From Amycolatopsis cihanbeyliensis (GTDB lineage: Bacteria; Actinomycetota; Actinomycetes; Mycobacteriales; Pseudonocardiaceae): a stretch of DNA of 64,000 nucleotides. Position 1 is the stretch's first letter; the number at the start of each line of letters is the position of its first letter. Positions 1 to 64,000 of the stretch are shown here, in pieces. The stretch is taken from NCBI RefSeq assembly GCF_006715045.1, contig NZ_VFML01000001.1:248001-312000 (forward strand), in the 5' to 3' direction. Below the pieces are notes generated by a model, which was not told where the DNA came from, did not search any database, and worked only from the letters and a program-made list of their open reading frames with translations. A program made the position numbers and the translations under genes.

Positions 1-57
1 GCTGCTGCACGGCGCAGCTGTGCGCCCGGCGTCCCCGACCGATTCCCGGAGGACCTC

Positions 58-1614
58 ATGACGATCAACCGCCGGCATCTGCTGCGGACCACCGGCATGG
101 CGCTCGGCGTGGCCGGCGCGGGCGCGCTGCTCGCCGCCTGCGGCGCCGGAGGCGGCGGCGGGGGACCGGTCGAGAACGCCGGAGCGGCCACGCCCCGCCG
201 GGGTGGCACGCTGCGCGCCGCCTTCACCGGCGGCGGGGCGGCGGAGAGCCTCGATCCGTATGCGGGTGGCTCGCCGATCGACTTCGTGCGCAACGACGTC
301 ATCTACGACTCGCTGTTCGGTATGCGTGGCGCCGAGGTGGTGCCCGCACTCGCGACCGAGGCGACTCCGGCAGCCGACGCGCGCTCGTTCACCCTGCGGC
401 TGCGGGAAGGCGTGGTCTGGCACGACGGATCGCCTTTCACCGCGCGGGACGTGGCGTACAGCCTGCGCTACATGAGCTCGCCGGACCGCCCGCAGCCGAG
501 CCAGCTCGCGGCCTATGTGGACCCCGAGGGCGTCGAGGTCCGCGACGAGCACACCCTGTACGTGCCAACCCGCCAGCCGGTCGGCGATCCCGCGCTGTTC
601 CTTGCCGCGTTCCCGGGGAAGATGGTGCCCGACGGCGCCACGGCCTTCGGCGCCGGCGAGGCCGTCGGCACCGGTCCGTACACGGTGGACGCGTTCGAGG
701 CCGGCCGCGAGGCCAGGCTCCGGCGGTTCGACCGGCACTGGGACGGTGCGGCACCCGCCGACGAGCTCGTGCTGCTGAGCCTTTCCGAGGCGCAGGCGAA
801 GGTGAACGCGGTCAGGACCGGGCAGGCGGACTACGCGGGCGACATCCCCTACGCCACGGCGAAGGCCGGCGCCCCCTCGGCGGACCTGGAGATCCGCACC
901 GCGGGCGCGGCGGCTCGCACCGGCATGGGTTTCGTGCTCAACACCACCAAACCGCCGTTCGACGACCCGAGGGCCCGCAAGGCGGTGCGGCTCGGCATCG
1001 ACCGCAAGGCGCTCGTCGACGCGGTGCTGCTCGGCTACGGCGTTCCCGGCAACGACCTGTTCTGCGCGGGTGCCAAGTACTTCAGCGACCGGGAGCCGCT
1101 CGCTCGCGATGTCGGGGCGGCGCGGCGGCTGCTGCGCGAGGCCGGTGCCGAGGGCGCCGAGGTGACGATCCGGTCGGCGGAATGGGAGATCGGCTACAAC
1201 GCCTCGACCCAGCTGCTGGCCGAGCAGCTCAAGGACATCGGGCTCACCGTGCGACCGCAGATCGTCGGCCCGGCCGAGTTCTTCGCGGCCGATGCCGTTG
1301 CGGCCGCGAACGGGATAGCGTTCTCGGCGGGTCCCGTACCGCTGGTCGTCATGTACGCCCGGCTGAGCGCGATTCCCGCGCTGGCCATGCCGGGCAGGGA
1401 GTTCCAGTCGGCGCTGACCACAGCCATCGCGAGCACGGCGGGGGCCGAGCGCGCCGGCGCCTGGGCGCGGGCGCAGAACGTCATGGCCGAGCGCGGCAAC
1501 ACGGTCATCTGGGGCCTTGCCGACGCGTTGAGCCTGGCCAGGACGAGCGTGGCCGGAGTCGAGGTCCGTGGCCAGCCGAAGTACCCCTACCTCGGCAAGG
1601 CCGGGCTGGCGTGA
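58..1614 (+). CDS. ABC transporter substrate-binding lipoprotein, family 5 (NikA/DppA type)
   Basis: A 518-residue family 5 solute-binding protein that would capture a peptide, nickel complex or metallophore outside the membrane and pass it to the permeases encoded just downstream. The N-terminus has a twin-arginine stretch (RRHLLR), a hydrophobic segment and a lipobox (LLAAC), so it should be an exported lipoprotein, possibly by the Tat route. The body has the expected SBP_bac_5 features, including the FTLRLREGVVWHDGSPF block near residue 105. A GGAGG lies about 8 bases before the ATG. Its stop overlaps the GTG of the next gene, so it is the first visible gene of a long coupled operon. In this context it most likely handles the metallophore or its metal complex; the substrate is inferred, since family 5 also contains oligopeptide binders. 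Confidence 0.9.
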   Translation: MTINRRHLLRTTGMALGVAGAGALLAACGAGGGGGGPVENAGAATPRRGGTLRAAFTGGGAAESLDPYAGGSPIDFVRNDVIYDSLFGMRGAEVVPALATEATPAADARSFTLRLREGVVWHDGSPFTARDVAYSLRYMSSPDRPQPSQLAAYVDPEGVEVRDEHTLYVPTRQPVGDPALFLAAFPGKMVPDGATAFGAGEAVGTGPYTVDAFEAGREARLRRFDRHWDGAAPADELVLLSLSEAQAKVNAVRTGQADYAGDIPYATAKAGAPSADLEIRTAGAAARTGMGFVLNTTKPPFDDPRARKAVRLGIDRKALVDAVLLGYGVPGNDLFCAGAKYFSDREPLARDVGAARRLLREAGAEGAEVTIRSAEWEIGYNASTQLLAEQLKDIGLTVRPQIVGPAEFFAADAVAAANGIAFSAGPVPLVVMYARLSAIPALAMPGREFQSALTTAIASTAGAERAGAWARAQNVMAERGNTVIWGLADALSLARTSVAGVEVRGQPKYPYLGKAGLA

Positions 1615-2576
1615 CGGGACATCCGGTGCTGCGCAGGCTGGCGCCGCGGCTGGGTACCAGCCTCGGCCTGCTGGTCCTGCTGTCTTTCCTGGTCTACGTC
1701 GGGGTCGAGGCGCTGCCCGGCGACCCGGTCACCAGCAGGCTCGGGCCCACCGCCACCCCGGAGCGGGTCGCCGAGCTGCGTGCCCACCTCGGGCTCGACC
1801 GGCCCGTGCTGGTCCGCTACGGCGAGTGGGTGGCCGGGCTGTTCCACGGCGATCTCGGCAGGTCGGCGACCGGGCAACCGGTCACCGCGATGCTGTCGGA
1901 CCGGGTCGGCAACTCCGCGCTGCTGGCGGGGATCGCGATCGGGCTGCTGGCCCCGCTGTCGCTGGGGCTGGGGCTGTGGGCGGCGTGGCGCCGGGGCCGG
2001 GGCGCCGACCGGGTGATCTCCGGCGGCGCGCTGCTGCTGGTTTCGGTGCCCGAGTTCGTCGTGGCCGGCGCGCTCGTGCTGCTGTTCGCCGTCACCCTGC
2101 GCCTGCTGCCCGCGGTGTCACTGCTGCCGGTGGGTGCGAGCCCGCTGAGCCACCCCGAGGTGCTGGTGCTGCCCGTGCTGAGCCTGCTGTTCGTCGGCCT
2201 CGCGTACGCGACCCGGGTGATCCGGGCCTCGGCCGCAGCCACGCTCACCGGGGGACACGTGGAGTTCCTGCGCCTTTCCGGCGCGCCGGGGGCGACCTTG
2301 CTGCGCCGCGCCGTGCTACCGGCGGTGCTGCCCGTCGCGGTGCAGGTGTGGCTGGTCACCGGCGTCGGTTTCGTCGGGGGCGCCGTGCTGGTGGAGAAAG
2401 TGTTCGGCTACCCGGGAATCGGGGAGCTGCTGGTGGCGTCGGTGCGGACCGGTGACCTGCCGGTCGTGCAGGCACTCGTGCTCGTGCTGGGCGCCGCGAT
2501 GCTCGCCGCGCTCGTGCTGGCCGACCTGGCTGTCGTGCTGCTCACCCCGCGGCTGCGTACGGGGGTGGCCCGATGA
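1611..2576 (+). CDS. ABC transporter permease, DppB/NikB type
   Basis: A 321-residue inner-membrane permease of the BPD_transp_1 (DppB/OppB/NikB) type. The open frame runs further upstream, but the GTG at 1611 overlaps the previous stop and places the usual start (VTGHPVLRRLAPRLGTS) before the first membrane helix. The protein has the typical periplasmic loop with ALPGDPV and GLDRPVLVRYGEW, about six hydrophobic segments, and a C-terminal EKVFGYPGIGELL block, which is the conserved EAA-like coupling region of this family. It pairs with the DppC-like product encoded from 2573, with which it shares a 4-base overlap. Confidence 0.92.
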   Translation: MTGHPVLRRLAPRLGTSLGLLVLLSFLVYVGVEALPGDPVTSRLGPTATPERVAELRAHLGLDRPVLVRYGEWVAGLFHGDLGRSATGQPVTAMLSDRVGNSALLAGIAIGLLAPLSLGLGLWAAWRRGRGADRVISGGALLLVSVPEFVVAGALVLLFAVTLRLLPAVSLLPVGASPLSHPEVLVLPVLSLLFVGLAYATRVIRASAAATLTGGHVEFLRLSGAPGATLLRRAVLPAVLPVAVQVWLVTGVGFVGGAVLVEKVFGYPGIGELLVASVRTGDLPVVQALVLVLGAAMLAALVLADLAVVLLTPRLRTGVAR

Positions 2577-3367
2577 CCCGCAAGCTGCTCGGCTGGGGGC
2601 TGTTCGGCCTCGTCGTGGTGCTGGTCCTCATCGGACCCGAGCTGGCGTCGCACTCGCCGACCGAGCCGGTGGCCCGGCCCTACAGCCCACCCGGCACCGG
2701 CGGGGTGTTCGGCACCGACCGGCTCGGCCGCGACGTCGCCTCGCGGATGCTGCACGGCGGCAGGCCGCTGCTGCTGACCAGCCTCGTGGCCGCCACGGCC
2801 GGTTCCGTGCTCGGCGCCCTCGCCGGGATCTTCACCGCGCTCGCGGCGCCACGGCACCGCTGGGTGGAGGCGGTGGTGCTGCGCCCGCTGGACACACTCG
2901 CCGCGGTGCCGCCGATCCTCATGCTGCTGCTCGTGCTGACCGCGTTGCCCGGCCGGGCGGGGCTCGTGCTCGCGGTCGCGCTCGCCGGGCTGCCGCTTTC
3001 GGCCAGGGTCGCGCGCGCCGCGGCCGAGCAGGTCGCCGGTCGCGCCCACGTGGAGGCGGCCGTCGCGCGGGGTGAGGGCTGGGGCTGGCTGATCGGCCGC
3101 GAGGTGCTCCCGCTCGTGGCCGGGACGCTGCTGGCCGACCTCGGCCTGCGGTTCGTGATCGCGTTCTACCTCGTGGCCGCCGCCGGGTTCCTCGGCCTGA
3201 GCACGTCCTCGGCCGACTGGGGGCTGCTGGTGGTCGAGGCGCTGCCCGGTGCGGCGCTGCAGCCCTGGGCGCTGATCGTGCCGGTGCTCGGGATCGCCGC
3301 CATCGCGGTGAGCGTCAACCTGACCTCCGACGCGGTGAGCCGCAGGGCGAGGGGGTTGGTGGCATGA
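2573..3367 (+). CDS. ABC transporter permease, DppC/NikC type
   Basis: A 264-residue second permease of the peptide/nickel ABC importer. It shows the DppC signature GVFGTDRLGRDVASRML around residue 45, several transmembrane helices, and a C-terminal GLSTSSADWGLLV segment typical of the family. It starts on an ATG that overlaps the upstream stop (ATGA) and ends in a similar overlap with the ATPase gene. It is slightly shorter than many DppC proteins (about 280 to 300) because the cytoplasmic N-terminal tail is minimal. It should form a heterodimeric channel with the product of 1611-2576. Confidence 0.92.
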   Translation: MTRKLLGWGLFGLVVVLVLIGPELASHSPTEPVARPYSPPGTGGVFGTDRLGRDVASRMLHGGRPLLLTSLVAATAGSVLGALAGIFTALAAPRHRWVEAVVLRPLDTLAAVPPILMLLLVLTALPGRAGLVLAVALAGLPLSARVARAAAEQVAGRAHVEAAVARGEGWGWLIGREVLPLVAGTLLADLGLRFVIAFYLVAAAGFLGLSTSSADWGLLVVEALPGAALQPWALIVPVLGIAAIAVSVNLTSDAVSRRARGLVA

Positions 3368-4935
3368 CGCCGTTGGTGAACGTCGAAGGGTTGCGTCTGT
3401 CCACACCGGACCGGATGGTCCTCGACGGCGCCGCGTTCACCGTGGGTGAGGGCGAGGCCGTCGGCGTCGTCGGTGCGTCCGGTTCCGGCAAGACCACGCT
3501 CGGGCTGGCGCTGCTCGGCCACTGCCGGGCCGGTGTCGAGCACGCCGGCGGCCGGGTGACCGTGGCCGGCGACGATGTGTTGCCGCACCCGCCGCCGGGG
3601 CTGCGCGGCGGCACCGTCGGGTACGTGAGCCAGGACCCTGGCGCCGCGCTCAACCCCTACGCGCGGATCGGGTCCATCCTGCTCACCGCCACCGGGCGGC
3701 GGGTTCCGCGACGCGATCGCGGTGAGGTGGTGCGCCGGTTGCTGGAACGTGTCGCGCTGCCCGGCGAGCCCGACTTCGCCCGCCGCTACCCGCACCAGCT
3801 CTCTGGGGGCCAGCAGCAGCGCGTGGTGGTGGCCGCCGCGCTCGCTCGCGCGCCCCGGCTACTGGTGCTGGACGAGCCGACGACGGCACTCGACGTGCTG
3901 GCCAAGGCCGAGGTGGTCGCCGAGATCCGGCGGCTGCGCGCCGAGGGCGTGGCACTGCTGTGGATCAGCCACGACCTCGACACGGTGCGCTCCCTCGTGG
4001 ACCGCGTGGTCGTGCTCGAAGGGGGGCGGGTGGTGGAGGACAGCCCGGTCGAGCGGGCGCTCACCCGCCCGGATTCACCGGCGGCGCGCATGCTCGTGGC
4101 CGCCGAGCCCATCCGCCACCCGGAGTCCGGCGCCGGCCGCGTCGAAGTCCTCGGCGGTCGGTCGGTCGGCGCGGCGTACGGCTCGCGGCCCGTGCTGTCC
4201 GGCGTTGACCTCGCCGTCCATCGCGCGGAATGCCTTGCCGTGCTCGGTGTGTCCGGGGTCGGCAAGAGCACGCTCGCTCGCTGCCTCGCCGGGCTGCAGC
4301 GGCCCACCAGCGGGACGGTGCTGCTGCACGGCGAACCGCTCGCACCCGACGTCCGCTCGCGCACCGCCGCCCAGCGGGCCGCGATCGGCCTGGTCGCGCA
4401 GAACCCGGCCGAGTCGCTGCATCCGCGCCAGAACGTGCGCACCGCGCTGGCCCGGCCATTGCGACGGCTGCGCGGCATCGCGGATCGTGCCGCCCAGGAC
4501 GCGGAGGTGGAGCGGCTGCTCGACGCGGTGCACCTGCCTGGTGCACTGGCCGCGCGGCTGCCCGGCGAGCTCTCTGGCGGCCAGCGGCAGCGGGTGGCGC
4601 TGGCCAGGGCACTCGCCGCCGAGCCGGCCGTGCTGCTGTGCGACGAGGCGACCTCCGCGCTGGACACCGTGACCCAGGCCGAGGTCCTCGACCTGCTCGG
4701 CGAACTACGAACCGAGCTGGGGCTCGCCGCCGTCCTGATCACCCACGACGCGCGCGTCGCCGCGGCCGCCTCGGACCGGGTGCTCGTCCTGGCACGGGGC
4801 GGGACGGTCGCGACCGGCCGCACGGCCGAACTACTCGGCGACGGCGCGGACCCGGAACGCTGCGCCGCCCGACTGCTCAAGACCACATCCGACGTCCACA
4901 ATTCGAACGTCCACTTAGGAGCGTCCGTCGCATGA
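3364..4935 (+). CDS. Tandem ABC transporter ATPase (DppD-DppF/NikD-NikE fusion)
   Basis: A 523-residue protein with two complete ATP-binding cassettes in one chain, powering the importer encoded by the three preceding genes. The first cassette has Walker A GASGSGKTT, signature LSGGQQQRV and Walker B LLVLDEPTTALD. The second has GVSGVGKST, LSGGQRQRV and VLLCDEATSALD. Fused DppD/DppF ATPases are common in actinomycetes, so the fusion is not remarkable in itself. Both cassettes look catalytically complete. The stop overlaps the ATG of the NRPS gene, so the transporter and biosynthetic genes are translationally coupled. That is the main reason to tie this nickel/peptide-type importer to the metallophore. 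Confidence 0.92.
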   Translation: MTPLVNVEGLRLSTPDRMVLDGAAFTVGEGEAVGVVGASGSGKTTLGLALLGHCRAGVEHAGGRVTVAGDDVLPHPPPGLRGGTVGYVSQDPGAALNPYARIGSILLTATGRRVPRRDRGEVVRRLLERVALPGEPDFARRYPHQLSGGQQQRVVVAAALARAPRLLVLDEPTTALDVLAKAEVVAEIRRLRAEGVALLWISHDLDTVRSLVDRVVVLEGGRVVEDSPVERALTRPDSPAARMLVAAEPIRHPESGAGRVEVLGGRSVGAAYGSRPVLSGVDLAVHRAECLAVLGVSGVGKSTLARCLAGLQRPTSGTVLLHGEPLAPDVRSRTAAQRAAIGLVAQNPAESLHPRQNVRTALARPLRRLRGIADRAAQDAEVERLLDAVHLPGALAARLPGELSGGQRQRVALARALAAEPAVLLCDEATSALDTVTQAEVLDLLGELRTELGLAAVLITHDARVAAAASDRVLVLARGGTVATGRTAELLGDGADPERCAARLLKTTSDVHNSNVHLGASVA

Positions 4936-7900
4936 AAGCACCCGAGATCGTCGCCGAGCTGAGAACACTGGGGGTGGACCTCTGGGCCGAGTCGGGCCAG
5001 ATCCGGTTCCGCGCGCCGAGGGGCGTGCTGACCGACGAGCGGCGGGAAGCGCTGCGCGCCCACAAGGCCGAGATCGTCCGGCTGCTCGACCGCGACGGCG
5101 AGGCCGCCACCGCGGTCGGCGACCCGGACGCGGCCACCGAGCCGTTCCCGCTCACCGACGTGCAGGCCGCCTACCTGCTCGGCAGGCGCGACCCGTTCGG
5201 CTACGGCGGCGTGGCCTGCCACGGCTACCTGGAGGTCACCTACCCCCGGCTCGATCCGGTGCGCGTCGCGGACGCATGGAACAAGCTGATCGCGCGGCAC
5301 GACATGCTCCGCGCGGTCATCTCCGACGACGGCTACCAGCGGGTGCTGCCCAGCGTTCCCCATCTCCCGGTGCCGGCCAGGGACCTGCGCGGCGCGGGCG
5401 AGGCCGAGGTCACCGCCGCGCTGGAGACCGTGCGCGCCGAGCTGGGGCACCGGATGTACGACCCGGCCACGTGGCCGCTGTTCGGGCTGCGGCTGACCCG
5501 GCACGACGGCGGGGACGTCCTGCACATATCGATGGACTCGCTCATCGCCGACTGGGCCAGCGCAGGGATCCTGCTGGGCGAGCTGGATACGCTGCTCGCC
5601 GACCCCGCGGCCGAGCTGCCCGCGCTGGAGATCGGCTTCCGCGACTACCTGATCGCCGAGCGCGGGCTACGGGAGACCGCACGGTACCGCCGCGACCGCG
5701 ACTACTGGCAGGCCCGCGTGGACGAACTGCCCCCGGCACCCGACCTGCCGCTGGGTACCCGGTCCCAGGACGGTCCGGTGCGGTTCCACCGCCACCACGC
5801 CCGCCTGGGTGCCGACCGGTGGGCGGCACTGCGCGCGCGGGCGGGCCGGCACGGGATCACCGCGTCCACCGCCGTGCTCACCGCCTACGCCGCCGTGCTG
5901 GGCCGGTGGGCCCGCCATCCCCGGTTCACCCTCAACCTGACGCTGCTGAACCGGCAGCCGCTGCATCAGCAGGTGGACCGCCTCGTCGGCGACTTCACCT
6001 CGGTGAGCCCGCTGGCCGTCGACGATGGCGGTAACGCCCCGTTCTCCGAACATGCTCGCCGCCTCGGTGCCCAGCTGTTCGCGGATCTGGATCACCGGCT
6101 CTACTCCGGCGTCGAGGTGGTCCGCGAGATCGCGCGCCGTCGGGGCCGCGAGGCCGCGCTGCTGCCGGTGGTGTTCACCAGCGGCATCGGGCTGCGGACC
6201 GGCACGTCGAGCATCGGCCGGTTCGGGTTCGGCATCACCCAGACTCCGCAGGTGTTCCTCGACTGCCAGGTCGGAGACGACGCGGACGGGCTGGTGGTCA
6301 ACTGGGACGTGCGGGAAGGGATCTTCCCCGGCGGGCTGGTCGAGGACATGTTCGCGGCGTTCGAGTCATTGCTGGTGTGGCTGGCCGATTCCGACGACGC
6401 CTGGGACAGCGGTGAGCCGGTGCCGTTGCCGGGTTGGCAGGTGGAGGAGCGGGCCAGGGCCAACGACACGGCCGCGCCGCTGCCGGAAGCTCCGCTGCAC
6501 GCGGAGTTCTTCGCGCGGGCGGCCCGCGCGCCGGACGCGCTCGCGGTCACCGGCCCGGCGGGCACGCTCACCTATGGCGAGCTCGCGCGGCGTGCCGGTG
6601 CCGTCGCCAACGCGGTGCGGGCGGCCGGATGTGAGCCAGGGGAGCGGGTCGCGATCCTCATGGAGAAGGGGCCCGAGCAGGTCGCCGCGGTGCTCGGCGT
6701 GCTGCTCGCCGGCGCGGCCTACCTTCCGGTGGACACCGGGCAGCCCCGGCTGCGCCGCGAGCGGCTGCTGCGCGGGGTGCGGCTCGCGCTCACCCAGTCC
6801 TGGCTCACCGAGCGGCCCGACCGCGCCGCGATCGACGTGGACACGCTCCAGCCCGTCGCCGATCAGCCCGCGGTGGACGAGATCGATCCGGACGCGCTCG
6901 CGTACGTCATCTACACCTCCGGCTCGACCGGCGACCCCAAGGGCGTCGCGGTAACCCACCGGGCCGCGCTGAACACCGTCGCCGACGTCAACCGGCGGTT
7001 CGCCGTGACCGCGGAGGACCGGGTGCTCGGGCTCGCCCAGCTCGGCTTCGACCTGTCCGTCTACGACATCGCCGGCCCGCTGTCGGTGGGCGGCGCGCTG
7101 GTGCTGCCGGACGCGGGCCGGCCGGCCGACCCCTCGCACTGGGCACGGCTGGTCGCCGAGTACGGGGTGACGGTGTGGAACTCCGTGCCCGCGCAGCTGC
7201 GGATGCTGGTGAGCTACCTCGACAGCGAACCGGCCCCCCTGCCCACCCCGCGCCTGGCGATGCTCTCCGGCGACTGGGTCCCGGTGTCCCTGCCAGCCAA
7301 GGCCACCGCGCACCTGCCCGGGCTGTCGCTGGTGAGCCTCGGCGGAGCCACCGAGGCCGCCATCTGGTCCATCCACCACCCGATCGAGCGGGTCGATCCG
7401 GAGTGGACGAGCATCCCCTACGGCAGGCCACTGACCAACCAGGGTTTCCGCGTGCTGGACGCCGCGCTGCGGGACTGTCCGGTGTGGACCACCGGGGAGC
7501 TGTACATCACCGGGTCGGGGCTGGCCACCGGGTACTTCGGCGCCCCTGAGCTCACCGCCGCGAAATTCTTCCACCACCCGGTCGATGGGCAGCGGCTCTA
7601 CCGCACCGGCGATCTCGGCCGCTACCTGCCCGGCGGGGACATCGAGTTCCTGGGCCGCGAGGACAACCAGGTCAAGATCCGCGGGCACCGGATCGAGCTG
7701 GGCGAGATCGAGGCCGCGCTGCTCGCCCACCCCGAGGTCGGCGGCGCCGCGGTGGTCGTCGACGGCGACGGGCTGCTCGGCTTCGCCGAACCCGCCCGGC
7801 ACACCGAACCCGCCGAGCCACTCGACCGCACGATCGACGCGGTGCGCCGGTTCGCCGACCGGCAGGTCACCGGGCTCGGCGCCGAGCAGGTCACCGAGCA

Positions 7901-10349
7901 CGTGCGTGCCCTGCACGGCGCCGCGTACGGTTCGATGCTGCGCGCGCTCACCCGGCGGGGTGCGCTCGCGAGCCCGCAAACGGCGGAGGACGTGCTGCGG
8001 GCGGCGCGGGTGCCCGAGCGGCACCACTGGCTGGTGCGCCGCTGGCTCGACCTCCTCGCCGGGGCCGGTCACCTCGGCTTCGACCCCGGGACCGGGCATT
8101 ACACCCCGCGCACCGAGGTCGACGCGGAGGCGGAGCGGCGCGCGTGGGAGCGGGTCGAGCGGCAGGCGGACGCCGGGCTGTGCACGCCCGAGTTCGTCCG
8201 GTACCACCGCGCGCACGTCGAGCGCGTCGACGCGCTGCTGGACGGCGAGCAGAACCCGTTCGAGCTGCTGTTTCCGGAAGGGCGGACGGACACCGCCCGC
8301 GCGGTGTACCGCGATGACGCGATCTCCCGTTACCTCAACCACGGCGCCGCGGCGCTGCTGAACCGGATCGCCGCCGCGCGCGACGAGGACGCCGGGCCAC
8401 TGCGGGTGCTCGAGGCGGGCGCGGGCACCGGCGCCACCACCTCGGCCGTGCTGCCGCTGCTCGCCGGGTTCGACGTCGACTACCTTTTCACCGACATCAC
8501 CCCGTTCTTCCTGCCCGGGGCACGCGCGGAGTTCGCCGGGCTCGGCGGGCTGCGCACCGGTGTGGTCGACCTCGACTCCGGGCATCGCGAGCAGGGCCTC
8601 GCGCCCAACTCGTTCGACGTCGTGCTGTGCGCGGGCATGCTGAACAGCACCCGCGACCCGGGCGTCGCGCTGGAAAGGGCCGTGGAGCTGCTGGTGCCCG
8701 GCGGCTGGCTGGTGTTCACCGAGCCCACCGCCGAGCATCCGCACATCCTGCTCACCCAGGGCTTCCTGATGGACCCACGCGCGGACGGCACCACCCTGCT
8801 CACCCGGGAGCGCTGGCAGGAACTGGCCGAGCGGGCGGGTGCGCGTGCCGTGCTGTGCCTGCCCGAGGACGATCATCCACAGGCCGCGCAGGGCATGCAC
8901 CTGTTCGCCGCGCGCGCCAAGACCGACCGGCGGCAGGTCACGCCCCAGCGGCTGGGCGCGTTCCTCGCCGAGCGCCTGCCCGCGCACATGGTGCCAACCC
9001 ACCTGCAGCTCGTGGACGAGCTGCCCCTCACCGGCAACGGCAAGGTCGACCGCGCGCTGCTGGTCACCTGGCGTCCCGCGCCGCTCGCCGGATCCGACAC
9101 CGGCGAGGACGCCGCACCGGACGAGCTGGAGGCCAGGCTGTGCGCGCTGTGGGCGAGCGCGCTGGGCGTGGCGCGTATCGACAGGGGGGAGAACTTCTAC
9201 GACCGGGGCGCGGACTCGCTGGTCATGGCCAGGGTGGCCGGGCGGCTGCGCGAGGAGGTGCCGGAGGCGGCGGGCGTCGCCTATGACACGCTGCTGCGGC
9301 AGCTGCTGAACGAGCCCACCGTCGCGGCGCTGGCCCGATCCCTGACCGCCGACCGGCCAGCCACCGAGGATGTGCACAGTGGACGTGCCGAGCGCGGGAA
9401 CTCGCTGCTGGTGCCGTTCGGGGGAGGGGAGGAAGGCCCGGCCCGGGTGCTGTTCCACGCCGCGCTCGGGACCATGGACTACTTCCAGCCGATCGGCAAC
9501 GCGCTGGCGCGGCAGGAGCTGGGGCCGGTGGTCGGCATGGCAGTCGCCGACGCCGAAGCCTACTGCGCCATCGAGCCCGGGGAGCTGATCGCCCGGGTCG
9601 CCGACGACTACACCGACCGCCTGCTTTCCGAGGGGTACCAGCGGTTCCAGCTGATCGGTTACTGCCTCGGCGGCCTGCTCGCCACCGAGGTGGCGAGGCG
9701 GATGCTCGAGCGCGGCGTCGCCGTCGACGACCTGACCCTGGTAGACAGCATCCCCATGTTCCTCGAGACCGACGAGGAACTGGCCTTCGAGGCCATCTTC
9801 GTCCCGAATCTCGGGCTCGACCCGGTGGCCACGGTCTTCGGCGAGGACGTCGACCCCGCCGATGTCTACCGCGCCATCGACGGGCTGATGGACGAGCACG
9901 ACCGGGTCATCCCGGCGGGAGCGCTCGCGGCTCTGGGCGGCGACCCCGGCCTCGACGCGGTGGCGGCCGCGGCACGCCGGCAGCACGAGCGCACCCAGCC
10001 GGAGCGCCTCGCCTCCTACGCGGCCGTGGCGGCACGGCAGGCGGGGGTGCCGGTCGATCCGGAGCTGATCCCCGCGCTGTTCCACGTCTGCCGGCACAGC
10101 ATGCGCGCCGCCCGGTTCGACCCCGAGCCGTACGCGGGCGCCATGACCTTCCTGCGCGCCACCGAGCAGCAGTCCTTCGGCATCACCGCGGGGGTCGGCC
10201 ACCTGGTGGCGCCGTTCTGGCAGCGGACCTGCCTCGGCGGGCTCACCGTGATCGACGTTCCCGGCAACCACTTCAGCGTGATCGAACCGCCACAGGTGGA
10301 TGTGACCGCCGCCCACCTCGCTACTCCACTCACCGGGGAAGGGTCATGA
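4932..10349 (+). CDS. Terminal NRPS module: docking-Cy-A(MT)-PCP-TE
   Basis: A 1805-residue terminating module. The ATG at 4932 overlaps the upstream stop; the longer open frame to 4230 runs through the ATPase gene and is not used. Residues 1-55 look like a TubC-type N-terminal docking domain. A cyclisation domain follows (about 70-500) with the Cy motif DSLIAD replacing HHxxxDG. The adenylation domain starts near 520 (YTSGSTGDPKG near 661) and is split after A8 by a SAM-dependent methyltransferase (about 965-1325, motif LEAGAGTGATT); A9/A10 resume at about 1337-1377 (GNGKVDR). The pocket reads by eye as D-L-Y-N-M-S-L-I-W, almost the Cys code. The PCP carries S1429 (GADSL). The C-terminal thioesterase (from about 1490) has a Cys (C1578) in GYCLGG. 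Expected role: add, cyclise and methylate the last Cys, then release the product. Confidence 0.93.
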   Translation: MKAPEIVAELRTLGVDLWAESGQIRFRAPRGVLTDERREALRAHKAEIVRLLDRDGEAATAVGDPDAATEPFPLTDVQAAYLLGRRDPFGYGGVACHGYLEVTYPRLDPVRVADAWNKLIARHDMLRAVISDDGYQRVLPSVPHLPVPARDLRGAGEAEVTAALETVRAELGHRMYDPATWPLFGLRLTRHDGGDVLHISMDSLIADWASAGILLGELDTLLADPAAELPALEIGFRDYLIAERGLRETARYRRDRDYWQARVDELPPAPDLPLGTRSQDGPVRFHRHHARLGADRWAALRARAGRHGITASTAVLTAYAAVLGRWARHPRFTLNLTLLNRQPLHQQVDRLVGDFTSVSPLAVDDGGNAPFSEHARRLGAQLFADLDHRLYSGVEVVREIARRRGREAALLPVVFTSGIGLRTGTSSIGRFGFGITQTPQVFLDCQVGDDADGLVVNWDVREGIFPGGLVEDMFAAFESLLVWLADSDDAWDSGEPVPLPGWQVEERARANDTAAPLPEAPLHAEFFARAARAPDALAVTGPAGTLTYGELARRAGAVANAVRAAGCEPGERVAILMEKGPEQVAAVLGVLLAGAAYLPVDTGQPRLRRERLLRGVRLALTQSWLTERPDRAAIDVDTLQPVADQPAVDEIDPDALAYVIYTSGSTGDPKGVAVTHRAALNTVADVNRRFAVTAEDRVLGLAQLGFDLSVYDIAGPLSVGGALVLPDAGRPADPSHWARLVAEYGVTVWNSVPAQLRMLVSYLDSEPAPLPTPRLAMLSGDWVPVSLPAKATAHLPGLSLVSLGGATEAAIWSIHHPIERVDPEWTSIPYGRPLTNQGFRVLDAALRDCPVWTTGELYITGSGLATGYFGAPELTAAKFFHHPVDGQRLYRTGDLGRYLPGGDIEFLGREDNQVKIRGHRIELGEIEAALLAHPEVGGAAVVVDGDGLLGFAEPARHTEPAEPLDRTIDAVRRFADRQVTGLGAEQVTEHVRALHGAAYGSMLRALTRRGALASPQTAEDVLRAARVPERHHWLVRRWLDLLAGAGHLGFDPGTGHYTPRTEVDAEAERRAWERVERQADAGLCTPEFVRYHRAHVERVDALLDGEQNPFELLFPEGRTDTARAVYRDDAISRYLNHGAAALLNRIAAARDEDAGPLRVLEAGAGTGATTSAVLPLLAGFDVDYLFTDITPFFLPGARAEFAGLGGLRTGVVDLDSGHREQGLAPNSFDVVLCAGMLNSTRDPGVALERAVELLVPGGWLVFTEPTAEHPHILLTQGFLMDPRADGTTLLTRERWQELAERAGARAVLCLPEDDHPQAAQGMHLFAARAKTDRRQVTPQRLGAFLAERLPAHMVPTHLQLVDELPLTGNGKVDRALLVTWRPAPLAGSDTGEDAAPDELEARLCALWASALGVARIDRGENFYDRGADSLVMARVAGRLREEVPEAAGVAYDTLLRQLLNEPTVAALARSLTADRPATEDVHSGRAERGNSLLVPFGGGEEGPARVLFHAALGTMDYFQPIGNALARQELGPVVGMAVADAEAYCAIEPGELIARVADDYTDRLLSEGYQRFQLIGYCLGGLLATEVARRMLERGVAVDDLTLVDSIPMFLETDEELAFEAIFVPNLGLDPVATVFGEDVDPADVYRAIDGLMDEHDRVIPAGALAALGGDPGLDAVAAAARRQHERTQPERLASYAAVAARQAGVPVDPELIPALFHVCRHSMRAARFDPEPYAGAMTFLRATEQQSFGITAGVGHLVAPFWQRTCLGGLTVIDVPGNHFSVIEPPQVDVTAAHLATPLTGEGS

Positions 10350-12187
10350 CGACCACGACAACTACCTCCACCGTCGACGAGACACCGACCGGCACCGGCG
10401 CGCGGGAGCCCACCGGGGAGGACCCTGGCCGGCGGCGGCGCACTCGCTCCGGGGCCGCGCTGCGCGAGCTGCGCAGGCCGGTGGCCCGGCTGACCCGGCT
10501 GGGCGTGGTTTTCGGCGCCCTCGGGGCGCTCACCACCCTCGTCCCGTTCGCCGGTCTCGCCGAGCTGGGCCGGGCCCTGCTGGAGCCGGGAGCAGGCAGG
10601 CCCGTCGACGGCGGCGAGCTGGCGCTGATCGCGGCCGTCGTCGTCGCCGCGCTCGTCGTGGGCTGGCTCGCGGGCGGCCTCGCGCTCTGGTTCACGCACC
10701 AGGCCGACGCCCGGTTGCAGACGATCCTGCGCCGCCGCATGGTGCGCCGCCTCGGCGCCGTCCCGCTCGGCTGGTACTCCGACACCATGTCCGGGCAGGT
10801 GCGCAAGGCCGCCCAGGACGACATCGACGACCTGCACCACCTCGTCGCGCACCACGACGTCGAGCTGACCGGCGCGATCGTGCTCCCGGTCGCGGGCGTG
10901 GCGTACCTGTGCTGGCTGGACTGGCGGCTCGCCCTGCTCGCCGTCGCCACGCTGCCCATCTACCTGGTCGCCTACGCGTGGATGATGCGCGGCTTCGCCG
11001 ACAAGATGCGGCAGATGGACGCGGGCTTCGCGAAGGTGAGCGCCGCGATCGTCGAGTTCGTCCACGGCATCACCGTGGTGAAGGTGTTCGGCCAGGTGGG
11101 CCGCGCGCACGACAGTTACCGCCGCGCGGTGGACGAGTACGGGCAGCGCTATGCCGGCTGGGTCCGCCCGGTGCTGCGGCTGGAGGCGCTCACCTCGATG
11201 GCGCTGTCCGCGCCGGTGATCGCGGTGGTGAGCCTCGCCGGCGGCATCTGGTTCACCGCGCGGGGTTGGGTGACCCCGGTCGAGGCGTTGACCGAGGTGC
11301 TCGTCGCGCTCGTCATCCCGACCACGCTGCTCACCCTGAACAACGGCCTGACCGCGCAGCGCAAGGCCGTGGCCGCCGCCGAGCGGATCGTGACGTTGCT
11401 GCGCACGCCGAGCCTGCCGGTCGCCGAGCACCCCGAGGAACCCGACGGTCACCACGTCGAGTTCGCCGACGTGTCGTTCAGCTACGACGGCACCGAACCC
11501 GTTCTGTCCCATGTGGATCTGGAGTGCCTTCCGGGCACGGTCACCGCACTCGTCGGCAGCTCCGGCGCGGGCAAGTCGACCATGGCGAAGCTGCTGCCCC
11601 GGTTCTACGACGTCACCGGCGGCGCCATCCGCCTCGGCGGGGTGGACCTGCGCCGGATCGCCCCGGAGACGCTGTACCGCAAGGTCGGGTTCGTGCTGCA
11701 GGACGTGCAACTGCTGCATGGCACCGTCGCGGACAACCTGCGTCTCGGCCGGCCGGACGCCGGTGCCGACGACCTCGTCGCGGCGGCGACGGCGGCCCGC
11801 ATCCACGACCGGGTCCTGGCGCTGCCCCGGGGATACGACTCGGTCGTCGGAGAGGATGCGGTGTTCTCCGGCGGGGAGGCGCAGCGCATCTCCATCGCGC
11901 GTGCCCTGCTCGCCGACACCCCGGTGCTGGTGCTGGACGAGGCCACCGCCTACGCGGACCCGGAGTCGGAGGCGCAGATCCAGGACGCGCTGTCGGTACT
12001 CGCCAGCGGTCGCACCGTGCTCGTCATCGCGCACCGCCTGGCCACCATCACCGGGGCCGACCAGATCGTCGTGCTCGACGGCGGAGTGGTCGCCGAACGC
12101 GGCACCCACGAGGAGTTGCTCGCCGCGGGCGGTCGGTACGCGCGCATGTGGCGGGCCTACACGCGGGCCGAAGGGAGCGGGAAGTGA
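10346..12187 (+). CDS. ABC transporter, fused membrane and ATPase domains (YbtP/IrtA-like)
   Basis: A 613-residue half-transporter of the exporter fold (six helices, then one cassette). The ATPase domain has Walker A GSSGAGKST, signature FSGGEAQRISIARALL and Walker B VLVLDEATAYADPESE. A Tyr-Ala in place of Leu after DEATA resembles the IrtA/YbtP subgroup, whose members import iron-siderophore complexes despite their exporter fold. About 30 Thr- and Arg-rich N-terminal residues precede the first helix. It overlaps the NRPS stop (ATGA) and the next ABC gene (GTGA), so it is made together with its likely partner as a heterodimer. Transport direction cannot be read from sequence; import is inferred from family and neighbours. 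Confidence 0.9.
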   Translation: MTTTTTTSTVDETPTGTGAREPTGEDPGRRRRTRSGAALRELRRPVARLTRLGVVFGALGALTTLVPFAGLAELGRALLEPGAGRPVDGGELALIAAVVVAALVVGWLAGGLALWFTHQADARLQTILRRRMVRRLGAVPLGWYSDTMSGQVRKAAQDDIDDLHHLVAHHDVELTGAIVLPVAGVAYLCWLDWRLALLAVATLPIYLVAYAWMMRGFADKMRQMDAGFAKVSAAIVEFVHGITVVKVFGQVGRAHDSYRRAVDEYGQRYAGWVRPVLRLEALTSMALSAPVIAVVSLAGGIWFTARGWVTPVEALTEVLVALVIPTTLLTLNNGLTAQRKAVAAAERIVTLLRTPSLPVAEHPEEPDGHHVEFADVSFSYDGTEPVLSHVDLECLPGTVTALVGSSGAGKSTMAKLLPRFYDVTGGAIRLGGVDLRRIAPETLYRKVGFVLQDVQLLHGTVADNLRLGRPDAGADDLVAAATAARIHDRVLALPRGYDSVVGEDAVFSGGEAQRISIARALLADTPVLVLDEATAYADPESEAQIQDALSVLASGRTVLVIAHRLATITGADQIVVLDGGVVAERGTHEELLAAGGRYARMWRAYTRAEGSGK

Positions 12188-13914
12188 TCAGGGACCTGAT
12201 GACGATCATGGGGCCGGAGCACCGCCGCTCGGTCCGGATCTACCTCGCGTGGCTGGTGGCCTTCGGGGTACTGCAGGGGGTGGCCACGGCGCTGCTCGTG
12301 CCGGTGCTCCAAGCCCTGCTGGCCGGGCAGACCGGCATCGCGCTGCGCTGGCTGCTCGTCCTGCTGGCCGCCGTCGTGATCACCTGCGTGGCGCGCTACC
12401 AGCAGGCGATGAAGGGCTTCGCGCTGGCGCTGGTGACGTTGACCAGCCTGCACCGCAGGCTCGGCGACCACGTCGCGACCCTGCCACTGGGCTGGTTCTC
12501 CTCCGAGCAGGTGGGCAGGCTCTCGCGCAGCGCCACCGGTGGCACGCTGATGGTCACCAACGTCACCGCGCACCTGCTGACCCCGGTCGCCAGCGGCATT
12601 CTCACCCCCGCCACCGTCGCGCTCGCGATGCTCGCCTTCGACTGGCGGCTCGGGCTGGCCACCGTGCTGTGCGCGCCGCTGCTGTACCTGGTGCATCGCT
12701 GGGCCGCCACCGCGGTGGGCCGCAGCGAGGAGCGCACCGACGCCGCGGGCGCACTCGCCAGCAGCCGGGTGGTGGAGTTCGCCCGCAACCAGCAGGTGCT
12801 GCGGGCGTTCGGCCGTACCACCGAGGGCTACCAGCCGCTGGAGGACGCGATCGAGCGGCAGCGCGGCGCGTGGGGCCGGATGCTGGCGCAGACCGCGCCC
12901 CGGCTGCTCGGCAGCGGCCTCGCGGTGCAGCTCGCGTTCGCCGTGGTGATCGCGGTCGGCGTGAGCCTCGCCGCAGGCGGGGCGATCGACCCGGTGCCGC
13001 TCGTGGCGCTGCTTGCGCTGGCCGCGCGGCTGACCGGCCCGCTGGCCGAGCTGGCCGGGCAGAGCGGGATGCTGCGGATGGCGGCCAACGACCTGCGCCG
13101 CCTCGCCGCCATCTTCGACGAGCCGCCGCTGCCCGAGCCCGCCCGATCCCGCGAGCTCACCGCGCCGGGCGAGATCGCGCTGACCGGGGTGACCTTCGGC
13201 TACGAGCCGGACCGTCCGGTGCTGGCGGACGTCACGTTCCGCGTGCCACCGCGCACCATGACCGCCATCGTGGGTGCCTCCGGCTCCGGCAAGACCACGA
13301 TCACCCGGCTCGTCCTCCGGTTCTTCGACGTGGATGCCGGGGTGGTCTCGGTGGGCGGCGCCGACGTGCGCGAACTGTCCACGACGGACCTCATGGCGCA
13401 GATCTCGGTCGTGATGCAGGACGTGTACCTGTTCGACGACACCCTGGAAGCCAACATCCGCCTCGGTCGGCCATCGGCGTCCGAGGCGGATGTCCGGGAG
13501 GCGGCGCGGCTGGCCGGGGTGGACGAGATCGTGGCCAGGCTGCCGCACGGCTGGCGGACCGGGGTCGGTGAGGGCGGCGCGTCCCTCTCCGGTGGGGAAC
13601 GGCAGCGGGTCTCGGTGGCCAGGGCCATCCTCAAGGACGCGCCGATCGTGCTGCTCGACGAGGCGACCGCCGCGCTCGACCCGGAGAACGAGCGGTACGT
13701 GGCCAGCGCGCTGCGTGCCCTGTCCGACCGCGCCACGCTGCTCGTGATCGCGCACAAGCTGCCCACCGTCGTCGCGGCCGACCAGATCCTCGTGCTCGAC
13801 GGCGGTCGCGTCGCCGAGGCCGGTACGCACGAGGAACTGCTTGCCTCCGGCGGTGCCTACACGCGGTTCTGGAACGAGCGCTCCCGCGCCGAGGGCTGGC
13901 GGCTGGTGCCATGA
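12184..13914 (+). CDS. ABC transporter, fused membrane and ATPase domains (YbtQ/IrtB-like)
   Basis: A 576-residue partner half-transporter. The GTG at 12184 overlaps the previous stop and gives MIRDLMTIMGPEHRRSV before the first helix; the longer frame upstream lies inside the other ABC gene. The cassette has Walker A GASGSGKTT, signature LSGGERQRVSVARAIL and Walker B IVLLDEATAALDPENE, all complete. With the product of 10346-12187 it should form a YbtPQ/IrtAB-type heterodimer for uptake of the metal-loaded siderophore; secretion of the free siderophore remains possible. The stop overlaps the start of the reductase gene. Confidence 0.9.
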   Translation: MIRDLMTIMGPEHRRSVRIYLAWLVAFGVLQGVATALLVPVLQALLAGQTGIALRWLLVLLAAVVITCVARYQQAMKGFALALVTLTSLHRRLGDHVATLPLGWFSSEQVGRLSRSATGGTLMVTNVTAHLLTPVASGILTPATVALAMLAFDWRLGLATVLCAPLLYLVHRWAATAVGRSEERTDAAGALASSRVVEFARNQQVLRAFGRTTEGYQPLEDAIERQRGAWGRMLAQTAPRLLGSGLAVQLAFAVVIAVGVSLAAGGAIDPVPLVALLALAARLTGPLAELAGQSGMLRMAANDLRRLAAIFDEPPLPEPARSRELTAPGEIALTGVTFGYEPDRPVLADVTFRVPPRTMTAIVGASGSGKTTITRLVLRFFDVDAGVVSVGGADVRELSTTDLMAQISVVMQDVYLFDDTLEANIRLGRPSASEADVREAARLAGVDEIVARLPHGWRTGVGEGGASLSGGERQRVSVARAILKDAPIVLLDEATAALDPENERYVASALRALSDRATLLVIAHKLPTVVAADQILVLDGGRVAEAGTHEELLASGGAYTRFWNERSRAEGWRLVP

Positions 13915-14975
13915 ACGCCATCGCAGTCGTGGGCGCGTCCGGCCAGGTGGGCACGCGCACCGCCAGAATCCTGCGCGACCTGGGTGCCGGGCCGCTTCGC
14001 TTGTCCACACGTGACACCGAAGGGCGGCGTACGGTCGACGTCCACGATCCGGCTTCGCTGGACCGGTTCGCGCGCGGGTGCCGGATCGTGGTCAACTGCG
14101 CCGGACCGTCACATGCCGTCGGCGACCGGGTGGCGCGGGCGGCGCTGCGGGCCGGGGCCGGCTACGTGGACGCCGCCGGGGACGACGCGGTGTACGCCGC
14201 GCTCGGCCGGGTGGGTACCGGTGGGCATCGCGTGGTGCTCTCCGCCGGGCTCCAGCCTGGTCTCACCGGCCTGCTGCCGCGCTGGGCCGCGGCCGGCGAG
14301 CTGGACACCGTGCACGGGCTGCGGGTGTACCTCGGTGTGCTGGACGAGTTCACCGCCGCGGCCGCCGACGATTTCCTGCACGCGGCGGCCGACGGCACGA
14401 GCGAGCCCCTGGCCGCGTGGCGGGGCGGTACCCGCCGCTCCGGCGCGCTGACCAGGCGCGACGAGGCCACGCTGCCGTTCCTGCCCGGCCCGGTCACGCT
14501 ACTGCCCGCGCTGAGTACCGAGTCCGAACGACTCGCCCGCGCGCTCGGGCTGGTCGAAGGCGACTGGTACACCGCGCTGACCGGCGAGCACGTTCGCGCC
14601 GCGTTCGGCCGCGTCCGCACGCTCGACCGTGCCGAGGCCGTCGCCGCACTGCGTCGCGCCAGCGGGCTCGACCTCGCGGGCCGGGAGCCGCACGTCCTGC
14701 TGCTCGTCCAGGTCGACGGCACCCGGGGAGACGGGCCGGGTATCCGCACGGTGCTGCTGCGCGGGCGTGGCAACGGCGAGCTGACCGGTGCGGTCACGGC
14801 GCTGGCCACGCTCGCCGTCGACCGGGCGGAGGTGCCGCCCGGCACGCACTTCGCGGCCGACGTGCTCGACCCGGCGATCACCATCCAGCGGTTGACCGCC
14901 GCGGGTATCGCCGAGCCGGTCGTGTTCGACACCGGGATCGAGCGGCTCGCCTCGATAGAGGAGGGAGTCCTGTGA
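13911..14975 (+). CDS. Saccharopine-dehydrogenase-like NAD(P)H oxidoreductase, candidate thiazoline reductase
   Basis: A 354-residue Rossmann protein. The N-terminus reads MNAIAVVGASGQVGTRTARIL, a dinucleotide-binding GxSGxxG loop, followed by VNCAGPSHAVGDRVARAAL and YVDAAGDDAVY, the pattern of the saccharopine dehydrogenase NADP-binding family. Classical thiazolinyl imide reductases (PchG, Irp3/YbtU) belong to a different oxidoreductase family. Its position between the transporters and the methyltransferases in a Cys-cyclising NRPS cluster makes it the best candidate for reducing one thiazoline to a thiazolidine before N-methylation. The fold call is firm; the substrate is inferred. It overlaps both neighbours by 4 bases. 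Confidence 0.75.
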   Translation: MNAIAVVGASGQVGTRTARILRDLGAGPLRLSTRDTEGRRTVDVHDPASLDRFARGCRIVVNCAGPSHAVGDRVARAALRAGAGYVDAAGDDAVYAALGRVGTGGHRVVLSAGLQPGLTGLLPRWAAAGELDTVHGLRVYLGVLDEFTAAAADDFLHAAADGTSEPLAAWRGGTRRSGALTRRDEATLPFLPGPVTLLPALSTESERLARALGLVEGDWYTALTGEHVRAAFGRVRTLDRAEAVAALRRASGLDLAGREPHVLLLVQVDGTRGDGPGIRTVLLRGRGNGELTGAVTALATLAVDRAEVPPGTHFAADVLDPAITIQRLTAAGIAEPVVFDTGIERLASIEEGVL

Positions 14976-16006
14976 CGCTTGAACGTGCGCATGAGGCTGG
15001 GCTCGCGGCGATCGCCGGGCACGACGTGGCCGCACTGCCCGGCGCACTGCGCCGGGTGGAGGAGACCAGCCTGCGCGCCATGGCCGCCGTGCTGCCGTCC
15101 ACCGGGGTGGCGGCGCGGCACGCGTGGCTGGTGGACCGCTGGCGGGCCGCGCTGGAGGGCGAGCCGGACATCGAACCGGACGGCGGCGCGCCGGGTCCCG
15201 AGTTCGAGGACGCCTACGCCACGCTCGGGTTCCCGCCTGCCATGGCCCGCTTCCACCGGGCGGCGCTCGCGCGGCTGTCCGGCCTGCTGGCCGACGAGGT
15301 CGACGTGCGGCAGTTGCTGTTCGGCGACGCCGACGTGCTCACCGCACTGGCGGCCTACCAGGACAACGTTTTCACCGGCTACCTCAACGCCGCGAGCGCG
15401 GACCTGGTGCGCCAGGCCGCCGACGCCACCCCGTACCCGCTGCGCGTGCTGGAGCTCGGCGGCGGCGCCGGGCTGTGCACGGCCGCCGCGCTCGCCGCCC
15501 TGCGCGGCGCGCGGTACGAGTACCTGTTCACCGATGTCTCGCGGCTGTTCACCGTCGCCGCGGCGCGGCGTTTCGCCGAACACCCGGGCGTGGACCATGC
15601 GCTGCTGGACATCGACACCGACTTCGCGGCACAGGGCAGGGAGGCGGGCAGCGCGGATGTCGTACTCGCGGGCAACGTCCTGCACAACGCGACCCATGTC
15701 GGCCGCGCGCTGGAGCGTATCCGGTGGCTGCTCGCGCCCGGCGGCTCGCTGGTGTTCACCGAGTCCACCCGTGAGAACCACGCGATCCTCACGTCGATGC
15801 AGTTCCTGCTCTCACCCGAGCCGGGACGAGCCCGGCTCGGCAGCGACGACCGGCGTGGCCCCGCCGGCGCCGTGTTCGTCGACGAGGCCGGCTGGTGCGC
15901 GGAGCTGACCGGTGCGGGTTTCACCCCGCCCCGCACCCTGCCAGACCCGGAGTCCCCGCTCGCCGTCGCGGGACAGCAACTGTTCTGGAGCCGCCGTGTG
16001 GAGTGA
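14972..16006 (+). CDS. SAM-dependent methyltransferase, stand-alone relative of NRPS-embedded MT
   Basis: A 344-residue class I methyltransferase. The GTG at 14972 overlaps the reductase stop. The SAM motif I is LELGGGAGLCTAAAL, followed by YEYLFTDVSRLF, a post-motif NVLHNATH and LLAPGGSLVFTESTRENHAI. These blocks line up with the methyltransferase inserted in the adenylation domain of the terminal module (LEAGAGTGATT, DYLFTDITPFF, LVPGGWLVFTEPTAEHPHI). The N-terminal 150 residues are helical and also match the helical lid of that domain. It probably methylates a carrier-bound intermediate such as a thiazoline C-alpha or ring nitrogen. The Gly-rich loop is slightly divergent (GGGAG instead of GAGTG), so reduced activity cannot be excluded. 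Confidence 0.82.
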   Translation: MTLERAHEAGLAAIAGHDVAALPGALRRVEETSLRAMAAVLPSTGVAARHAWLVDRWRAALEGEPDIEPDGGAPGPEFEDAYATLGFPPAMARFHRAALARLSGLLADEVDVRQLLFGDADVLTALAAYQDNVFTGYLNAASADLVRQAADATPYPLRVLELGGGAGLCTAAALAALRGARYEYLFTDVSRLFTVAAARRFAEHPGVDHALLDIDTDFAAQGREAGSADVVLAGNVLHNATHVGRALERIRWLLAPGGSLVFTESTRENHAILTSMQFLLSPEPGRARLGSDDRRGPAGAVFVDEAGWCAELTGAGFTPPRTLPDPESPLAVAGQQLFWSRRVE

Positions 16007-17387
16007 GAGTGATCCGGCAAGGGTGCTCGCGCGGTTGGAGCGCTCGGGGGCAGCGGAGGTCCTTTTGCCCGCGGCGACCGTACGCGCCCTGCCCGCGCAG
16101 CCTGCCGCGCCGATGACCGACCTGCCCGCGCTCCGCCGTATCCGTTACCACGGCGAGCCACTCGCCGACGTCGAGGCGGACGCGGTGCGCAGGGCCTTCG
16201 ACGTCGAACTGGTCCACGTCCCCAGCGGTGTGACCGATGTGGACGGTGTGCGCTCGGCCGCCGCCGGGGCGGCCGAGCGCGAGCTGGCCGGAATCGACCT
16301 GGACGCCGCCGTGGTCGCGGTGTACCGCTTCGGGTACGCGGCGCTGCTGTCGATGCTGAACGCATTCGTCCACAGGGGACTGTTCACCGGTCAAGGCGAC
16401 GCGCACACCCCGGCCGAGATCGCCGCCGCCACCGAGGTGGCTCCCGCGCACCGCGGGCTGCTCGGCCGCTGGCTCGACGTCCTCACCGGGCAGGGGCTGC
16501 TGCACGGCGACGGCGGTGCGCTGCGTGCCGTGCCGGAACCGGGCGAGTACTCCGACGACGCGCTGCGCCGGGCGTGGACCGAGGCCGAGCGCGGCTGGCT
16601 CGCGACCGCGGGCGCGGCCCGCACCGTCGAGTACGCGCGGCGCAACGCCGAACGGCTTCCCGACCTGCTCAGCGGGCGCTGCGGGGCGGTGCCCCTGCTG
16701 TTCCCGGAGGGCCGGACCGGCCTGGCCGCCGCCCTGTACCGGGAGAACCTCACCGGCCGGTACCAGCATGCCGCGGTCGCGGGCCTGACCGCGGCGCTGG
16801 CGGCGCGGTGGCAGCGGCCGCTGCGGGTGCTGGAGGTCGGCGCGGGAACCGGCGCCACGACCGAGCGCGTGGTCCCCGCACTCGCCGGGGTGGGCGTGAC
16901 CGTGGACTACCTCTACACCGACGTGTCGGCGTCCTTTCTGGACGAGGCGCGCGAATGGCTGTCCCGGTATCCGTGGGTGCGCTTCGGCCGGTACGACATC
17001 GATGCCGGGCCGGGCGAGCAGGGCTACCAGCCCGCCTCGTTCGACGTGGTGCTCGGCGGCGGGGTGCTGAACGCGGCGAGGGACACCGACGCCTCGGTGC
17101 GGTGGCTCACCGAGCTGTTGTGCCCCGGCGGCTGGCTGGTGCTCACCGAGCCGACGGCCGAGGAGTTCTGGATCCTCACCTCGCAGGCGTTCCTGATGGC
17201 GGAAGCCGACGACGACAGGGCCGCCACCGGTGCCACGTTCCTCACGCTGCCGCAGTGGAACCGCGTCCTCGACGCGGCCGGGCTACATCGGGTCGTCGGC
17301 CTGCCGCCCGACGACCATCCCCTTGCCGAGCTGGGCCACCGCGTCTTCGCCGCGGTGCGTCCCGAGCAACCATCGAAGGGAGCCTGA
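15996..17387 (+). CDS. SAM-dependent methyltransferase with N-terminal adenylation-like remnant
   Basis: A 463-residue protein. The GTG at 15996 is the in-frame start closest to the upstream stop, giving an 11-base overlap; the frame extends to 15912 without a better start. The catalytic part (from about residue 110) has LEVGAGTGATTERVV, DYLYTDVSASF, GGGVLNAARDT and LVLTEPTAEEFWIL, closely matching the embedded NRPS methyltransferase, including its helical lid (YAALLSMLNAFVHRG). The first 90 or so residues (RVLARLERSGAAEVLLPAA, then LRRIRYHGEPL) resemble the A4-A5 stretch of an adenylation domain, as if the gene had been cut out of an A-MT didomain. With the neighbouring gene and the embedded domain, the cluster has three related methyltransferases. 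Confidence 0.82.
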   Translation: MWSESDPARVLARLERSGAAEVLLPAATVRALPAQPAAPMTDLPALRRIRYHGEPLADVEADAVRRAFDVELVHVPSGVTDVDGVRSAAAGAAERELAGIDLDAAVVAVYRFGYAALLSMLNAFVHRGLFTGQGDAHTPAEIAAATEVAPAHRGLLGRWLDVLTGQGLLHGDGGALRAVPEPGEYSDDALRRAWTEAERGWLATAGAARTVEYARRNAERLPDLLSGRCGAVPLLFPEGRTGLAAALYRENLTGRYQHAAVAGLTAALAARWQRPLRVLEVGAGTGATTERVVPALAGVGVTVDYLYTDVSASFLDEAREWLSRYPWVRFGRYDIDAGPGEQGYQPASFDVVLGGGVLNAARDTDASVRWLTELLCPGGWLVLTEPTAEEFWILTSQAFLMAEADDDRAATGATFLTLPQWNRVLDAAGLHRVVGLPPDDHPLAELGHRVFAAVRPEQPSKGA

Positions 17388-17390
17388 CTG

Positions 17391-20138
17391 ATGGGGTTGG
17401 ACGGATTCGTCCCCTGGCCGGACGAACTCGCGCGGCGCTACCGCGACCGTGGCCACTGGCAGGGCCGCACGCTCGGCACCGTGCTCACCGACGCGGCGCG
17501 GCGGTGGCCGGACCGGACGGCGATGGTCGACGGCGACCGGCGCTGGACCTACCGCGAGCTGGACGCGTGGGCAGGCCGGCTCGCCGCCGGGCTGCGGGCC
17601 CGCGGTGTCACGCGCGCCGACCGGGTACTCGTGCACCTGCCGAACGTGGCCGAGTTCCTGCCGCTCTGCTTCGCGCTGTTCCGCGTCGGCGCGGTGCCGG
17701 TGCTCGCTCTTCCGCCGCACCGCGAGACCGAGATCGTGCACCTGGCCGGGCTCGCCACCCCGGTCGCCTACGTGACCGGCGAGGAATACCTGCCGCTCGC
17801 GCGCACCGTGCGCGAGGAGACCGGCATCGAGCAGGTACTCGTTGTGGGCGAGGCGGCCGAGTTCACGGCGCTCGCCGACCTGGAGCGGGAACCGGACGCG
17901 GACGGCGACGAGCCCGATCCCGGCGACGTGGCGGTGCTGCTGCTCTCCGGCGGGACCACCGGGCTGCCGAAGCTCATCCCGCGCACGCACGACGACTACC
18001 ACTACAACCTGCGCGCGAGTGCCGAGGTGTGCGGCTTCGACCAGACGACCCGGTACCTGGCGGCGCTGCCGGTGGCGCACAACTTCGCGTTCGCCTGCCC
18101 CGGTGTACTGGGCACGCTGTGGGTCGGCGGGACCGTGGTGCTGTGTACCAGCGCCGACCCGGAGACCGCGTTCCCGTTGATCGCCGGGGAGCGGGTCACC
18201 GCGACCGCGCTGGTGCCGCCGCTGGTCATGGTGTGGCTCGACGCGGCGGCCGAGCTGGAGCCCGACCTCAGCAGCCTGCGCCTGCTGCAGGCCGGTGGCG
18301 CGCGGCTCAAGGACGAGGCGGCCAGGCGGGTCGGTCCCGAGCTGGGCTGCGCGCTGCAGCAGGTCTACGGCATGGCCGAGGGTCTGCTCAACTTCACCCG
18401 CGCCGACGACCCCGACCACCTCGTGTCCGGCACGCAGGGCCGCCCACTGTGCCCGGACGACGAGGTCCGGATCGTCGGTGTGGATGGGGCCGCGGTGCCG
18501 GACGGCGAGGCCGGGGAGCTGCAGGTCCGCGGCCCGTACACCGTGCGCGGATACTTCCGGGCCGATGAGCACAATGCCGTGGCGTTCACCGGGGACGGCT
18601 TCTATCGCAGTGGCGATCTGGTCCGCCGCCTGCCCAGCGGGCACCTCGTCGTGGAGGGCCGGGTCTCCGACGTGATCAACCGGGGCGGCGACAAGGTGCC
18701 CGTCGAGGAGGTGGAGAACCTGCTGCTGCGCCATCCGGCCGTGCACGACGTCGCCATCGTCGGCATCCCGGACGAGGTGATGGGAGAACGCAGCTGCGCC
18801 TACGTGATCCCGCGTGGCACGCCGCCCACCCGCAAGGACCTGGTGAGCCACCTGACCGCGCTCGGGGTCGCGGCGTTCAAACTGCCCGACCGCGTGCGGG
18901 TCGTGGACTCGTTCCCGCGCACCGGTCTCGGCAAGGTCGACCGCAAGGCCCTTGCCGGAGGGCCGGTGCGGTACCCGTTCAACGACTTCACCGGTCTCGA
19001 CCTCGCGCCGCCCTACCAGCGGGCGCTGGCCGAGCCGGGGCTGACCCGCGTCACGCTGCCGTACGGGGAACCGGCGTGGCTGGTCACCCGGCACGACGAG
19101 GCACGGCTCGTGCTGAGCGATCGCCGGTTCAGCCGCGCCGCCGCGGCCGAACGCGACGCACCGAGGGCCCTGCCCAGAGTGCCCGGCGGGATCGTCGCGA
19201 TGGACCCGCCCGAGCTGACCCGAATCCGGTCGCTGGCAGGAAAGGCGTTCACCGCGCGCCGCGTGGAGGCGTTGCGCCCGCACGTGCGCACGCTCACCGC
19301 GAAACTGCTCGACCGCATGCTCGCCGCCGGACCGCCCGCCGACCTGGTCACCGACCTCGCCCTGCCCATCCCGATCTCGGTGATCTGCGAGTTGCTCGGC
19401 GTCCCGGCCGAGGACCACGAGCGGTTCCGGGCGTGGAACGACGGGCTGCTGTCCACCAGCAGCATGACGCCCGAGCAGACCCAGCGGAACCTGGGCGAGC
19501 TGTCGGCCTACATCGGTGGCCTCATCGAGCGCCGCCGCGCCGAGCCCGCCGACGACCTGATGACCGCGCTCATCGAGGCCGGCGATATCGGCGATCGGTT
19601 GAGCGAGCGGGAACTGGTGTTGCTGTGCATCGCGATTCTCGTCGCAGGCTATGAGGCCACCGCATCGCAGATCCCCAACTTCACCTACACCCTGCTGACC
19701 CACGGCGACGGGGTCACCGCGTTCGCGCGGCTGGCCGACGACCCCGGCCGCGTCGAGGGCGCCGTCGAGGAACTGCTGCGCTACGTCCCGCTCGCCTCCA
19801 GCGCGATGTTCGCGCACTACGCGACGGAGGATGTTCGGGTCGGCGGCACGGTCGTGCGCGCGGGTGAGCCGGTACTCGTCTCCATCGGCGCCGCGAACCG
19901 CGACGAGCGGGTCTTCGTCGACCCCGGAACGCTCGACCCCGACCGGGATGCCCGCGGCCACCTCGCGTTCGGCCACGGGCTGCACCACTGCATCGGCTCG
20001 GCGCTGGGCCGTCTCGAGTTGCAGGAAGCGCTGCGGGCCCTGGTGACCCGGCTGCCGGGACTGCGCCTGGCCGCCGAACCCGAGTGGAAGACCGAGACAT
20101 TCTTCCGCGGCCCGCGCACCATGCCCGTTACCTGGTGA
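17391..20138 (+). CDS. Aryl-acid AMP ligase fused to cytochrome P450
   Basis: A 915-residue two-enzyme fusion, continuous in one frame. Residues 1 to about 525 form a DhbE/YbtE-type 2-hydroxyaryl-AMP ligase: DVAVLLLSGGTTGLPKLIPR (near 182), YGMAEGLLNFTR, GDLVRRLPSGHLVVEGR and the terminal GLGKVDRKAL. This part should activate salicylate or a related benzoate and load the ArCP of the next gene. Within about 10 residues a complete P450 follows: I-helix AGYEATAS (near 752), ELLR of the K-helix (near 795), and the haem loop FGHGLHHCIGSALG with C867 as thiolate ligand. The P450 resembles bacterial CYP105-like enzymes and probably oxidises the aryl group or a carrier-bound intermediate. The gene begins 3 bases after the previous stop. 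Domain calls are strong; substrates are inferred. Confidence 0.92.
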   Translation: MGLDGFVPWPDELARRYRDRGHWQGRTLGTVLTDAARRWPDRTAMVDGDRRWTYRELDAWAGRLAAGLRARGVTRADRVLVHLPNVAEFLPLCFALFRVGAVPVLALPPHRETEIVHLAGLATPVAYVTGEEYLPLARTVREETGIEQVLVVGEAAEFTALADLEREPDADGDEPDPGDVAVLLLSGGTTGLPKLIPRTHDDYHYNLRASAEVCGFDQTTRYLAALPVAHNFAFACPGVLGTLWVGGTVVLCTSADPETAFPLIAGERVTATALVPPLVMVWLDAAAELEPDLSSLRLLQAGGARLKDEAARRVGPELGCALQQVYGMAEGLLNFTRADDPDHLVSGTQGRPLCPDDEVRIVGVDGAAVPDGEAGELQVRGPYTVRGYFRADEHNAVAFTGDGFYRSGDLVRRLPSGHLVVEGRVSDVINRGGDKVPVEEVENLLLRHPAVHDVAIVGIPDEVMGERSCAYVIPRGTPPTRKDLVSHLTALGVAAFKLPDRVRVVDSFPRTGLGKVDRKALAGGPVRYPFNDFTGLDLAPPYQRALAEPGLTRVTLPYGEPAWLVTRHDEARLVLSDRRFSRAAAAERDAPRALPRVPGGIVAMDPPELTRIRSLAGKAFTARRVEALRPHVRTLTAKLLDRMLAAGPPADLVTDLALPIPISVICELLGVPAEDHERFRAWNDGLLSTSSMTPEQTQRNLGELSAYIGGLIERRRAEPADDLMTALIEAGDIGDRLSERELVLLCIAILVAGYEATASQIPNFTYTLLTHGDGVTAFARLADDPGRVEGAVEELLRYVPLASSAMFAHYATEDVRVGGTVVRAGEPVLVSIGAANRDERVFVDPGTLDPDRDARGHLAFGHGLHHCIGSALGRLELQEALRALVTRLPGLRLAAEPEWKTETFFRGPRTMPVTW

Positions 20139-20147
20139 GGAGAATCC

Positions 20148-23100
20148 GTGTCCCTACTCGACGTCACGGCCGCGGTGGCTGACGCGCTCGAACTGCCCCC
20201 GGACGCGATCGGCGCCGAGGACAACCTGATCGAGCTCGGCATGGACTCGATCACGATGATGCGCCTGGCCGGGGCCTGGCGGAAGGCGGGCGCCACGGTC
20301 CGGTTCGCCGATCTCGTCGCCACGCCGACCGTCGCCGCCTGGCGAGACCTGCTCGGCGGCGGCATCGCCGAGCACGAAGCCCCGGCGGTGGTCAGCGTGG
20401 ACGAGACGGCCCCGTTCCCGCTCGCGCTCATGCAGCATGCCTACTGGGTCGGCCGCGCTCCCGGCCAGCAGCTCGGCGGCGTCGCCGCGCACTTCTACCA
20501 CGAGTTCGACGGCACCGGGGTGGATCCCGAACGGCTGGACCGTGCGGTGCGGGCCGTGCTCGCCAGGCATGGCATGCTCCGAGCGCGGGTTCTCGACGAC
20601 GGCACCCAGCGCATCCTCTCGGAGAGCCCGTGGCCGGGGCTGCGTGTGCACGACCTGCGCGCACATCCCGCGCACGCCGCACGGTCCACACTCGACGAGC
20701 TGCGGGAGCGGTTGTCCCACCGGGGCATGGACATCGGCGCCGGGGAGGTGTTCGACGTCCAGCTCACCCTGCTGCCGGACGAGCTGCGGGAGCGCGGCAC
20801 CCGCGTGCACGTCAACCTCGACATGGTCGCGGCCGACGCGCTCAGCCTGCGGGTCCTGCTCGCCGATCTCGCCACGGCGTACGCGGGAGAGTCCCTGCCG
20901 CCGCTGACCTACAGCTACCCGCGCTACCTCGCCGAGCGGGCGAGCGCCCCGCGCGACCCGGCCGAGCGGGAGTACTGGCGACGACGGCTGCCCGAACTAC
21001 CCGGCGCGCCACGGCTTCCCGCGGCCGGTCACGTGTCCGAAGTGGACGCGGCAACGGTGACCAGGCGGCACCGCCGGCTCGACCCCCGCCAGGTGCGCGA
21101 GCTGGAACGGCTGGCGCGGCGGCACGGGCTCACCACCGCGATGGCGCTGGCCGGTGTGTTCGCCGAGACCCTGACCGCGTGGAGCGCCGAGCCGCGCTTC
21201 CTGCTGAACCTGCCCCTATTCGACCGGGAATCCCGGCATCCCGATGTGGACGCGCTGGTCGGCGACTTCACCTCGTCGGTGCTGCTGGAATGGGACGGCG
21301 CCCGGCCAGGCACGTTCGCCGAGCGCGCGGCGGGCCTGCAGGAGCGCTTCCACACCGATGTCGCGCGGGCCGGGTACTCCGGTGTCGAGGTGCTGCGCGA
21401 CCTCTCGCGACTGCACGGCGAGCGGGTGCTCGCGCCTGTGGTCTACACCAGTGCGCTGGGACTCGGCGAGCTGTTCGCCCGCGAGGTTCGCCACACCTTC
21501 GGTGACGCGGTGTGGATCATCTCGCAGGGTCCCCAGGTGTGGCTGGACGCGCAGGTCACCGAGCTGGACGGCGGCCTGCTGGTCAACTGGGACATCCGCG
21601 AGGACGCCTTCCATCCCGGCGTGCCGGAGGCGATGTTCGCCGCCTACAGCGACCTGCTCGACCGGCTGCTCGCGGGTGAGCGCGCGTGGTCCGAGCCGGT
21701 GCCACCGCTCGTCCCCGCCGGGCAGCTGGCCGTGCGCGCCGCCGTCAACGACACCGCCGTCAGCCGGCAGCCACGGCGCCTGCACGACGGCTTCTTCGCC
21801 CGCACCGCGCGGAATCCCGGCGCGCCCGCTCTGCTGTGGGACCGCGATGGCGAGCTCAGCTACGGCGAGCTGGCCGCGCGAGCGCTCGCGGTGGCGGGAC
21901 ACGTGCGCGCCCACGGCGCCGGACCAGGTGACGTGGTCGCCGTCTCCCTGCCGAAGGGCCCGGAGCAGATCGTCGCCGTGCTGGGTGTGCTCGCGGCCGG
22001 TGCCGCGTACCTGCCGCTGGGCGTCGACCAGCCGCGGGCCCGGCGCGAGCGGATCCTGCGCACCGCCGACGTCCGCCTGGTGCTCGACGACCTGGCCGAG
22101 GCCGCCGCCGCAGACCCGCTCGACGCCCCGGTCGCAGGGGAGCACTCGGCGCTGGCCTACGTGCTCTACACCTCGGGCTCGACCGGGGACCCCAAGGGGG
22201 TCGAGGTGACCCACGCCGCCGCCATGAACACGGTCGCCGACCTCGATGACCGGTTCGGCATCGGCGCGGGTGACCGAACTCTCGCGCTGTCCGCGCTGGA
22301 GTTCGACCTTTCCGTCTACGACATCTTCGGGCCGCTCTCGGTGGGCGGGGCCGTGATCTGCCCGGGCGAGCGCGGGCGGCGCGACGCCGATGCCTGGGCC
22401 GAGCTGCTCCGGCGGCATCGCGCCACCGTGCTCAACTGCGTGCCCGCGCTGCTGGACATGCTGCTGACCGTCACCGAGCCGGGCGCGGACCTCCCGCTGC
22501 GGGTGGTGCTGCTCGGCGGCGACTGGGTGACCGTCGACCTGCCGGGCAGGCTCGCCGAACGCGCACCGGGTTGCCGGTTCGTGGCACTCGGCGGCACCAC
22601 GGAGACCGCGATCCACTCCACCGTGTGCGAGGTGGCCACGGTTGATCCACAGTGGACAGCGGTTCCGTACGGGACCCCGCTCGGCAACGTCGCCTGCCGC
22701 GTGGTCGACCAGCTCGGCCGGGACCGCCCAGACTGGGTACCCGGCGAGCTGTGGATCGGGGGCGCCGGCGTCGCCCGTGGCTACCGGGGCGAGCCCGACC
22801 GGACTGCCGAGAAGTTCGTCGAGCGCGACGGCCTGCGCTGGTACCGCACCGGCGACCGCGCCCGGTACACCCCGGCTGGGGTGCTGGAGTTCCTTGGCCG
22901 CGCCGACGCGCAGGTCAAGGTCCGGGGCCACCGCGTCGAACTCGGCGAGATCGAGGCCGCGCTGACCGCGCACCCCGCCGTCGCGCACGGCGTGGCCGTG
23001 GTGACCGAGCACGGCCGGCTCGGCGCGGCGATCACCGCGACCGGCGAGGCGGCGGGATTGCGGGAGTTCCTTCGAGAGCGGCTACCCTCGCCCATGCTGC

Positions 23101-26100
23101 CGGACACCATCGCGGTCCTGCCCTCGCTGCCGCTCACTCCGAACGGCAAGATCGACCGGGCGACCCTGCGCCGCACCGTGACCGAGCACGACGGCGGCAC
23201 GCGCGAGGAGGTGACCCCGCCCGAGGGACCGGTCGAGCGCCGCGTCGCCGCCGCGTGGGCGGACCTCGTGGGGGCCGCCGCCGTCGGCCGGGAGCACGAC
23301 TTCTTCACCCTCGGCGGGGACTCGCTGCTGGCCACCCGGCTGGTCGGCAGGCTTCGCGCCGACGGCCTTTCCGGCGTGTCGCTGCACGGCCTGTTCACGT
23401 ACCCCGTGCTCGCCGACTTCGCCGCGACGCTCACCCTCGCCGAGCCGGAACGCGCGGCCACCCTCCTGCCGTCCGACCCGGACAACCGGCACCGGCCGTT
23501 CCCGCCCACCGACGTGCAGCGCGCCTACTGGCTGGGCCGGGACGAGCGATTCACCCTCGGCGGGATCGGCTGCCACTTCTACCGCGAGTACGACCTTGAC
23601 GGGCTGGACATCGCCCGGCTCGAGGAGGCGGTCAACCAGCTCATCCGGCGGCACGAGATGCTCCGCGCGGTCTTCGACGGCAGCGGCGATCAGCGCATCC
23701 TCCCCGAGGTGCCGTGGTACCGCATCGAGGTCACCGAGGACGCGGGCGCGCTGCGCGAGTCGATGTCGCACACCGTGTTCGACCCGGAGCGCTGGCCGCT
23801 GTTCGCGATCAGGGCCGCGCGGTGCGGGGAGCGGGCCCGGCTGGCCATCGGCGTGGACAACCTCATCCTGGACGCGCTGAGCATCCTCATCCTCTACGCC
23901 GAGCTCGGCGCGCTCTACGCCGACCCGGAGGCGACGCTGCCACCGGTGGACGTGTCCTTCCGGGACTACGTGCTCGGCGCCGAGCCGGAGCCCTGCGCGC
24001 TCGCCGCGGCCCAGCGGTACTGGACCGACCGCCTGCCGGAGCTGCCACCCGCGCCGCGGCTGCCGCTGGCCAAGGACCCCGCCGAGGTCGTGCGGCCCCG
24101 GTTCAGCAGGCGGGCCGCGACCATCGAGGCGAGCCGCTGGGCGGCCATCACCGAGCGCGCCAGGGAGCACGGGCTGACGCCGTCGGCGGTACTGCTCGCC
24201 GCGTTCGCCGAGGTGCTCGGCCGGTGGAGCGCGAGCGCCGAGCTGACGCTGAACATCACGCTGTTCGACCGCAAGGAGGTGCACCCGGACATCAACAACG
24301 TGCTCGGCGACTTCACCTCGCTGCTGCTCGTGGCCTGCCGGGCCGGGGCGGGCCGGAGCTGGCTCGACCGCGCGCGGCAGGTGCAGGAGGAGCTGTGGGG
24401 CGCGCTCGACCACCGGGACGTCTCAACCGTGTGGGTGCTGCGGGAGCTGGCGCGCGTCACGGGTGACCCGGAGGCGACCATGCCCGTGGTGTTCACCAGC
24501 GCGCTCGGCGTGACCCCGGGCGGTCCGGCCGGGGACGCCCTGCTCGGCGCGCCGGCGTGGGGTGTCTCGCAGACCCCGCAGGTGTGGCTCGACCACCAGG
24601 TCACCGAGGTGGACGGTGGCATCCAGCTCAACTGGGACGCGGTGGACGAGCTGTTCCCCGCCGGTGTGCTGGACGCGATGTTCGAGGCGTACCTGAGGTT
24701 GCTGGACTGGCTGGCCGGTGCCGCATGGTCGGCGGCCGTGCCCGACCTGCTACCGGGACCGCAGCGCGCGATCCGCGAGTCCGTGAACACGACCGGCGGG
24801 GTGGCGCCGGAGGAGCCGCTGCACGCGGCGTTCTTCCGCAACGCGGCCGAGCGGCCCGACCGGATTGCCGTGCGGTTCGACGGCGGCGAGCTCAGCTACG
24901 GCGAGCTGGCCCAGCGGGCGCTGCGGGTGGCCGCTGCGGTGCGGGCGCGCGGCGCTGAGCCGGGGGATCTCGTTGCCGTGTCCCTGCCCAAGGGGCCGGA
25001 CCAGATCGTGGCCGTGCTCGGCGTGCTCGCGGCGGGCTGCGCGTACGTTCCCCTCGGTGTCGATCAACCGCGGGCGCGCCGCGAGCGCATCCTGCGCACG
25101 GCCGGGGTGCGGCACGTCCTCGACGACCTGGCCGGAGCGTTCGGCGTGGAGCCACTGACCGAGCCGGTCGCAGGCGATCCTGCGGAGCAGGCGTATGTGA
25201 TCTTCACGTCCGGCTCGACCGGTGAGCCGAAGGGAGTGGAGATCACGCACGCCGCGGCGGTCAACACGATCGCCGATATCAACGAGCGGTTCGGCGTGGG
25301 TGCCGATGACCGGGTGCTCGCGGTGTCCGCACTGGACTTCGACCTGTCCGTCTACGACATCTTCGGCCTGCTCGCGGCCGGTGGCGCCGTGGTCACGATC
25401 ACCGAGGAGGACCGGCGGGACGCGCGCCGCTGGGCGGAACTGGTGGCCAGGAACGGGGTGACGATCTGGAACACGGTACCGGCGCTGCTGGACATGCTGC
25501 TGGTGGTGGCGGAGAACGCCGGGCCGCTGCCCGCGCTGCGGCTGGCGCTGCTCTCCGGTGACTGGGTGGGCCTCGACCTGCCCGCCCGCCTTGCCGAGGT
25601 GAGTCCGGGATGCCGGTTCGTAGCGCTCGGCGGCGCGACCGAGGCCGCGATTTGGTCCAACGTCCTCGAGGTCGATCGGGTCGATCCGGCCTGGTCTTCG
25701 GTGCCGTACGGGCACCCGCTGCGCAACCAGCGGTTCCGGGTGGTGGACACGGTGGGCCGCGACTGCCCGGACTGGGTGCCCGGCGAGTTGTGGATCGGCG
25801 GCGCGGGCGTGGCGCGTGGCTACCGCGGCGCGCCCGAGTTGACGGCGGAGCGGTTCCTCGTCACCGGCGGCGTGCGCTGGTACCGCACCGGCGACCTCGG
25901 CCGGTACTGGCCGGACGGCACGCTGGAGTTCCTCGGCCGCGCCGACGCGCAGGTGAAGATCCGCGGCCACCGGATCGAGCTGGGCGAGATCGAGGCCGCG
26001 CTACGGGACGCGCCCGGGGTCGCGCACGCGGTCGCGGCGGTGACCGCGCCGCCCGATCGTCGCCTTGTCGCCGCCGCCGTCCCTGACAAGTCCGATGTGG

Positions 26101-26528
26101 ATACTGATGCGGTTGCGGCGCATGCGGAGTCGCTGCTGCCGGAGCACATGCGGCCGGAACGGCTCGTGGTGTTGCCCACGCTGCCCCTCACCGCCAACGG
26201 GAAGCTCGATCGGGCCGCGGTGGCGCGGCTGGCGGAACCGGAAGGTCCGGCGGTCGGGGCGCAGGCGCCGCGCGATCACTGGGAGGAGTCCGTCGGCGCG
26301 CTCTGCACCGAGCTGCTGGGGCTGGAGGCGGTCGGGCGTACCGACAACTTCTTCACCCTCGGCGGGGACAGCCTGCGCGCCACCCGGCTGATCGAGACCC
26401 TTGCGCAGCGTTTCGGTGTGGTCGTGCCGTTGCGTGGATTCTTCGCCGCGCCGACCGTCGAAGCGCTCGCCAGGACCCTCGCCGAGCGGGCGGTGCCCGC
26501 CGAGGATCTCGAGGAAGGCGCCGTGTAA
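20148..26528 (+). CDS. Initiating NRPS: ArCP-Cy-A-PCP-Cy-A-PCP
   Basis: A 2126-residue synthetase that starts at a GTG preceded by GAGGAG. Residues 1-75 are an aryl carrier protein (GMDSI, S34). Cy1 (about 89-520) has DMVAAD; A1 (about 545-1020) has YTSGSTGDPKG and NGKIDR; PCP1 has S1059 (GGDSL). Cy2 (about 1119-1540) has DNLILD; A2 (about 1552-2030) has FTSGSTGEPKG and NGKLDR; PCP2 has S2075. There is no thioesterase, so the chain must pass to the module encoded at 4932-10349. The A2 pocket reads D-L-Y-N-L-S-L-I-W, the published Cys code; A1 reads D-L-Y-N-L-G-L-I-H, a variant. With the ligase it should build aryl-(thia/oxa)zoline-thiazoline on the enzyme. It is the last gene of the operon before an iron box. 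Confidence 0.93.
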   Translation: MSLLDVTAAVADALELPPDAIGAEDNLIELGMDSITMMRLAGAWRKAGATVRFADLVATPTVAAWRDLLGGGIAEHEAPAVVSVDETAPFPLALMQHAYWVGRAPGQQLGGVAAHFYHEFDGTGVDPERLDRAVRAVLARHGMLRARVLDDGTQRILSESPWPGLRVHDLRAHPAHAARSTLDELRERLSHRGMDIGAGEVFDVQLTLLPDELRERGTRVHVNLDMVAADALSLRVLLADLATAYAGESLPPLTYSYPRYLAERASAPRDPAEREYWRRRLPELPGAPRLPAAGHVSEVDAATVTRRHRRLDPRQVRELERLARRHGLTTAMALAGVFAETLTAWSAEPRFLLNLPLFDRESRHPDVDALVGDFTSSVLLEWDGARPGTFAERAAGLQERFHTDVARAGYSGVEVLRDLSRLHGERVLAPVVYTSALGLGELFAREVRHTFGDAVWIISQGPQVWLDAQVTELDGGLLVNWDIREDAFHPGVPEAMFAAYSDLLDRLLAGERAWSEPVPPLVPAGQLAVRAAVNDTAVSRQPRRLHDGFFARTARNPGAPALLWDRDGELSYGELAARALAVAGHVRAHGAGPGDVVAVSLPKGPEQIVAVLGVLAAGAAYLPLGVDQPRARRERILRTADVRLVLDDLAEAAAADPLDAPVAGEHSALAYVLYTSGSTGDPKGVEVTHAAAMNTVADLDDRFGIGAGDRTLALSALEFDLSVYDIFGPLSVGGAVICPGERGRRDADAWAELLRRHRATVLNCVPALLDMLLTVTEPGADLPLRVVLLGGDWVTVDLPGRLAERAPGCRFVALGGTTETAIHSTVCEVATVDPQWTAVPYGTPLGNVACRVVDQLGRDRPDWVPGELWIGGAGVARGYRGEPDRTAEKFVERDGLRWYRTGDRARYTPAGVLEFLGRADAQVKVRGHRVELGEIEAALTAHPAVAHGVAVVTEHGRLGAAITATGEAAGLREFLRERLPSPMLPDTIAVLPSLPLTPNGKIDRATLRRTVTEHDGGTREEVTPPEGPVERRVAAAWADLVGAAAVGREHDFFTLGGDSLLATRLVGRLRADGLSGVSLHGLFTYPVLADFAATLTLAEPERAATLLPSDPDNRHRPFPPTDVQRAYWLGRDERFTLGGIGCHFYREYDLDGLDIARLEEAVNQLIRRHEMLRAVFDGSGDQRILPEVPWYRIEVTEDAGALRESMSHTVFDPERWPLFAIRAARCGERARLAIGVDNLILDALSILILYAELGALYADPEATLPPVDVSFRDYVLGAEPEPCALAAAQRYWTDRLPELPPAPRLPLAKDPAEVVRPRFSRRAATIEASRWAAITERAREHGLTPSAVLLAAFAEVLGRWSASAELTLNITLFDRKEVHPDINNVLGDFTSLLLVACRAGAGRSWLDRARQVQEELWGALDHRDVSTVWVLRELARVTGDPEATMPVVFTSALGVTPGGPAGDALLGAPAWGVSQTPQVWLDHQVTEVDGGIQLNWDAVDELFPAGVLDAMFEAYLRLLDWLAGAAWSAAVPDLLPGPQRAIRESVNTTGGVAPEEPLHAAFFRNAAERPDRIAVRFDGGELSYGELAQRALRVAAAVRARGAEPGDLVAVSLPKGPDQIVAVLGVLAAGCAYVPLGVDQPRARRERILRTAGVRHVLDDLAGAFGVEPLTEPVAGDPAEQAYVIFTSGSTGEPKGVEITHAAAVNTIADINERFGVGADDRVLAVSALDFDLSVYDIFGLLAAGGAVVTITEEDRRDARRWAELVARNGVTIWNTVPALLDMLLVVAENAGPLPALRLALLSGDWVGLDLPARLAEVSPGCRFVALGGATEAAIWSNVLEVDRVDPAWSSVPYGHPLRNQRFRVVDTVGRDCPDWVPGELWIGGAGVARGYRGAPELTAERFLVTGGVRWYRTGDLGRYWPDGTLEFLGRADAQVKIRGHRIELGEIEAALRDAPGVAHAVAAVTAPPDRRLVAAAVPDKSDVDTDAVAAHAESLLPEHMRPERLVVLPTLPLTANGKLDRAAVARLAEPEGPAVGAQAPRDHWEESVGALCTELLGLEAVGRTDNFFTLGGDSLRATRLIETLAQRFGVVVPLRGFFAAPTVEALARTLAERAVPAEDLEEGAV

Positions 26529-26588
26529 ACCGACCGCGTACGCCGGCACGGGGTGGGCGGCGTCCGGTGGGCGCATTTGGTTCCTGAC

Positions 26589-26607
26589 TTAGGTTAGGCT
26601 ATCTTGC
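26589..26607 (+). promoter_or_regulatory. Iron box (IdeR/DmdR1-type operator)
   Basis: The 19-base site TTAGGTTAGGCTATCTTGC matches 15 of 19 positions of the DtxR/IdeR consensus TTAGGTTAGGCTAACCTAA, with a perfect left half. It lies directly before the siderophore importer genes, so the importer should be repressed by iron-loaded IdeR/DmdR1. It overlaps the first possible TTG start of the ATPase gene, which argues for a later start there. Confidence 0.8.
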
Positions 26608-26621
26608 TGCGCGTGGATGAC

Positions 26622-27449
26622 ATGGTGGACGGCGCGGACGCCGGGCTCGAAGGGCGTGACCTCGACGTCGGCTACCGCGGCATCCCGGTCGTGCACGCCG
26701 CCTCGATTCACCTGCGTTCGGGGGTGGTCACCGCGCTGGTCGGGCCGAACGGCAGCGGCAAGTCCACGCTGTTGCGGGCGCTGGTGCGGTTGCACCGGCC
26801 AACCGGCGGTGACGTGGTGTTCGGCGACGGCACGCCGGCGCGGGCGTTGACCTCGAAGCAGTTCGCCCGCCAGGTCACGCTGCTGGCGCAGAGCCGCCCC
26901 ACCCCGAGCGGGGTCCTGGTACGTGATGTCGTGGGCTACGGTCGGCACCCGTACCGGAGCCGGTGGCGCGCGGACGACCAGGGCGGCCCCGGGGCGATCG
27001 CGCACGCGATGGAGGTGACCGGGATCACCGGCATGGCCGATCGCCCGGTGGACGAGTTGTCCGGGGGAGAGCGGCAACGCGTCTGGCTGGCCAGCTGCCT
27101 TGCCCAGGACACCGGCGTGCTGCTGCTGGACGAACCCACCACCTTCCTCGATCTGCGCTACCAGGTGGAGATGCTCGACCTGATCCGGGATCTCGCCGAC
27201 GAGCACGCGGTCGCCGTCGGAGTGGTGTTGCACGACCTCGACCACGCAGCCCAGGTGGCCGACGAGGTCGTCCTGCTGCAGGACGGGCGCGTTCGTGCCG
27301 CGGGGGATCCGGCCGAGGTGCTCACCGAACCGCATCTGACCGAGACGTACGGCATTCGGATCGAGGTGTCCCGCGATCCCGGCACCGGCGCGATCACCAC
27401 CCGCCCCGTCGGCCGGCACACCCATCGACTTCGCGAGCTGACGCGATAA
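26622..27449 (+). CDS. Iron-siderophore ABC transporter ATPase (FecE/FepC type)
   Basis: A 275-residue ATP-binding cassette that drives siderophore import through the FecCD permease two genes downstream. Motifs are Walker A GPNGSGKST, signature LSGGERQRVWLASCLA and Walker B VLLLDEPTTFLD, followed by the FecE-type VLHDLDHAAQVADEVVLLQDG. In-frame starts exist at 26604 (TTG), 26613 (GTG) and 26622 (ATG). The first overlaps the iron box, and no clear ribosome site is seen, so the ATG is preferred and the transcript may be nearly leaderless. A 60-base gap separates it from the binding-protein gene. Confidence 0.9.
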   Translation: MVDGADAGLEGRDLDVGYRGIPVVHAASIHLRSGVVTALVGPNGSGKSTLLRALVRLHRPTGGDVVFGDGTPARALTSKQFARQVTLLAQSRPTPSGVLVRDVVGYGRHPYRSRWRADDQGGPGAIAHAMEVTGITGMADRPVDELSGGERQRVWLASCLAQDTGVLLLDEPTTFLDLRYQVEMLDLIRDLADEHAVAVGVVLHDLDHAAQVADEVVLLQDGRVRAAGDPAEVLTEPHLTETYGIRIEVSRDPGTGAITTRPVGRHTHRLRELTR

Positions 27450-27509
27450 CGGGCAGCGCGATCCGCAGGCCCACCACCACGCACCACGACCAAGACCGAT
27501 AGGGAAACG

Positions 27510-28499
27510 ATGATTCGACACCGCTTTGCCGCCCTCGTGGCGTTGGCCGCCGTCACGCTCAGCGCGTGCGGAACGACCGAGAACCCCGGCGGCACCGACG
27601 CGGGTGCCGCCGACGAGCAGGCCGCAGGTGGTCCGGTGACCGTGACCGACAGCCGTGGCAAGGAGATCACGCTCGACGCCCCGGCGAGCAAGGTCGTCGC
27701 CCTGGAATGGGGTGAGGCCGAGATGCTGGTGACGCTGGGCGTGATGCCGGTCGGAGTCGCGGATACCGAGGGCTACGGCACCTGGGTCACGTCCGAGCAG
27801 CTCGACGACTCGGTGGTGGACGTCGGCACCCGCGCCGAGCCCAGCGTCGACTCCGTGGTCGCGCTGGACCCCGACCTCGTCGTGCTGGAGGAGACCCGCG
27901 AGTCCAACCTCGTCGAGCAGTTGGAGGAGTTCGTCCCCGTCCTGGTCACGACGGGCAGCGACGCCTCGGACAACCTGGAGCGGATGCGCGACGACTTCAC
28001 CATGATCGCCACCGCGGTCGGCAAGGACGCCGAGGCGAAGCGGATACTCGCCGACTTCGACGCCGCGCTCGCCGAGGGCAAGCAGAAGATCGCCGCAGCG
28101 GGCGCCGCCGGGCAGTCGTTCGTCATGGCCGACGGCTGGCAGGACGGCAACGCGATCTCCATCCGCCCGTTCGGCGAGGGCGCGCTGGTGTCCCAGGTGG
28201 CGATCCAGCTCGGGCTGACAAACGCCTGGCAGGGTGAGGTCGACGAGGTGTGGGGGCTGGGCCAGACCGATGTGGAGGGTCTGACCACCATCGAGGGTGA
28301 CGACGTGCGGTTCCTCTACAACGCCTCGGACGGCACCGACGTCTTCGCCGACGGGTTGGCGGACAACCGGATCTGGACCTCGCTGCCGTTCGTCGAGGAC
28401 GGCAGGGTGCACAGGGTGACCGACGGCATCTGGACCTTCGGCGGGCCGAAGTCCTGCGAGCAGTACGCCGACGAGATCGTCCGCATCTACACCTCGTGA
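27510..28499 (+). CDS. Iron-siderophore substrate-binding lipoprotein (FecB/FhuD type)
   Basis: A 329-residue class III periplasmic-binding-type protein. The signal sequence ends in the lipobox LSAC (Cys 20), so it should be a membrane-anchored extracellular lipoprotein. The body shows the TroA/FecB pattern: VTVTDSRGKEITLD, ALEWGEAEMLVTLGVMPVG, then VALDPDLVVLEET. An AGGGAAA ribosome site lies a few bases before the ATG. The stop overlaps the GTG of the permease gene. It should bind the ferric metallophore and hand it to the fused permease. Confidence 0.92.
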   Translation: MIRHRFAALVALAAVTLSACGTTENPGGTDAGAADEQAAGGPVTVTDSRGKEITLDAPASKVVALEWGEAEMLVTLGVMPVGVADTEGYGTWVTSEQLDDSVVDVGTRAEPSVDSVVALDPDLVVLEETRESNLVEQLEEFVPVLVTTGSDASDNLERMRDDFTMIATAVGKDAEAKRILADFDAALAEGKQKIAAAGAAGQSFVMADGWQDGNAISIRPFGEGALVSQVAIQLGLTNAWQGEVDEVWGLGQTDVEGLTTIEGDDVRFLYNASDGTDVFADGLADNRIWTSLPFVEDGRVHRVTDGIWTFGGPKSCEQYADEIVRIYTS

Positions 28500-30613
28500 C
28501 CCGCACCCTTCCCCCGGCGACCGGGGCGTCCACGGCGGGCGCCCCGGCGTCGCCGCCGACGCGGCCGATCCGGGTCACCGGCGTGTACCTGGTGGCCGGG
28601 ACCGCGGTGCTGCTGCTCGCGGCCGTCCACCTCACCCAGGGCACCTCCACGGTGGACGTCGGTGACCTGCTGCGACTGCTCATCGGCGCCGGCGACCAGC
28701 ACGCCGCGGACGTGCTGGTCGCCTCCCGGCTGCCGCGGATGCTCGCCGCCGTCCTGGTCGGCATCGCCCTCGGCGTCGCGGGTGCGGCACTGCAATCCAT
28801 CGCCCGTAACCCGCTCGCCTCGCCGGACACCCTCGCGGTCAACGCCGGTGCCCACCTGGCCGTCGTGCTGTCCGCGGCCTTCGGCCTTGCGGTTGCGGGC
28901 ACCGGGTTCCTCGGCGGGCTCGCCGCGCTCGGGACCGCGTTCCTCGGCGGGTTGGTCGCGGCGGGGCTCGTCCTGCTGCTGTCCGCCGGTGGTGCCACCG
29001 GCCCCACCCGGCTCATCCTCGCCGGCACCGCGATCATGCTCGCGCTGCAGTCGCTCACCTTCCTGTTCCTGCTGCTCTACGAGGAGGAAACGCACGGCCT
29101 GTTCGCCTGGGGCAACGGTTCCCTTGTGCAGACCGACCTCTCCGCCGTGCTGCGGCTGGCCCCGGTCATCGCGCTGGGCATCCTCGGCTGCTGGCTGCTC
29201 GGGCACCGGCTGGACATTCTCGCGCTCGGCGATGACCCCGCGGCCGTCACCGGCGTCCCGGTGGCCCGCACCCGCCTGACCGCGGTGCTACTCGCCGTGC
29301 TCCTGGCCGCCGCGGCGGTGACCCTGGTCGGGCCGCTCGGCTTCGTCGGCCTGTCCGCCCCGGCCATCGCCCGGCTCGTCGCCACCCGCGTCCCCGGCCT
29401 CGCCCGGCACCGGCTGCTGTTCCCCCTTGCCGGCCTGACCGGGGTGCTGATCGTGCTCGCCGCCGATATCGCCGTCCGGGCCGCGTTGGGCGGGCAGGCG
29501 GGAGTGGACATCCCCACCGGGGTCGTCACCACCATCCTCGGCGCCGTCGTGCTGGTGTGGCTGGCCCGGCGCCTGCGCGACTCCGGCCCCACCCGGCAGC
29601 CACCCACCGGTCACGTCGGCGCACTCCGGTCCACCCGCGGCCACCTGGCCGTCCTCGCCGGCTGCGTGGTGCTGGTCGGCGCGGCCCTGATCGCCGGGAT
29701 GCTGCTCGGCGACACCATGGTGCTTACCGGCGACCTCGCCAACTGGCTGGCCGATCGCACCGGAACCGCACTGACCTTCGTGCTCGACCAGCGATACCCG
29801 CGCGTCCTCGGTGCCCTGCTCGCCGGGGCCGCGCTCGCCGTCGCCGGCAGCACCGTGCAAGCCGTCTGCCGCAACCCGCTTGCCGAACCCGGCATCATCG
29901 GCATCACCGCGGGCGCCGGCGTCGGCGCCGTCGCCCTCATCACGTTCCTTCCCGGCGTGGGCACCTGGACCATGACCGGCGTCGCCGGGACCGCGGCACT
30001 GATCACCTTCGCGGTCGTCTACGGCCTGTCCTGGCGGGGTGGCCTCAACTCCGACCGGCTCGTCCTCATCGGCATCGGTACCTGGATGGGCGCCAACGCC
30101 GTCACCACCTTCCTGATCGTCGCCTTCGACCCGTGGAACACCGCCAAGGCCCTCACCTGGCTGTCCGGTTCCACCTACGGCCGCACCGCCGAGCAGATCC
30201 TGCCGGTCGCCCTCGCGCTGCTCGTGCTCACGCCGGTCATCGTGGCCGCCCGCCGCGAACTCGACCTGCTGACCCTCGACGACGACACCCCGCGCATCCT
30301 CGGTGTCCGGCTCGAGCCGGCCCGCCTCGTGGCGCTCACCGCCGCGGCGCTGCTCACCGCCACCGCCGTCTCCGCCGTTGGCGTCATCGGGTTCGTCGGC
30401 CTCGTCGCGCCGCACCTCACCCGTGCCCTCGTGGGTGCCCGGCACACCAGGATCCTGCCGGTGGCCGCCCTCCTCGGCGCCCTGCTCGTCTCGGCCGCCG
30501 ACACCGTCGGCCGCACCGTCATCGCGCCGGCCCAGATCCCCGCCGGACTCCTCACCGCGCTCATCGGCACCCCGTACTTCATCTGGCTGCTCTGGCGCAC
30601 CCGGCTGAGGTGA
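28496..30613 (+). CDS. Fused FecCD-family siderophore permease (FhuB-like)
   Basis: A 705-residue permease with two FecCD units in tandem, the arrangement of FhuB. Each half has about nine to ten hydrophobic helices. The conserved RLPRMLAAVLVGIALGVAG and NPLASPDTLAVNAGA are in the first half; RYPRVLGALLAGAALAVAG and NPLAEPGIIGITAGAG are in the second. Each half also has the GFVGL coupling loop (VGPLGFVGLSAPAIAR, VGVIGFVGLVAPHLTR). It starts with a GTG overlapping the binding-protein stop. One chain supplies the whole channel, working with the FecE-type ATPase at 26622-27449. No clear terminator hairpin was found after the stop. Confidence 0.93.
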   Translation: MTRTLPPATGASTAGAPASPPTRPIRVTGVYLVAGTAVLLLAAVHLTQGTSTVDVGDLLRLLIGAGDQHAADVLVASRLPRMLAAVLVGIALGVAGAALQSIARNPLASPDTLAVNAGAHLAVVLSAAFGLAVAGTGFLGGLAALGTAFLGGLVAAGLVLLLSAGGATGPTRLILAGTAIMLALQSLTFLFLLLYEEETHGLFAWGNGSLVQTDLSAVLRLAPVIALGILGCWLLGHRLDILALGDDPAAVTGVPVARTRLTAVLLAVLLAAAAVTLVGPLGFVGLSAPAIARLVATRVPGLARHRLLFPLAGLTGVLIVLAADIAVRAALGGQAGVDIPTGVVTTILGAVVLVWLARRLRDSGPTRQPPTGHVGALRSTRGHLAVLAGCVVLVGAALIAGMLLGDTMVLTGDLANWLADRTGTALTFVLDQRYPRVLGALLAGAALAVAGSTVQAVCRNPLAEPGIIGITAGAGVGAVALITFLPGVGTWTMTGVAGTAALITFAVVYGLSWRGGLNSDRLVLIGIGTWMGANAVTTFLIVAFDPWNTAKALTWLSGSTYGRTAEQILPVALALLVLTPVIVAARRELDLLTLDDDTPRILGVRLEPARLVALTAAALLTATAVSAVGVIGFVGLVAPHLTRALVGARHTRILPVAALLGALLVSAADTVGRTVIAPAQIPAGLLTALIGTPYFIWLLWRTRLR

Positions 30614-30770
30614 CCGGCCGCAGGGCGGGTCGGCCTGGCGGGGGACCGGGCCGGCCGTGGCGACGTCGTGGCGCGCCCGGACCACCTACGACGCCGCCCG
30701 CACCGTGATCGATGGCACGTCGGTTCGTCCCGCGCGGCTCGACGGCCGCGCCGCCCGGTTCCTGACCCGG

Positions 30771-30935
30771 TCACGGGGCCGAGCGACGAGCCCAGTGGGA
30801 TTCAGCCCTGGTCACCGCGTCCCGGATGCGTTGCTGCTCGCCGCTGCCCGTGGTCGGCAGGCGCAGGAGTGGCATGTCGTGCACACGCAGGATCTCGTTC
30901 TTGATCGCATCCCGCTTCAGCTGCGCCGGGGCGTT
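30771..30935 (-). pseudogene. C-terminal fragment resembling a DUF2726-type nuclease-like protein
   Basis: On the minus strand an open frame reads QLKRDAIKNEILRVHDMP followed by LLRLPTTGSGEQQRIR and ends in a stop at 30771. The pattern of a basic helix, then PLLRL and TTGSGE, looks like the tail of DUF2726/restriction-endonuclease-like proteins. It has no start of its own and abuts the IS30-type fragment upstream of it, so it is a relic. The family guess is weak. Confidence 0.3.
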
Positions 30936-30936
30936 C

Positions 30937-31098
30937 TCGTGGCATCACGCCCCCAGCCTCACGGAACCATCGCCACGCCACGGTCTTCGACGCGCCGACA
31001 GCAGCCGCCGCATCATCGAGTACGACCCCCGTCCGCATCCTGGACCAGAACTCCCGCTGAACCTGCTGCGGCAACGCAGGACGACCCATCATCAACAC
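30937..31098 (-). pseudogene. IS30-family transposase, N-terminal fragment
   Basis: About 50 codons starting MGRPALPQQVQREFW at the ATG at 31089 (a GTG lies at 31098) and continuing through VVLDDAAAAVGASKT and AWRWFREAGGV. This is the helix-turn-helix start of actinobacterial IS30-type transposases. Homology stops at about 30937, and no catalytic DDE part follows in any frame, so the element is truncated. It lies in a gene-poor stretch with other IS relics. Confidence 0.6.
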
Positions 31099-31119
31099 CT
31101 CACATCAAACGAGGTGTTG
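31093..31119. repeat. Perfect 9-bp inverted repeat
   Basis: CAACACCTC (31093-31101) and GAGGTGTTG (31111-31119) form a perfect stem with a 9-base loop, immediately upstream of the IS30-type fragment. It may be part of the element's promoter or terminal region. No T-tract follows, so it is not a clear terminator. Confidence 0.5.
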
Positions 31120-31142
31120 CGCTAACCCCATGAACTCGCGCT

Positions 31143-31288
31143 GCGTTAAAGTGCTTGTACCTGGTCACCCCCGCTCGCTCGACCCGACCGGCAAGGGCAA
31201 GACGAGGTGGACGATGCGCACGAAGCCCGCGCTCAACGCGTTCGCGACCACGTTCGGTGACCGTTGGCCGAGCGCGCAGAAGTGCTAA
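31143..31288 (+). pseudogene. IS256-family transposase, C-terminal fragment
   Basis: The plus strand reads LKCLYLVT in one frame from 31146 and, after a shift of frame, RSLDPTGKGKTRWTMR then TKPALNAFATTFGDRWP, ending in TAA at 31286-31288. This is the conserved tail of IS256/Mutator-type transposases. The rest of the gene is missing, and the frameshift confirms it is dead. A 5' fragment of the same family is found at 54265-54708, but the two do not adjoin. Confidence 0.6.
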
Positions 31289-31482
31289 CCAGCAACGCCG
31301 AACCCACCGTTTCCGTTGCAGACCCGGTCTTGGATGGGCTGCGTGGTGAACGGATGCCTAGTCAACAGTTCCTCCGCTATGGCGTGTTTGGCAAGTGGCT
31401 GCCGGGCTGCGGCGGAGGCAGGCGTCGCCTCGCTCCGACCCACCTACCAAACGCGCCGTAGAAGATCGGCGACGGGCCGGTC

Positions 31483-32433
31483 TCAACCGTACCGTTCGAC
31501 GAGTGCGTTGCCGATCGAGGCCAGGCGGTTTCGTACACCCGTAGGGCCGGTCACGTCGAGCCATTCGACCAGCCCGGCAAGCTCGCCGGCGAGCGCGTAC
31601 TCGTTGTAGCCGCGGATCACGACCTCGATGCGGTCGTCGGTCGTGGAGCGTCCGACCTCGAGCCGGTCGCCGAGCACCATCCGGAGCCGGGCTATCCCGT
31701 CGGGTGTGCAGGTCGCCTGGATCTCGAGGGGCGTCCGCCTGCGCTCGACCTCGTCGGCGATCTCGCGCCAGCTCTCGGCGAGGTCGAATTCGTCGGGTCG
31801 GTGCACGGGATCGCCGGTCGGGTCGGCGGACGACACGCGGTCGATCCGGAAGGTCCGCCGGCCTGCGTCGGTGTTGCAGACCAGGTACCACGACGGGCCT
31901 TTGGCGACGATGCCCAGCGGGTGGATGGTTCTCTCGGTTTCGGCGCCGTTGCTGTCGACGTAGCCGAGCCGCACCTGGACGCCGCGGATCACCGCGTCCT
32001 GGAGCTCGTCGAGGAAGCGAGGCGGCGGCCGGTGCTCGACCCGGCCCGACCCCCACCGTTGCGGGTCCATGACCAACGACGACGCCGCCGCCTCGGCCTG
32101 CACCCGGAAAGGCTCCGGCAGGGCACGGACAAGCTTGCGCAGCGCTGCTTTCACGGCCGGCGTCGCAGCCGAGGCCGGGCCGGCGACCAGGAACAGGGCG
32201 CGGGCCTCACTCGCGGTCAGCCCGGACAGGTCGGTGCGGGCGCCGCCCACGAGGCGCCAGCCGCCGCCCCGGCCCTGTATGGAGTAGACGGGCACGCCAG
32301 CCATGGCCAGGGCATCAAAGTCACGGCGGGCGGTGCGCTCGGACACCTCCAGCTCCCGGGCGACGTCCGCTGCCGTTAGCTGCTCGTGCTGTTGCAGCAG
32401 CAGAAGGATGGCCATCAGCCGGTCGGCTCGCAC
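31483..32433 (-). CDS. WYL-domain transcriptional regulator (YafY/DeoR-like)
   Basis: A 316-residue regulator. The N-terminal helix-turn-helix (residues 1-60: RADRLMAILLLLQQHEQL, then ELEVSERTARRDFDALAMAG) is the HTH_11 type. The middle carries a WYL domain (about 130-215) with IHPLGIVAKGPSWYLVC and TFRIDRVSSADPT; the C-terminal region is of the WCX type. Such proteins act as ligand-responsive DNA-binding regulators. The gene is divergent from the epoxide-hydrolase-like gene, whose start lies about 125 bases away, so it may control that neighbour. The target is inferred from position only. Confidence 0.88.
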   Translation of the reverse strand: MRADRLMAILLLLQQHEQLTAADVARELEVSERTARRDFDALAMAGVPVYSIQGRGGGWRLVGGARTDLSGLTASEARALFLVAGPASAATPAVKAALRKLVRALPEPFRVQAEAAASSLVMDPQRWGSGRVEHRPPPRFLDELQDAVIRGVQVRLGYVDSNGAETERTIHPLGIVAKGPSWYLVCNTDAGRRTFRIDRVSSADPTGDPVHRPDEFDLAESWREIADEVERRRTPLEIQATCTPDGIARLRMVLGDRLEVGRSTTDDRIEVVIRGYNEYALAGELAGLVEWLDVTGPTGVRNRLASIGNALVERYG

Positions 32434-32557
32434 ACCGCCAACACTCCCACAGGAAACCGGTCATGGGGTGACCTGTTTCGGCCGGCACGATGGCGACATG
32501 ACCATCGGCCGTCGGCCGCGCCGACGCGGACGCCCCAAACGACAGAGAGGAAATGCA

Positions 32558-33538
32558 ATGTTCAATCCGACCGACTTTCCCGAACCCACCCTTGTCTCCG
32601 TCAACGGCGTGGAACTCGAGGTCTTCGAAGCGGGCCGGGAGAATGCAGGAAAGCCCATCGTGCTCTGTCACGGCTGGCCGGAGCATGCCTTTTCCTGGCG
32701 CCACCAAGTGCTGGCCTTGGCCGCGGCGGGCTACCACGTCATCGTCCCGAACCAGCGGGGCTACGGCAACTCGTCCCGTCCTACCGAAGTGACGGACTAC
32801 GACATCGAGCACCTGTCGGATGACCTCGTCGCACTCCTCGATCACTACGGCCACGAGGACGCCACCTTCGTCGGCCATGACTGGGGCGCATTCGTCGTCT
32901 GGGGCTTGACCCTGCTTCATCCGAACCGGGTGAACGGCGTGGTAGCGCTGAGCCTGCCCTACCAAGAGCGCGGAGAGATGCCCTGGATCGAGTTCATGGA
33001 GGCCGTGCTCGGCGCCGACTTCTACTTCGTCCACTTCAACCGGCAGCCGGGCGTCGCAGACGCCGTGCTCGACGAGCACACGGCCCAGTTCCTGCGCAAC
33101 ATCTTCCGGAAGAACGAGCCCCCGAAACCGCCTCAGCCGGGTATGGCGATGATCGATCTCGCCAGGGCGGAGACACCCCTCGGCGAGCCCGTCATGAGCG
33201 ACAGCGAGCTGGCCGTCTTCGTCTCCGCCTTCGAGTCGACAGGCTTCACGAGCAGTATCAACTGGTACCGGAACCTCGACCGCAACTGGCGTCTGCTGGC
33301 CGACGTGGACCCGGTCATCCGGCAGCCCGCGCTCATGATCTACGGCGACCGTGACGCGGTCCTGAGGTCTGAACGACTGACAGAGTTCGTGCCTAACGTG
33401 GAAGTGGCCAGCCTGGACTGCGGTCACTGGATCCAGCAGGAAAAGCCGGACGAAACGAACCAGGCGATTCTGAAGTGGCTGGACCAGCGGGCTGCCGTCC
33501 AAGGCGTGTCCGGTAAGTGGTCTGGACCACCCTGGTGA
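32558..33538 (+). CDS. Alpha/beta hydrolase, epoxide-hydrolase-like
   Basis: A 326-residue soluble alpha/beta hydrolase. The ATG at 32558 follows an AGAGAGGA ribosome site; the frame remains open further upstream without a better start. It has the oxyanion HGWPEHAFSWRHQ block, the nucleophile elbow VGHDWGAFV (Asp as nucleophile, as in epoxide hydrolases and haloalkane dehalogenases), a distal IYGDRDAVL acid and LDCGHWIQQEKP with the catalytic His. The substrate is unknown. The last 10 or so codons (from about GKWSGPPW) lie in what looks like the left end of an IS3-type element, so the native C-terminus may have been replaced. It is divergent from the WYL regulator. Confidence 0.87.
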   Translation: MFNPTDFPEPTLVSVNGVELEVFEAGRENAGKPIVLCHGWPEHAFSWRHQVLALAAAGYHVIVPNQRGYGNSSRPTEVTDYDIEHLSDDLVALLDHYGHEDATFVGHDWGAFVVWGLTLLHPNRVNGVVALSLPYQERGEMPWIEFMEAVLGADFYFVHFNRQPGVADAVLDEHTAQFLRNIFRKNEPPKPPQPGMAMIDLARAETPLGEPVMSDSELAVFVSAFESTGFTSSINWYRNLDRNWRLLADVDPVIRQPALMIYGDRDAVLRSERLTEFVPNVEVASLDCGHWIQQEKPDETNQAILKWLDQRAAVQGVSGKWSGPPW

Positions 33539-33733
33539 TCTTGGAGGCTGTTGATCCTGGGAAGGATGAGCAGCGTGGCACAGGCGAAGAAGTACCCGGT
33601 TGAACTGAAGGAACGTGCGGTGGCGATGGTGCGTGAGTTCGAGCGTGGACTCGGCCCGGGTAACGGGAGTCGAACACCTGTTCGCTGCATCCATGCGCAG
33701 GATGCGTATTCATGCGATAGACCCCAGCTGTAG
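33539..33733 (+). pseudogene. IS3-family transposase OrfA, N-terminal fragment
   Basis: From the ATG at 33566 the frame reads MSSVAQAKKYPVELKER then AVAMVREFE, the helix-turn-helix start of an IS3-type OrfA. Homology ends at about 33650 and the remaining residues are unrelated. OrfB is absent. The bases just before it (TGGTCTGGACCACC) look like the element's terminal region and overlap the end of the hydrolase gene. Confidence 0.5.
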
Positions 33734-33736
33734 GTC

Positions 33737-34048
33737 GTGACCGAGCGCGCGCCGGGCCGCCACCTCACGCAGCCGCTCGTCGCCGCCTGCGCGAAAGCCA
33801 GCAACCAGGCCGAAGCCCAGCGCACGGCACAGTGCGAGGTACAAGATCAGATCAATCCCGCCGCCGATCTGGACTTCGACGTCGTCAGCCGCAACTGCGG
33901 CGTCGTCCACACCCCGAGCCGGCTTTCCGGTGGCGAGAAGTTCCTCGCCTCCCTCGCGCTGGCCCTGGCTGAACTGCACTCCCTGAGCGGACCTCGTCTC
34001 GGGTCGCTGTTCCTGGACGAAGGGTACGCGTCGCCGAGTTCACGGTAA
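33737..34048 (+). pseudogene. SbcC/SMC-like ATPase, C-terminal fragment
   Basis: A 103-codon fragment. After an unconvincing N-terminal part it reads TPSRLSGGEKFLASLALALA then GPRLGSLFLDEGYAS, the ABC signature and Walker B of the SbcC/Rad50/SMC class. The Walker A half, the coiled coil and the region after the D-loop are all missing, so it cannot work alone. It may come from a defence or repair ATPase gene broken by the IS activity around it. Confidence 0.5.
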
Positions 34049-34053
34049 ACGCG

Positions 34054-34453
34054 TTGCTCAACAGGTCCGCACGTGACGCGAACGTCTCCGGGGCAGGGAC
34101 GCAACCGGCGAGCCGATTCCGGAGGAGGGCTTGGACGAGGCCTGGCGCGCGTACCACGAGAAACCCGCCACCGGGTCGGCGAGCGCGGCCGGGGCGCCGG
34201 CCGGCTGTCGCCGAAGTGCATGCTGTACTGGGTGCGGAACACACTCGCCTGGCTCGCGCAGTTGCGGTGCTGGCGGCGCTCGCCGACCAGGACCGCGGGT
34301 TCGATGCCATCGTGATCGGCGAATATGAGCGCGCGTCCGCCGCATCGCGCAACCGGAGAAGATCGCCTGGTGGATCGTTAACGTGGCGCCGCCGGAAGGC
34401 GAATACCTGAACGGAGTCGTGGTCCGCGTCGGCGGCGGGCTCGCCGCGGCCTG
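34054..34453 (+). pseudogene. Degenerate coding remnants, partly serine-recombinase-like
   Basis: One frame contains LAALADQDRGFDAIVIGEYE (about 34270-34335), which resembles the conserved PDRGFDAVVVGEYERAF block of large serine recombinases. A second frame just after it reads EKIAWWIVNVAPPEGEYLNG and stops at about 34453; I do not recognise it. No frame is intact across the region. It is recorded as decayed coding sequence, with the recombinase match tentative. Confidence 0.35.
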
Positions 34454-34684
34454 AACGAGTCCCGCGGACATCGAGTACCGCGCATCACCCCGACGCGGTA
34501 GTGGATCACCCGGACAGGTGGTAGCGGATCGTATCGGCTGGTGCGGCGGGTTAGCATCCCCGCAGCGGGAGCGGCCCTGCCCAGGGACCGTCCGCCTCCC
34601 GCACGGTCAATGTCCGCCCGTGCCACATATCCCTTGGTACGCGGGCACGGGCACCGCTCGTCGTGCGACAGGGGAGGGCACCAG

Positions 34685-35872
34685 GTGAGTCGCTTCTCGC
34701 GTGCGGTCTCCGCGACGCGTCGTGCCTGGCGCGTTGCCCGCACGGGCGGGCGCTCGTTCCCACTGGCCGTCGCGGGCATCGTCGCGTTCGTGCTGGCCGG
34801 GGTCCTGATACCCGGCGCAGCGACGATCGCCGGGTATTCCGGGCATGCCCTGGCGGCGATCGGCTATACCACGCTGCTCGTGTTGCAGTTGCTGATCTGC
34901 CTGTACGGGCTGGTGCTCCGGGTGGCCGGGATGACGCTACGCCAGACCTGGCCGCTGCTGCTGGCGAGCGCAGTGGTCGCGTGCGTACTCATGATCGAGT
35001 TCCATCACCTGCTGTTTCCCTTGGGCAACATTTCCATGTTCGGGGTCCTGCTGCTCATCCTGATCACCAATCCGTGGTGTTGGGTCGCCTACCTCGGCAC
35101 CGAACTGCTCGCCCTCGCGGTGCTGTGGCTGTGGGCTCCACCTGCCCCGGCCAGCCTGGACACGGCCACCACGGTGCAAAACTGCGTCATCTATCTCGTC
35201 GGCGGGATCGCGATGCGCTCGATGACGTGGCTTGCGGTGCATGCGGCGCAACTGGCCGAGGCCAAGGCCGAGATCGCATGGCTGACCGTGACACAGGAGC
35301 GAGACCGGATATCCCAGGATCTGCACGACCGGCTTGGACAGGATCTCGTGTCGATCATGATGCGTACTGAACTGGCGGGGCGGCTGGCGACCACGGACCC
35401 GGGACGCGCGGAACGGGAAAGCCGGGCCGCGCATCTGGTGGCGCGCCGGGCGTCGCAGGAAATGCGCGGTATCGCGCACGGGACGCTGGTGGCCGATCTG
35501 GATGCCGAATTGGCCGCCGCGGTCGAGTTGCTGGAGTCGCGCGGCGCGGCCTGCCGGTTGCGGATCGGCGAGTATCCCGACGGGCCCGCCGCCGATGTCC
35601 TGGCCTGGGTGCTGCGGGAATCGGTGACCAATATCCTGCGGCACAGCGAGCCGACGATCTGCACGCTGGAGCTGGTACAGACCGGTGACCGGTTCGAGTT
35701 CCTGATCGAGAATGACGGGGTCACCGGACGCGGTGACGCGGCACCGGGTCGTGGGCTGGCCGGTATCGCCGAGCGGGTCCGGCGGATCGGCGGGACTTGC
35801 GGCACGGAGGTCACCGACGGCCAGTTCCGGCTGACCGCCACACTCGCGGCAGGACCGGCCGACACCGGATGA
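34685..35872 (+). CDS. Orphan sensor histidine kinase (HisKA_3/NarL-partner type)
   Basis: A 395-residue membrane histidine kinase. The GTG at 34685 is chosen because GGGGAGGG lies just before it. An N-terminal region with about six hydrophobic segments (to about residue 190) precedes a HisKA_3 dimerisation box, ERDRISQDLHDRLGQDL, with H214 as phosphoacceptor. A HATPase_c domain follows, with VLRESVTNILRHS (N-box) and GRGLAGIAERV (G-box). No response regulator gene is adjacent. The same domain order and close motif agreement are seen in the kinase at 46548-47792, which does have one. It probably shares that regulator or controls the minus-strand glycan genes that it faces. Confidence 0.88.
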   Translation: MSRFSRAVSATRRAWRVARTGGRSFPLAVAGIVAFVLAGVLIPGAATIAGYSGHALAAIGYTTLLVLQLLICLYGLVLRVAGMTLRQTWPLLLASAVVACVLMIEFHHLLFPLGNISMFGVLLLILITNPWCWVAYLGTELLALAVLWLWAPPAPASLDTATTVQNCVIYLVGGIAMRSMTWLAVHAAQLAEAKAEIAWLTVTQERDRISQDLHDRLGQDLVSIMMRTELAGRLATTDPGRAERESRAAHLVARRASQEMRGIAHGTLVADLDAELAAAVELLESRGAACRLRIGEYPDGPAADVLAWVLRESVTNILRHSEPTICTLELVQTGDRFEFLIENDGVTGRGDAAPGRGLAGIAERVRRIGGTCGTEVTDGQFRLTATLAAGPADTG

Positions 35873-35958
35873 CCCGGTCGCGGCCCGCGCGCCGGATCGT
35901 CCGGTGGTATGGCTCGCACCGAATCTTCTCGTGGCTCCGCAACGGCCGGTGGCCACCC

Positions 35959-37188
35959 TTACCGGGCGTGTCCGGCTCGGCCCGCCGCGGACCTGACACC
36001 CAGTGATTCGCCGATCAGTTGCCCGATGTCGTCGGCGGGTATGCCGGTGAACGGGGAACCCTTGCCGCCCCAGAAACGTATGGTGCGTGCCGCGACGATG
36101 CCGGCGGTGTCGTCCTCGCCGTCGAATTGCCCGTCGAGTCCCCAGTCGCGGGTCAGTTCGGCGATTCCGGTGCTCGGGTCGGCGGGCCAACGGCCGTGGC
36201 CTGCCGAGTGAATCCAGTGCCAGGCCTTATGCAGGCGCGCCCGGTCGCCGAACCGGCTGTCCCCGTCTTCGATGCGCCGCCACCAAACCGGCAGCAGTGC
36301 CGCCACCGCGGCTACCGGGTGCACGCCGAGGTGGGTTGCCAGTTCGCTGGCGACCACCCGGCACTTGTCGATGTGCAGCGAGTCCCGGCGAAACACCAGA
36401 CCCAGTTCCCGCGCGGCGTTCGCGCGCGCGGCGAGCAACTGCTCGGCCGGTCCGAAGTCTCCGTCGAGCGCACCGATACCGCAGGTCACCAGCAGGCGGA
36501 TGGCGGCTTTCGTCGCGGCCTCGGCCAGGGTGTCGCGTACCGTGCCGTCGGTGCAGGGGCCGATGAAGCGCAGCAGGGCTGCGGATATCCCCTCGATCAG
36601 GAGCTGCCGGGGAAGGGACGCGGTGAACATGCTGTCCAGCACCGCGGTTTCCGGTGGCAGTTGCGGTCCGTGCACGAGGCGCCGGTGCCCGCGTAGCCGG
36701 ACCACCGCGTACGGGCGCAGTTCGGCGGCCGATCCGATGGTCGTCGGGATGAGGATCCGCCGTGGTTGGCCGCCGGTCGCGGTTGGCAGCTCGACCAGGC
36801 CGTGCCGGGCGCCGCGGGCCCGCACGGTCGGCAGGGTCCGCGGGTCGGCGTACTGCTGGCAGGCGAGTTTGGTGGTGTCCAGGATGCCGCTGCCACCGAT
36901 CGCCACCACCCGGTCGGCGGATGTGGCCGCTATCAACGCGGCGAGCGATTCGACCCGCTCCACCGTCGCCGGTGGTTGGATCACCTGGATTCGGTCGGCG
37001 GGTAGTCCCAACGCGTTATGGATGCTTTCCACGAGCGGGAACCGGGCCGCCGCGAAACTCGCGTCCAGTACCAGCAGGGTCCGGGTACCGGCGTCCGCGA
37101 TCGCGGCTCGCCAGGCACCGCGTCCCACGTGGACACTGGTGCGCTGCCCCGGCCACAGAATGGTGTCCTCGTTAGCTGATCGGTACAT
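35959..37188 (-). CDS. Iron-containing alcohol dehydrogenase / dehydroquinate synthase superfamily protein
   Basis: A 409-residue Fe-ADH-like protein. It shows the nucleotide-binding motif VVAIGGSGILDTTKLACQ (normally GGGSxxDxAK), the PTTIGSAAEL loop, and ATHLGVHPVAAVAALLPVWW, which aligns with the metal-binding H-LG-H-ALLP region. The family includes glycerol, glycerol-1-phosphate and lactaldehyde dehydrogenases and sugar cyclases, so the reaction is unknown. The ATG lies inside the end of the upstream gene (17-base overlap), showing translational coupling. As the last gene of the minus-strand glycan set, it may supply a polyol or sugar precursor; that is inference from context. Confidence 0.75.
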   Translation of the reverse strand: MYRSANEDTILWPGQRTSVHVGRGAWRAAIADAGTRTLLVLDASFAAARFPLVESIHNALGLPADRIQVIQPPATVERVESLAALIAATSADRVVAIGGSGILDTTKLACQQYADPRTLPTVRARGARHGLVELPTATGGQPRRILIPTTIGSAAELRPYAVVRLRGHRRLVHGPQLPPETAVLDSMFTASLPRQLLIEGISAALLRFIGPCTDGTVRDTLAEAATKAAIRLLVTCGIGALDGDFGPAEQLLAARANAARELGLVFRRDSLHIDKCRVVASELATHLGVHPVAAVAALLPVWWRRIEDGDSRFGDRARLHKAWHWIHSAGHGRWPADPSTGIAELTRDWGLDGQFDGEDDTAGIVAARTIRFWGGKGSPFTGIPADDIGQLIGESLGVRSAAGRAGHAR

Positions 37189-37600
37189 ATCCTGACGCCG
37201 CCTGGTAATAGGTTCCGAACATTCCTTGGGTACGCGCGAACAGGACGCCGCCGGCCTGCCGCATTTCCTCGGGTGCGACCGTGCACTGCACCGCGCTGAT
37301 GCACCCGGCGAGGGCGAGCAGTACGATATCCAGCTCTCGGCGAAGGTCCACCGGCAGCGTCGTCACCGACGCGCCGGCGATCACTACGACCGTGGCACAC
37401 AGCACGAGGAACACCTTTGACCAACCGATCTTCCAGTTTTGCAAATCGGTATTGATTCCCTCCGTCGGACCGGAGTAGCCGACGGAGGGAATCCGCAGGG
37501 ACGGGCGGTGGCAGGTCAGCCGTCGCGCTGCCGGTCGCCTGCCCATCCTCCGCAGCAGCAGCCCGATCATGACGAGTGCCAGCGCACCGATGATGAACAC
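37172..37600 (-). CDS. Small membrane protein of unknown function
   Basis: A 142-residue protein with about three hydrophobic segments: FIIGALALVMIGLLL at the start, VFLVLCATVVVIAGASVT in the middle, and LDIVLLALAGCISAVQC near the end. A basic stretch (RRMGRRPAARRL) follows the first helix. I do not recognise the family. The start is taken as the GTG at 37600, preceded by GGGAA and 7 bases after the stop of a 16-codon reading frame that has the strong ribosome site; an alternative GTG lies at 37636. Its end overlaps the Fe-ADH-like gene. It is probably a membrane partner in the surface-glycan pathway. Confidence 0.6.
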   Translation of the reverse strand: MFIIGALALVMIGLLLRRMGRRPAARRLTCHRPSLRIPSVGYSGPTEGINTDLQNWKIGWSKVFLVLCATVVVIAGASVTTLPVDLRRELDIVLLALAGCISAVQCTVAPEEMRQAGGVLFARTQGMFGTYYQAASGYVPIS

Positions 37601-37607
37601 TTCCCAG

Positions 37608-37658
37608 TCACCAGGCGGCCCCCGCGAGGTCGGCACTGGGAACGAGATTTCCGTACAT
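37608..37658 (-). CDS. Possible 16-residue leader peptide
   Basis: The sequence AAGGAGGTGACCC directly before the ATG at 37658 is a near-perfect ribosome site, yet that frame encodes only MYGNLVPSADLAGAAW before a TGA. The membrane-protein frame begins 7 bases later. This looks like a translated leader whose termination loads ribosomes onto the next gene. Alternatively, the start of the next gene has been misjudged or there is a frameshift. Confidence 0.4.
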   Translation of the reverse strand: MYGNLVPSADLAGAAW

Positions 37659-37746
37659 GGGTCACCTCCTTCCCGCTCGTCGGCACGGCCGTTCAGGGTC
37701 GGCTTCTGGCCTGGTGCCCGCGAAAAACACGATTCCCGGGACATGA

Positions 37747-37917
37747 TCAGTTTCCGTCCTCTCGGGCCAGACGCCTGCGGCGGCGGGCGAACAGCACGAT
37801 CAGCGTGCCCGCGATGACGAGTGCGACGGCCAGTGAGATCCACCAGCTCAAACCGGCACCGGTCACCGCGAGCCCGCCCACTCCTCCGGTGACACCACCG
37901 GGTCCAGGCTTGTACAT
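37747..37917 (-). CDS. LAVTG sortase-signal mini-protein (56 aa)
   Basis: A 56-residue peptide starting at an ATG with a strong ribosome site (GGAAGGAGGAAT). It has a short Gly/Pro-rich head (MYKPGPGGVTGGVGG), the pentapeptide LAVTG at residues 16-20, a hydrophobic span (about 24-43) and a basic tail (RRRRR). That is a complete C-terminal cell-wall sorting signal for class E sortases, which prefer LAxTG, with almost no protein in front of it. No separate N-terminal signal peptide is visible. It sits just downstream of the GT2 synthase and in the same island as a class E sortase (43984-44682), suggesting it is an anchor or primer that the sortase joins to the wall or to a glycan. Confidence 0.75.
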   Translation of the reverse strand: MYKPGPGGVTGGVGGLAVTGAGLSWWISLAVALVIAGTLIVLFARRRRRLAREDGN

Positions 37918-37974
37918 TCGATTCCTCCTTCCATTGATACGAGATGAGAACTGTCGGTGGGGACGTCGCACTGG

Positions 37975-39339
37975 TCATGCTTCGACGGCGACCTCCCGGC
38001 TGCTCACTGTTTCGGCGTTGCGCCGAGTCTTGGACCAGCCATGCTGGCCGCGGATCATCCGGTAGACCGCGCGCACGGAGGTCACGTAGAAGGTGCAGAC
38101 ATACAGTGCGAAGCCAAGCCCCATACCGAGTCCGGCGACAAGGCCGCGTTCGCGGCGGCATTGGAACTGGTAAATGAATCCCCAGACCACGAAGGGCCCG
38201 GTGGCCAGCGCCGCGAACAGCGTCAGCATCAGCCAGCCACCGCCGGTCAGCACGCTTGCCAGCGCGGCGGGTTCACTGATCACCTGCCCGAGCAGGAGCA
38301 GCAGAGGTATGGGATAGACGACCGCGCCGACCAGTTGCAGCCAGGGCTGGATCAGGTAGTAGCTGACTTCGGTGACACCCAGTGCCCGGAAGTGCGGCGA
38401 CCGCCAGACCGAGGGCAGGTACCGGACGCACTGCATGGTTCCCTGCCCCCACCGGGTTCGCTGGGTGATGAACCGGCGCAGGCTGTACAAACCCTCCTGC
38501 GAGACATAGGAGTCCGATGTGGACGCGGTGCGCCATCCGGCCATGAGCAGGTGCACGCCGAGCTCGTAGTCCTCCAGCAGCAGGCCGCGCCAAGGCTGGC
38601 CGGTACCCCGTGCGATGGTGTGCAGCGCCGACATCCGGGTGAACTGGCCGTTGCCGCCCATCGCCACAGTCCCGGCGTATGCCCGGGAATGCTGGATGGC
38701 CGAGATCGCGGTGCGGAACTCCATATCCTGTAGCTGGACGAGTTTCAGCGCGGCCCAGCGCTTGGGGCGGCTTGGCCAGTCGGGTTCGGTGTCCCGGTTG
38801 AGCATCCGGACCTCGACCTGTACCGCGCCCACCGCGCCGTCGCCGAAGAGGTGGTCCGCGGCGCACACATCCAGGCAGTTGGGCGCGAGCACCCCGTCCG
38901 CGTCGACGACGCCGACGATGACCTTCTCCCAGGACAGGTGCCCGCCCAGCCAGGCGGCGAGTTCCTGGTAGGCGGCGTTGAGCGCGTCGCCTTTCCCGGT
39001 ACGCGCCTGCGGGGGCCGCCTGCCCACCAGGTGGATGTGTGGGTCGGGATCGCCCTCGGCGTGCATGAGCGAGGTGACCACTCGCGCGGTGCCGTCGTGC
39101 GAGTCGTCGTCGATGACCCAGACATGCGCTGCGGGAAACGTCGACCGTAACCGGAAGATGGTGTCACCGATGACGGTTTCCTCATCCCGGCAGGGCACGA
39201 AGAAATGCCACTCGAACTCGCCGCCGTTGCCTTCCGGCATCCGCCGCCGGCACACGAACGGCACCACGATCGCGCACACGTACGCGATGAAGACACCGCT
39301 GCTGGTGTAGGTGAAAACCCCGATGAGTGTGCTGAACAT
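37975..39339 (-). CDS. Processive family 2 glycosyltransferase, membrane-bound
   Basis: A 454-residue GT2 enzyme of the cellulose/hyaluronan/PNAG-synthase kind. After an N-terminal helix, the catalytic domain shows VWVIDDDSHDGTARVV, VGVVDADGVLAPN (DxD), LLEDYELGVHLL (general base ED) and QRTRWGQGTMQ (Q-x-x-RW), all diagnostic of processive synthases. About four membrane helices follow (about 320-430). It should polymerise a nucleotide sugar while extruding the chain; with the epimerase at 44685-45812, UDP-GlcNAc or UDP-ManNAc are plausible donors. It lies 6 bases from the AftB-like gene and 57 bases from the LAVTG mini-protein gene, so they are probably co-transcribed. Confidence 0.9.
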   Translation of the reverse strand: MFSTLIGVFTYTSSGVFIAYVCAIVVPFVCRRRMPEGNGGEFEWHFFVPCRDEETVIGDTIFRLRSTFPAAHVWVIDDDSHDGTARVVTSLMHAEGDPDPHIHLVGRRPPQARTGKGDALNAAYQELAAWLGGHLSWEKVIVGVVDADGVLAPNCLDVCAADHLFGDGAVGAVQVEVRMLNRDTEPDWPSRPKRWAALKLVQLQDMEFRTAISAIQHSRAYAGTVAMGGNGQFTRMSALHTIARGTGQPWRGLLLEDYELGVHLLMAGWRTASTSDSYVSQEGLYSLRRFITQRTRWGQGTMQCVRYLPSVWRSPHFRALGVTEVSYYLIQPWLQLVGAVVYPIPLLLLLGQVISEPAALASVLTGGGWLMLTLFAALATGPFVVWGFIYQFQCRRERGLVAGLGMGLGFALYVCTFYVTSVRAVYRMIRGQHGWSKTRRNAETVSSREVAVEA

Positions 39340-39345
39340 TGCCCG

Positions 39346-41619
39346 CTACCTTCCTAGGAACGAGAAGTTCCACAGGTTGTCCATCACGATGTCCGTGTCG
39401 GACCTTTCGTTCTGCGCCCAGGAGTGCTGAAACACCTCGTTGAGCCGCTGCGACAGGTCGCCTCCTCGCCATTCCGGGCCGATCCAGTAGTTCAGGTAGT
39501 AGTTCGGCGCGAACTCGGCGGCGGGTGCCGCCCAGAAGTCGCGGCTGGGTTCGGTCACATAGGAGTGCACAGACTGCGCCGCGTGGGTACGCCACGTGGA
39601 TTCGGCATTGTCCGAACTGGACAACAGGATCGCCAGCTGCAGGTTCTGGTCGTCCAGGAACTCGCTTTCCAGGGTTCCGTCGACCGACTCCCTGGTCGCC
39701 AGTCCACCGATATCGATCGCTCGACGATCGGCCTGGTAGGGCAACACGCCCGCGTCGGCAACGGCGAGCGCACCGTCCGGTAGCTGGGCCTGGTGGATCG
39801 CCTGACCGACCGCCTGGTGCGCAGCCGCCAAGCGGTACCGATAGGCCAGCATGCTGGTCATCTCGGTGGCATCACCGAATCCGACCACGGTGGACAGTCC
39901 AACCGCCCCGAGCGCCGCGGCTCCGGCGATCTTGCGCATGCTGCCGGCCACCACGGCGATCGCCACGATTCCGGTGCCGATGGCAACACCCGTCGACAAC
40001 TGCCCTGGTGCCCACAGCAGCACGGTGCCGGTCGCCACGGCGAGCGCGACCAGCGCCAGCCCGCGCTGCCGCCCCGGCTCCGGTGTGCCGGGATCGGACA
40101 CCAAGCGCATCGGCCTGCTCAACACCAGCAGCGCTACCGGGAAGAGCAGCTGCCAGTAGAACCGGTGACCGGTGTCCATCACCAGCTCGGACTGCCGGTA
40201 CACCCCGAACACCAGGACCGCGGAGGTCACCGCCAGCACCACCGGCACCGCGTCCCGCAGCATCTCGGTCCGTGACCACAGTGAGGCTCCGGTGACCCGG
40301 CGGTACAGCGCGAAGCCCAGCACGAGGCCGATCAGGACGGGCAGCAGGATCGGCCCGGCCACCGGCAGCACATACATGATCTTGATCAGCAACGGCTCGT
40401 CGCCGCTGGTCTTCTTGTAGAACGTGTTGGGGAAGAAGGAACCGAAGTACCACCACCGGGCTCCCCAGTAGACCGCCCATCCGGCGAGCACGACGAACGC
40501 GCCGCGCCGGTTGGCCGTGCTCCGGTCGATCAGCAGCGACCAGCAGATCGCCACGGCGGCCAGCACGATGCCCTCCGGCCTGCTCAGCGCCACCGCCCCG
40601 GCCAGCACGAACCCACCGCGCCCCAACGCCCCTCGGCGGTAGACGATGGCGAAAAGCCAGGCGATCAGTAACGCGAAGGACACAGTCTCCAGCCCCATGA
40701 ACAGCTGGAGGTGGAAGATCGGGCTGGCCAGCGTCACCGCGAACAGGACGAACTCCTGTCCCCTCGGTAACCGGGCTCGGCGCACGACGACGACATAGCC
40801 AACCGCGATGCCGACCGCCAGGATCTTGAAGAACAACTCGGCGGATATTCCCAGCGCCGCCGGGATGATCGACAGCACCGCGTACAGCGGGTTGGTGTAC
40901 CCCTCGACGGGCGGGCCGTCGCTGTTCCAGTTCCAGACGCCGTGCTCGACTAGGTTCTTACCGTATCGCCAGGTGATGAACGAATCGTCCATCGTCACCC
41001 GGAAGAACAAGAACCCCAGGGCCAGCGCCACCAGGCCGAGCACCACATAGCCCAGGCCCCACAGGCCCCGTCCCTGGGCTCCACCGGGGGTGTCCACCGA
41101 GCATTCCGGCATGCGCTCCAGGTCGTCGGCGGTCGCGGGATCGTGCTCGGCCGCGTCACTCGCCGGCAGCGACACCAGGTGCTTCCGCCACGTGCGTAAC
41201 GCATCTGGGGTGGCGGTCCCGGTCACCGATTCCTGGTCGACCGGAACGAATTCAACGCCACCACCCGGTCGCGCGACGGCGATCTCCCGGTTCAGTCTGT
41301 CGCCGACCGCGAGCAATCTGGTGCCCGGTGCGCCGCCACGGAACGCGTTCCAGGCCGGAATTGGCTGGCCGAACACGCTCGGGGCGTCGGCGCCGCCGTC
41401 GTCCACGACGTACGCGGTTGCCGGATTGCCAGGTGTCAGCGCGAAAAGCTCGGTCAGCCGGGCGGAATCACCGGTCTTTGCCCAGTCGTCGACGACGTCG
41501 GCTGGTGCGGCACCGCTGGTTGTGACGGTGGCGGCCGCCGGGGACAGCGCACGGCCGGATGGCTGCGGTTGCTCCAGGTCGCCGGTCTGGCTGGCCACCG
41601 GGTTGCCCAGTGCTGACAT
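39346..41619 (-). CDS. AftB-like polytopic glycosyltransferase (GT-C fold)
   Basis: A 757-residue membrane protein. About 190 N-terminal residues form a hydrophilic region without clear family assignment. Some ten or more hydrophobic helices follow; the first luminal loop carries TMDDSFITWRYGKN and VEGYTNPLYAVL, the pattern of AftB-type arabinofuranosyltransferases and related lipid-linked sugar transferases, where the Asp residues are catalytic. The C-terminal 150 residues are extracytoplasmic and contain ALAVADAGVLPYQADRRAID, also typical. It probably adds terminal sugars from a polyprenyl donor to an exported glycan. The GGAGAAAG ribosome site before the ATG supports the start. The N-terminal domain is an unusual addition. 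Confidence 0.8.
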   Translation of the reverse strand: MSALGNPVASQTGDLEQPQPSGRALSPAAATVTTSGAAPADVVDDWAKTGDSARLTELFALTPGNPATAYVVDDGGADAPSVFGQPIPAWNAFRGGAPGTRLLAVGDRLNREIAVARPGGGVEFVPVDQESVTGTATPDALRTWRKHLVSLPASDAAEHDPATADDLERMPECSVDTPGGAQGRGLWGLGYVVLGLVALALGFLFFRVTMDDSFITWRYGKNLVEHGVWNWNSDGPPVEGYTNPLYAVLSIIPAALGISAELFFKILAVGIAVGYVVVVRRARLPRGQEFVLFAVTLASPIFHLQLFMGLETVSFALLIAWLFAIVYRRGALGRGGFVLAGAVALSRPEGIVLAAVAICWSLLIDRSTANRRGAFVVLAGWAVYWGARWWYFGSFFPNTFYKKTSGDEPLLIKIMYVLPVAGPILLPVLIGLVLGFALYRRVTGASLWSRTEMLRDAVPVVLAVTSAVLVFGVYRQSELVMDTGHRFYWQLLFPVALLVLSRPMRLVSDPGTPEPGRQRGLALVALAVATGTVLLWAPGQLSTGVAIGTGIVAIAVVAGSMRKIAGAAALGAVGLSTVVGFGDATEMTSMLAYRYRLAAAHQAVGQAIHQAQLPDGALAVADAGVLPYQADRRAIDIGGLATRESVDGTLESEFLDDQNLQLAILLSSSDNAESTWRTHAAQSVHSYVTEPSRDFWAAPAAEFAPNYYLNYWIGPEWRGGDLSQRLNEVFQHSWAQNERSDTDIVMDNLWNFSFLGR

Positions 41620-41728
41620 TCTTTCTCCAGATGACTTTCTGAATGGGAAATGGCCGGTGTGTCCAGCCAGGAAAAGGGACGATTGTCGAATGAATGGCGC
41701 CGAGGGCTTGGCCCGGCCCCGATGTCAC

Positions 41729-41773
41729 CGACGTGGCCGGGGCCATAGCAGGCCTGCGGCCCCGGCCACGTCG
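41729..41773 (-). terminator. Strong hairpin terminator after the Ig-repeat protein gene
   Basis: A perfect 16-bp inverted repeat (CGACGTGGCCGGGGCC, 41729-41744, with its complement at 41758-41773 and a 13-base loop) lies 27 bases after the stop of the minus-strand gene. No long U-run follows, as is usual in actinomycetes. It separates the Ig-protein transcript from the glycosyltransferase genes. Confidence 0.7.
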
Positions 41774-41799
41774 ATGGAGTTTCAGCGAAATCGGATCTG

Positions 41800-43770
41800 C
41801 TACTTCTCGACCACGGTGCCCTTCAATGGCACCGGAGTGAACCCATCGAGCTTGGCTTCTCCGACAGCCTTCTCTCCCGGTGTCGCACTGGCGTCCACCT
41901 TGGCGATAGCCGTGATGGAGAGCTTGAACGCCTTGATGTCGTCACCGAAGGTCGCCTTCATCTCCTCGGCAGGCGGCAGGGTCACCGCGAGCGTGCCGTC
42001 ATCGTTGCGCTGCACCAGGTTGTTGATCCCGATACCTTTCCCGATGCCGTTGTGTCCGACAACCACATAGGACACGTTACCGAAGGTGAACCCTTCCGGT
42101 GCCCTCAGCGTCACCGTCTTACCCGCGATGCTGGTGACATCGCCGTTCTTCGGCTCGAAGTTGACGTCAAGGTAGCTGTTCTCGCCCGGCTTCGCGGTGG
42201 GCACGACGTTCTGGTAGAACTCCGGCTTCTCGGCGCGGACCGTCTTCGGATCGGAGGACACCGGGTCACCGCTGCCTTCCTTGGGCTTGGCGACCACCTT
42301 GACCTGGCTACCGTCCTTCAGGTTGTTCGGCAGCGTGATCTTCGCCTTGCCGTCCTTGATCTCGACCGGACCACCGATCTGCTTGCCGTCCTGGTCGACC
42401 GCGGTCACCACACTGCCGTCGCTACCGGTCACCGTCAGTTCGTCACCCGGCCGCACGTCACCAGCGGGTGAGGTGATCACCGGCTTGTCCACACCGGCCT
42501 GTACGGTCTTCTCGTCGGAGAATTTCGGCTGACCAGAGCCGTCCTTGGCCTTCGCCTCGACCCTGACCTTGGCACCGTTCGGCAGGTCGTCGTTCAGCGT
42601 GACCTTGGCCTGGCCGTCCTTGACCTCCACCGACGGCCCAACCGGCTTGCCGTCCTTGTCGACCGGGGTCACCACGCTACCGTCGCTACCGGTCACCGTC
42701 AGCTCCTGGCCCGGTTTCACCGTGTCGCCCTCCGGCGAGGTGATCACCGGCTGCTTCACGTGAGGGGCAGGATCGTCACCCGACTTGACGTTGACGATCT
42801 TTGGATCCGATGCCGCGGCCGGGCCCCCTTCGAGCTTCTGCGACGTCGCCTGGATTAGATGCGTCTGGCCCGCCTTCAGATCGGACGGCAGCCTCAGCTT
42901 CCACGTGCCCTGGGCATCGGCCACGACCGAGGGTTCCGGATACGCGGTTCCGTCCACCTTGAACCGCACCGTAGTGCCAGGATCAGCCTTACCGGTCAGC
43001 TCACCACCCTCCGGGAGATCCACGGTGTTCCCGGCAGGCGCGATGGTCGGCTTACCCGGTGCCTTCGGCAACTGGACCGGAAGGTAAGCCAACCCCTTTT
43101 GGTTGGAGCGCAGCAGACCGAAGAGGTTGTTCAAGGCAACGTCGCCACCCACATTGATCATCCGACCGGGATTCTCCGGAACGGTGAACTCACACGTCGC
43201 CCGGACGTTGGAATTGAAGAAGTCCGAGACGACATTCTCACCGATAACCCCCGAAGCCAGATCGGCGAACAGGTTCCGCACCTGAGCGACCAGACCACCC
43301 ACGTCGACGGGCTCGAAGTTGAAACCGCCCTCCTTCTTACCGCGCTCGAACTTCTGCGTCGCCGGTTGCTGCCCGCGCCCGAAGTCCGCACACGTCTCAC
43401 CATTCAAGGTGATGTTCGCCGTCTGCCAGGCGAACAACTTGACCAGATCCTGCGCGGCATTGAGCTGCCCTTTGCCGGCCTTGTCGGCCTGGAACGTGGT
43501 CCAGATGTTCCACAGATCCCACTCGACCGACACCGTAGCGCGCTCGCCGGGTAGAACCTTGCCCTCCTTCTTGTTCACCTTGAAATGCATCCGATCCGGC
43601 GTGCCCGGCCGCTTGTCCAGTTCGGTCCAACTGTTGTTGTCCGGACGCCCTTCCGCGGCCGCCACCCCTTGGCTGGCTACTCCACCTACGAGCGCGGCAC
43701 CCATGGCGGTTAACACCGCCGCGCGCGCAAAAGGCTTCAGCCCCCTGCGTTTCTGCTCTTTTACCGGCAT
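41800..43770 (-). CDS. Secreted surface protein with bacterial Ig-like repeats
   Basis: A 656-residue exported protein. The ATG at 43770 has GGAG nine bases upstream and gives MPVKEQKRRGLKPFARA followed by a hydrophobic signal segment ending near AAAEG; an ATG 24 bases earlier lacks a ribosome site. Residues 40-240 form an unrecognised domain with two Cys. Three Ig-like modules follow: one diverged (about 245-335) and two near-identical ones (about 337-424 and 425-510), each opening PVITSP and containing ELTVTGSDGSVVT. The last 140 residues are another beta-rich domain. There is no sorting signal or C-terminal helix, so attachment must be indirect. Role inferred: adhesin or matrix protein associated with the glycan. 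Confidence 0.8.
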   Translation of the reverse strand: MPVKEQKRRGLKPFARAAVLTAMGAALVGGVASQGVAAAEGRPDNNSWTELDKRPGTPDRMHFKVNKKEGKVLPGERATVSVEWDLWNIWTTFQADKAGKGQLNAAQDLVKLFAWQTANITLNGETCADFGRGQQPATQKFERGKKEGGFNFEPVDVGGLVAQVRNLFADLASGVIGENVVSDFFNSNVRATCEFTVPENPGRMINVGGDVALNNLFGLLRSNQKGLAYLPVQLPKAPGKPTIAPAGNTVDLPEGGELTGKADPGTTVRFKVDGTAYPEPSVVADAQGTWKLRLPSDLKAGQTHLIQATSQKLEGGPAAASDPKIVNVKSGDDPAPHVKQPVITSPEGDTVKPGQELTVTGSDGSVVTPVDKDGKPVGPSVEVKDGQAKVTLNDDLPNGAKVRVEAKAKDGSGQPKFSDEKTVQAGVDKPVITSPAGDVRPGDELTVTGSDGSVVTAVDQDGKQIGGPVEIKDGKAKITLPNNLKDGSQVKVVAKPKEGSGDPVSSDPKTVRAEKPEFYQNVVPTAKPGENSYLDVNFEPKNGDVTSIAGKTVTLRAPEGFTFGNVSYVVVGHNGIGKGIGINNLVQRNDDGTLAVTLPPAEEMKATFGDDIKAFKLSITAIAKVDASATPGEKAVGEAKLDGFTPVPLKGTVVEK

Positions 43771-43896
43771 GGATTCAATCTCCACTCTTTTCATTCGGAG
43801 CAGAACTCGAGCGAGTTCCTCGTGATTTCAGGCTATGAATCCTCAACCGGTCGCGCAAGTGGTTCCGAAGAGCGGGTGAGGAATCTGTCGAGGCGT

Positions 43897-43914
43897 CGTG
43901 CGATAATTACACGG
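43897..43914. promoter_or_regulatory. Partial palindrome resembling the 45992-46013 site
   Basis: Read on the minus strand, CCGTGTAATTATCGCACG lies about 127 bases before the Ig-protein start, in an AT-rich patch. It shares CCGTGTAA and a right-hand CACG with the palindrome at 45992-46013, so both could be bound by one regulator, possibly the LuxR-type regulator of this island. The match is by eye. Confidence 0.35.
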
Positions 43915-43983
43915 TCCCGTTGGTTTAATTCTTCACATGCCCTGGCCGGCGGCGGTCCGGCGGAACGGGCACACGGACGCCGC

Positions 43984-44682
43984 TCAGCCCCTCGGGGTTT
44001 CCGACTGAAGCTGGGCCTCCACGATCAGGCGCTGGTAGTTGTCCCACTTCGGGTTACAGGTGGTCAGGACCAGGCGGGACTCGGTCGGCTGGGCACCGGT
44101 CTGCCCCGGTAGCGGCGCGAGTTCCGCCGACGCGTTCGGGCCGACGATACGTGTGCCCGTGACCTGATAGGTGTAACGCGCCCGCGGACCTTCCACCTCG
44201 ATCACGTCACCCGCGGCGAGTTCGTCAAGGTCCCAGAACACGCCGGGAATACGATGTCCGGCAACCGCGAAGTTCCCGATTTCGCCGGGCATTTGGGTGC
44301 CCCGATAGTGACCGGGGCCGGATCGTAGCGCCTGCTGGGTCGTGCCCTCGGTCACCACCCAGCGCAGGCCGAGCCGGGGAATCGAAAGCCGGACCAGCGG
44401 TTGCCCCTCCGTCGCCACCCGATCTCGGGGCGCCGTTGTCCCCGGGGCAGCGGCAGGCTGGTCCACCGTCGGGTCGGGTGCCACCAGGCCAGTCCACTGC
44501 TGCTCCAGTGCGTGGTCCAGTTCGGCCTGGGCGTCCTGTAGCTCGCCTAGCTGGCCCCAGGTCTTGTAGGCGACGAAGAGCAACGCGACGATGCCGAGCG
44601 TCACACAGATCTCGCCCACGCTGCAGACCACCCGAAGCGTCCACTCCCGCCGGCGGCTGAGAGCGGCCGTGTTTCGCGCCAT
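43984..44682 (-). CDS. Class E sortase
   Basis: A 232-residue membrane-anchored transpeptidase. One N-terminal helix (VTLGIVALLFVAYKTWG) is followed by a linker and a catalytic sortase domain with H143 (FAVAGHRIPG), C209 (LVLTTCNPKW) and R218 (NYQRLIV). TTCNP is typical of class E enzymes, which cut LAxTG signals and join them to the peptidoglycan cross-bridge. A matching LAVTG substrate is encoded at 37747-37917. The start is 2 bases from the epimerase stop, so the two genes are one unit. The usual actinobacterial housekeeping sortase locus (trpG, crgA, pknB) is not here, so this is an accessory sortase. Confidence 0.92.
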   Translation of the reverse strand: MARNTAALSRRREWTLRVVCSVGEICVTLGIVALLFVAYKTWGQLGELQDAQAELDHALEQQWTGLVAPDPTVDQPAAAPGTTAPRDRVATEGQPLVRLSIPRLGLRWVVTEGTTQQALRSGPGHYRGTQMPGEIGNFAVAGHRIPGVFWDLDELAAGDVIEVEGPRARYTYQVTGTRIVGPNASAELAPLPGQTGAQPTESRLVLTTCNPKWDNYQRLIVEAQLQSETPRG

Positions 44683-44684
44683 CG

Positions 44685-45812
44685 CTACGCGGCCATTCCC
44701 GCCGCGGGCAGGTCGAGGAACCTTTCGATCGCGCGGACGGCACGATGCCCGGCATCACCGGCGCCATAAGGATTCCGGGCGGCAAGCTCTACCTTGTTCG
44801 CCAGCAGCTGTTCGGCCGTCTCGACGATCCGGACGTCATCGGTCCCGACCAGCCACGCGCTGCCGGACTCGATGGCTTCCCGGCGTTCGGTGGCTTCCCT
44901 GGTCACCAGCACCGGAACGGCGAAACTCGGTGCCTCCTCCTGGATACCGCCCGAGTCGGTGACGATGAGCGTGCAGCGCCGCATCACCCAGACAAGGTCG
45001 GAATAGGCCAGCGGATCGGTGATCGTGACCCGGGGCGTAGTGCGCAGGGCGGATCGGACCTGGGCTCGGACCGCCGGATTGGGATGCGCGGGCAACACCA
45101 CCCGTAGCTCGGGATGAGCGGTGACGATCTTCCGCACGGCGACGAGCACCCGATCGATACCATCGCCCCACGATTCGCGCCGGTGCAAGGTTACCAACAT
45201 CAACCGCCTGGCATCCCGGACGCCCTCGCGCAAATCCGGGTCGGCTATCGGTAGCTCCTTCGCGGCAATGTGATGCAGGGCATCGACGACCGTATTCCCG
45301 GTCAGTACCACCCGTTCCGCGGGAATGGCCTCGTCCAGCAGGGCACGCGCGGCCGATTCGGTCGGCGCCAGATGCAGCGACGCGATCCTGGAAACCAGTA
45401 CCCGATTCGCCTCTTCCGGGAAAGGCGCCCGCAGATTTCCCGTCCTGAGCCCGGCCTCGACGTGCACGACCGGTATTCCCCGCCAGAAAGCCGCAAGGGC
45501 ACCGGCGAGGGTGGTCGCCGTATCGCCCTGCACGACTACCGCGGACGGCGCGAAATCGCTGATCGCGGCATCGAGCGCGCCGAGCATGCCACCGGTGACC
45601 GAAGCCAGCCCGCCCGCACCACGCGCGAAGCACAGTTGCCGGTCGACGTGCAGGTCGAACGGTTCCAGTGCCTGCCCGACCATGGTCGGATGCTGCCCGC
45701 TGGCGACGATCCGCGGGGTCATCGACGCGTGCCCGGCCATGGCCAGCGTGACCGGCGCCAGTTTGACCGCCTCCGGCCTGGTCCCGGCGACCATCAGGAT
45801 GTTTTTCTTCAT
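44685..45812 (-). CDS. wecB: UDP-N-acetylglucosamine 2-epimerase (non-hydrolysing)
   Basis: A 375-residue cytosolic epimerase that interconverts UDP-GlcNAc and UDP-ManNAc. The family blocks are clear: MKKNILMVAGTRPEAVKLAPV at the start, VVVQGDTATTLAGALAAF, VHVEAGLRTGNLRAPFPEE, VTLHRRESWG, and VTDSGGIQEEAPSFAVPVLV. The open frame extends to 45917, but the ATG at 45812 gives the canonical N-terminus; no strong ribosome site precedes it. It is the first gene of the minus-strand island and would supply a ManNAc-type donor for the surface polymer. It faces the divergent region with the 22-bp palindrome. Confidence 0.92.
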   Translation of the reverse strand: MKKNILMVAGTRPEAVKLAPVTLAMAGHASMTPRIVASGQHPTMVGQALEPFDLHVDRQLCFARGAGGLASVTGGMLGALDAAISDFAPSAVVVQGDTATTLAGALAAFWRGIPVVHVEAGLRTGNLRAPFPEEANRVLVSRIASLHLAPTESAARALLDEAIPAERVVLTGNTVVDALHHIAAKELPIADPDLREGVRDARRLMLVTLHRRESWGDGIDRVLVAVRKIVTAHPELRVVLPAHPNPAVRAQVRSALRTTPRVTITDPLAYSDLVWVMRRCTLIVTDSGGIQEEAPSFAVPVLVTREATERREAIESGSAWLVGTDDVRIVETAEQLLANKVELAARNPYGAGDAGHRAVRAIERFLDLPAAGMAA

Positions 45813-45991
45813 GAGTGCGATCACCAATACCCGTGAGAGGAATTCCGGCGCCACCTCGACGCGGACGACTATCAAGAGGCTAACACGACGAAAACGACGA
45901 TAAGATGTTCTATCCACGACCTGCTGGCATCTGATGAAACATTACACAACGCGCCGATGGCACCCTTCACGACCACCACCGGAGAGGTGGC

Positions 45992-46013
45992 ACCCGTGTA
46001 AATATTCACGGGT
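45992..46013. promoter_or_regulatory. 22-bp palindromic candidate operator
   Basis: ACCCGTG-taaatatt-CACGGGT, with perfect 7-bp arms and an AT-rich centre, lies in the 447-base divergent region between the epimerase and the 55-residue membrane protein. The rest of that region is AT-rich next to the epimerase (45830-45960), where promoters would be expected. It is a good candidate for binding by a regulator of the island. Confidence 0.5.
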
Positions 46014-46259
46014 CACCAGTGTGACAGTTCCCGGAGAAACGATTGAACTCTGTAGTTTCCCCGGTGCCGGCTACCGGGCATCATCACCACGGCGCACCGT
46101 GAAGCGGCGACGGGGTCGGCTTCCTTCGGTTGCGCGGACCGGCAGCCCGGTGCCCCCAGATTCCCGGGCTGCCGGTACCCGGAACGAGCGCCTCGGTGCG
46201 ACTCGATTCGGGGGGAGCCGCACCGAGGCCGCACCATCCAGCGGGAGGAGGAACCGACC

Positions 46260-46427
46260 ATGACACTGTACTCGTTCCTGTGGCGGCTGCTTCCCGGTCC
46301 GGTCGCCGTGAAAACAACTCTTTGCCTGGCGATACTGGCCGGGCTCGGCCTGGTGCTGTGGTATCTGGTCTTCCCCGTCATCGACGACTGGCTGTTCCCG
46401 ACCGACGCGGCCATCGTCCAACCCTGA
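46260..46427 (+). CDS. Small membrane protein, 55 aa
   Basis: A 55-residue protein with a textbook ribosome site (GGGAGGAGGAACC) before the ATG. It reads MTLYSFLWRLLPGPVAVKT, then one helix (LAILAGLGLVLWYLVFPVI), and ends DDWLFPTDAAIVQP. Small proteins of this shape (WRLLPGP, one helix, FP end) are, as I recall, found beside class E sortase genes near crgA and trpG in other actinomycetes. Finding one opposite this accessory sortase suggests a functional link. It could be a sortase or glycan-export accessory; no role is established. Confidence 0.7.
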   Translation: MTLYSFLWRLLPGPVAVKTTLCLAILAGLGLVLWYLVFPVIDDWLFPTDAAIVQP

Positions 46428-46547
46428 CAGCGTCCCACAAACGGGTGGCCACCACTGAAGACGCCATCGCGTACCGGCGGAGGTGTGCTTACCATCCGGG
46501 CATCCGTCCACTGTGCTCGGGCGGCGGATAAGCCGATCGGGGAACAG

Positions 46548-47792
46548 ATGAAATGGCACCAGAAGTTCCGGGAGGCGACGGTGGGCCAGATAAAGGTAAT
46601 CTGGTCTGCTGGCAGAACAGCAAAACTCGCCGCGCTTGGCCTTGTGTCGGTCGCATGCATGATATCGGGCGTGACCCTTTTCTCGACGGTACAAAATTAT
46701 CACGGCACAGGAGAAGCATTACTTTCAGAACTCTGCCTGGTGCCTCTGACCTTTGTCCTATTACTAGGGCTGGCTTACCGGATCCGGGCAGCAACCCCCA
46801 GTTCGATGATCGCGCTCGTAGTTGCGCAGCTAGCACTGCTGGTTGCTACCCGTCTGGCACTGCGACTGGAAGGCACGCCCATCGAGTTAACGTTCTGTTG
46901 GCTGATGCTCATCATTATCCCAGGAGTGCTGGCATGGTGGGTCTACGGTGGCCTTTGCCTGGCATATTTTGCTTACGTTTACTATGTTCAGAGGGCACTA
47001 CATGGAATGGAACCCCCTCCGGATATCCTGCAAAAGCTAGTGGAAAGCTTGCCCTTCATCGCACAGTACTTTGCCGTTGGCTTGGCGATTCGATCTATGG
47101 TCAACATGGCGATGCTCTCCTTGGCGCTGCTGCGTGCACGCGCAGAGATCACCCGATTGGGTGTAGCTCGAGAGCGTTCCAGGATGTCCCAACAGCTCCA
47201 TGACCGGCTCGGTCATAGCATGGTCGCCATCATGTTGCGCAGCGAGCTGGCCGAACGGTTGTCCGGAGTGGACGACGCCAAGGCCCGGACCGAGATGCGG
47301 GCGGTCAACGACACCGCCAGGGAAACCCTCGACGACGTCCGGCGGATCGCGCACGGCGGGCTGAACACCAGCTTCGACCGCGAACTCTACGGCGCCACCG
47401 AACTCCTCGAAGCGTCCGGGATCCATTGCCTGCTGCACATCGCGGGTGAGCCCGATGGCCGCACCGCGGAGGTACTGGGCTGGGTGCTCCGGGAGGCCAC
47501 CACCAACGTGCTGAAACACAGCACGGCCACCGAATGCGTCATCACGCTGAGCGAAGCCGACAAGGCGTACGCCCTCACCATGGCGAACGACGGCGTGGCA
47601 CAGCACGGCCAGGAGCGGATCGGCTCCGTGCCACGCTGCATCACCGGTCGAGTCGAGGAAGCCGGTGGCTCGGTGACGGTCGGCCGGTCACGGGGAAAGT
47701 TCACGCTACGGGTCGAGATGCCAGCCCGGCCGGTGCGGCCGAGCGGTATCGCCAACGACCTCCGGGCAGCCCGACATGAGGAGAACGCGTGA
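46548..47792 (+). CDS. Sensor histidine kinase (HisKA_3 type)
   Basis: A 414-residue membrane kinase. The ATG at 46548 follows GGGGAAC; a GTG at 46485 is possible. About six hydrophobic segments reach to residue 200, then ERSRMSQQLHDRLGHSM carries H218, and the ATPase domain has VLREATTNVLKHS and MANDGVAQHG. The N-terminal half has clearly lower GC than its surroundings, while the kinase half has normal GC. It overlaps the response regulator gene (GTGA), making a two-component pair, and is a paralogue of the orphan kinase at 34685-35872. The signal is unknown; the surface-glycan genes are the likely targets. Confidence 0.9.
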   Translation: MKWHQKFREATVGQIKVIWSAGRTAKLAALGLVSVACMISGVTLFSTVQNYHGTGEALLSELCLVPLTFVLLLGLAYRIRAATPSSMIALVVAQLALLVATRLALRLEGTPIELTFCWLMLIIIPGVLAWWVYGGLCLAYFAYVYYVQRALHGMEPPPDILQKLVESLPFIAQYFAVGLAIRSMVNMAMLSLALLRARAEITRLGVARERSRMSQQLHDRLGHSMVAIMLRSELAERLSGVDDAKARTEMRAVNDTARETLDDVRRIAHGGLNTSFDRELYGATELLEASGIHCLLHIAGEPDGRTAEVLGWVLREATTNVLKHSTATECVITLSEADKAYALTMANDGVAQHGQERIGSVPRCITGRVEEAGGSVTVGRSRGKFTLRVEMPARPVRPSGIANDLRAARHEENA

Positions 47793-48397
47793 TGATCCAG
47801 GTACTGCTGGCCGAGGACCAGCGGGTCCTCCGTGACGCGCTGGTGTCGCTACTCGAACTGGAACAGGATATCGAGGTGATCGGTGCGACCGACTGCGGCG
47901 GGAACGTCGTCCCACTGACTACCACCAGGCGACCGGACGTGGTGATCCTCGACATCGGCCTGCCGGACATCAGCGGGCTCGCCGTGGCCAGCGAGCTACG
48001 ACGCCAGTGTCCCGATATCCGGATCCTGCTGCTCACCTCGCTGGACAAACCCGGTACCGTGCGCGAAGCCCTGTCCGCGGGGGTGGACGGTTTCCTCCCC
48101 AAGGGAGTCACCAGTGGCGAACTGGTCACCGGGATCCGGCAGGTGCACGCCGGGAAACGTGTGGTGTCCCCGGACCTGGTCTCCGCCGCACTCGCTATCG
48201 GCGAGAATCCACTGACTCCCCGCGAACGCAGCATTCTCCAACTCGCCGCGGCGGGCACGCCACCGCCGGAAATCGCAAACCAACTGTTCCTCGCCGAGGG
48301 CACCGTGCGCAATCACATCACTCGGGTGATCGGCAAACTCTCCGCGCGCAATGCCACGGACGCGGTGCGCATCGCCGACCAGCTCGGCTGGCTCTGA
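47789..48397 (+). CDS. LuxR/NarL-family response regulator
   Basis: A 202-residue response regulator. The receiver domain (1-120) has the acidic pair in LLAEDQ, phosphoacceptor D55 in VVILDIGLPDISG, a Thr in LLLLTSLDKPG and the conserved Lys in GFLPKGV. The C-terminal GerE-type helix-turn-helix reads LTPRERSILQLAAAGTPPPE then FLAEGTVRNHITRVIGKL. A GAGGAGAAC ribosome site precedes a GTG that overlaps the kinase stop; an ATG sits one codon later. It should be phosphorylated by the upstream kinase, and possibly by the orphan kinase too, and bind operators in this island. Confidence 0.93.
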   Translation: MMIQVLLAEDQRVLRDALVSLLELEQDIEVIGATDCGGNVVPLTTTRRPDVVILDIGLPDISGLAVASELRRQCPDIRILLLTSLDKPGTVREALSAGVDGFLPKGVTSGELVTGIRQVHAGKRVVSPDLVSAALAIGENPLTPRERSILQLAAAGTPPPEIANQLFLAEGTVRNHITRVIGKLSARNATDAVRIADQLGWL

Positions 48398-48908
48398 ACC
48401 CGGCGGGCACTGCCTACTCTGCGGGGAGTAGCTGCTGTTTGCTGACCATGGACCACAATCCCCGGCCAATGGGAGCAGTGATACACCACGATTCCACGCG
48501 GTGCTGAAGCGACAACTCATCGCCGCACGGAGGCAAGGTCGGCCGGACGAGTACGACCGCCTCGTGCACGCCCACTGCCAACGCCGGTACCCAACTGGCA
48601 TAAGCACAGGCACAGCCAGCAAGTGCGACACCAGCACGCCCCAGCGGCCTGCTTGAGCCGAGGTGTGGGGAAATCTCGCTTGCCCGGTGTGACGGCCGAC
48701 TTCACTCTGAGGGGCTGCGCTCGTGGCGCTGGGGACTTGCTGCCCAAGCAACAGTCCTGGTATCTGATCCAACCGCAACAGATCGGCACTTCAAGGCCCG
48801 GACCCCGTCGATTCGGTCTCGCTGGCTACGGCATCACCATCAACACGTCGATGACGCTCCAGCCTGACAGGACACGGGTAGTCGCACGTTTCCTCCCCGG
48901 TCTGGGCA
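48398..48908. other. Gap without a convincing gene
   Basis: This 511-base stretch between the response regulator and the lipase gene has only weak open frames. A short plus-strand stretch near 48851 (MTLQPDRTRVVARFLPG) faintly resembles the start of a glycoside-phosphorylase-type protein but soon runs into the lipase gene. I see no RNA gene, hairpin terminator or clear promoter. Confidence 0.4.
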
Positions 48909-49892
48909 TCATCGAGTCTGCTGCTGCGCGTCGGCGTGGGCAGTTAGCTGGGGCGTGCAGTCGATTGGCTTGGCGTGCGCGGGATCCAACTGGTTGAGCA
49001 GGACCTGGACTGACACCGGGTTGGAATGTGAGTCGAAGTGGCCGGCTTCGGCGTCGGGACAGAGGTCGGTCAGCCAGACGTTGTTGACCCCAGGTTCGTT
49101 GATGAAGGCTCGTTCGGGTGGGGTGACCACCCAGTCGCCCTTGACCGACAAGACGGCGTACCGGACGCCGGGACGGGTCACGCCGCCCTCATTGAGGTCG
49201 CTGATGAAACGGGAGCCGACCAAGGCGTCGCCGCATGCCGGGCAGAGCGCCAGGAGTGCCAGGTTGACGACGCCCCGCCCGACGACCGTGGCATCCAGAA
49301 GGTTCGTGAGGCCGGAGACGGTCGTCCCTTGCGTGCTGGGGGAGAACAGTGTCGCGGACGCGACCTGCCCCCGGCGCGCGAGGTTCTTGACGTAATACTC
49401 CGCCAAGGTGGCCCCTTCGGAGTGTCCGGCCATGTCGACCTGACGAGCGCCGGTGGCCGTGAGGACTTTGCCGACGAACTGATCGATCTCCGCGGCGGAG
49501 TGCGGGATCGGCGCGATCCCGTTGACTTTCCGCAGGGTGGTGAACCACTTCCCATACTCCGGCGCGAAAACGCAGTAACCGTCCCGGACCAGCGCGGTTG
49601 CCGGGCCGCTCCAGTTTCCGGGATCGCCGTTGAAGCCGTGCAGCAGGACCACCGGACGAGGATGCCGGCGCGAGGGCCAGCAATCCCAGTCGTTGACGCC
49701 CTCCATCGAGGGCTTCGGCATCGTGAACTCCGGTGGCCGCTCCTTGCTGCTCAGCTGCCCGGACGGGGCCGCCGCGGTCGCTGCTGCGGCAGGTGTGATC
49801 AGCCCGGCTACGGCCAGGACCGAAGCGAGCAGGGCCCCGGCGGCGAGGTGGGCGGGCTTCGGCCTGATGCCGGTGATGATGGAACGGGCCAC
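48909..49892 (-). CDS. Secreted lipase-like alpha/beta hydrolase
   Basis: A 327-residue exported lipase of the actinobacterial triacylglycerol lipase type. The GTG at 49892 is preceded by TGGAG and opens the signal sequence ARSIITGIRPKPAHLAAG followed by LLASVLAVAGLITPAAAA. The mature part has the oxyanion VVLLHGFNGDPGNWS, the nucleophile elbow VDMAGHSEGATLAEYY, the acid-bearing VLSVKGDWVV and a His near GHFDSHSNP. Cys pairs (DWDCWPS, DLCPDA and others) suggest disulfides. The first 40 residues and the upstream DNA are nearly identical to those of the serine hydrolase gene at 51244-52878, showing a recent duplication. Confidence 0.88.
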   Translation of the reverse strand: MARSIITGIRPKPAHLAAGALLASVLAVAGLITPAAAATAAAPSGQLSSKERPPEFTMPKPSMEGVNDWDCWPSRRHPRPVVLLHGFNGDPGNWSGPATALVRDGYCVFAPEYGKWFTTLRKVNGIAPIPHSAAEIDQFVGKVLTATGARQVDMAGHSEGATLAEYYVKNLARRGQVASATLFSPSTQGTTVSGLTNLLDATVVGRGVVNLALLALCPACGDALVGSRFISDLNEGGVTRPGVRYAVLSVKGDWVVTPPERAFINEPGVNNVWLTDLCPDAEAGHFDSHSNPVSVQVLLNQLDPAHAKPIDCTPQLTAHADAQQQTR

Positions 49893-50007
49893 GGTGACTC
49901 CAGGCACGGCTCGTGGGGTTGAATGATTCTCACCTTTGACTGCGGCCCCGTCGATGCCTGGGTCCGCGCGACCACCGGCCTCATCCTGGACCGCGTCGGC
50001 GAGCTCG
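49786..50007. repeat. Duplicated segment, copy A (signal peptide, promoter region, pucR 5' remnant)
   Basis: This stretch matches 52778-53100 almost base for base, except that about 100 bases (the equivalent of roughly 52928-53037) are missing. It contains the lipase signal-peptide codons, the upstream region, and on the plus strand a broken copy of the PucR-type regulator N-terminus (VDAWVRATTGLILDRVGELD). It ends in GAGCTCGACACCGG, a string also found late in the pucR gene (around 53941), which suggests a recombination junction. Confidence 0.8.
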
Positions 50008-50101
50008 ACACCGGCGTCGTTCGCCTGGGCGGCCACCCTCGACGACAACTATGCCTGGTGGTTCCGCCTCGGCGGGCTCGCCGGATGTTCGTGGGCCTCC
50101 T

Positions 50102-51247
50102 TTACTCCCGCAGAGACTCGGTCAAGAAGGTCGTGAGCAGGCGTTCGTAACGATCCTGGTCGGCATTCCACTCGCCGGTGTGTTCGGTGCCCGGGAACTC
50201 CTCGTATTGGATGGGCCATCCGAGACGGTCCGCCGCGGCCGCGAGAGCGCGGGAGCTTTGGACAGGCACCGTGGTGTCTTCGTCACCGTGGAGGAGCAGG
50301 GTCGGTGGTTTGACCCGTGGTGGGTGGTCGAGCGCTTTCATCTGCCCGAGGTCGACCCCCGCGCGCCAGTCGGTGAAGAGATCCGCGAGTGGGGTGAGAA
50401 ATGTCGGGATGTCACGCTTCGTGGCCTGCAGGTTCACCGCGGCGTGCATGTCGATGGCGGGCGCGTCCAGCACCACGGCAACCACGTCGTCGGCGAACCT
50501 TGAGTTTGTGAGCAGCTGTGTGACCACCATCCCTCCCATGGACCAGCCGATCAGGACGAACCGCCGCGCTCCCTTGGTCGTGGCAAACTTCATGGCCGCC
50601 TCGAGGTCGCGCCACTCGGATTCGCCGAGGTGGCTGTACCCGTCAGGCGATGCCGGCGCGTTGTGGTCGTTACGGTAGGTGATGTCCAGGATGGGCAGGC
50701 CGAGGCGGTGCAGGACCGGCATCACCCGGAGCCCCTCGGCTCGGGCGCCCGGAGTGTGGTTGCGGCCGTGTACCTCGATGACCCAGGTGTCGCGCCGGCC
50801 CGGGACGTACCAGGCCGGTGCGGCGCCGAGCTCGGTCGGCACCTGCACGTCCTCGAAGTCTAGGCCGACCGTGGTCGGATCGTTCGCCGGTGCCCAGTTG
50901 GCCACGGCCACGTCGGTCCCGTCCGGTGGCGGGGTGCCGGACAGGAGGGTCCGCTCCGCCCGGCCGCCGGCGTTCTTGACGACCGCGCCGATCTCGGCGT
51001 GGCGACCGCCCTCCCACAGCAGCGTGAACTCGCCAGGACGGGTGGCGGCGTCGGAGGCCGCCAAGGTGACGGTCTTCGCCGTGGACTCAAGCACCTTGTC
51101 GTCGTACGACACCGTGCCGCCGGCGGAAGCGCTCAGGATCTCGCCGCTGTAGTACCAGCCGATCCCGAAGGTCGCCCCGCCGAGAAGGAGGACGGTCACC
51201 ACTACCGCGATCAGGGCCGTGCGCCGGCGTGGGCGGTTGCGGATCAT
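50102..51247 (-). CDS. Membrane-anchored alpha/beta hydrolase
   Basis: A 381-residue hydrolase with one N-terminal signal anchor (TALIAVVVTVLLLGGATFGIG). An ATG overlaps the stop of the upstream serine hydrolase gene (4 bases), so the two are coupled. The catalytic part is of the DAP2/prolyl-oligopeptidase-like esterase type: WVIEVHGRNHTPGARAEG, the nucleophile elbow FVLIGWSMGGMVV, then TLLLHGDEDTTVPVQSS (Asp) and FPGTEHTGEWN (His). It faces outside the membrane. The substrate is unknown. With the lipase and serine hydrolase genes it forms an extracytoplasmic hydrolase group next to a PucR-type regulator. Confidence 0.88.
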   Translation of the reverse strand: MIRNRPRRRTALIAVVVTVLLLGGATFGIGWYYSGEILSASAGGTVSYDDKVLESTAKTVTLAASDAATRPGEFTLLWEGGRHAEIGAVVKNAGGRAERTLLSGTPPPDGTDVAVANWAPANDPTTVGLDFEDVQVPTELGAAPAWYVPGRRDTWVIEVHGRNHTPGARAEGLRVMPVLHRLGLPILDITYRNDHNAPASPDGYSHLGESEWRDLEAAMKFATTKGARRFVLIGWSMGGMVVTQLLTNSRFADDVVAVVLDAPAIDMHAAVNLQATKRDIPTFLTPLADLFTDWRAGVDLGQMKALDHPPRVKPPTLLLHGDEDTTVPVQSSRALAAAADRLGWPIQYEEFPGTEHTGEWNADQDRYERLLTTFLTESLRE

Positions 51248-52878
51248 GCCGGACGCACGGTGATCACGCGGGTGGAGGTCGTCCCCGCGCGGGTTCCGTC
51301 GGGGTTGCGTGTGTGCGCCGTGAGGTGCAGGACGCCCTCGCGGCGCAGGTCGCTCGCCGCGCGGGAATCGAGCTGGAACCAGATCACCTTGCTCTCACCG
51401 GCGGTGAGGTCGTAGGTCTTCGGCGTGGTCGTGCGGTCGAGGCGGGCGAAGCCACGGCATGACGGTGAGTGCCCGGTGATGACGGGAGGACAGCTGACGC
51501 GGACACCCAGCTGCATGATCGCTGTGCCGTGTGCCTTGACCTCGCGGGAGTTGATCAGTGTTGCGCGCGAGCGCCACGGTCCCGCGGGCGCAAGCTTGGG
51601 TTGGACCATGCCGCGCCAGGCTCCGCGGAGCTCCTGAAGGGGCGCGTGCCAGATCGACTCAGGCTTGTACACCTGGTGGGTGATTGTCGGATCGGCCGGA
51701 CGATGTGGTGTGGCGACCGGATTGTCCTCGATCGCTCCGAGTACAAGGTCGTGGAACGTCCGCTCGGCCGCCCCGAGATTCCAGCCTTCGCCGCCGTCGT
51801 GGCCGGTGCGCACCGTGACCAGGCCCTGGGACGGGAAGACGGTGACGAGCTGACCTTCCCGGCCGTTGTACTGGAACATGTCTTCCGGCAGGCCGAGCAT
51901 GTGCTCGTGGTTGCAGGACTTCGTCGCCGACCGCCAGATGAGATAGCCGTAGCACGGGTAGGGCCGGACCGGTCGCAAGGCGTTCTCGACGTACTCGCGA
52001 GAAAGCAGCCGCGTACCGTTCCACACGCCGCCCCGGCGCATGAGCTCGCCGAGCCGGGCGTAGTCGTCGGCTGTCATCTTCAGGTCGAAGAATCCCTGGG
52101 TGTGGCCTTTCCAGTCCCGGCCCCACGACCATCGCCCGGGCTCAATGCCGATCGGCGTGAACAGTTCTCGCTGCACGAATGACTGGAAGTCCTCGCCGGC
52201 CGCACGCCTGACCGCCTCGGCGACCAGCGCGGGACCGCTCTGCCAGTAGTTCCACCACCTACCGGGCTGGTGAATCATCGTGACGGTCAGAGCGTCGCGG
52301 ACCCGGTCGGGCATGAACGGGTTGAAGTCACGCGCCTTCCGTTGGCTGTTGCCCGAGGTCATTGTGAGAAGGTGACGCATCGTGAGCGTTCCGTGCGGGA
52401 TGTCCGCCTCCGGGAACATGGCGCCGACCGGGTCGTCCGGGCTGATCAGCCCGGACGACCAGGCCCTTCCGAAGGCCAGCGAGGTGACCGACTTGGCGAC
52501 CGACCAGCTCTGCGCTCGGTGCGGCGTTCCCTCCGGGGTGTCCGAGTTCTCACCGACGAGGCAGCCGTTTCGATAGATCCGCACCGTGTCGGAGTGATTG
52601 TCCTCCGCGAACTCGATCGCCGCGGCCACCTTGGCGGGATTCATGCCCGCCTGCGTGGGTGTGGCGCGCTGCCAGTTCGCTGCCGGCGCGGAACAACTCT
52701 TCGCCGACGACATCGACGTCGTCGGCATGACCGGCGCCACCGTTTCGCTCGCGTCGGCCGCGGGAGTGCTCCAACCCGCGGCAGGTGTGATCAGCCCGGC
52801 CAGGACCGAAGCGAGCAGGGCCCCGGCGGCGAGGTGGGCGGGCTTCGGCCTGATGCCGGTGAGGATGGAACGGGCCAC
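51244..52878 (-). CDS. Secreted serine hydrolase, beta-lactamase class C family
   Basis: A 544-residue exported serine hydrolase. The GTG at 52878 with TGGAG upstream opens the signal sequence ARSILTGIRPKPAHLAAG, a near copy of that of the lipase. The catalytic domain has the S-x-x-K motif in QSWSVAKSVTSL, a HGTLTMRHLLTMTSG block and HQPGRWWNYWQSGPAL, where class C enzymes have Y-x-N; here the Tyr is followed by W-Q, a departure. The last 150 residues form an extra beta-rich domain with two Cys. It is more likely an esterase or D-amino-acid peptidase than a true beta-lactamase. It starts divergently from the PucR-type regulator. Confidence 0.87.
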   Translation of the reverse strand: MARSILTGIRPKPAHLAAGALLASVLAGLITPAAGWSTPAADASETVAPVMPTTSMSSAKSCSAPAANWQRATPTQAGMNPAKVAAAIEFAEDNHSDTVRIYRNGCLVGENSDTPEGTPHRAQSWSVAKSVTSLAFGRAWSSGLISPDDPVGAMFPEADIPHGTLTMRHLLTMTSGNSQRKARDFNPFMPDRVRDALTVTMIHQPGRWWNYWQSGPALVAEAVRRAAGEDFQSFVQRELFTPIGIEPGRWSWGRDWKGHTQGFFDLKMTADDYARLGELMRRGGVWNGTRLLSREYVENALRPVRPYPCYGYLIWRSATKSCNHEHMLGLPEDMFQYNGREGQLVTVFPSQGLVTVRTGHDGGEGWNLGAAERTFHDLVLGAIEDNPVATPHRPADPTITHQVYKPESIWHAPLQELRGAWRGMVQPKLAPAGPWRSRATLINSREVKAHGTAIMQLGVRVSCPPVITGHSPSCRGFARLDRTTTPKTYDLTAGESKVIWFQLDSRAASDLRREGVLHLTAHTRNPDGTRAGTTSTRVITVRPA

Positions 52879-53100
52879 GGTGACTCCAGACACGGCTCGT
52901 GGGGTTGAATGATTCTCACCTTTGACTCGCGATCATGGCCACGGTGATTCCCCGAACCTGGCGCCGAGGTTCTCGGGGAAACCCCCAACTCGTGTCGCTG
53001 ATTCGGCCATCCGGAACAGATACTTGGTGGATGAGCCAAACCGTCGATGCCTGGGTCCGCGCGACCACCGACCTCATCCTGGACCGCGTCGACGAGCTCG
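52778..53100. repeat. Duplicated segment, copy B (parental copy)
   Basis: This copy contains the serine-hydrolase signal-peptide codons, the divergent promoter region and the intact 5' end of the PucR-type regulator. It is longer than copy A (49786-50007) by about 100 bases and is continuous with complete genes on both sides, so it is probably the original. Only a few base changes separate the two copies, indicating a recent event or gene conversion. Confidence 0.8.
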
Positions 53101-54179
53101 GCGCGCGACTCACCGAGTCCATTCGTACCGAGCTGCCCGTGTACCAGACGGTGCCAGCCGACGAGCTGCAGAGGTCCGTGACAGGGCAGGTCGCGCTGGC
53201 GCTCGCCGGTGTGCGAGACGGTGAGACACCCGGTCCGGCCCAACTCGCCGCGGCCGAGGAATGGGGCCGCCGCGCCGGCGAGCAGGGAGTCGCTGTCTCA
53301 GCGCTCATGCAGGCCTACGAGAAGTCCTTCGCCGAGGTCTGGCAGGCCTTTGCCGAGCAGGCGGGAACCAGGCCCGAAGCCGCCCGGGCGCTGGTCGAGC
53401 TCGCCCCGGTCATCTGGAGCTGGGTCCACCAGTTCGGCCGGGCCGCGGCCGAAGGGCACCAGGTCGCCGTGACCAGCAGGCTGATCGACGACGCGCGCGC
53501 CCGCCAGCAATTCATCCAGCTGGTCACCTCGGCACCCGGCAGCGCGGACTGCGCGAAACTCGGCGGCGAGCTGGGATTCGGCACCGACGGCCCGTTCCGT
53601 GCACTGGCGTTCACCGCCGCGGACAGCGGGCGTGAGCTCAACCGCCTGCACCTGCGCCTGCAGCACCTGGCCGGACCGTGTATCGCCGCCCCGCACGAGA
53701 CCCACATCGTCGTCCTGAGCCAGCGGGCCGAGCCGGACGAGATCGCCACGCTGGTGCGACCGATGGCCGACGGCCAGGTCCTCGGGCTCGGCAGGCGCCG
53801 CAGCGGACTTGCCGGTGCCCGGATCTCCATCGGCGACGCCGAGCTGGCATTGCCGCTGGCCGGACGGCTGGGCCACGACATCGACTTCGGCGAGCATTGG
53901 CTGTTGGCCATCCTGTACACCCAGCTCGAGCACCTCGACGAGCTCGACACCGGTGTCCGGGCGGCCACCGACCATCCCCACCTCGCCGACACCGTGCGCG
54001 CCTTCGCCGACACGGGCCTGTCCGCCGCGGCGGCCGCCCGCGCCCAGCACCTACACGCCAACAGCGTCGCCTACCGCCTCCAGCGGTGGCAGGACCTCAC
54101 CGGATGGTCGGTCCACACCTTCGACGGCCTCACCCGCTCCGTCGTCGCCATCCGTCTCGCCGGCGTGATTACCAGGTGA
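53031..54179 (+). CDS. PucR-family transcriptional regulator
   Basis: A 382-residue regulator. The ATG at 53031 (MSQTVDAWVRATTDLILD) follows GGTGG; the frame is open to 52935 but without a better start. The N-terminal half is the RsbRD/DUF-type helical domain found in actinobacterial PucR proteins, the middle is GGDEF-like without catalytic residues, and the C-terminus is the PucR helix-turn-helix: HPHLADTVRAFADTGLSAAA, then HLHANSVAYRLQRWQDLTG. It is divergent from the serine hydrolase gene and shares its promoter region, so it probably controls the hydrolase genes. Its 5' end is partly duplicated at 49786-50007. Confidence 0.87.
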   Translation: MSQTVDAWVRATTDLILDRVDELGARLTESIRTELPVYQTVPADELQRSVTGQVALALAGVRDGETPGPAQLAAAEEWGRRAGEQGVAVSALMQAYEKSFAEVWQAFAEQAGTRPEAARALVELAPVIWSWVHQFGRAAAEGHQVAVTSRLIDDARARQQFIQLVTSAPGSADCAKLGGELGFGTDGPFRALAFTAADSGRELNRLHLRLQHLAGPCIAAPHETHIVVLSQRAEPDEIATLVRPMADGQVLGLGRRRSGLAGARISIGDAELALPLAGRLGHDIDFGEHWLLAILYTQLEHLDELDTGVRAATDHPHLADTVRAFADTGLSAAAAARAQHLHANSVAYRLQRWQDLTGWSVHTFDGLTRSVVAIRLAGVITR

Positions 54180-54264
54180 GCAGTCCGATGTGGGACTGTG
54201 CATCGAACGGTGCTTCCGGCCCGACACACCGGGCTGAGGTTCGGTGGGATGGGTACGGATAGTG

Positions 54265-54708
54265 ATGGCATTAGACGTTGTGAGTCCAGGTGAGGGTGAG
54301 AAGAAGCGGGTGCCGAAGGTGCGGTCGGCGCAGGAGGAGTTGGCGGCCTCGATGGTCGCGCAGGCTCAGGAGCAGGGTCTGGCCTTGACCGGGCCGGAGG
54401 GGTTGCTCAAGCAGCTGACCAAGACGGTGCTGGAGGCCGCGCTGAACGCGGAGATGACCGAGCATCTCGGGCACGAGAGGCACCAGGCCGAGGTCGGCCG
54501 CGAGGGCCGTAACGTGCGCAACGGTGCCCGGTCGAAAACGGTCGTCTCGGATGCGGTGGGCGAGGTCGAGGTTGCGGTGCCGCGGGATCGGGACTCGAGT
54601 TTCGACCCGGTGATCGTGAAGAAGCGGCAGCATCGTCTGGGGAGTGTGGATGAGGTGGTGCTGTCGTTGTATGCGAAGGGGTTGACCACGGGTGAGAGTG
54701 CGCCGTGA
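54265..54708 (+). pseudogene. IS256-family transposase, N-terminal fragment
   Basis: From the ATG at 54265 (MALDVVSPGEGEKKRVP) the frame encodes the usual IS256/Mutator N-terminus: GLLKQLTKTVLEAALNAEM, EHLGHERH, RNVRNGARSKTVVSDAVGEV, VPRDRDSSFDPVIVKKRQ and LSLYAKGLTTGE. It then breaks at 54698, exactly where normal proteins continue GEIS, and stops a few codons later. About 260 to 280 C-terminal residues are gone. The break coincides with the 5' end of a probable group II intron. Confidence 0.8.
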
Positions 54709-55106
54709 AAGCGCTGTTGTATCGCGAGGAGGTGAGAAACCTTCTCCTGCGGGTCGTCGCAGCGGTCCGTTGAAGTTGAGGGCAGCCTGAACCGGGAGGT
54801 GCCGGTAAGGGCGGCAAGCGGCCCTGACAAAACCGGGACGTGCCAGGACTGCCAGATGGTGCGGGTCCGGCAAACGAGTCGAAGAGGTATACGCGAGGAA
54901 CTGGCGTGTTACGTTTCCTTAAGTGGTCACCGGCCGAAATCTGGTGGATGGCCGGTTGCGATGCGCACCCGTTTCTTTCTTGATGAGGCGGGGAACTCCT
55001 GGGCGGGGATTTTCACCTTCGCAGGGAGGCCGTGGTGAAAGTCTGCGGCGTAGCCGCGGCGATATCGCGGGAACAAAGTCAGATGCCTCCTTCGGCAAGC
55101 GATCAG
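54698..55106 (+). mobile_element. Probable group II intron 5' fragment (truncated)
   Basis: The sequence from 54698 opens GTGCGCC, the GUGYG start of group II introns, and has intron-like features: a hairpin with GGTGAGAAACC (about 54732), a GGTATACGCGAGGAACTGG block (about 54886) and GGTGAAAGTCTGC (about 55034). The insertion point interrupts the IS256 transposase codons after GGTGAGA. No reverse-transcriptase gene or domain V/VI follows, because the right side is cut by the IS5-type element at 55107. The assignment is by pattern memory; structure modelling would decide it. Confidence 0.45.
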
Positions 55107-56107
55107 CAGTGAGGTGATCTCAGCGACTTTTACGTGAGTCGGCCGTGTTCGAAATGGGTGAGCACGAGGGCGGCTTGGACGATGTCGCCGATCCTGCGAG
55201 GGCTGGTCGTGAGATGGCGCAGCGATCGCCAGCGCCCGGTCAGTAGCGCGAAGCCACGTTCGCCGAGGCAGCGCAGACTGCGCAGCAGCGCGTTGTAGGT
55301 CCGGGCGTCCGCATCGAGTGCTCGCCCGTTGGCTGGCTGCTTGATGGGCGTGTGCACACCGATTCCCGCCCCTTCGTAGCCGGGATCGGCCAGCGTGGAC
55401 AGGTCCAGCCGGGAGGCGGCCCAGTACAGCGCGCCGAGGACCTGGTCGCGGGCCGCGGTCAGGTCGTGCACCGAGCCGGGCTCGACCTCGGAGACCCACA
55501 GCGGGAAGCCATCTGGGTCCATCAGCGCCTGCACGTTGCCGCCCGACTTGCGGGCCTTGCCGGAGTACCAGGCGTCGATCTGTTCACCCTTGACGCTGGT
55601 GGTCTTCTCGCCGAGCCGATCGGTGGAGAACACCGTCCCGTCCAAGACCAGATGCGGCGCGCCGTAGGCTTTGGCCTGACAAAGCGCATCGTGCAGGTCC
55701 GGCGCCTGGGCGGCGAGCACCTCAATCACCTCGGTGAGATAGCGGTAGCCGGTCGCCCGCGAGATGCGGTGATCACGCGCGAGCGCGGCCACGTCGCGGT
55801 TGTCCCGGAACCAGCGCAGCCCGAACACGGCCTGTCGAAAACACGTCAGCGCCCGGCTACCGCGGCGGGTGCCGCGCTCGCGACGCTCGGCGTGCAGGAG
55901 CCGGCTGAGGAACCAGGCCAGTTCACGCGGCACGTCGAGGATGGCACGATAGGCAATCACGTGGAGTCCTTCTGGTGAAGATCATCTTTGGCGAGAGACC
56001 TTCTACCAGGGACTCCACGCCCATCTTCACCCCACCCGCACGGCCTCCAGCAGGTCAGGCGCTACTCACGCACCAACGATCCTGATCTTGCTGAGATCAC
56101 CTCACTG
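55107..56107 (-). mobile_element. IS5-family insertion sequence, complete
   Basis: About 1.0 kb bounded by perfect 18-bp inverted repeats, CAGTGAGGTGATCTCAGC at 55107-55124 and its complement at 56090-56107. It carries one intact transposase gene. On the left it joins the group II intron fragment; on the right it cuts into a small secreted-peptide gene and supplies that gene's stop codon. No clear target duplication was identified. Confidence 0.85.
55130..55960 (-). CDS. IS5-family transposase (DDE_Tnp_4 type)
   Basis: A 276-residue, apparently intact transposase of the 1.0-kb element. An HTH region (FGLRWFRDNRDVAALARDHR then ISRATGYRYLTEVIEVLA) precedes the catalytic core: HLVLDGTVFSTDR (first Asp), DAWYSGKARKSGGNVQAL, DLSTLADPGYEGAG (second Asp) and a C-terminal ALLTGRWRSLRHL helical region. 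It would cut and paste its host element using the 18-bp ends. Being intact inside a field of broken elements, it is probably the most recent arrival here. Confidence 0.88.
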   Translation of the reverse strand: MIAYRAILDVPRELAWFLSRLLHAERRERGTRRGSRALTCFRQAVFGLRWFRDNRDVAALARDHRISRATGYRYLTEVIEVLAAQAPDLHDALCQAKAYGAPHLVLDGTVFSTDRLGEKTTSVKGEQIDAWYSGKARKSGGNVQALMDPDGFPLWVSEVEPGSVHDLTAARDQVLGALYWAASRLDLSTLADPGYEGAGIGVHTPIKQPANGRALDADARTYNALLRSLRCLGERGFALLTGRWRSLRHLTTSPRRIGDIVQAALVLTHFEHGRLT

Positions 56108-56269
56108 GTAGTCCTCCACGATGCCCGGCTGTACTTCGGCAGGCGCCGATGAGGTGTTGGCCTGCACCGTGTGATCGGCAACTGCGCCGGCCATGGACGC
56201 CGAACTGCCTATCAGCAGCGCGCACGCGCCAGCAACCAGGGCAGGACGAAGCCACGAGCCTATCGTCAC
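56102..56269 (-). pseudogene. Small secreted protein gene truncated by the IS5 element
   Basis: A GTG at 56269, preceded by GGAGGGGAAGTGGGGAAC, opens a signal-peptide-like start (TIGSWLRPALVAGACALL then IGSSASMAGA) and a short polar stretch (VADHTVQANTSSAPAEV) ending VEDYQ. The final Gln codon and the TGA lie inside the right inverted repeat of the IS5 element, so the true C-terminus has been lost. The family is not recognised. The signal peptide and ribosome site suggest it was once a secreted or cell-surface protein. Confidence 0.55.
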
Positions 56270-56321
56270 GTTCCCCACTTCCCCTCCATTACTTTGGTAT
56301 TGAGCCGTTCGGGGTAGTCGA

Positions 56322-57998
56322 CTAACCCCGGGCTTTCGCGGGAGTGAGGGTTTGGCGGCGTGCCGTGAAAGGAGAATGGTGCTCTGAGCTGCGATGATAC
56401 GGCTTGTCGAAGGTCGTATTGGTCGCAGGTTCAGGAGCACCATTCAGGTGAGTAAGTGTAGGTCGCCGTATCCGCGGCTGGTGGTAGGCGGGTCGGGTTC
56501 GGGTGTCGTGTCGCAGGCCGGGGCGGTGTTGCTGCTGCGCACGGCCGACGCGGTCGGGCTGACGGGCGCGTTGTCGAGGGCGTTGTCACCGTGGCGAGAA
56601 CCCCTGGCCGTGCACGATCCGGGCAAGATCGTGCTGGATGTGGCGATCGCGGTCGCGCTGGGCGGCGACTGCCTGGCCGATGTCGGCCTGCTGCGGGCCG
56701 AACCGGGCGTATTCGGGCGGGTGGCGTCGGATCCGACCGTCTCCCGGTTGATCACCACACTGGCCGACGACGCGGGCACGGCGGTGACGGCCATCCGGTC
56801 CGCGCGCGCCGCGGCACGTAATGTGGCGTGGGAACGCGCCAGTGACCACGCACCCGATCACGGGATCGACGCCGACGATCCGCTCATCATTGACCTGGAT
56901 GCCACGCTGGTGACCGCGCACTCGGACAAGGAACGCGCCGCACCGAACTTCAAGCAGGGGTACGGGTTTCATCCGTTGGGTGCGTGGGCCGACCACGGTG
57001 TCGACGGGACCGGTGAGCCGCTGGTGGTGATGTTGCGGCCGGGCAACGCCGGTTCCAACACCGCGGCCGATCACCAGCAGGTGCTGGCGGACGCGTTGAC
57101 GCAGCTGCCGTTCCAACCGGGCTATCGGGTCGGCAGAAAAGTGTTGGTGCGCACCGATTCCGGCGGCGGAACACATGACTTCGTGCGCTACTGCCACCAG
57201 CGGCGGTTGCAGTACTCGGTCGGGTTCACCCTCACCGAGACCACCGCTGCCGCGGTCGAGAAGATCCCTGAGCATGTGTGGACGCCCGCCTACGACGCCA
57301 CGGCCAGGTCCGGGACGGGGCGTGGGTGGCGGAGCTGACCGGGTTGATCGACCTGCCCGGCTGGCCCCCCGGCATGCGCGTCATCGTCCGCGCCGAACAC
57401 CCGCACCCCGGCGCGCAACTGCGGTTCACCGACCGTAACGGGCTGCGGCTGACCGCGTTCGCCACCAACACCACCCGCGGCCAACTGCCGGATCTTGAGC
57501 TGCGGCACCGCCGCCGCGCCCGCTGCGAAGACCGCATCCGCACCGCGAAAGACACCGGGCTTGCCAACCTACCTCTGCACGGTTTCGACGCCAACCGGAT
57601 CTGGATCGAGATCATCTGCCTCGCGGCTGAGCTCACCGCCTGGATACAGACGCTCGCCCTCCACGGCCACGACGCGCGCCGCTGGGAACCCAAACGCCTG
57701 CGGCTGTTTTCCCCCACCGCGCGGCTGGCCCGCCACGCACGGCAAACCCAGCTCCGGTTCGCCAAACACTGGCCCTGGACCAGACTGATCACCACCGCAC
57801 TCGCCCGCCTACACCCCGGCTGACCAGCCCAAACCCGCCCCAACAACCAACGAAGGGACATCCATCCGGGCCCGTGGAACCCGGCAGCCAACCCGCTGAA
57901 CGGGCCGCCAACCACGCCCCACGACCAGAAACACCATCAAAAACCCAATCCGAACCCGATCAGGCCAGCACGTCAGCCACGCGAAAGATCAGGGCTAA
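56322..57998 (+). mobile_element. IS1380-family insertion sequence (about 1.68 kb)
   Basis: Imperfect terminal repeats (14 of 19 matches) were found at 56322-56340 (CTAACCCCGGGCTTTCGCG) and 57980-57998 (complement TTAGCCCTGATCTTTCGCG). The length and single transposase gene fit IS1380 elements. The stretch from 57824 to 57979 is the non-coding right end. The transposase is frameshifted, so the copy is probably inactive on its own. Confidence 0.7.
56448..57823 (+). pseudogene. IS1380-family transposase, frameshifted
   Basis: The first frame (from the GTG at 56448) encodes the N-terminal two thirds: DPGKIVLDVAIAVALGGDCL, DPTVSRLITTLADDAG, LIIDLDATLVTAHSDKE with the first catalytic Asp, and LVRTDSGGGTHDFV with the second. 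It runs off at about 57298 (ending GTGRGWRS). The second frame resumes immediately (GQVRDGAWVAELTGL) and carries the C-terminal part, including RCEDRIRTAKDTGLANLPLH with the Glu, to 57823. One base gained or lost near 57298-57305 would explain this. Sequencing error or programmed frameshifting are less likely alternatives. Confidence 0.8.
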
Positions 57999-58192
57999 TA
58001 CTCGATGCCTTCCCGAAGAGCATGCTGACCTTAGACATATCGACGCTCAGCCACAACCAGCAACCAGACACTGTGCCGCACTTCTCAAGTCGCCGGGTCG
58101 TGTAACAGAAAACGGGTCAGTGGAGATGGAAGAACGGGCGCGATCATCGTGACCGCCCTGCTGTGTTAACTGCCTGGATTCAGGGGGAACAA

Positions 58193-61100
58193 ATGGTGGA
58201 AAGTGCGGCCAGATATCGCATTGTCTTGGTCCTCGGCCTTGTGGTAGTGCTCATCGCGGGGCTGCTCGGTACGCCGCCCACAGCGCGGGCAGAGCCTGAC
58301 CCAGGCGCCGAGCCGAGCATGGCTGACGACCCGCCGACCAGTGACCGTGGTCGGGTGCTGGAGCTGTGGCGGTCCGGCGGACCCGCTATGCGAGCAGCCG
58401 CCGAGGACGCCCTGGTCGGCTCGGACGAGGCGGTGCGGGAATTCCTGGCCACGGGGCGACAGGTCGCTGCCGAGCATGACTACCGCATCAAGGTCGCCCG
58501 CCTGCTCGCGACCGGTGGCCGAGGGGTCAAGGACGCCGCCCAGCAAGCCTTGAACGGGCCGGTCGAGGAACTACCGGCGTTCCTCGAGTCCGGGTGGCAA
58601 GGCCCGTGGGAGCACGACCTGCGGGTCCACGTCGCGCAGATCATGGCCGCCGGCGGCCGTGGAGTGCGCGAAGCTGCGCAGCAGGCGCTCGACGGCACAG
58701 TCGAGGACCTTTGGGAGTTCGTCCGCTCGGGCCAGCATCAGGCCAGGGAACACGATGACCGGGTCCGCGTGGCTCAGCTACTCGCCAGCGGCGGACCCGA
58801 AGTTCAAAAGGCCGCGCAGGTCGCACTGGACGGCACGGTCGAGGACCTGCGGTACTTCCTGGAAACCGGCCAACACGTGGCACGGGAACGCGACGCCGAA
58901 ACCACCACCGTCGCTGGCCTGGCAGCCGTAGCGCGAGAGGCTGGCAAACGCGCCGCCGCTGAGACCGAAGCCGCCAAGCAAGCCACCGAGAAGGCACTGC
59001 ACGCGGCCCGACTCGCCAAGGAAGCCGCCCAACGCGCCGCCGCCGAAACCGCCGCCGCCAAGGACAACGCCACCCAGGCTGCCGCAGCCGCTGGGCGGGC
59101 TGCCAACGCTGCGGAACGAGCGGCTCAGGCGGCGCAGGAGGCGATCGGTGCTGCCAACGCCGCCAACGCTGCGGCCCGGGTAGCTGCCAATGCGGCCGCT
59201 CGGGCGTCAACGGCGGCATCGCTGGCGAGCCAGGCCGCGGCCCGCGCTTACGGAGCCGCCTCCGCAGCCGCCAACGACGCCAGTCAGGCGGCCGCAGCAC
59301 GTCAGGCCGCCGTCGACGCCGGAAACGTCGCCGCCAGCGCCCGACAAGCCGCCCAAGCCGCCAAAGCAGTCGGCGAGGCTGCCCGCGCCGCTGGTGACGC
59401 CGCGCGAGCTGCCATCAATGCAGGCAGCAACGCCGCAGCAGCGGGACAAGCGGCACACGAAGCCAGCGGCCACTCCGCAGCCGCCGGTGCACAGGCAGAC
59501 CGAGCTCGCGCAGCTGCCGCACGAGCCAAGAGCGCCGCAGCTCGCGCCACACGAGCGGCCAACGCCGCCGACGCCCTCGCCCGTGCTGCGGGCAGGGCAG
59601 CCAACGAGGCCCATGCCGCCGCCAACCGAGCAGCCGACCACGCCGAGGCTGCGGCACGCGCCGCCGACGAAGCAGCCAAACACGCAGGGGACGCCGAACG
59701 CGCCGCCGAAGCCGCAGCAGCACACGCCGCCGCCGCCAAAACCGCTGCTCAGGAAGCCACGGCGGCCGCGAACCAGGCACGCGAGGTTGAACAAGCCGCC
59801 CGCCAAGCCGAAGCCGAGCGACTGGCGACCCAAACTGAACAAGCAGTACAGGCGGCGCGTGACCTGCGCGCGGAGTACGACAAGCACAAGTCCGACATCG
59901 CGTGGGACACCGAAGAAGCGGTTCGCCGCGACGAAGAAGCCAAGCGGCTCCTCGCCGAAGCCCGCCAGCCTGATACCCCGACCGAAACGGTCGTCAGCAA
60001 TGGTCGACGGGTTGCCATGCATGTCCTGACCACGGGCGGCCCCTGGAGCCAAGCCGCAGCAGAGACGGCGCTCGCCGGCACCGAAGCTCAAGTCGTCGAG
60101 TTCGTCAAGGTTGACCTCGCCCTGGCCACCGAGCAAGACGATCGATCCCGCGTCGCCCACGTCGCCGCCACGGGTACGCCCGAGGCGCTGCGCCAGGCGG
60201 CGGAGGCGGCACTCAGCGGCAGTTACGAACAAGTGCTGGAGTTCCTCCGGAACCAGAACTACGAGGGCAGGAAACACGACGACCGCATCGCGATCGCCCG
60301 AATTCTCGAAGGCGCCGGACCGGCCGTGCGAGACGCCGCCAACGCCGCACTTGACGGCACACCCGCCGACCAGCGCGAGTTTCTGCGAACCGGCCAGTAC
60401 GCTGCTCGCGAACACGACGAACGCATCGCCGTCGCACAGGCACTGTCCTCCGGAGGCCCCGAGGTCAAAGCGGCCGCGGAGATCGCCCTCGAAGGACCAC
60501 CGGAACTGATGCGTGAGTTCCTCACCGTCGGTAAAGCCCGGGCCGAGCAACGCGACCAGGCGACCGCCTCCCACGTCGCCACCGTGCAACGTTACGTAGC
60601 GCAAGCCGCCCAATCGGCAGCCGAAGCGAACAAGAACGCCGCCATCGCCGCCGAACAGGCAGCCATCGCCCGCCGAGCCGCCGACGAAGCCGCCGCACAC
60701 GCCGCACGAGCCCGCCAATCAGCAAACGAAGCTCAAGGCTACGCTGACCAGGCTCGCACCTCAGCCCGACAGGCGCAGGAGTACGCCAACGAAGCCGCCG
60801 AATCCGCCCGCCGAGCTCGCTCCGCCGCAGCTGCCGCTCGCCAAGACGCGCGCAGAGCTGCCAACTCTGCAGCGCAGGCGGAAAGCTCCGCTGCGAGTGC
60901 ACGTGTCTTCGCTGCCCAAGCGGCCGGTTACGCCGCACAAGCACGCGCTTCGGCGGAAGCCGCAGGCAGGGATGCCGCTGCCGCTGCTCAGGCCGCCAGC
61001 GAAGCGGTCGCACACTACCTGCGGCTACACCGCGAGGAAGAAGCCCAACGGCGACGAGACGCAGCAAACGGGGCGGGACCCCAAGACAGGCTAACCCAGT

Positions 61101-61789
61101 TCGACAACTCGACATTCTTGACCTATTCTGACGGAAATTGCTACCTGAATGGAATCCTGCTGCCGGCGAAGCTGGGCACAGGTTCCTGCGTTGGCCTGGC
61201 CCATGACTTTGATATTTGGCTGGGCTGGGACGCCGGAAACATAAACTGGGATATGCTCCGGGGTCGTGAGGATGCCGCAGAACAGCTCCTCAAAGAGTAT
61301 TGTAGAGACCGGCCGGAGGCCTGTGGTCCTGAGCTTCGGAAGCAGCTGGCTAACGCAAACCTTGCCATAGTGCCATTCCGATACTACGAGGGGGGACTAG
61401 GGTCGATCTTTCGGTCGTTCGGTAGAGCCCTAGGTTTCATCTCCAAGATCCCCGGCTTGAGAAGCTTGGCCCCGAAGACCGGAGGTTGGCTTCCACAGAA
61501 AGCTATCGGTAAACTTCCCGAGCATTGGGGGCCCGGGATTCCGAACAAGAAGGGGGTCGGCTTTAGGTGGTTCGGACCAAATTCGAGTAGTCAGGGTGTT
61601 CGTATCGATAAAGCCGTTCCTGGCTCATCGAACCCGAGTCAGCAAGTGAACCACGTGATTGTACGGGATGGTGGTAAGGTGATCGGGAGAGATGGAAAGC
61701 CGATCAGGGGAAGAATTGAGGACGATCCAGTGAACGCGCACATCCCGTTGTCTGAGTGGCTCAAGTGGTCGAAATGGAACACTCCATGA
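58193..61789 (+). CDS. ALF-repeat polymorphic toxin with C-terminal nuclease-like domain
   Basis: A 1198-residue exported protein. The ATG at 58193 follows GGGGGAAC; one N-terminal helix (IVLVLGLVVVLIAGLLG) serves as signal or anchor. Four ALF repeats follow (about 45-230), each with a pattern such as AAQQALDGTVEDLWEFVRSG then HDDRVRVAQLLASGG. An Ala-rich coiled coil comes next (about 235-590), then another ALF set (about 600-790) and a second coiled coil (to about 955). The last 240 residues change to lower GC and carry the effector: CYLNGILLPAKLG, then GVGFRWFGPN, NPSQQVNHVIVRDGGKVIGR and DPVNAHIPLSEWLKWSKW, like BECR-type RNase toxin tips. An immunity gene overlaps its stop. The toxin fold is inferred. 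Confidence 0.8.
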   Translation: MVESAARYRIVLVLGLVVVLIAGLLGTPPTARAEPDPGAEPSMADDPPTSDRGRVLELWRSGGPAMRAAAEDALVGSDEAVREFLATGRQVAAEHDYRIKVARLLATGGRGVKDAAQQALNGPVEELPAFLESGWQGPWEHDLRVHVAQIMAAGGRGVREAAQQALDGTVEDLWEFVRSGQHQAREHDDRVRVAQLLASGGPEVQKAAQVALDGTVEDLRYFLETGQHVARERDAETTTVAGLAAVAREAGKRAAAETEAAKQATEKALHAARLAKEAAQRAAAETAAAKDNATQAAAAAGRAANAAERAAQAAQEAIGAANAANAAARVAANAAARASTAASLASQAAARAYGAASAAANDASQAAAARQAAVDAGNVAASARQAAQAAKAVGEAARAAGDAARAAINAGSNAAAAGQAAHEASGHSAAAGAQADRARAAAARAKSAAARATRAANAADALARAAGRAANEAHAAANRAADHAEAAARAADEAAKHAGDAERAAEAAAAHAAAAKTAAQEATAAANQAREVEQAARQAEAERLATQTEQAVQAARDLRAEYDKHKSDIAWDTEEAVRRDEEAKRLLAEARQPDTPTETVVSNGRRVAMHVLTTGGPWSQAAAETALAGTEAQVVEFVKVDLALATEQDDRSRVAHVAATGTPEALRQAAEAALSGSYEQVLEFLRNQNYEGRKHDDRIAIARILEGAGPAVRDAANAALDGTPADQREFLRTGQYAAREHDERIAVAQALSSGGPEVKAAAEIALEGPPELMREFLTVGKARAEQRDQATASHVATVQRYVAQAAQSAAEANKNAAIAAEQAAIARRAADEAAAHAARARQSANEAQGYADQARTSARQAQEYANEAAESARRARSAAAAARQDARRAANSAAQAESSAASARVFAAQAAGYAAQARASAEAAGRDAAAAAQAASEAVAHYLRLHREEEAQRRRDAANGAGPQDRLTQFDNSTFLTYSDGNCYLNGILLPAKLGTGSCVGLAHDFDIWLGWDAGNINWDMLRGREDAAEQLLKEYCRDRPEACGPELRKQLANANLAIVPFRYYEGGLGSIFRSFGRALGFISKIPGLRSLAPKTGGWLPQKAIGKLPEHWGPGIPNKKGVGFRWFGPNSSSQGVRIDKAVPGSSNPSQQVNHVIVRDGGKVIGRDGKPIRGRIEDDPVNAHIPLSEWLKWSKWNTP

Positions 61790-62163
61790 CATCGGTAGTC
61801 CGGTACCCGGATATGAGGGCCAACGTTGTAGGTGCCGTACGAGCTCTGGCTGACCCAGAGTTTCAGCGGAGAGCGTGGATTCGAAAGGGTCCACCTCAAC
61901 CCGGATTTGCCTTTGACTTCACATTCTATGTCAACGTTTTAGATGACGTGCGTATGCGGGAAGATCCGGCGGCGACGATAGGAGAAATTCTCCGAAATCA
62001 GAAAGAAGTAGACGTGATGAAGGAATTGGCTTCCTCTTTAGAGAGCCTGTTCCACGAACTGGGCGTCGAGCGGACAGATGAAGAGTATCTGGCGTCGCCG
62101 CTCTGGAAGCCTGTGGTCGCTGCGGCAAAGGATGCGCTGGTCATCTTGGAAGAAGACAGCTGA
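61786..62163 (+). CDS. Immunity protein, SCO4402-like
   Basis: A 125-residue soluble protein. The ATG at 61786 overlaps the toxin stop (ATGA). It reads MTSVVRYPDMRANVVGAVRA then LADPEFQRRAWIRKGPP, with FDFTFYVNVLDDVRMREDPA and LASPLWKPVVAAAKDALVIL, matching my memory of SCO4402-type immunity proteins. Its overlap, small size and acidic character fit an antitoxin that binds the C-terminal domain of the product at 58193-61789. Like the toxin tip, it has lower GC than the rest of the window. Confidence 0.78.
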   Translation: MTSVVRYPDMRANVVGAVRALADPEFQRRAWIRKGPPQPGFAFDFTFYVNVLDDVRMREDPAATIGEILRNQKEVDVMKELASSLESLFHELGVERTDEEYLASPLWKPVVAAAKDALVILEEDS

Positions 62164-62309
62164 ACGGCAGCGGCTGACACTGGTCCATCCGGCGGAGGAG
62201 CGCCGCATGGCCGCCAAGACGTCATTCATTGATCAGATGCTGGTTCGTCGGTGACGCAAGGCCTCGCTGTGTTGGGCACTGAGCTTCGCCCGGTTGTCCG
62301 GAGTTCGGG

Positions 62310-62800
62310 TTATCTGTGGGTGTCGCCTTGGGCGCGAAGGTAGGCGTCTTCGTGCTCGTCGGGGGACAGTTCGTGGAGGCTGGCTTGGATCCGGCGCGGG
62401 GTTGTACCAACCGTCGATGTAGCGGAGCAGGCCGTGTTCGGCCTCGGCGTGGTGGCGAATTCTGCCCTACCGTGCGACTCTGTCTGGCAGGAGGAGCCCC
62501 AGCGACCTGGCGGCCTGTTGGTCTGTTCGTCAGGGGGCGAGGCGAGGTGGTCGGCGACTTGGTGGGCGGGTTGCATGGTGGGCAGGCCGGAGCCGATGTC
62601 GATGAACTGGGTGATGCCGCGGCGGACGAGGTGGCGCACGACGCGGTGCAGGAAGACGCGGTTGGCTTTGGCGATGTCCCGGAGCATGGGGAATCCGACG
62701 AAGACGTTGTCGGCGAAGTCGCGGTCGATGCTGTAGGCGGCGTCGCCGCCGAGGTAGTAGTCGTAGACGCGCGCGACGCTGGGCCGGCGGAGGCCGAGGC
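62310..62800 (-). pseudogene. SAM-dependent methyltransferase (DUF574 type), truncated
   Basis: On the minus strand the frame contains SVARVYDYYLGGDAAYSIDR, FPMLRDIAKANRVFLHRVV and GITQFIDIGSGLPTM, the N-terminal third of Methyltransf_19 (DUF574) proteins, including the SAM loop. Its start is lost at the IS5-type element boundary near 62803, and downstream the frame degenerates into unrelated residues. It cannot make a working enzyme. The 150 bases between the immunity gene and this relic show nothing recognisable. Confidence 0.65.
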
Positions 62801-63433
62801 CTAAGGCGTGTCTGACAATGCCTTTGTCCAGGTGATCATGGCGTGGAGGACGACCGCGGAGCGGTAGACGATGGCGAGTTTGTCGTAGCGAGTAGCCAGG
62901 CCCCGCCATTGCTTGAGCAGGTTGAAGTGGCGTTCGACGACGTTGCGGCGGTGGTAATCGACCGAGTCGAAGGCGGGTGGGCGTCCGCCGCGGGAACCGC
63001 GGCGTTTGCGGTGCCCAGCCTGATCGGTCGGCTCGGGGATCACGGCGGTGATGCGGCGGTCGCGCAAGTGTCCGCGGATCGCTTTTGAGGAGTAGGCCTT
63101 GTCGCCGCGGACACGCTCGGGCCGGGTGCGAGCTCGACCGCGTCCGAGGCGCGCGACATGCAGATGCCGCATCAGGTGCGGGAACATCGGTGCGTCCCCG
63201 GCCTGGCCAGGACCGACCAACGCCGCCAGCGGTCGGCCGTTGCCATCGACGAGGTGGTGCACCTTCGTGCTCCAGCCGCCGCGGGAACGACCGATCGCAT
63301 GGTCAGGCGGCTCGGGCCGGGCCTCCGGGGCGGTCAGCAGATCAGCCGGATCCACACCCATGCGGGACAGCAAGAGCCGGGCGGCTTCGATCTCGTTGGG
63401 TCCGGCGGGCTCGTCAGCGAACTGGGTGGTCAT
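62801..63433 (-). pseudogene. Integrase N-terminus fused to truncated IS5-family transposase
   Basis: A 210-codon open frame of two unrelated parts. The first 45 residues (NEIEAARLLLSRMGVDPADL) resemble the N-terminus of actinobacterial tyrosine recombinases. From HAIGRSRGGWSTKVHHLVDG it becomes the C-terminal part of an IS5/IS427-type transposase: GDKAYSSKAIRGHLRDRRI and ERHFNLLKQWRGLATRYDKL. The element's left half is missing, and its right end is at about 62803 (TGTCTGACAAT). The chimera arose by IS insertion or deletion, and neither enzyme should work. The start overlaps the AbrB-like gene, as expected for the original integrase. Confidence 0.7.
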
Positions 63434-63888
63434 CGCTCTTTACCTCCCGCCAGGGAGGTATGGTAGGCGATCAGCATGCGGTCCAGCGCGACTGTCGGGT
63501 GTACCACTAGGACGCGGTGGTCGGGGTCGGCGGCGAGCAGGACGCGGTCGCCGGGGCGGAAGCCGCACCGGCGGCGGACCGGGGCGGGTAGCACCACGTA
63601 GTGGGTGTGGGAGACGGCGAACACGCCCGCCGGGTCGGGGAATACCACGACCGCCTGCTCGACTGCGGTGACGCCCAGGCGCTGTCCCGGACGCCAGCCC
63701 AGTGCGCGCAGGAGGGATTTGTCGGAGACCCGGCCGGAGGCGTCGATGCGGCCCATGCCGTACTGCAGGGTGTCCCGCCGGACCAGCGTCGCCAGCGGGG
63801 GCGGGTTCGTCGGCGTGGGTGGTGGGGCCGACGTGGTGGCCCGGGCCTGAACCGGCGGTACGAGCGCGGTCACCAGGCGGTCAGTCAT
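63430..63888 (-). CDS. AbrB/SpoVT-like DNA-binding protein
   Basis: A 152-residue protein beginning at the ATG at 63888 (MTDRLVTALVPPVQ); the frame is open for 16 more codons upstream. After a Pro/Thr-rich head it has two AbrB-like beta units: GRIDASGRVSDKSLLRALGW then RPGQRLGVT, and THYVVLPAPVRRRCGFRPGD then RVLLAADPDHRVLVVHP. This arrangement suggests a DNA-binding swapped-hairpin protein. It overlaps the integrase-derived frame by 4 bases; such genes are, as I recall, paired with integrases in actinomycetes. Its partner here has been destroyed. The last 112 bases of the window show nothing further. Confidence 0.68.
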   Translation of the reverse strand: MTDRLVTALVPPVQARATTSAPPPTPTNPPPLATLVRRDTLQYGMGRIDASGRVSDKSLLRALGWRPGQRLGVTAVEQAVVVFPDPAGVFAVSHTHYVVLPAPVRRRCGFRPGDRVLLAADPDHRVLVVHPTVALDRMLIAYHTSLAGGKER

Positions 63889-64000
63889 GGCGACCACCCC
63901 GCCTCCTCGGCAGTGGGCGGATGGCCGCCGCGTCACGGGCCAGACGGAGGGAGACTCGTCGCGCAGTGTGACAACGCGACGACCAACGGTACGGAACTCG

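Follow-up and report, generated by a model that had tools for sequence, protein, structure and literature searches.

An apparent class E sortase variant of the exosortase P locus in a surface-glycan gene set of Amycolatopsis cihanbeyliensis

Gene content of the locus

The stretch of DNA analysed, hereafter the window, comprises 64,000 nucleotides (G000:C1:248001-312000) of the 7.4 Mb genome, and the gene calls in it rest on open reading frames with codon statistics, on Pfam and on NCBIfam. Between positions 34541 and 48397 lies a set of surface-glycan genes, conserved and probably co-transcribed, in which all of the genes named in a preliminary description are present, with corrections. Promoter and terminator scans stayed at chance level, and Rfam and tRNA scans across the window were empty. 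At 63-69% GC, the set differs little from two other genomic stretches (67-71%), and we therefore claim no foreign origin. Elsewhere in the window, NRPS genes (AMP-binding, condensation, PP-binding) together with ABC, FecCD and periplasmic-binding genes at 58-30613 have the look of a siderophore-type cluster, and several transposase fragments of different families are found downstream of the set (54244-57823 and 62801-63433). Two near-identical segments (97-98%) at 49811-50007 and 52797-53100 cover the beginning of a lipase-like gene (48909-50048, minus strand) and sequence surrounding the start of a PucR-type regulator gene.

The GT2 synthase (37975..39339, minus strand) is a member of the XrtP-associated glycosyltransferase family NF053846 (661.8 bits, cut-off 520); its active-site motifs are intact in the sequence, its best solved fold is hyaluronan synthase, and it stays below the cut-off of the PNAG synthase model PgaC/IcaA (TIGR03937, 41.5 against 422 bits). 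Its nearest relatives come from Amycolatopsis, plus one named Kribbella. Six bases separate it from the GT-C gene (39346..41619, minus strand), and 57 from the mini-protein gene. Since the PDB sequence search returned no match for the GT2 profile and no relative of the GT-C enzyme (two matches at E 1.5), structure prediction was needed: the AlphaFold2 model of the GT-C enzyme (mean pLDDT 86.9) has a predicted AftB fold with an N-terminal soluble domain, AftB ranking first in both Foldseek and VIA and oligosaccharyltransferases appearing at lower rank. The non-hydrolysing UDP-GlcNAc 2-epimerase (44685..45917, minus strand) is of the WecB type (TIGR00236, 377 bits, cut-off 210). An Ig-like-repeat protein (41800..43794, minus strand; Big_6 in Pfam), read by eye as secreted, contains direct repeats at 42231-42714 and no L[APS]xTG sorting signal. 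For the small membrane protein (37172..37744, minus strand; start uncertain, 142 to 190 aa), neither NCBIfam nor Pfam gave a match; at about 37610-37744, in a frame that differs from its own, a strong ribosome-binding site is followed by a 16-codon ORF starting MYGN.

The 56-aa mini-protein (37747..37917, minus strand), whose gene is preceded on the 5' side by the ribosome-binding site GGAAGGAGG, reads MYKPGPGGVTGGVGGLAVTGAGLSWWISLAVALVIAGTLIVLFARRRRRLAREDGN, with an N-terminal MYK, a Gly-rich stretch, LAVTG, a single hydrophobic helix and an Arg tail, and with no N-terminal signal peptide visible by eye. It scores below the cut-off of NF058583 (58.9 against 65 bits, profile positions 1-53 of 54 covered) and above that of NF058582 (30.8 against 27 bits). 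Judged by charge, the Arg tail suggests a C-in, N-out orientation, which would put the sortase site just outside the membrane. LAXTG is the motif recognised by class E sortases (PMC5148588), and a sortase of this very class (43984..44682, minus strand; NF033747, 189.6 bits, cut-off 160) is encoded within the set. Its catalytic His, Cys and Arg are present in the alignment, and it resembles solved sortases, SrtE1 included. The genome has a second class E sortase, which shares 32 to 41% identity with the sortases of this and related sets, and directly behind that other sortase (L157 6946-7101) lies a relative (40%) of the 55-aa membrane protein of the set (46260..46427, plus strand). The latter gene stands on the strand opposite to the sortase in the window and behind the sortase in five related islands, three of which show 4-base overlaps between the epimerase and sortase genes and between the sortase and 55-aa genes; the protein is thus a probable class E sortase partner.

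A further minus-strand gene encodes a Fe-ADH-like dehydrogenase (35959..37188), for which the nearest curated family is daptide dehydrogenase (NF041822) and which is 33-35% identical to a protein named daptide dehydrogenase (MpaC type). According to PMC10036551, daptide dehydrogenase acts on a C-terminal Thr, and a sortase cut would leave such a Thr end, which gives rise to the thought that the set is a daptide-like peptide-modifying pathway in which the Fe-ADH-like enzyme modifies a Thr-ended peptide. We hold this to be very unlikely, considering that the score lies under the family cut-off (222 against 300 bits), that no aminotransferase, methyltransferase or other daptide protein match was found in the set with models that did not include MpaB by name, and that the enzyme would be cytosolic whereas the sortase works outside.

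Islands across the genus

The unit recurs, in differing gene order, in six of 80 congeneric genomes, so that the conserved co-occurrence asked for in the preliminary description does exist. The reading of the locus as a regulated set for a surface glycan, to which a class E sortase and a LAxTG mini-protein belong, is well supported. GT2 relatives of at least 73% identity occur in these 6/80 genomes, the next best being 62%, while some GT2 match (E 1e-100) exists in 69 of the 80; the island GT2s form one tree group (100/100). By gene calls and BLAST, all six islands contain the Fe-ADH-like enzyme, GT2, mini-protein, epimerase, sortase, 55-aa protein and response regulator (the sortase of L001 was found by BLAST and is absent from the gene calls). 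The GT-C enzyme is present in four, in three of which an Ig protein is encoded directly upstream of it.

Two HisKA_3 sensor kinases identified by Pfam, HK1 (34541..35872, plus strand) and HK2 (46485..47792, plus strand), 33% identical over 416 aa, and a response regulator with receiver and LuxR-type HTH domains (47789..48397, plus strand; Pfam) had been described as framing the set. Relatives of the response regulator (67 to 74% identical) lie near all five other islands. Complete relatives of HK2 occur in L001 and L004 and partial ones in L003 and G164, and L002 yielded none; the membership of HK1 is doubtful and gained no support. That of the small membrane protein, likewise counted as part of the set before, gained none either, as BLAST detected no relative of it at any of the five other islands.

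Variable gene order and the lack of conservation of HK1 and the small membrane protein are what one would expect if these were simply unrelated neighbouring genes. It is, however, extremely improbable that they are, as seven genes recur in 6/6 islands despite rearrangement, and the coincidence of the Fe-ADH-like enzyme with the island GT2 in 6/80 genomes (p about 3e-9 assuming independent genomes, which they are not) largely contradicts that view. Fe-ADH copies of at least 42% identity are confined to exactly the six genomes with an island-type GT2, and the two copies of 38% belong to G166, a genome without an island, and to G136, where the copy is on a different contig. About 20 kb from the island of G164 there is an exosortase-type locus, which counts against the explanation favoured below. 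A gene pair for a beta-lactamase-fold protein and an S9 peptidase stands beside two of the six islands (L001 14203-16736 and window 50102-52893; 57 and 72% identity).

The exosortase P module and its relatives

The same genome carries, at C1:3201-3205 kb, a complete XrtP-type locus consisting of an epimerase, a GT2 (718 bits), exosortase P (234 bits, cut-off 200), CoaP and an LAXTG small protein over its cut-off, adjoining genes read by eye as tsaD, rimI and tsaB. This exosortase P is the sole match of the genome at E 1e-15, and none lies beside the GT2 of the window, where no exosortase match better than E 0.008 (tblastn) was obtained, that one falling outside the set. CoaP had no NCBIfam match among the ten proteins scanned, its best tblastn match in the window reaching E 0.056 with two queries, and none of the four fetched island loci contained XrtP or CoaP.

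Across the 120 family genomes surveyed, 26 GT2 loci exceed the cut-off, and an exosortase-family match (E 1e-15) lies within 5 kb of 25 of them (20 over the XrtP cut-off, five below); the only one without is that of the window, which has the class E sortase. A LAXTG small-protein match (E 1e-7) lies within 5 kb of 24 of the 26, the mini-proteins of the other two (L235, L236) being recognised by eye. Fourteen weaker GT2 loci have neither match at those thresholds, one of them (G211, L234) showing both on a laxer look, and ten of 34 small-protein matches are found away from such a GT2, nine of them weak (35 to 39 bits) and the tenth, in G213, at 70 bits. A collection of 80 related loci, the best 80 of 302, includes many near relatives, so that its counts are not independent events: mini-protein in 80, epimerase in 78, exosortase in 73, CoaP in 70 and class E sortase in six. 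The mini-protein form [M/V]Y...LAxTG is almost invariant here (79/80), with MY before LAxTG in 74 and VY, read as a GTG start, in five; the remaining locus, L080, has a longer LPFTG protein.

An alternative is that the mini-protein serves GT2 as a regulator or membrane subunit, similar to the helper subunits that PNAG and cellulose synthases have, and that a sortase or exosortase cut releases, activates or turns over this subunit, the 19-residue peptide being a by-product. Its presence at 24/26 GT2 loci speaks for this, as does its persistence beside GT2 in L034, L036 and L040, where neither exosortase nor sortase occurs in the fetched stretch. Furthermore, 20 genomes contain an over-cut-off small protein, and the sole one lacking a GT2 match at E 1e-60, G213, has a small protein without the MY start (12 of 19 candidates scored in this comparison). 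Nevertheless, an invariant LAxTG would be odd in a mere subunit, and distant mini-proteins track the exosortase more than GT2, and we consider this explanation unlikely, albeit with a chance that deserves attention. In L034, L036 and L040 the GT2/mini-protein pair also lies near a 1174- to 1222-aa protein.

The distant loci bear directly on the first partner of the mini-protein. In 246 genomes of the class, three of five small-protein matches outside the present genome have a GT2 relative no more than 2 kb away, and an exosortase-like ORF accompanies each of the three. In 38 further GT2 loci, searched with a pattern that did not require MY, the mini-protein was present in 13 of 18 with an exosortase match against one of 20 without (L208, L209 and L220 judged by eye, with LPQTG in L209 and VATTG in L220), which suggests that the processing enzyme, and not GT2, may be its primary partner and weakens the idea of a mini-protein tied to GT2 alone. 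L208 is one such case, where a single ORF (6614-7315) encodes an LPYTG mini-protein and then, in frame, the exosortase. Eight of the 11 mini-protein matches listed for distant loci start with MY; in L201 and L202 the MY comes at a Met further on, and L199 lacks it. At the last locus (7718-9195), a mini-protein and an epimerase occur in a genome without a GT2 match at E 1e-60.

Sortase in place of exosortase

Exosortases and sortases are unrelated enzymes. The C/R/H residues are intact in 72 of 75 exosortase sequences. Two of the exceptions, L024 and L057, have lost Cys and His and carry a class E sortase directly behind GT2; the third, L007 (Cys and Arg lost), comes from the strain that also carries L024. 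Among distant exosortases 17/18 keep C, R and H, the 18th being the locus of L057 once again (L237). The six sortase-bearing members of the 80 loci thus comprise four islands with a sortase and no exosortase, and L024 and L057 with both. Taken together, the window as the sole GT2 locus without an exosortase and the lost Cys and His at two loci with both enzymes make this set of a soil actinomycete look, as far as sequence can tell, like a sortase-for-exosortase variant of the XrtP-type locus.

Two stronger versions of this idea were given up. Strict mutual exclusion is ruled out by L235 and L236, which have an exosortase with intact C, R and H (nearest XrtS and XrtP, under both cut-offs), a mini-protein, and a class E sortase 2.2 to 2.6 kb from GT2, so that the two enzymes are not mutually exclusive. 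Recruitment of the sortase on two occasions is not established either, since a single origin of the island and L024/L057 GT2s was not rejected (AU p 0.13).

Proposed mechanism

Read from its letters, the locus is a conserved gene set akin to the XrtP module, with intact sortase and GT2 motifs and with neither an exosortase nor CoaP, its presumed substrate. We favour, at slightly less than an even chance, the explanation that it derives from the actinobacterial exosortase P/GT2/LAxTG-mini-protein module and has come to depend on a sortase, which joins a peptide to a wall precursor. The epimerase would supply UDP-ManNAc or balance UDP-GlcNAc, and GT2 would polymerise an amino-sugar chain and move it across the membrane, where the GT-C enzyme, if present, may add a residue outside from a lipid-linked donor. 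The mini-protein would be a membrane protein whose short N-terminal arm faces outwards; the class E sortase of the set, together with the 55-aa protein, would cut between Thr and Gly of LAVTG and join the 19-residue Tyr/Gly-rich peptide to a cell wall precursor. The peptide may then have its role at the synthase, where it would offer a docking site on the wall side, holding the polymer or the synthase at the wall, the whole set presumably being controlled by the two-component system. Several points speak against this explanation: the orientation of the mini-protein is judged from charge; L235 and L236 combine an intact exosortase with a class E sortase; L034, L036, L040 and L231 have GT2 and mini-protein with neither enzyme in the stretch fetched; distant mini-proteins go with the exosortase; and the mini-protein might be a substrate of the genome's other class E sortase.

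In the model of the preliminary description, the mini-protein would instead carry the polysaccharide covalently, with the invariant Tyr2 as one candidate site, and the sortase would join the glycopeptide to the wall; we regard this as improbable. Hyaluronan-type synthases start their chains without a protein primer, and the set contains no LCP or oligosaccharyltransferase family match, although the GT-C model resembles oligosaccharyltransferases at lower rank. In its favour, Tyr2 is kept in 79/80 related loci despite the variable arm around it, and A. oris has a glycosylated wall-anchored protein (PMC6381275). Slightly less probable is the specific proposal that the GT2 polymer is primed by or attached to Tyr2, with exosortase P or the class E sortase moving a 19-residue glycopeptide to the wall; if true, the wall polymer would resemble a proteoglycan whose protein anchor is extremely small, served by two interchangeable and unrelated transpeptidase families.

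Comparison with known systems

The GT-C enzyme is 18% identical to mycobacterial AftB, differs from it by an extra N-terminal domain, and has no other recognised arabinogalactan gene beside it; in the same way, the set differs from daptide systems in that no other daptide gene was recognised beside the Fe-ADH-like enzyme. GspA is a large protein anchored by another sortase class. In Actinomyces oris, as reported in PMC6381275, this wall-anchored protein is glycosylated by LcpA, and the case, likewise actinobacterial, differs from the present set in the absence here of an LCP match. With Streptomyces SrtE1/SrtE2 and chaplins (PMC5148588) the set shares the class E model, the catalytic residues and the LAxTG signal; it departs from them in a presumed substrate of 56 aa, with no signal peptide by eye and a 19-residue outer arm, and in a sortase gene placed within a glycan set.

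The closest likeness is to the XrtP/CoaP/GT2/LAXTG_small_WW locus (NF012139, NF053845, NF053846, NF058583), with which the GT2 family, the mini-protein family and the epimerase are shared; instead of exosortase and CoaP, the set has a class E sortase, a 55-aa partner and a Fe-ADH-like enzyme, and some islands have a GT-C enzyme and an Ig protein in addition. The claim of a new kind of glycan attachment has consequently to be reduced: GT2 belongs to a named family, the mini-protein is a near-member of NF058583, their pair accompanies exosortase P in many family genomes and also at the second locus here, and a glycan on a wall-anchored protein has its precedent in A. oris (PMC6381275). In the freely accessible literature, as far as its text was available, we found no description of the function of exosortase P and its GT2 or of this module, and exosortase G is mentioned in the lactobacillus literature. 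The GT2 family, the mini-protein family and their pairing with exosortase P are thus known already. What is new is that a class E sortase appears to have taken the place of exosortase P, while GT2, the epimerase and the LAxTG mini-protein are common to both systems. The sortase stand-in and the dead exosortases of two related loci offer a genetic handle on the XrtP module, whose function would become testable in a culturable Amycolatopsis, because both systems share these three components and sortase chemistry is easily assayed.
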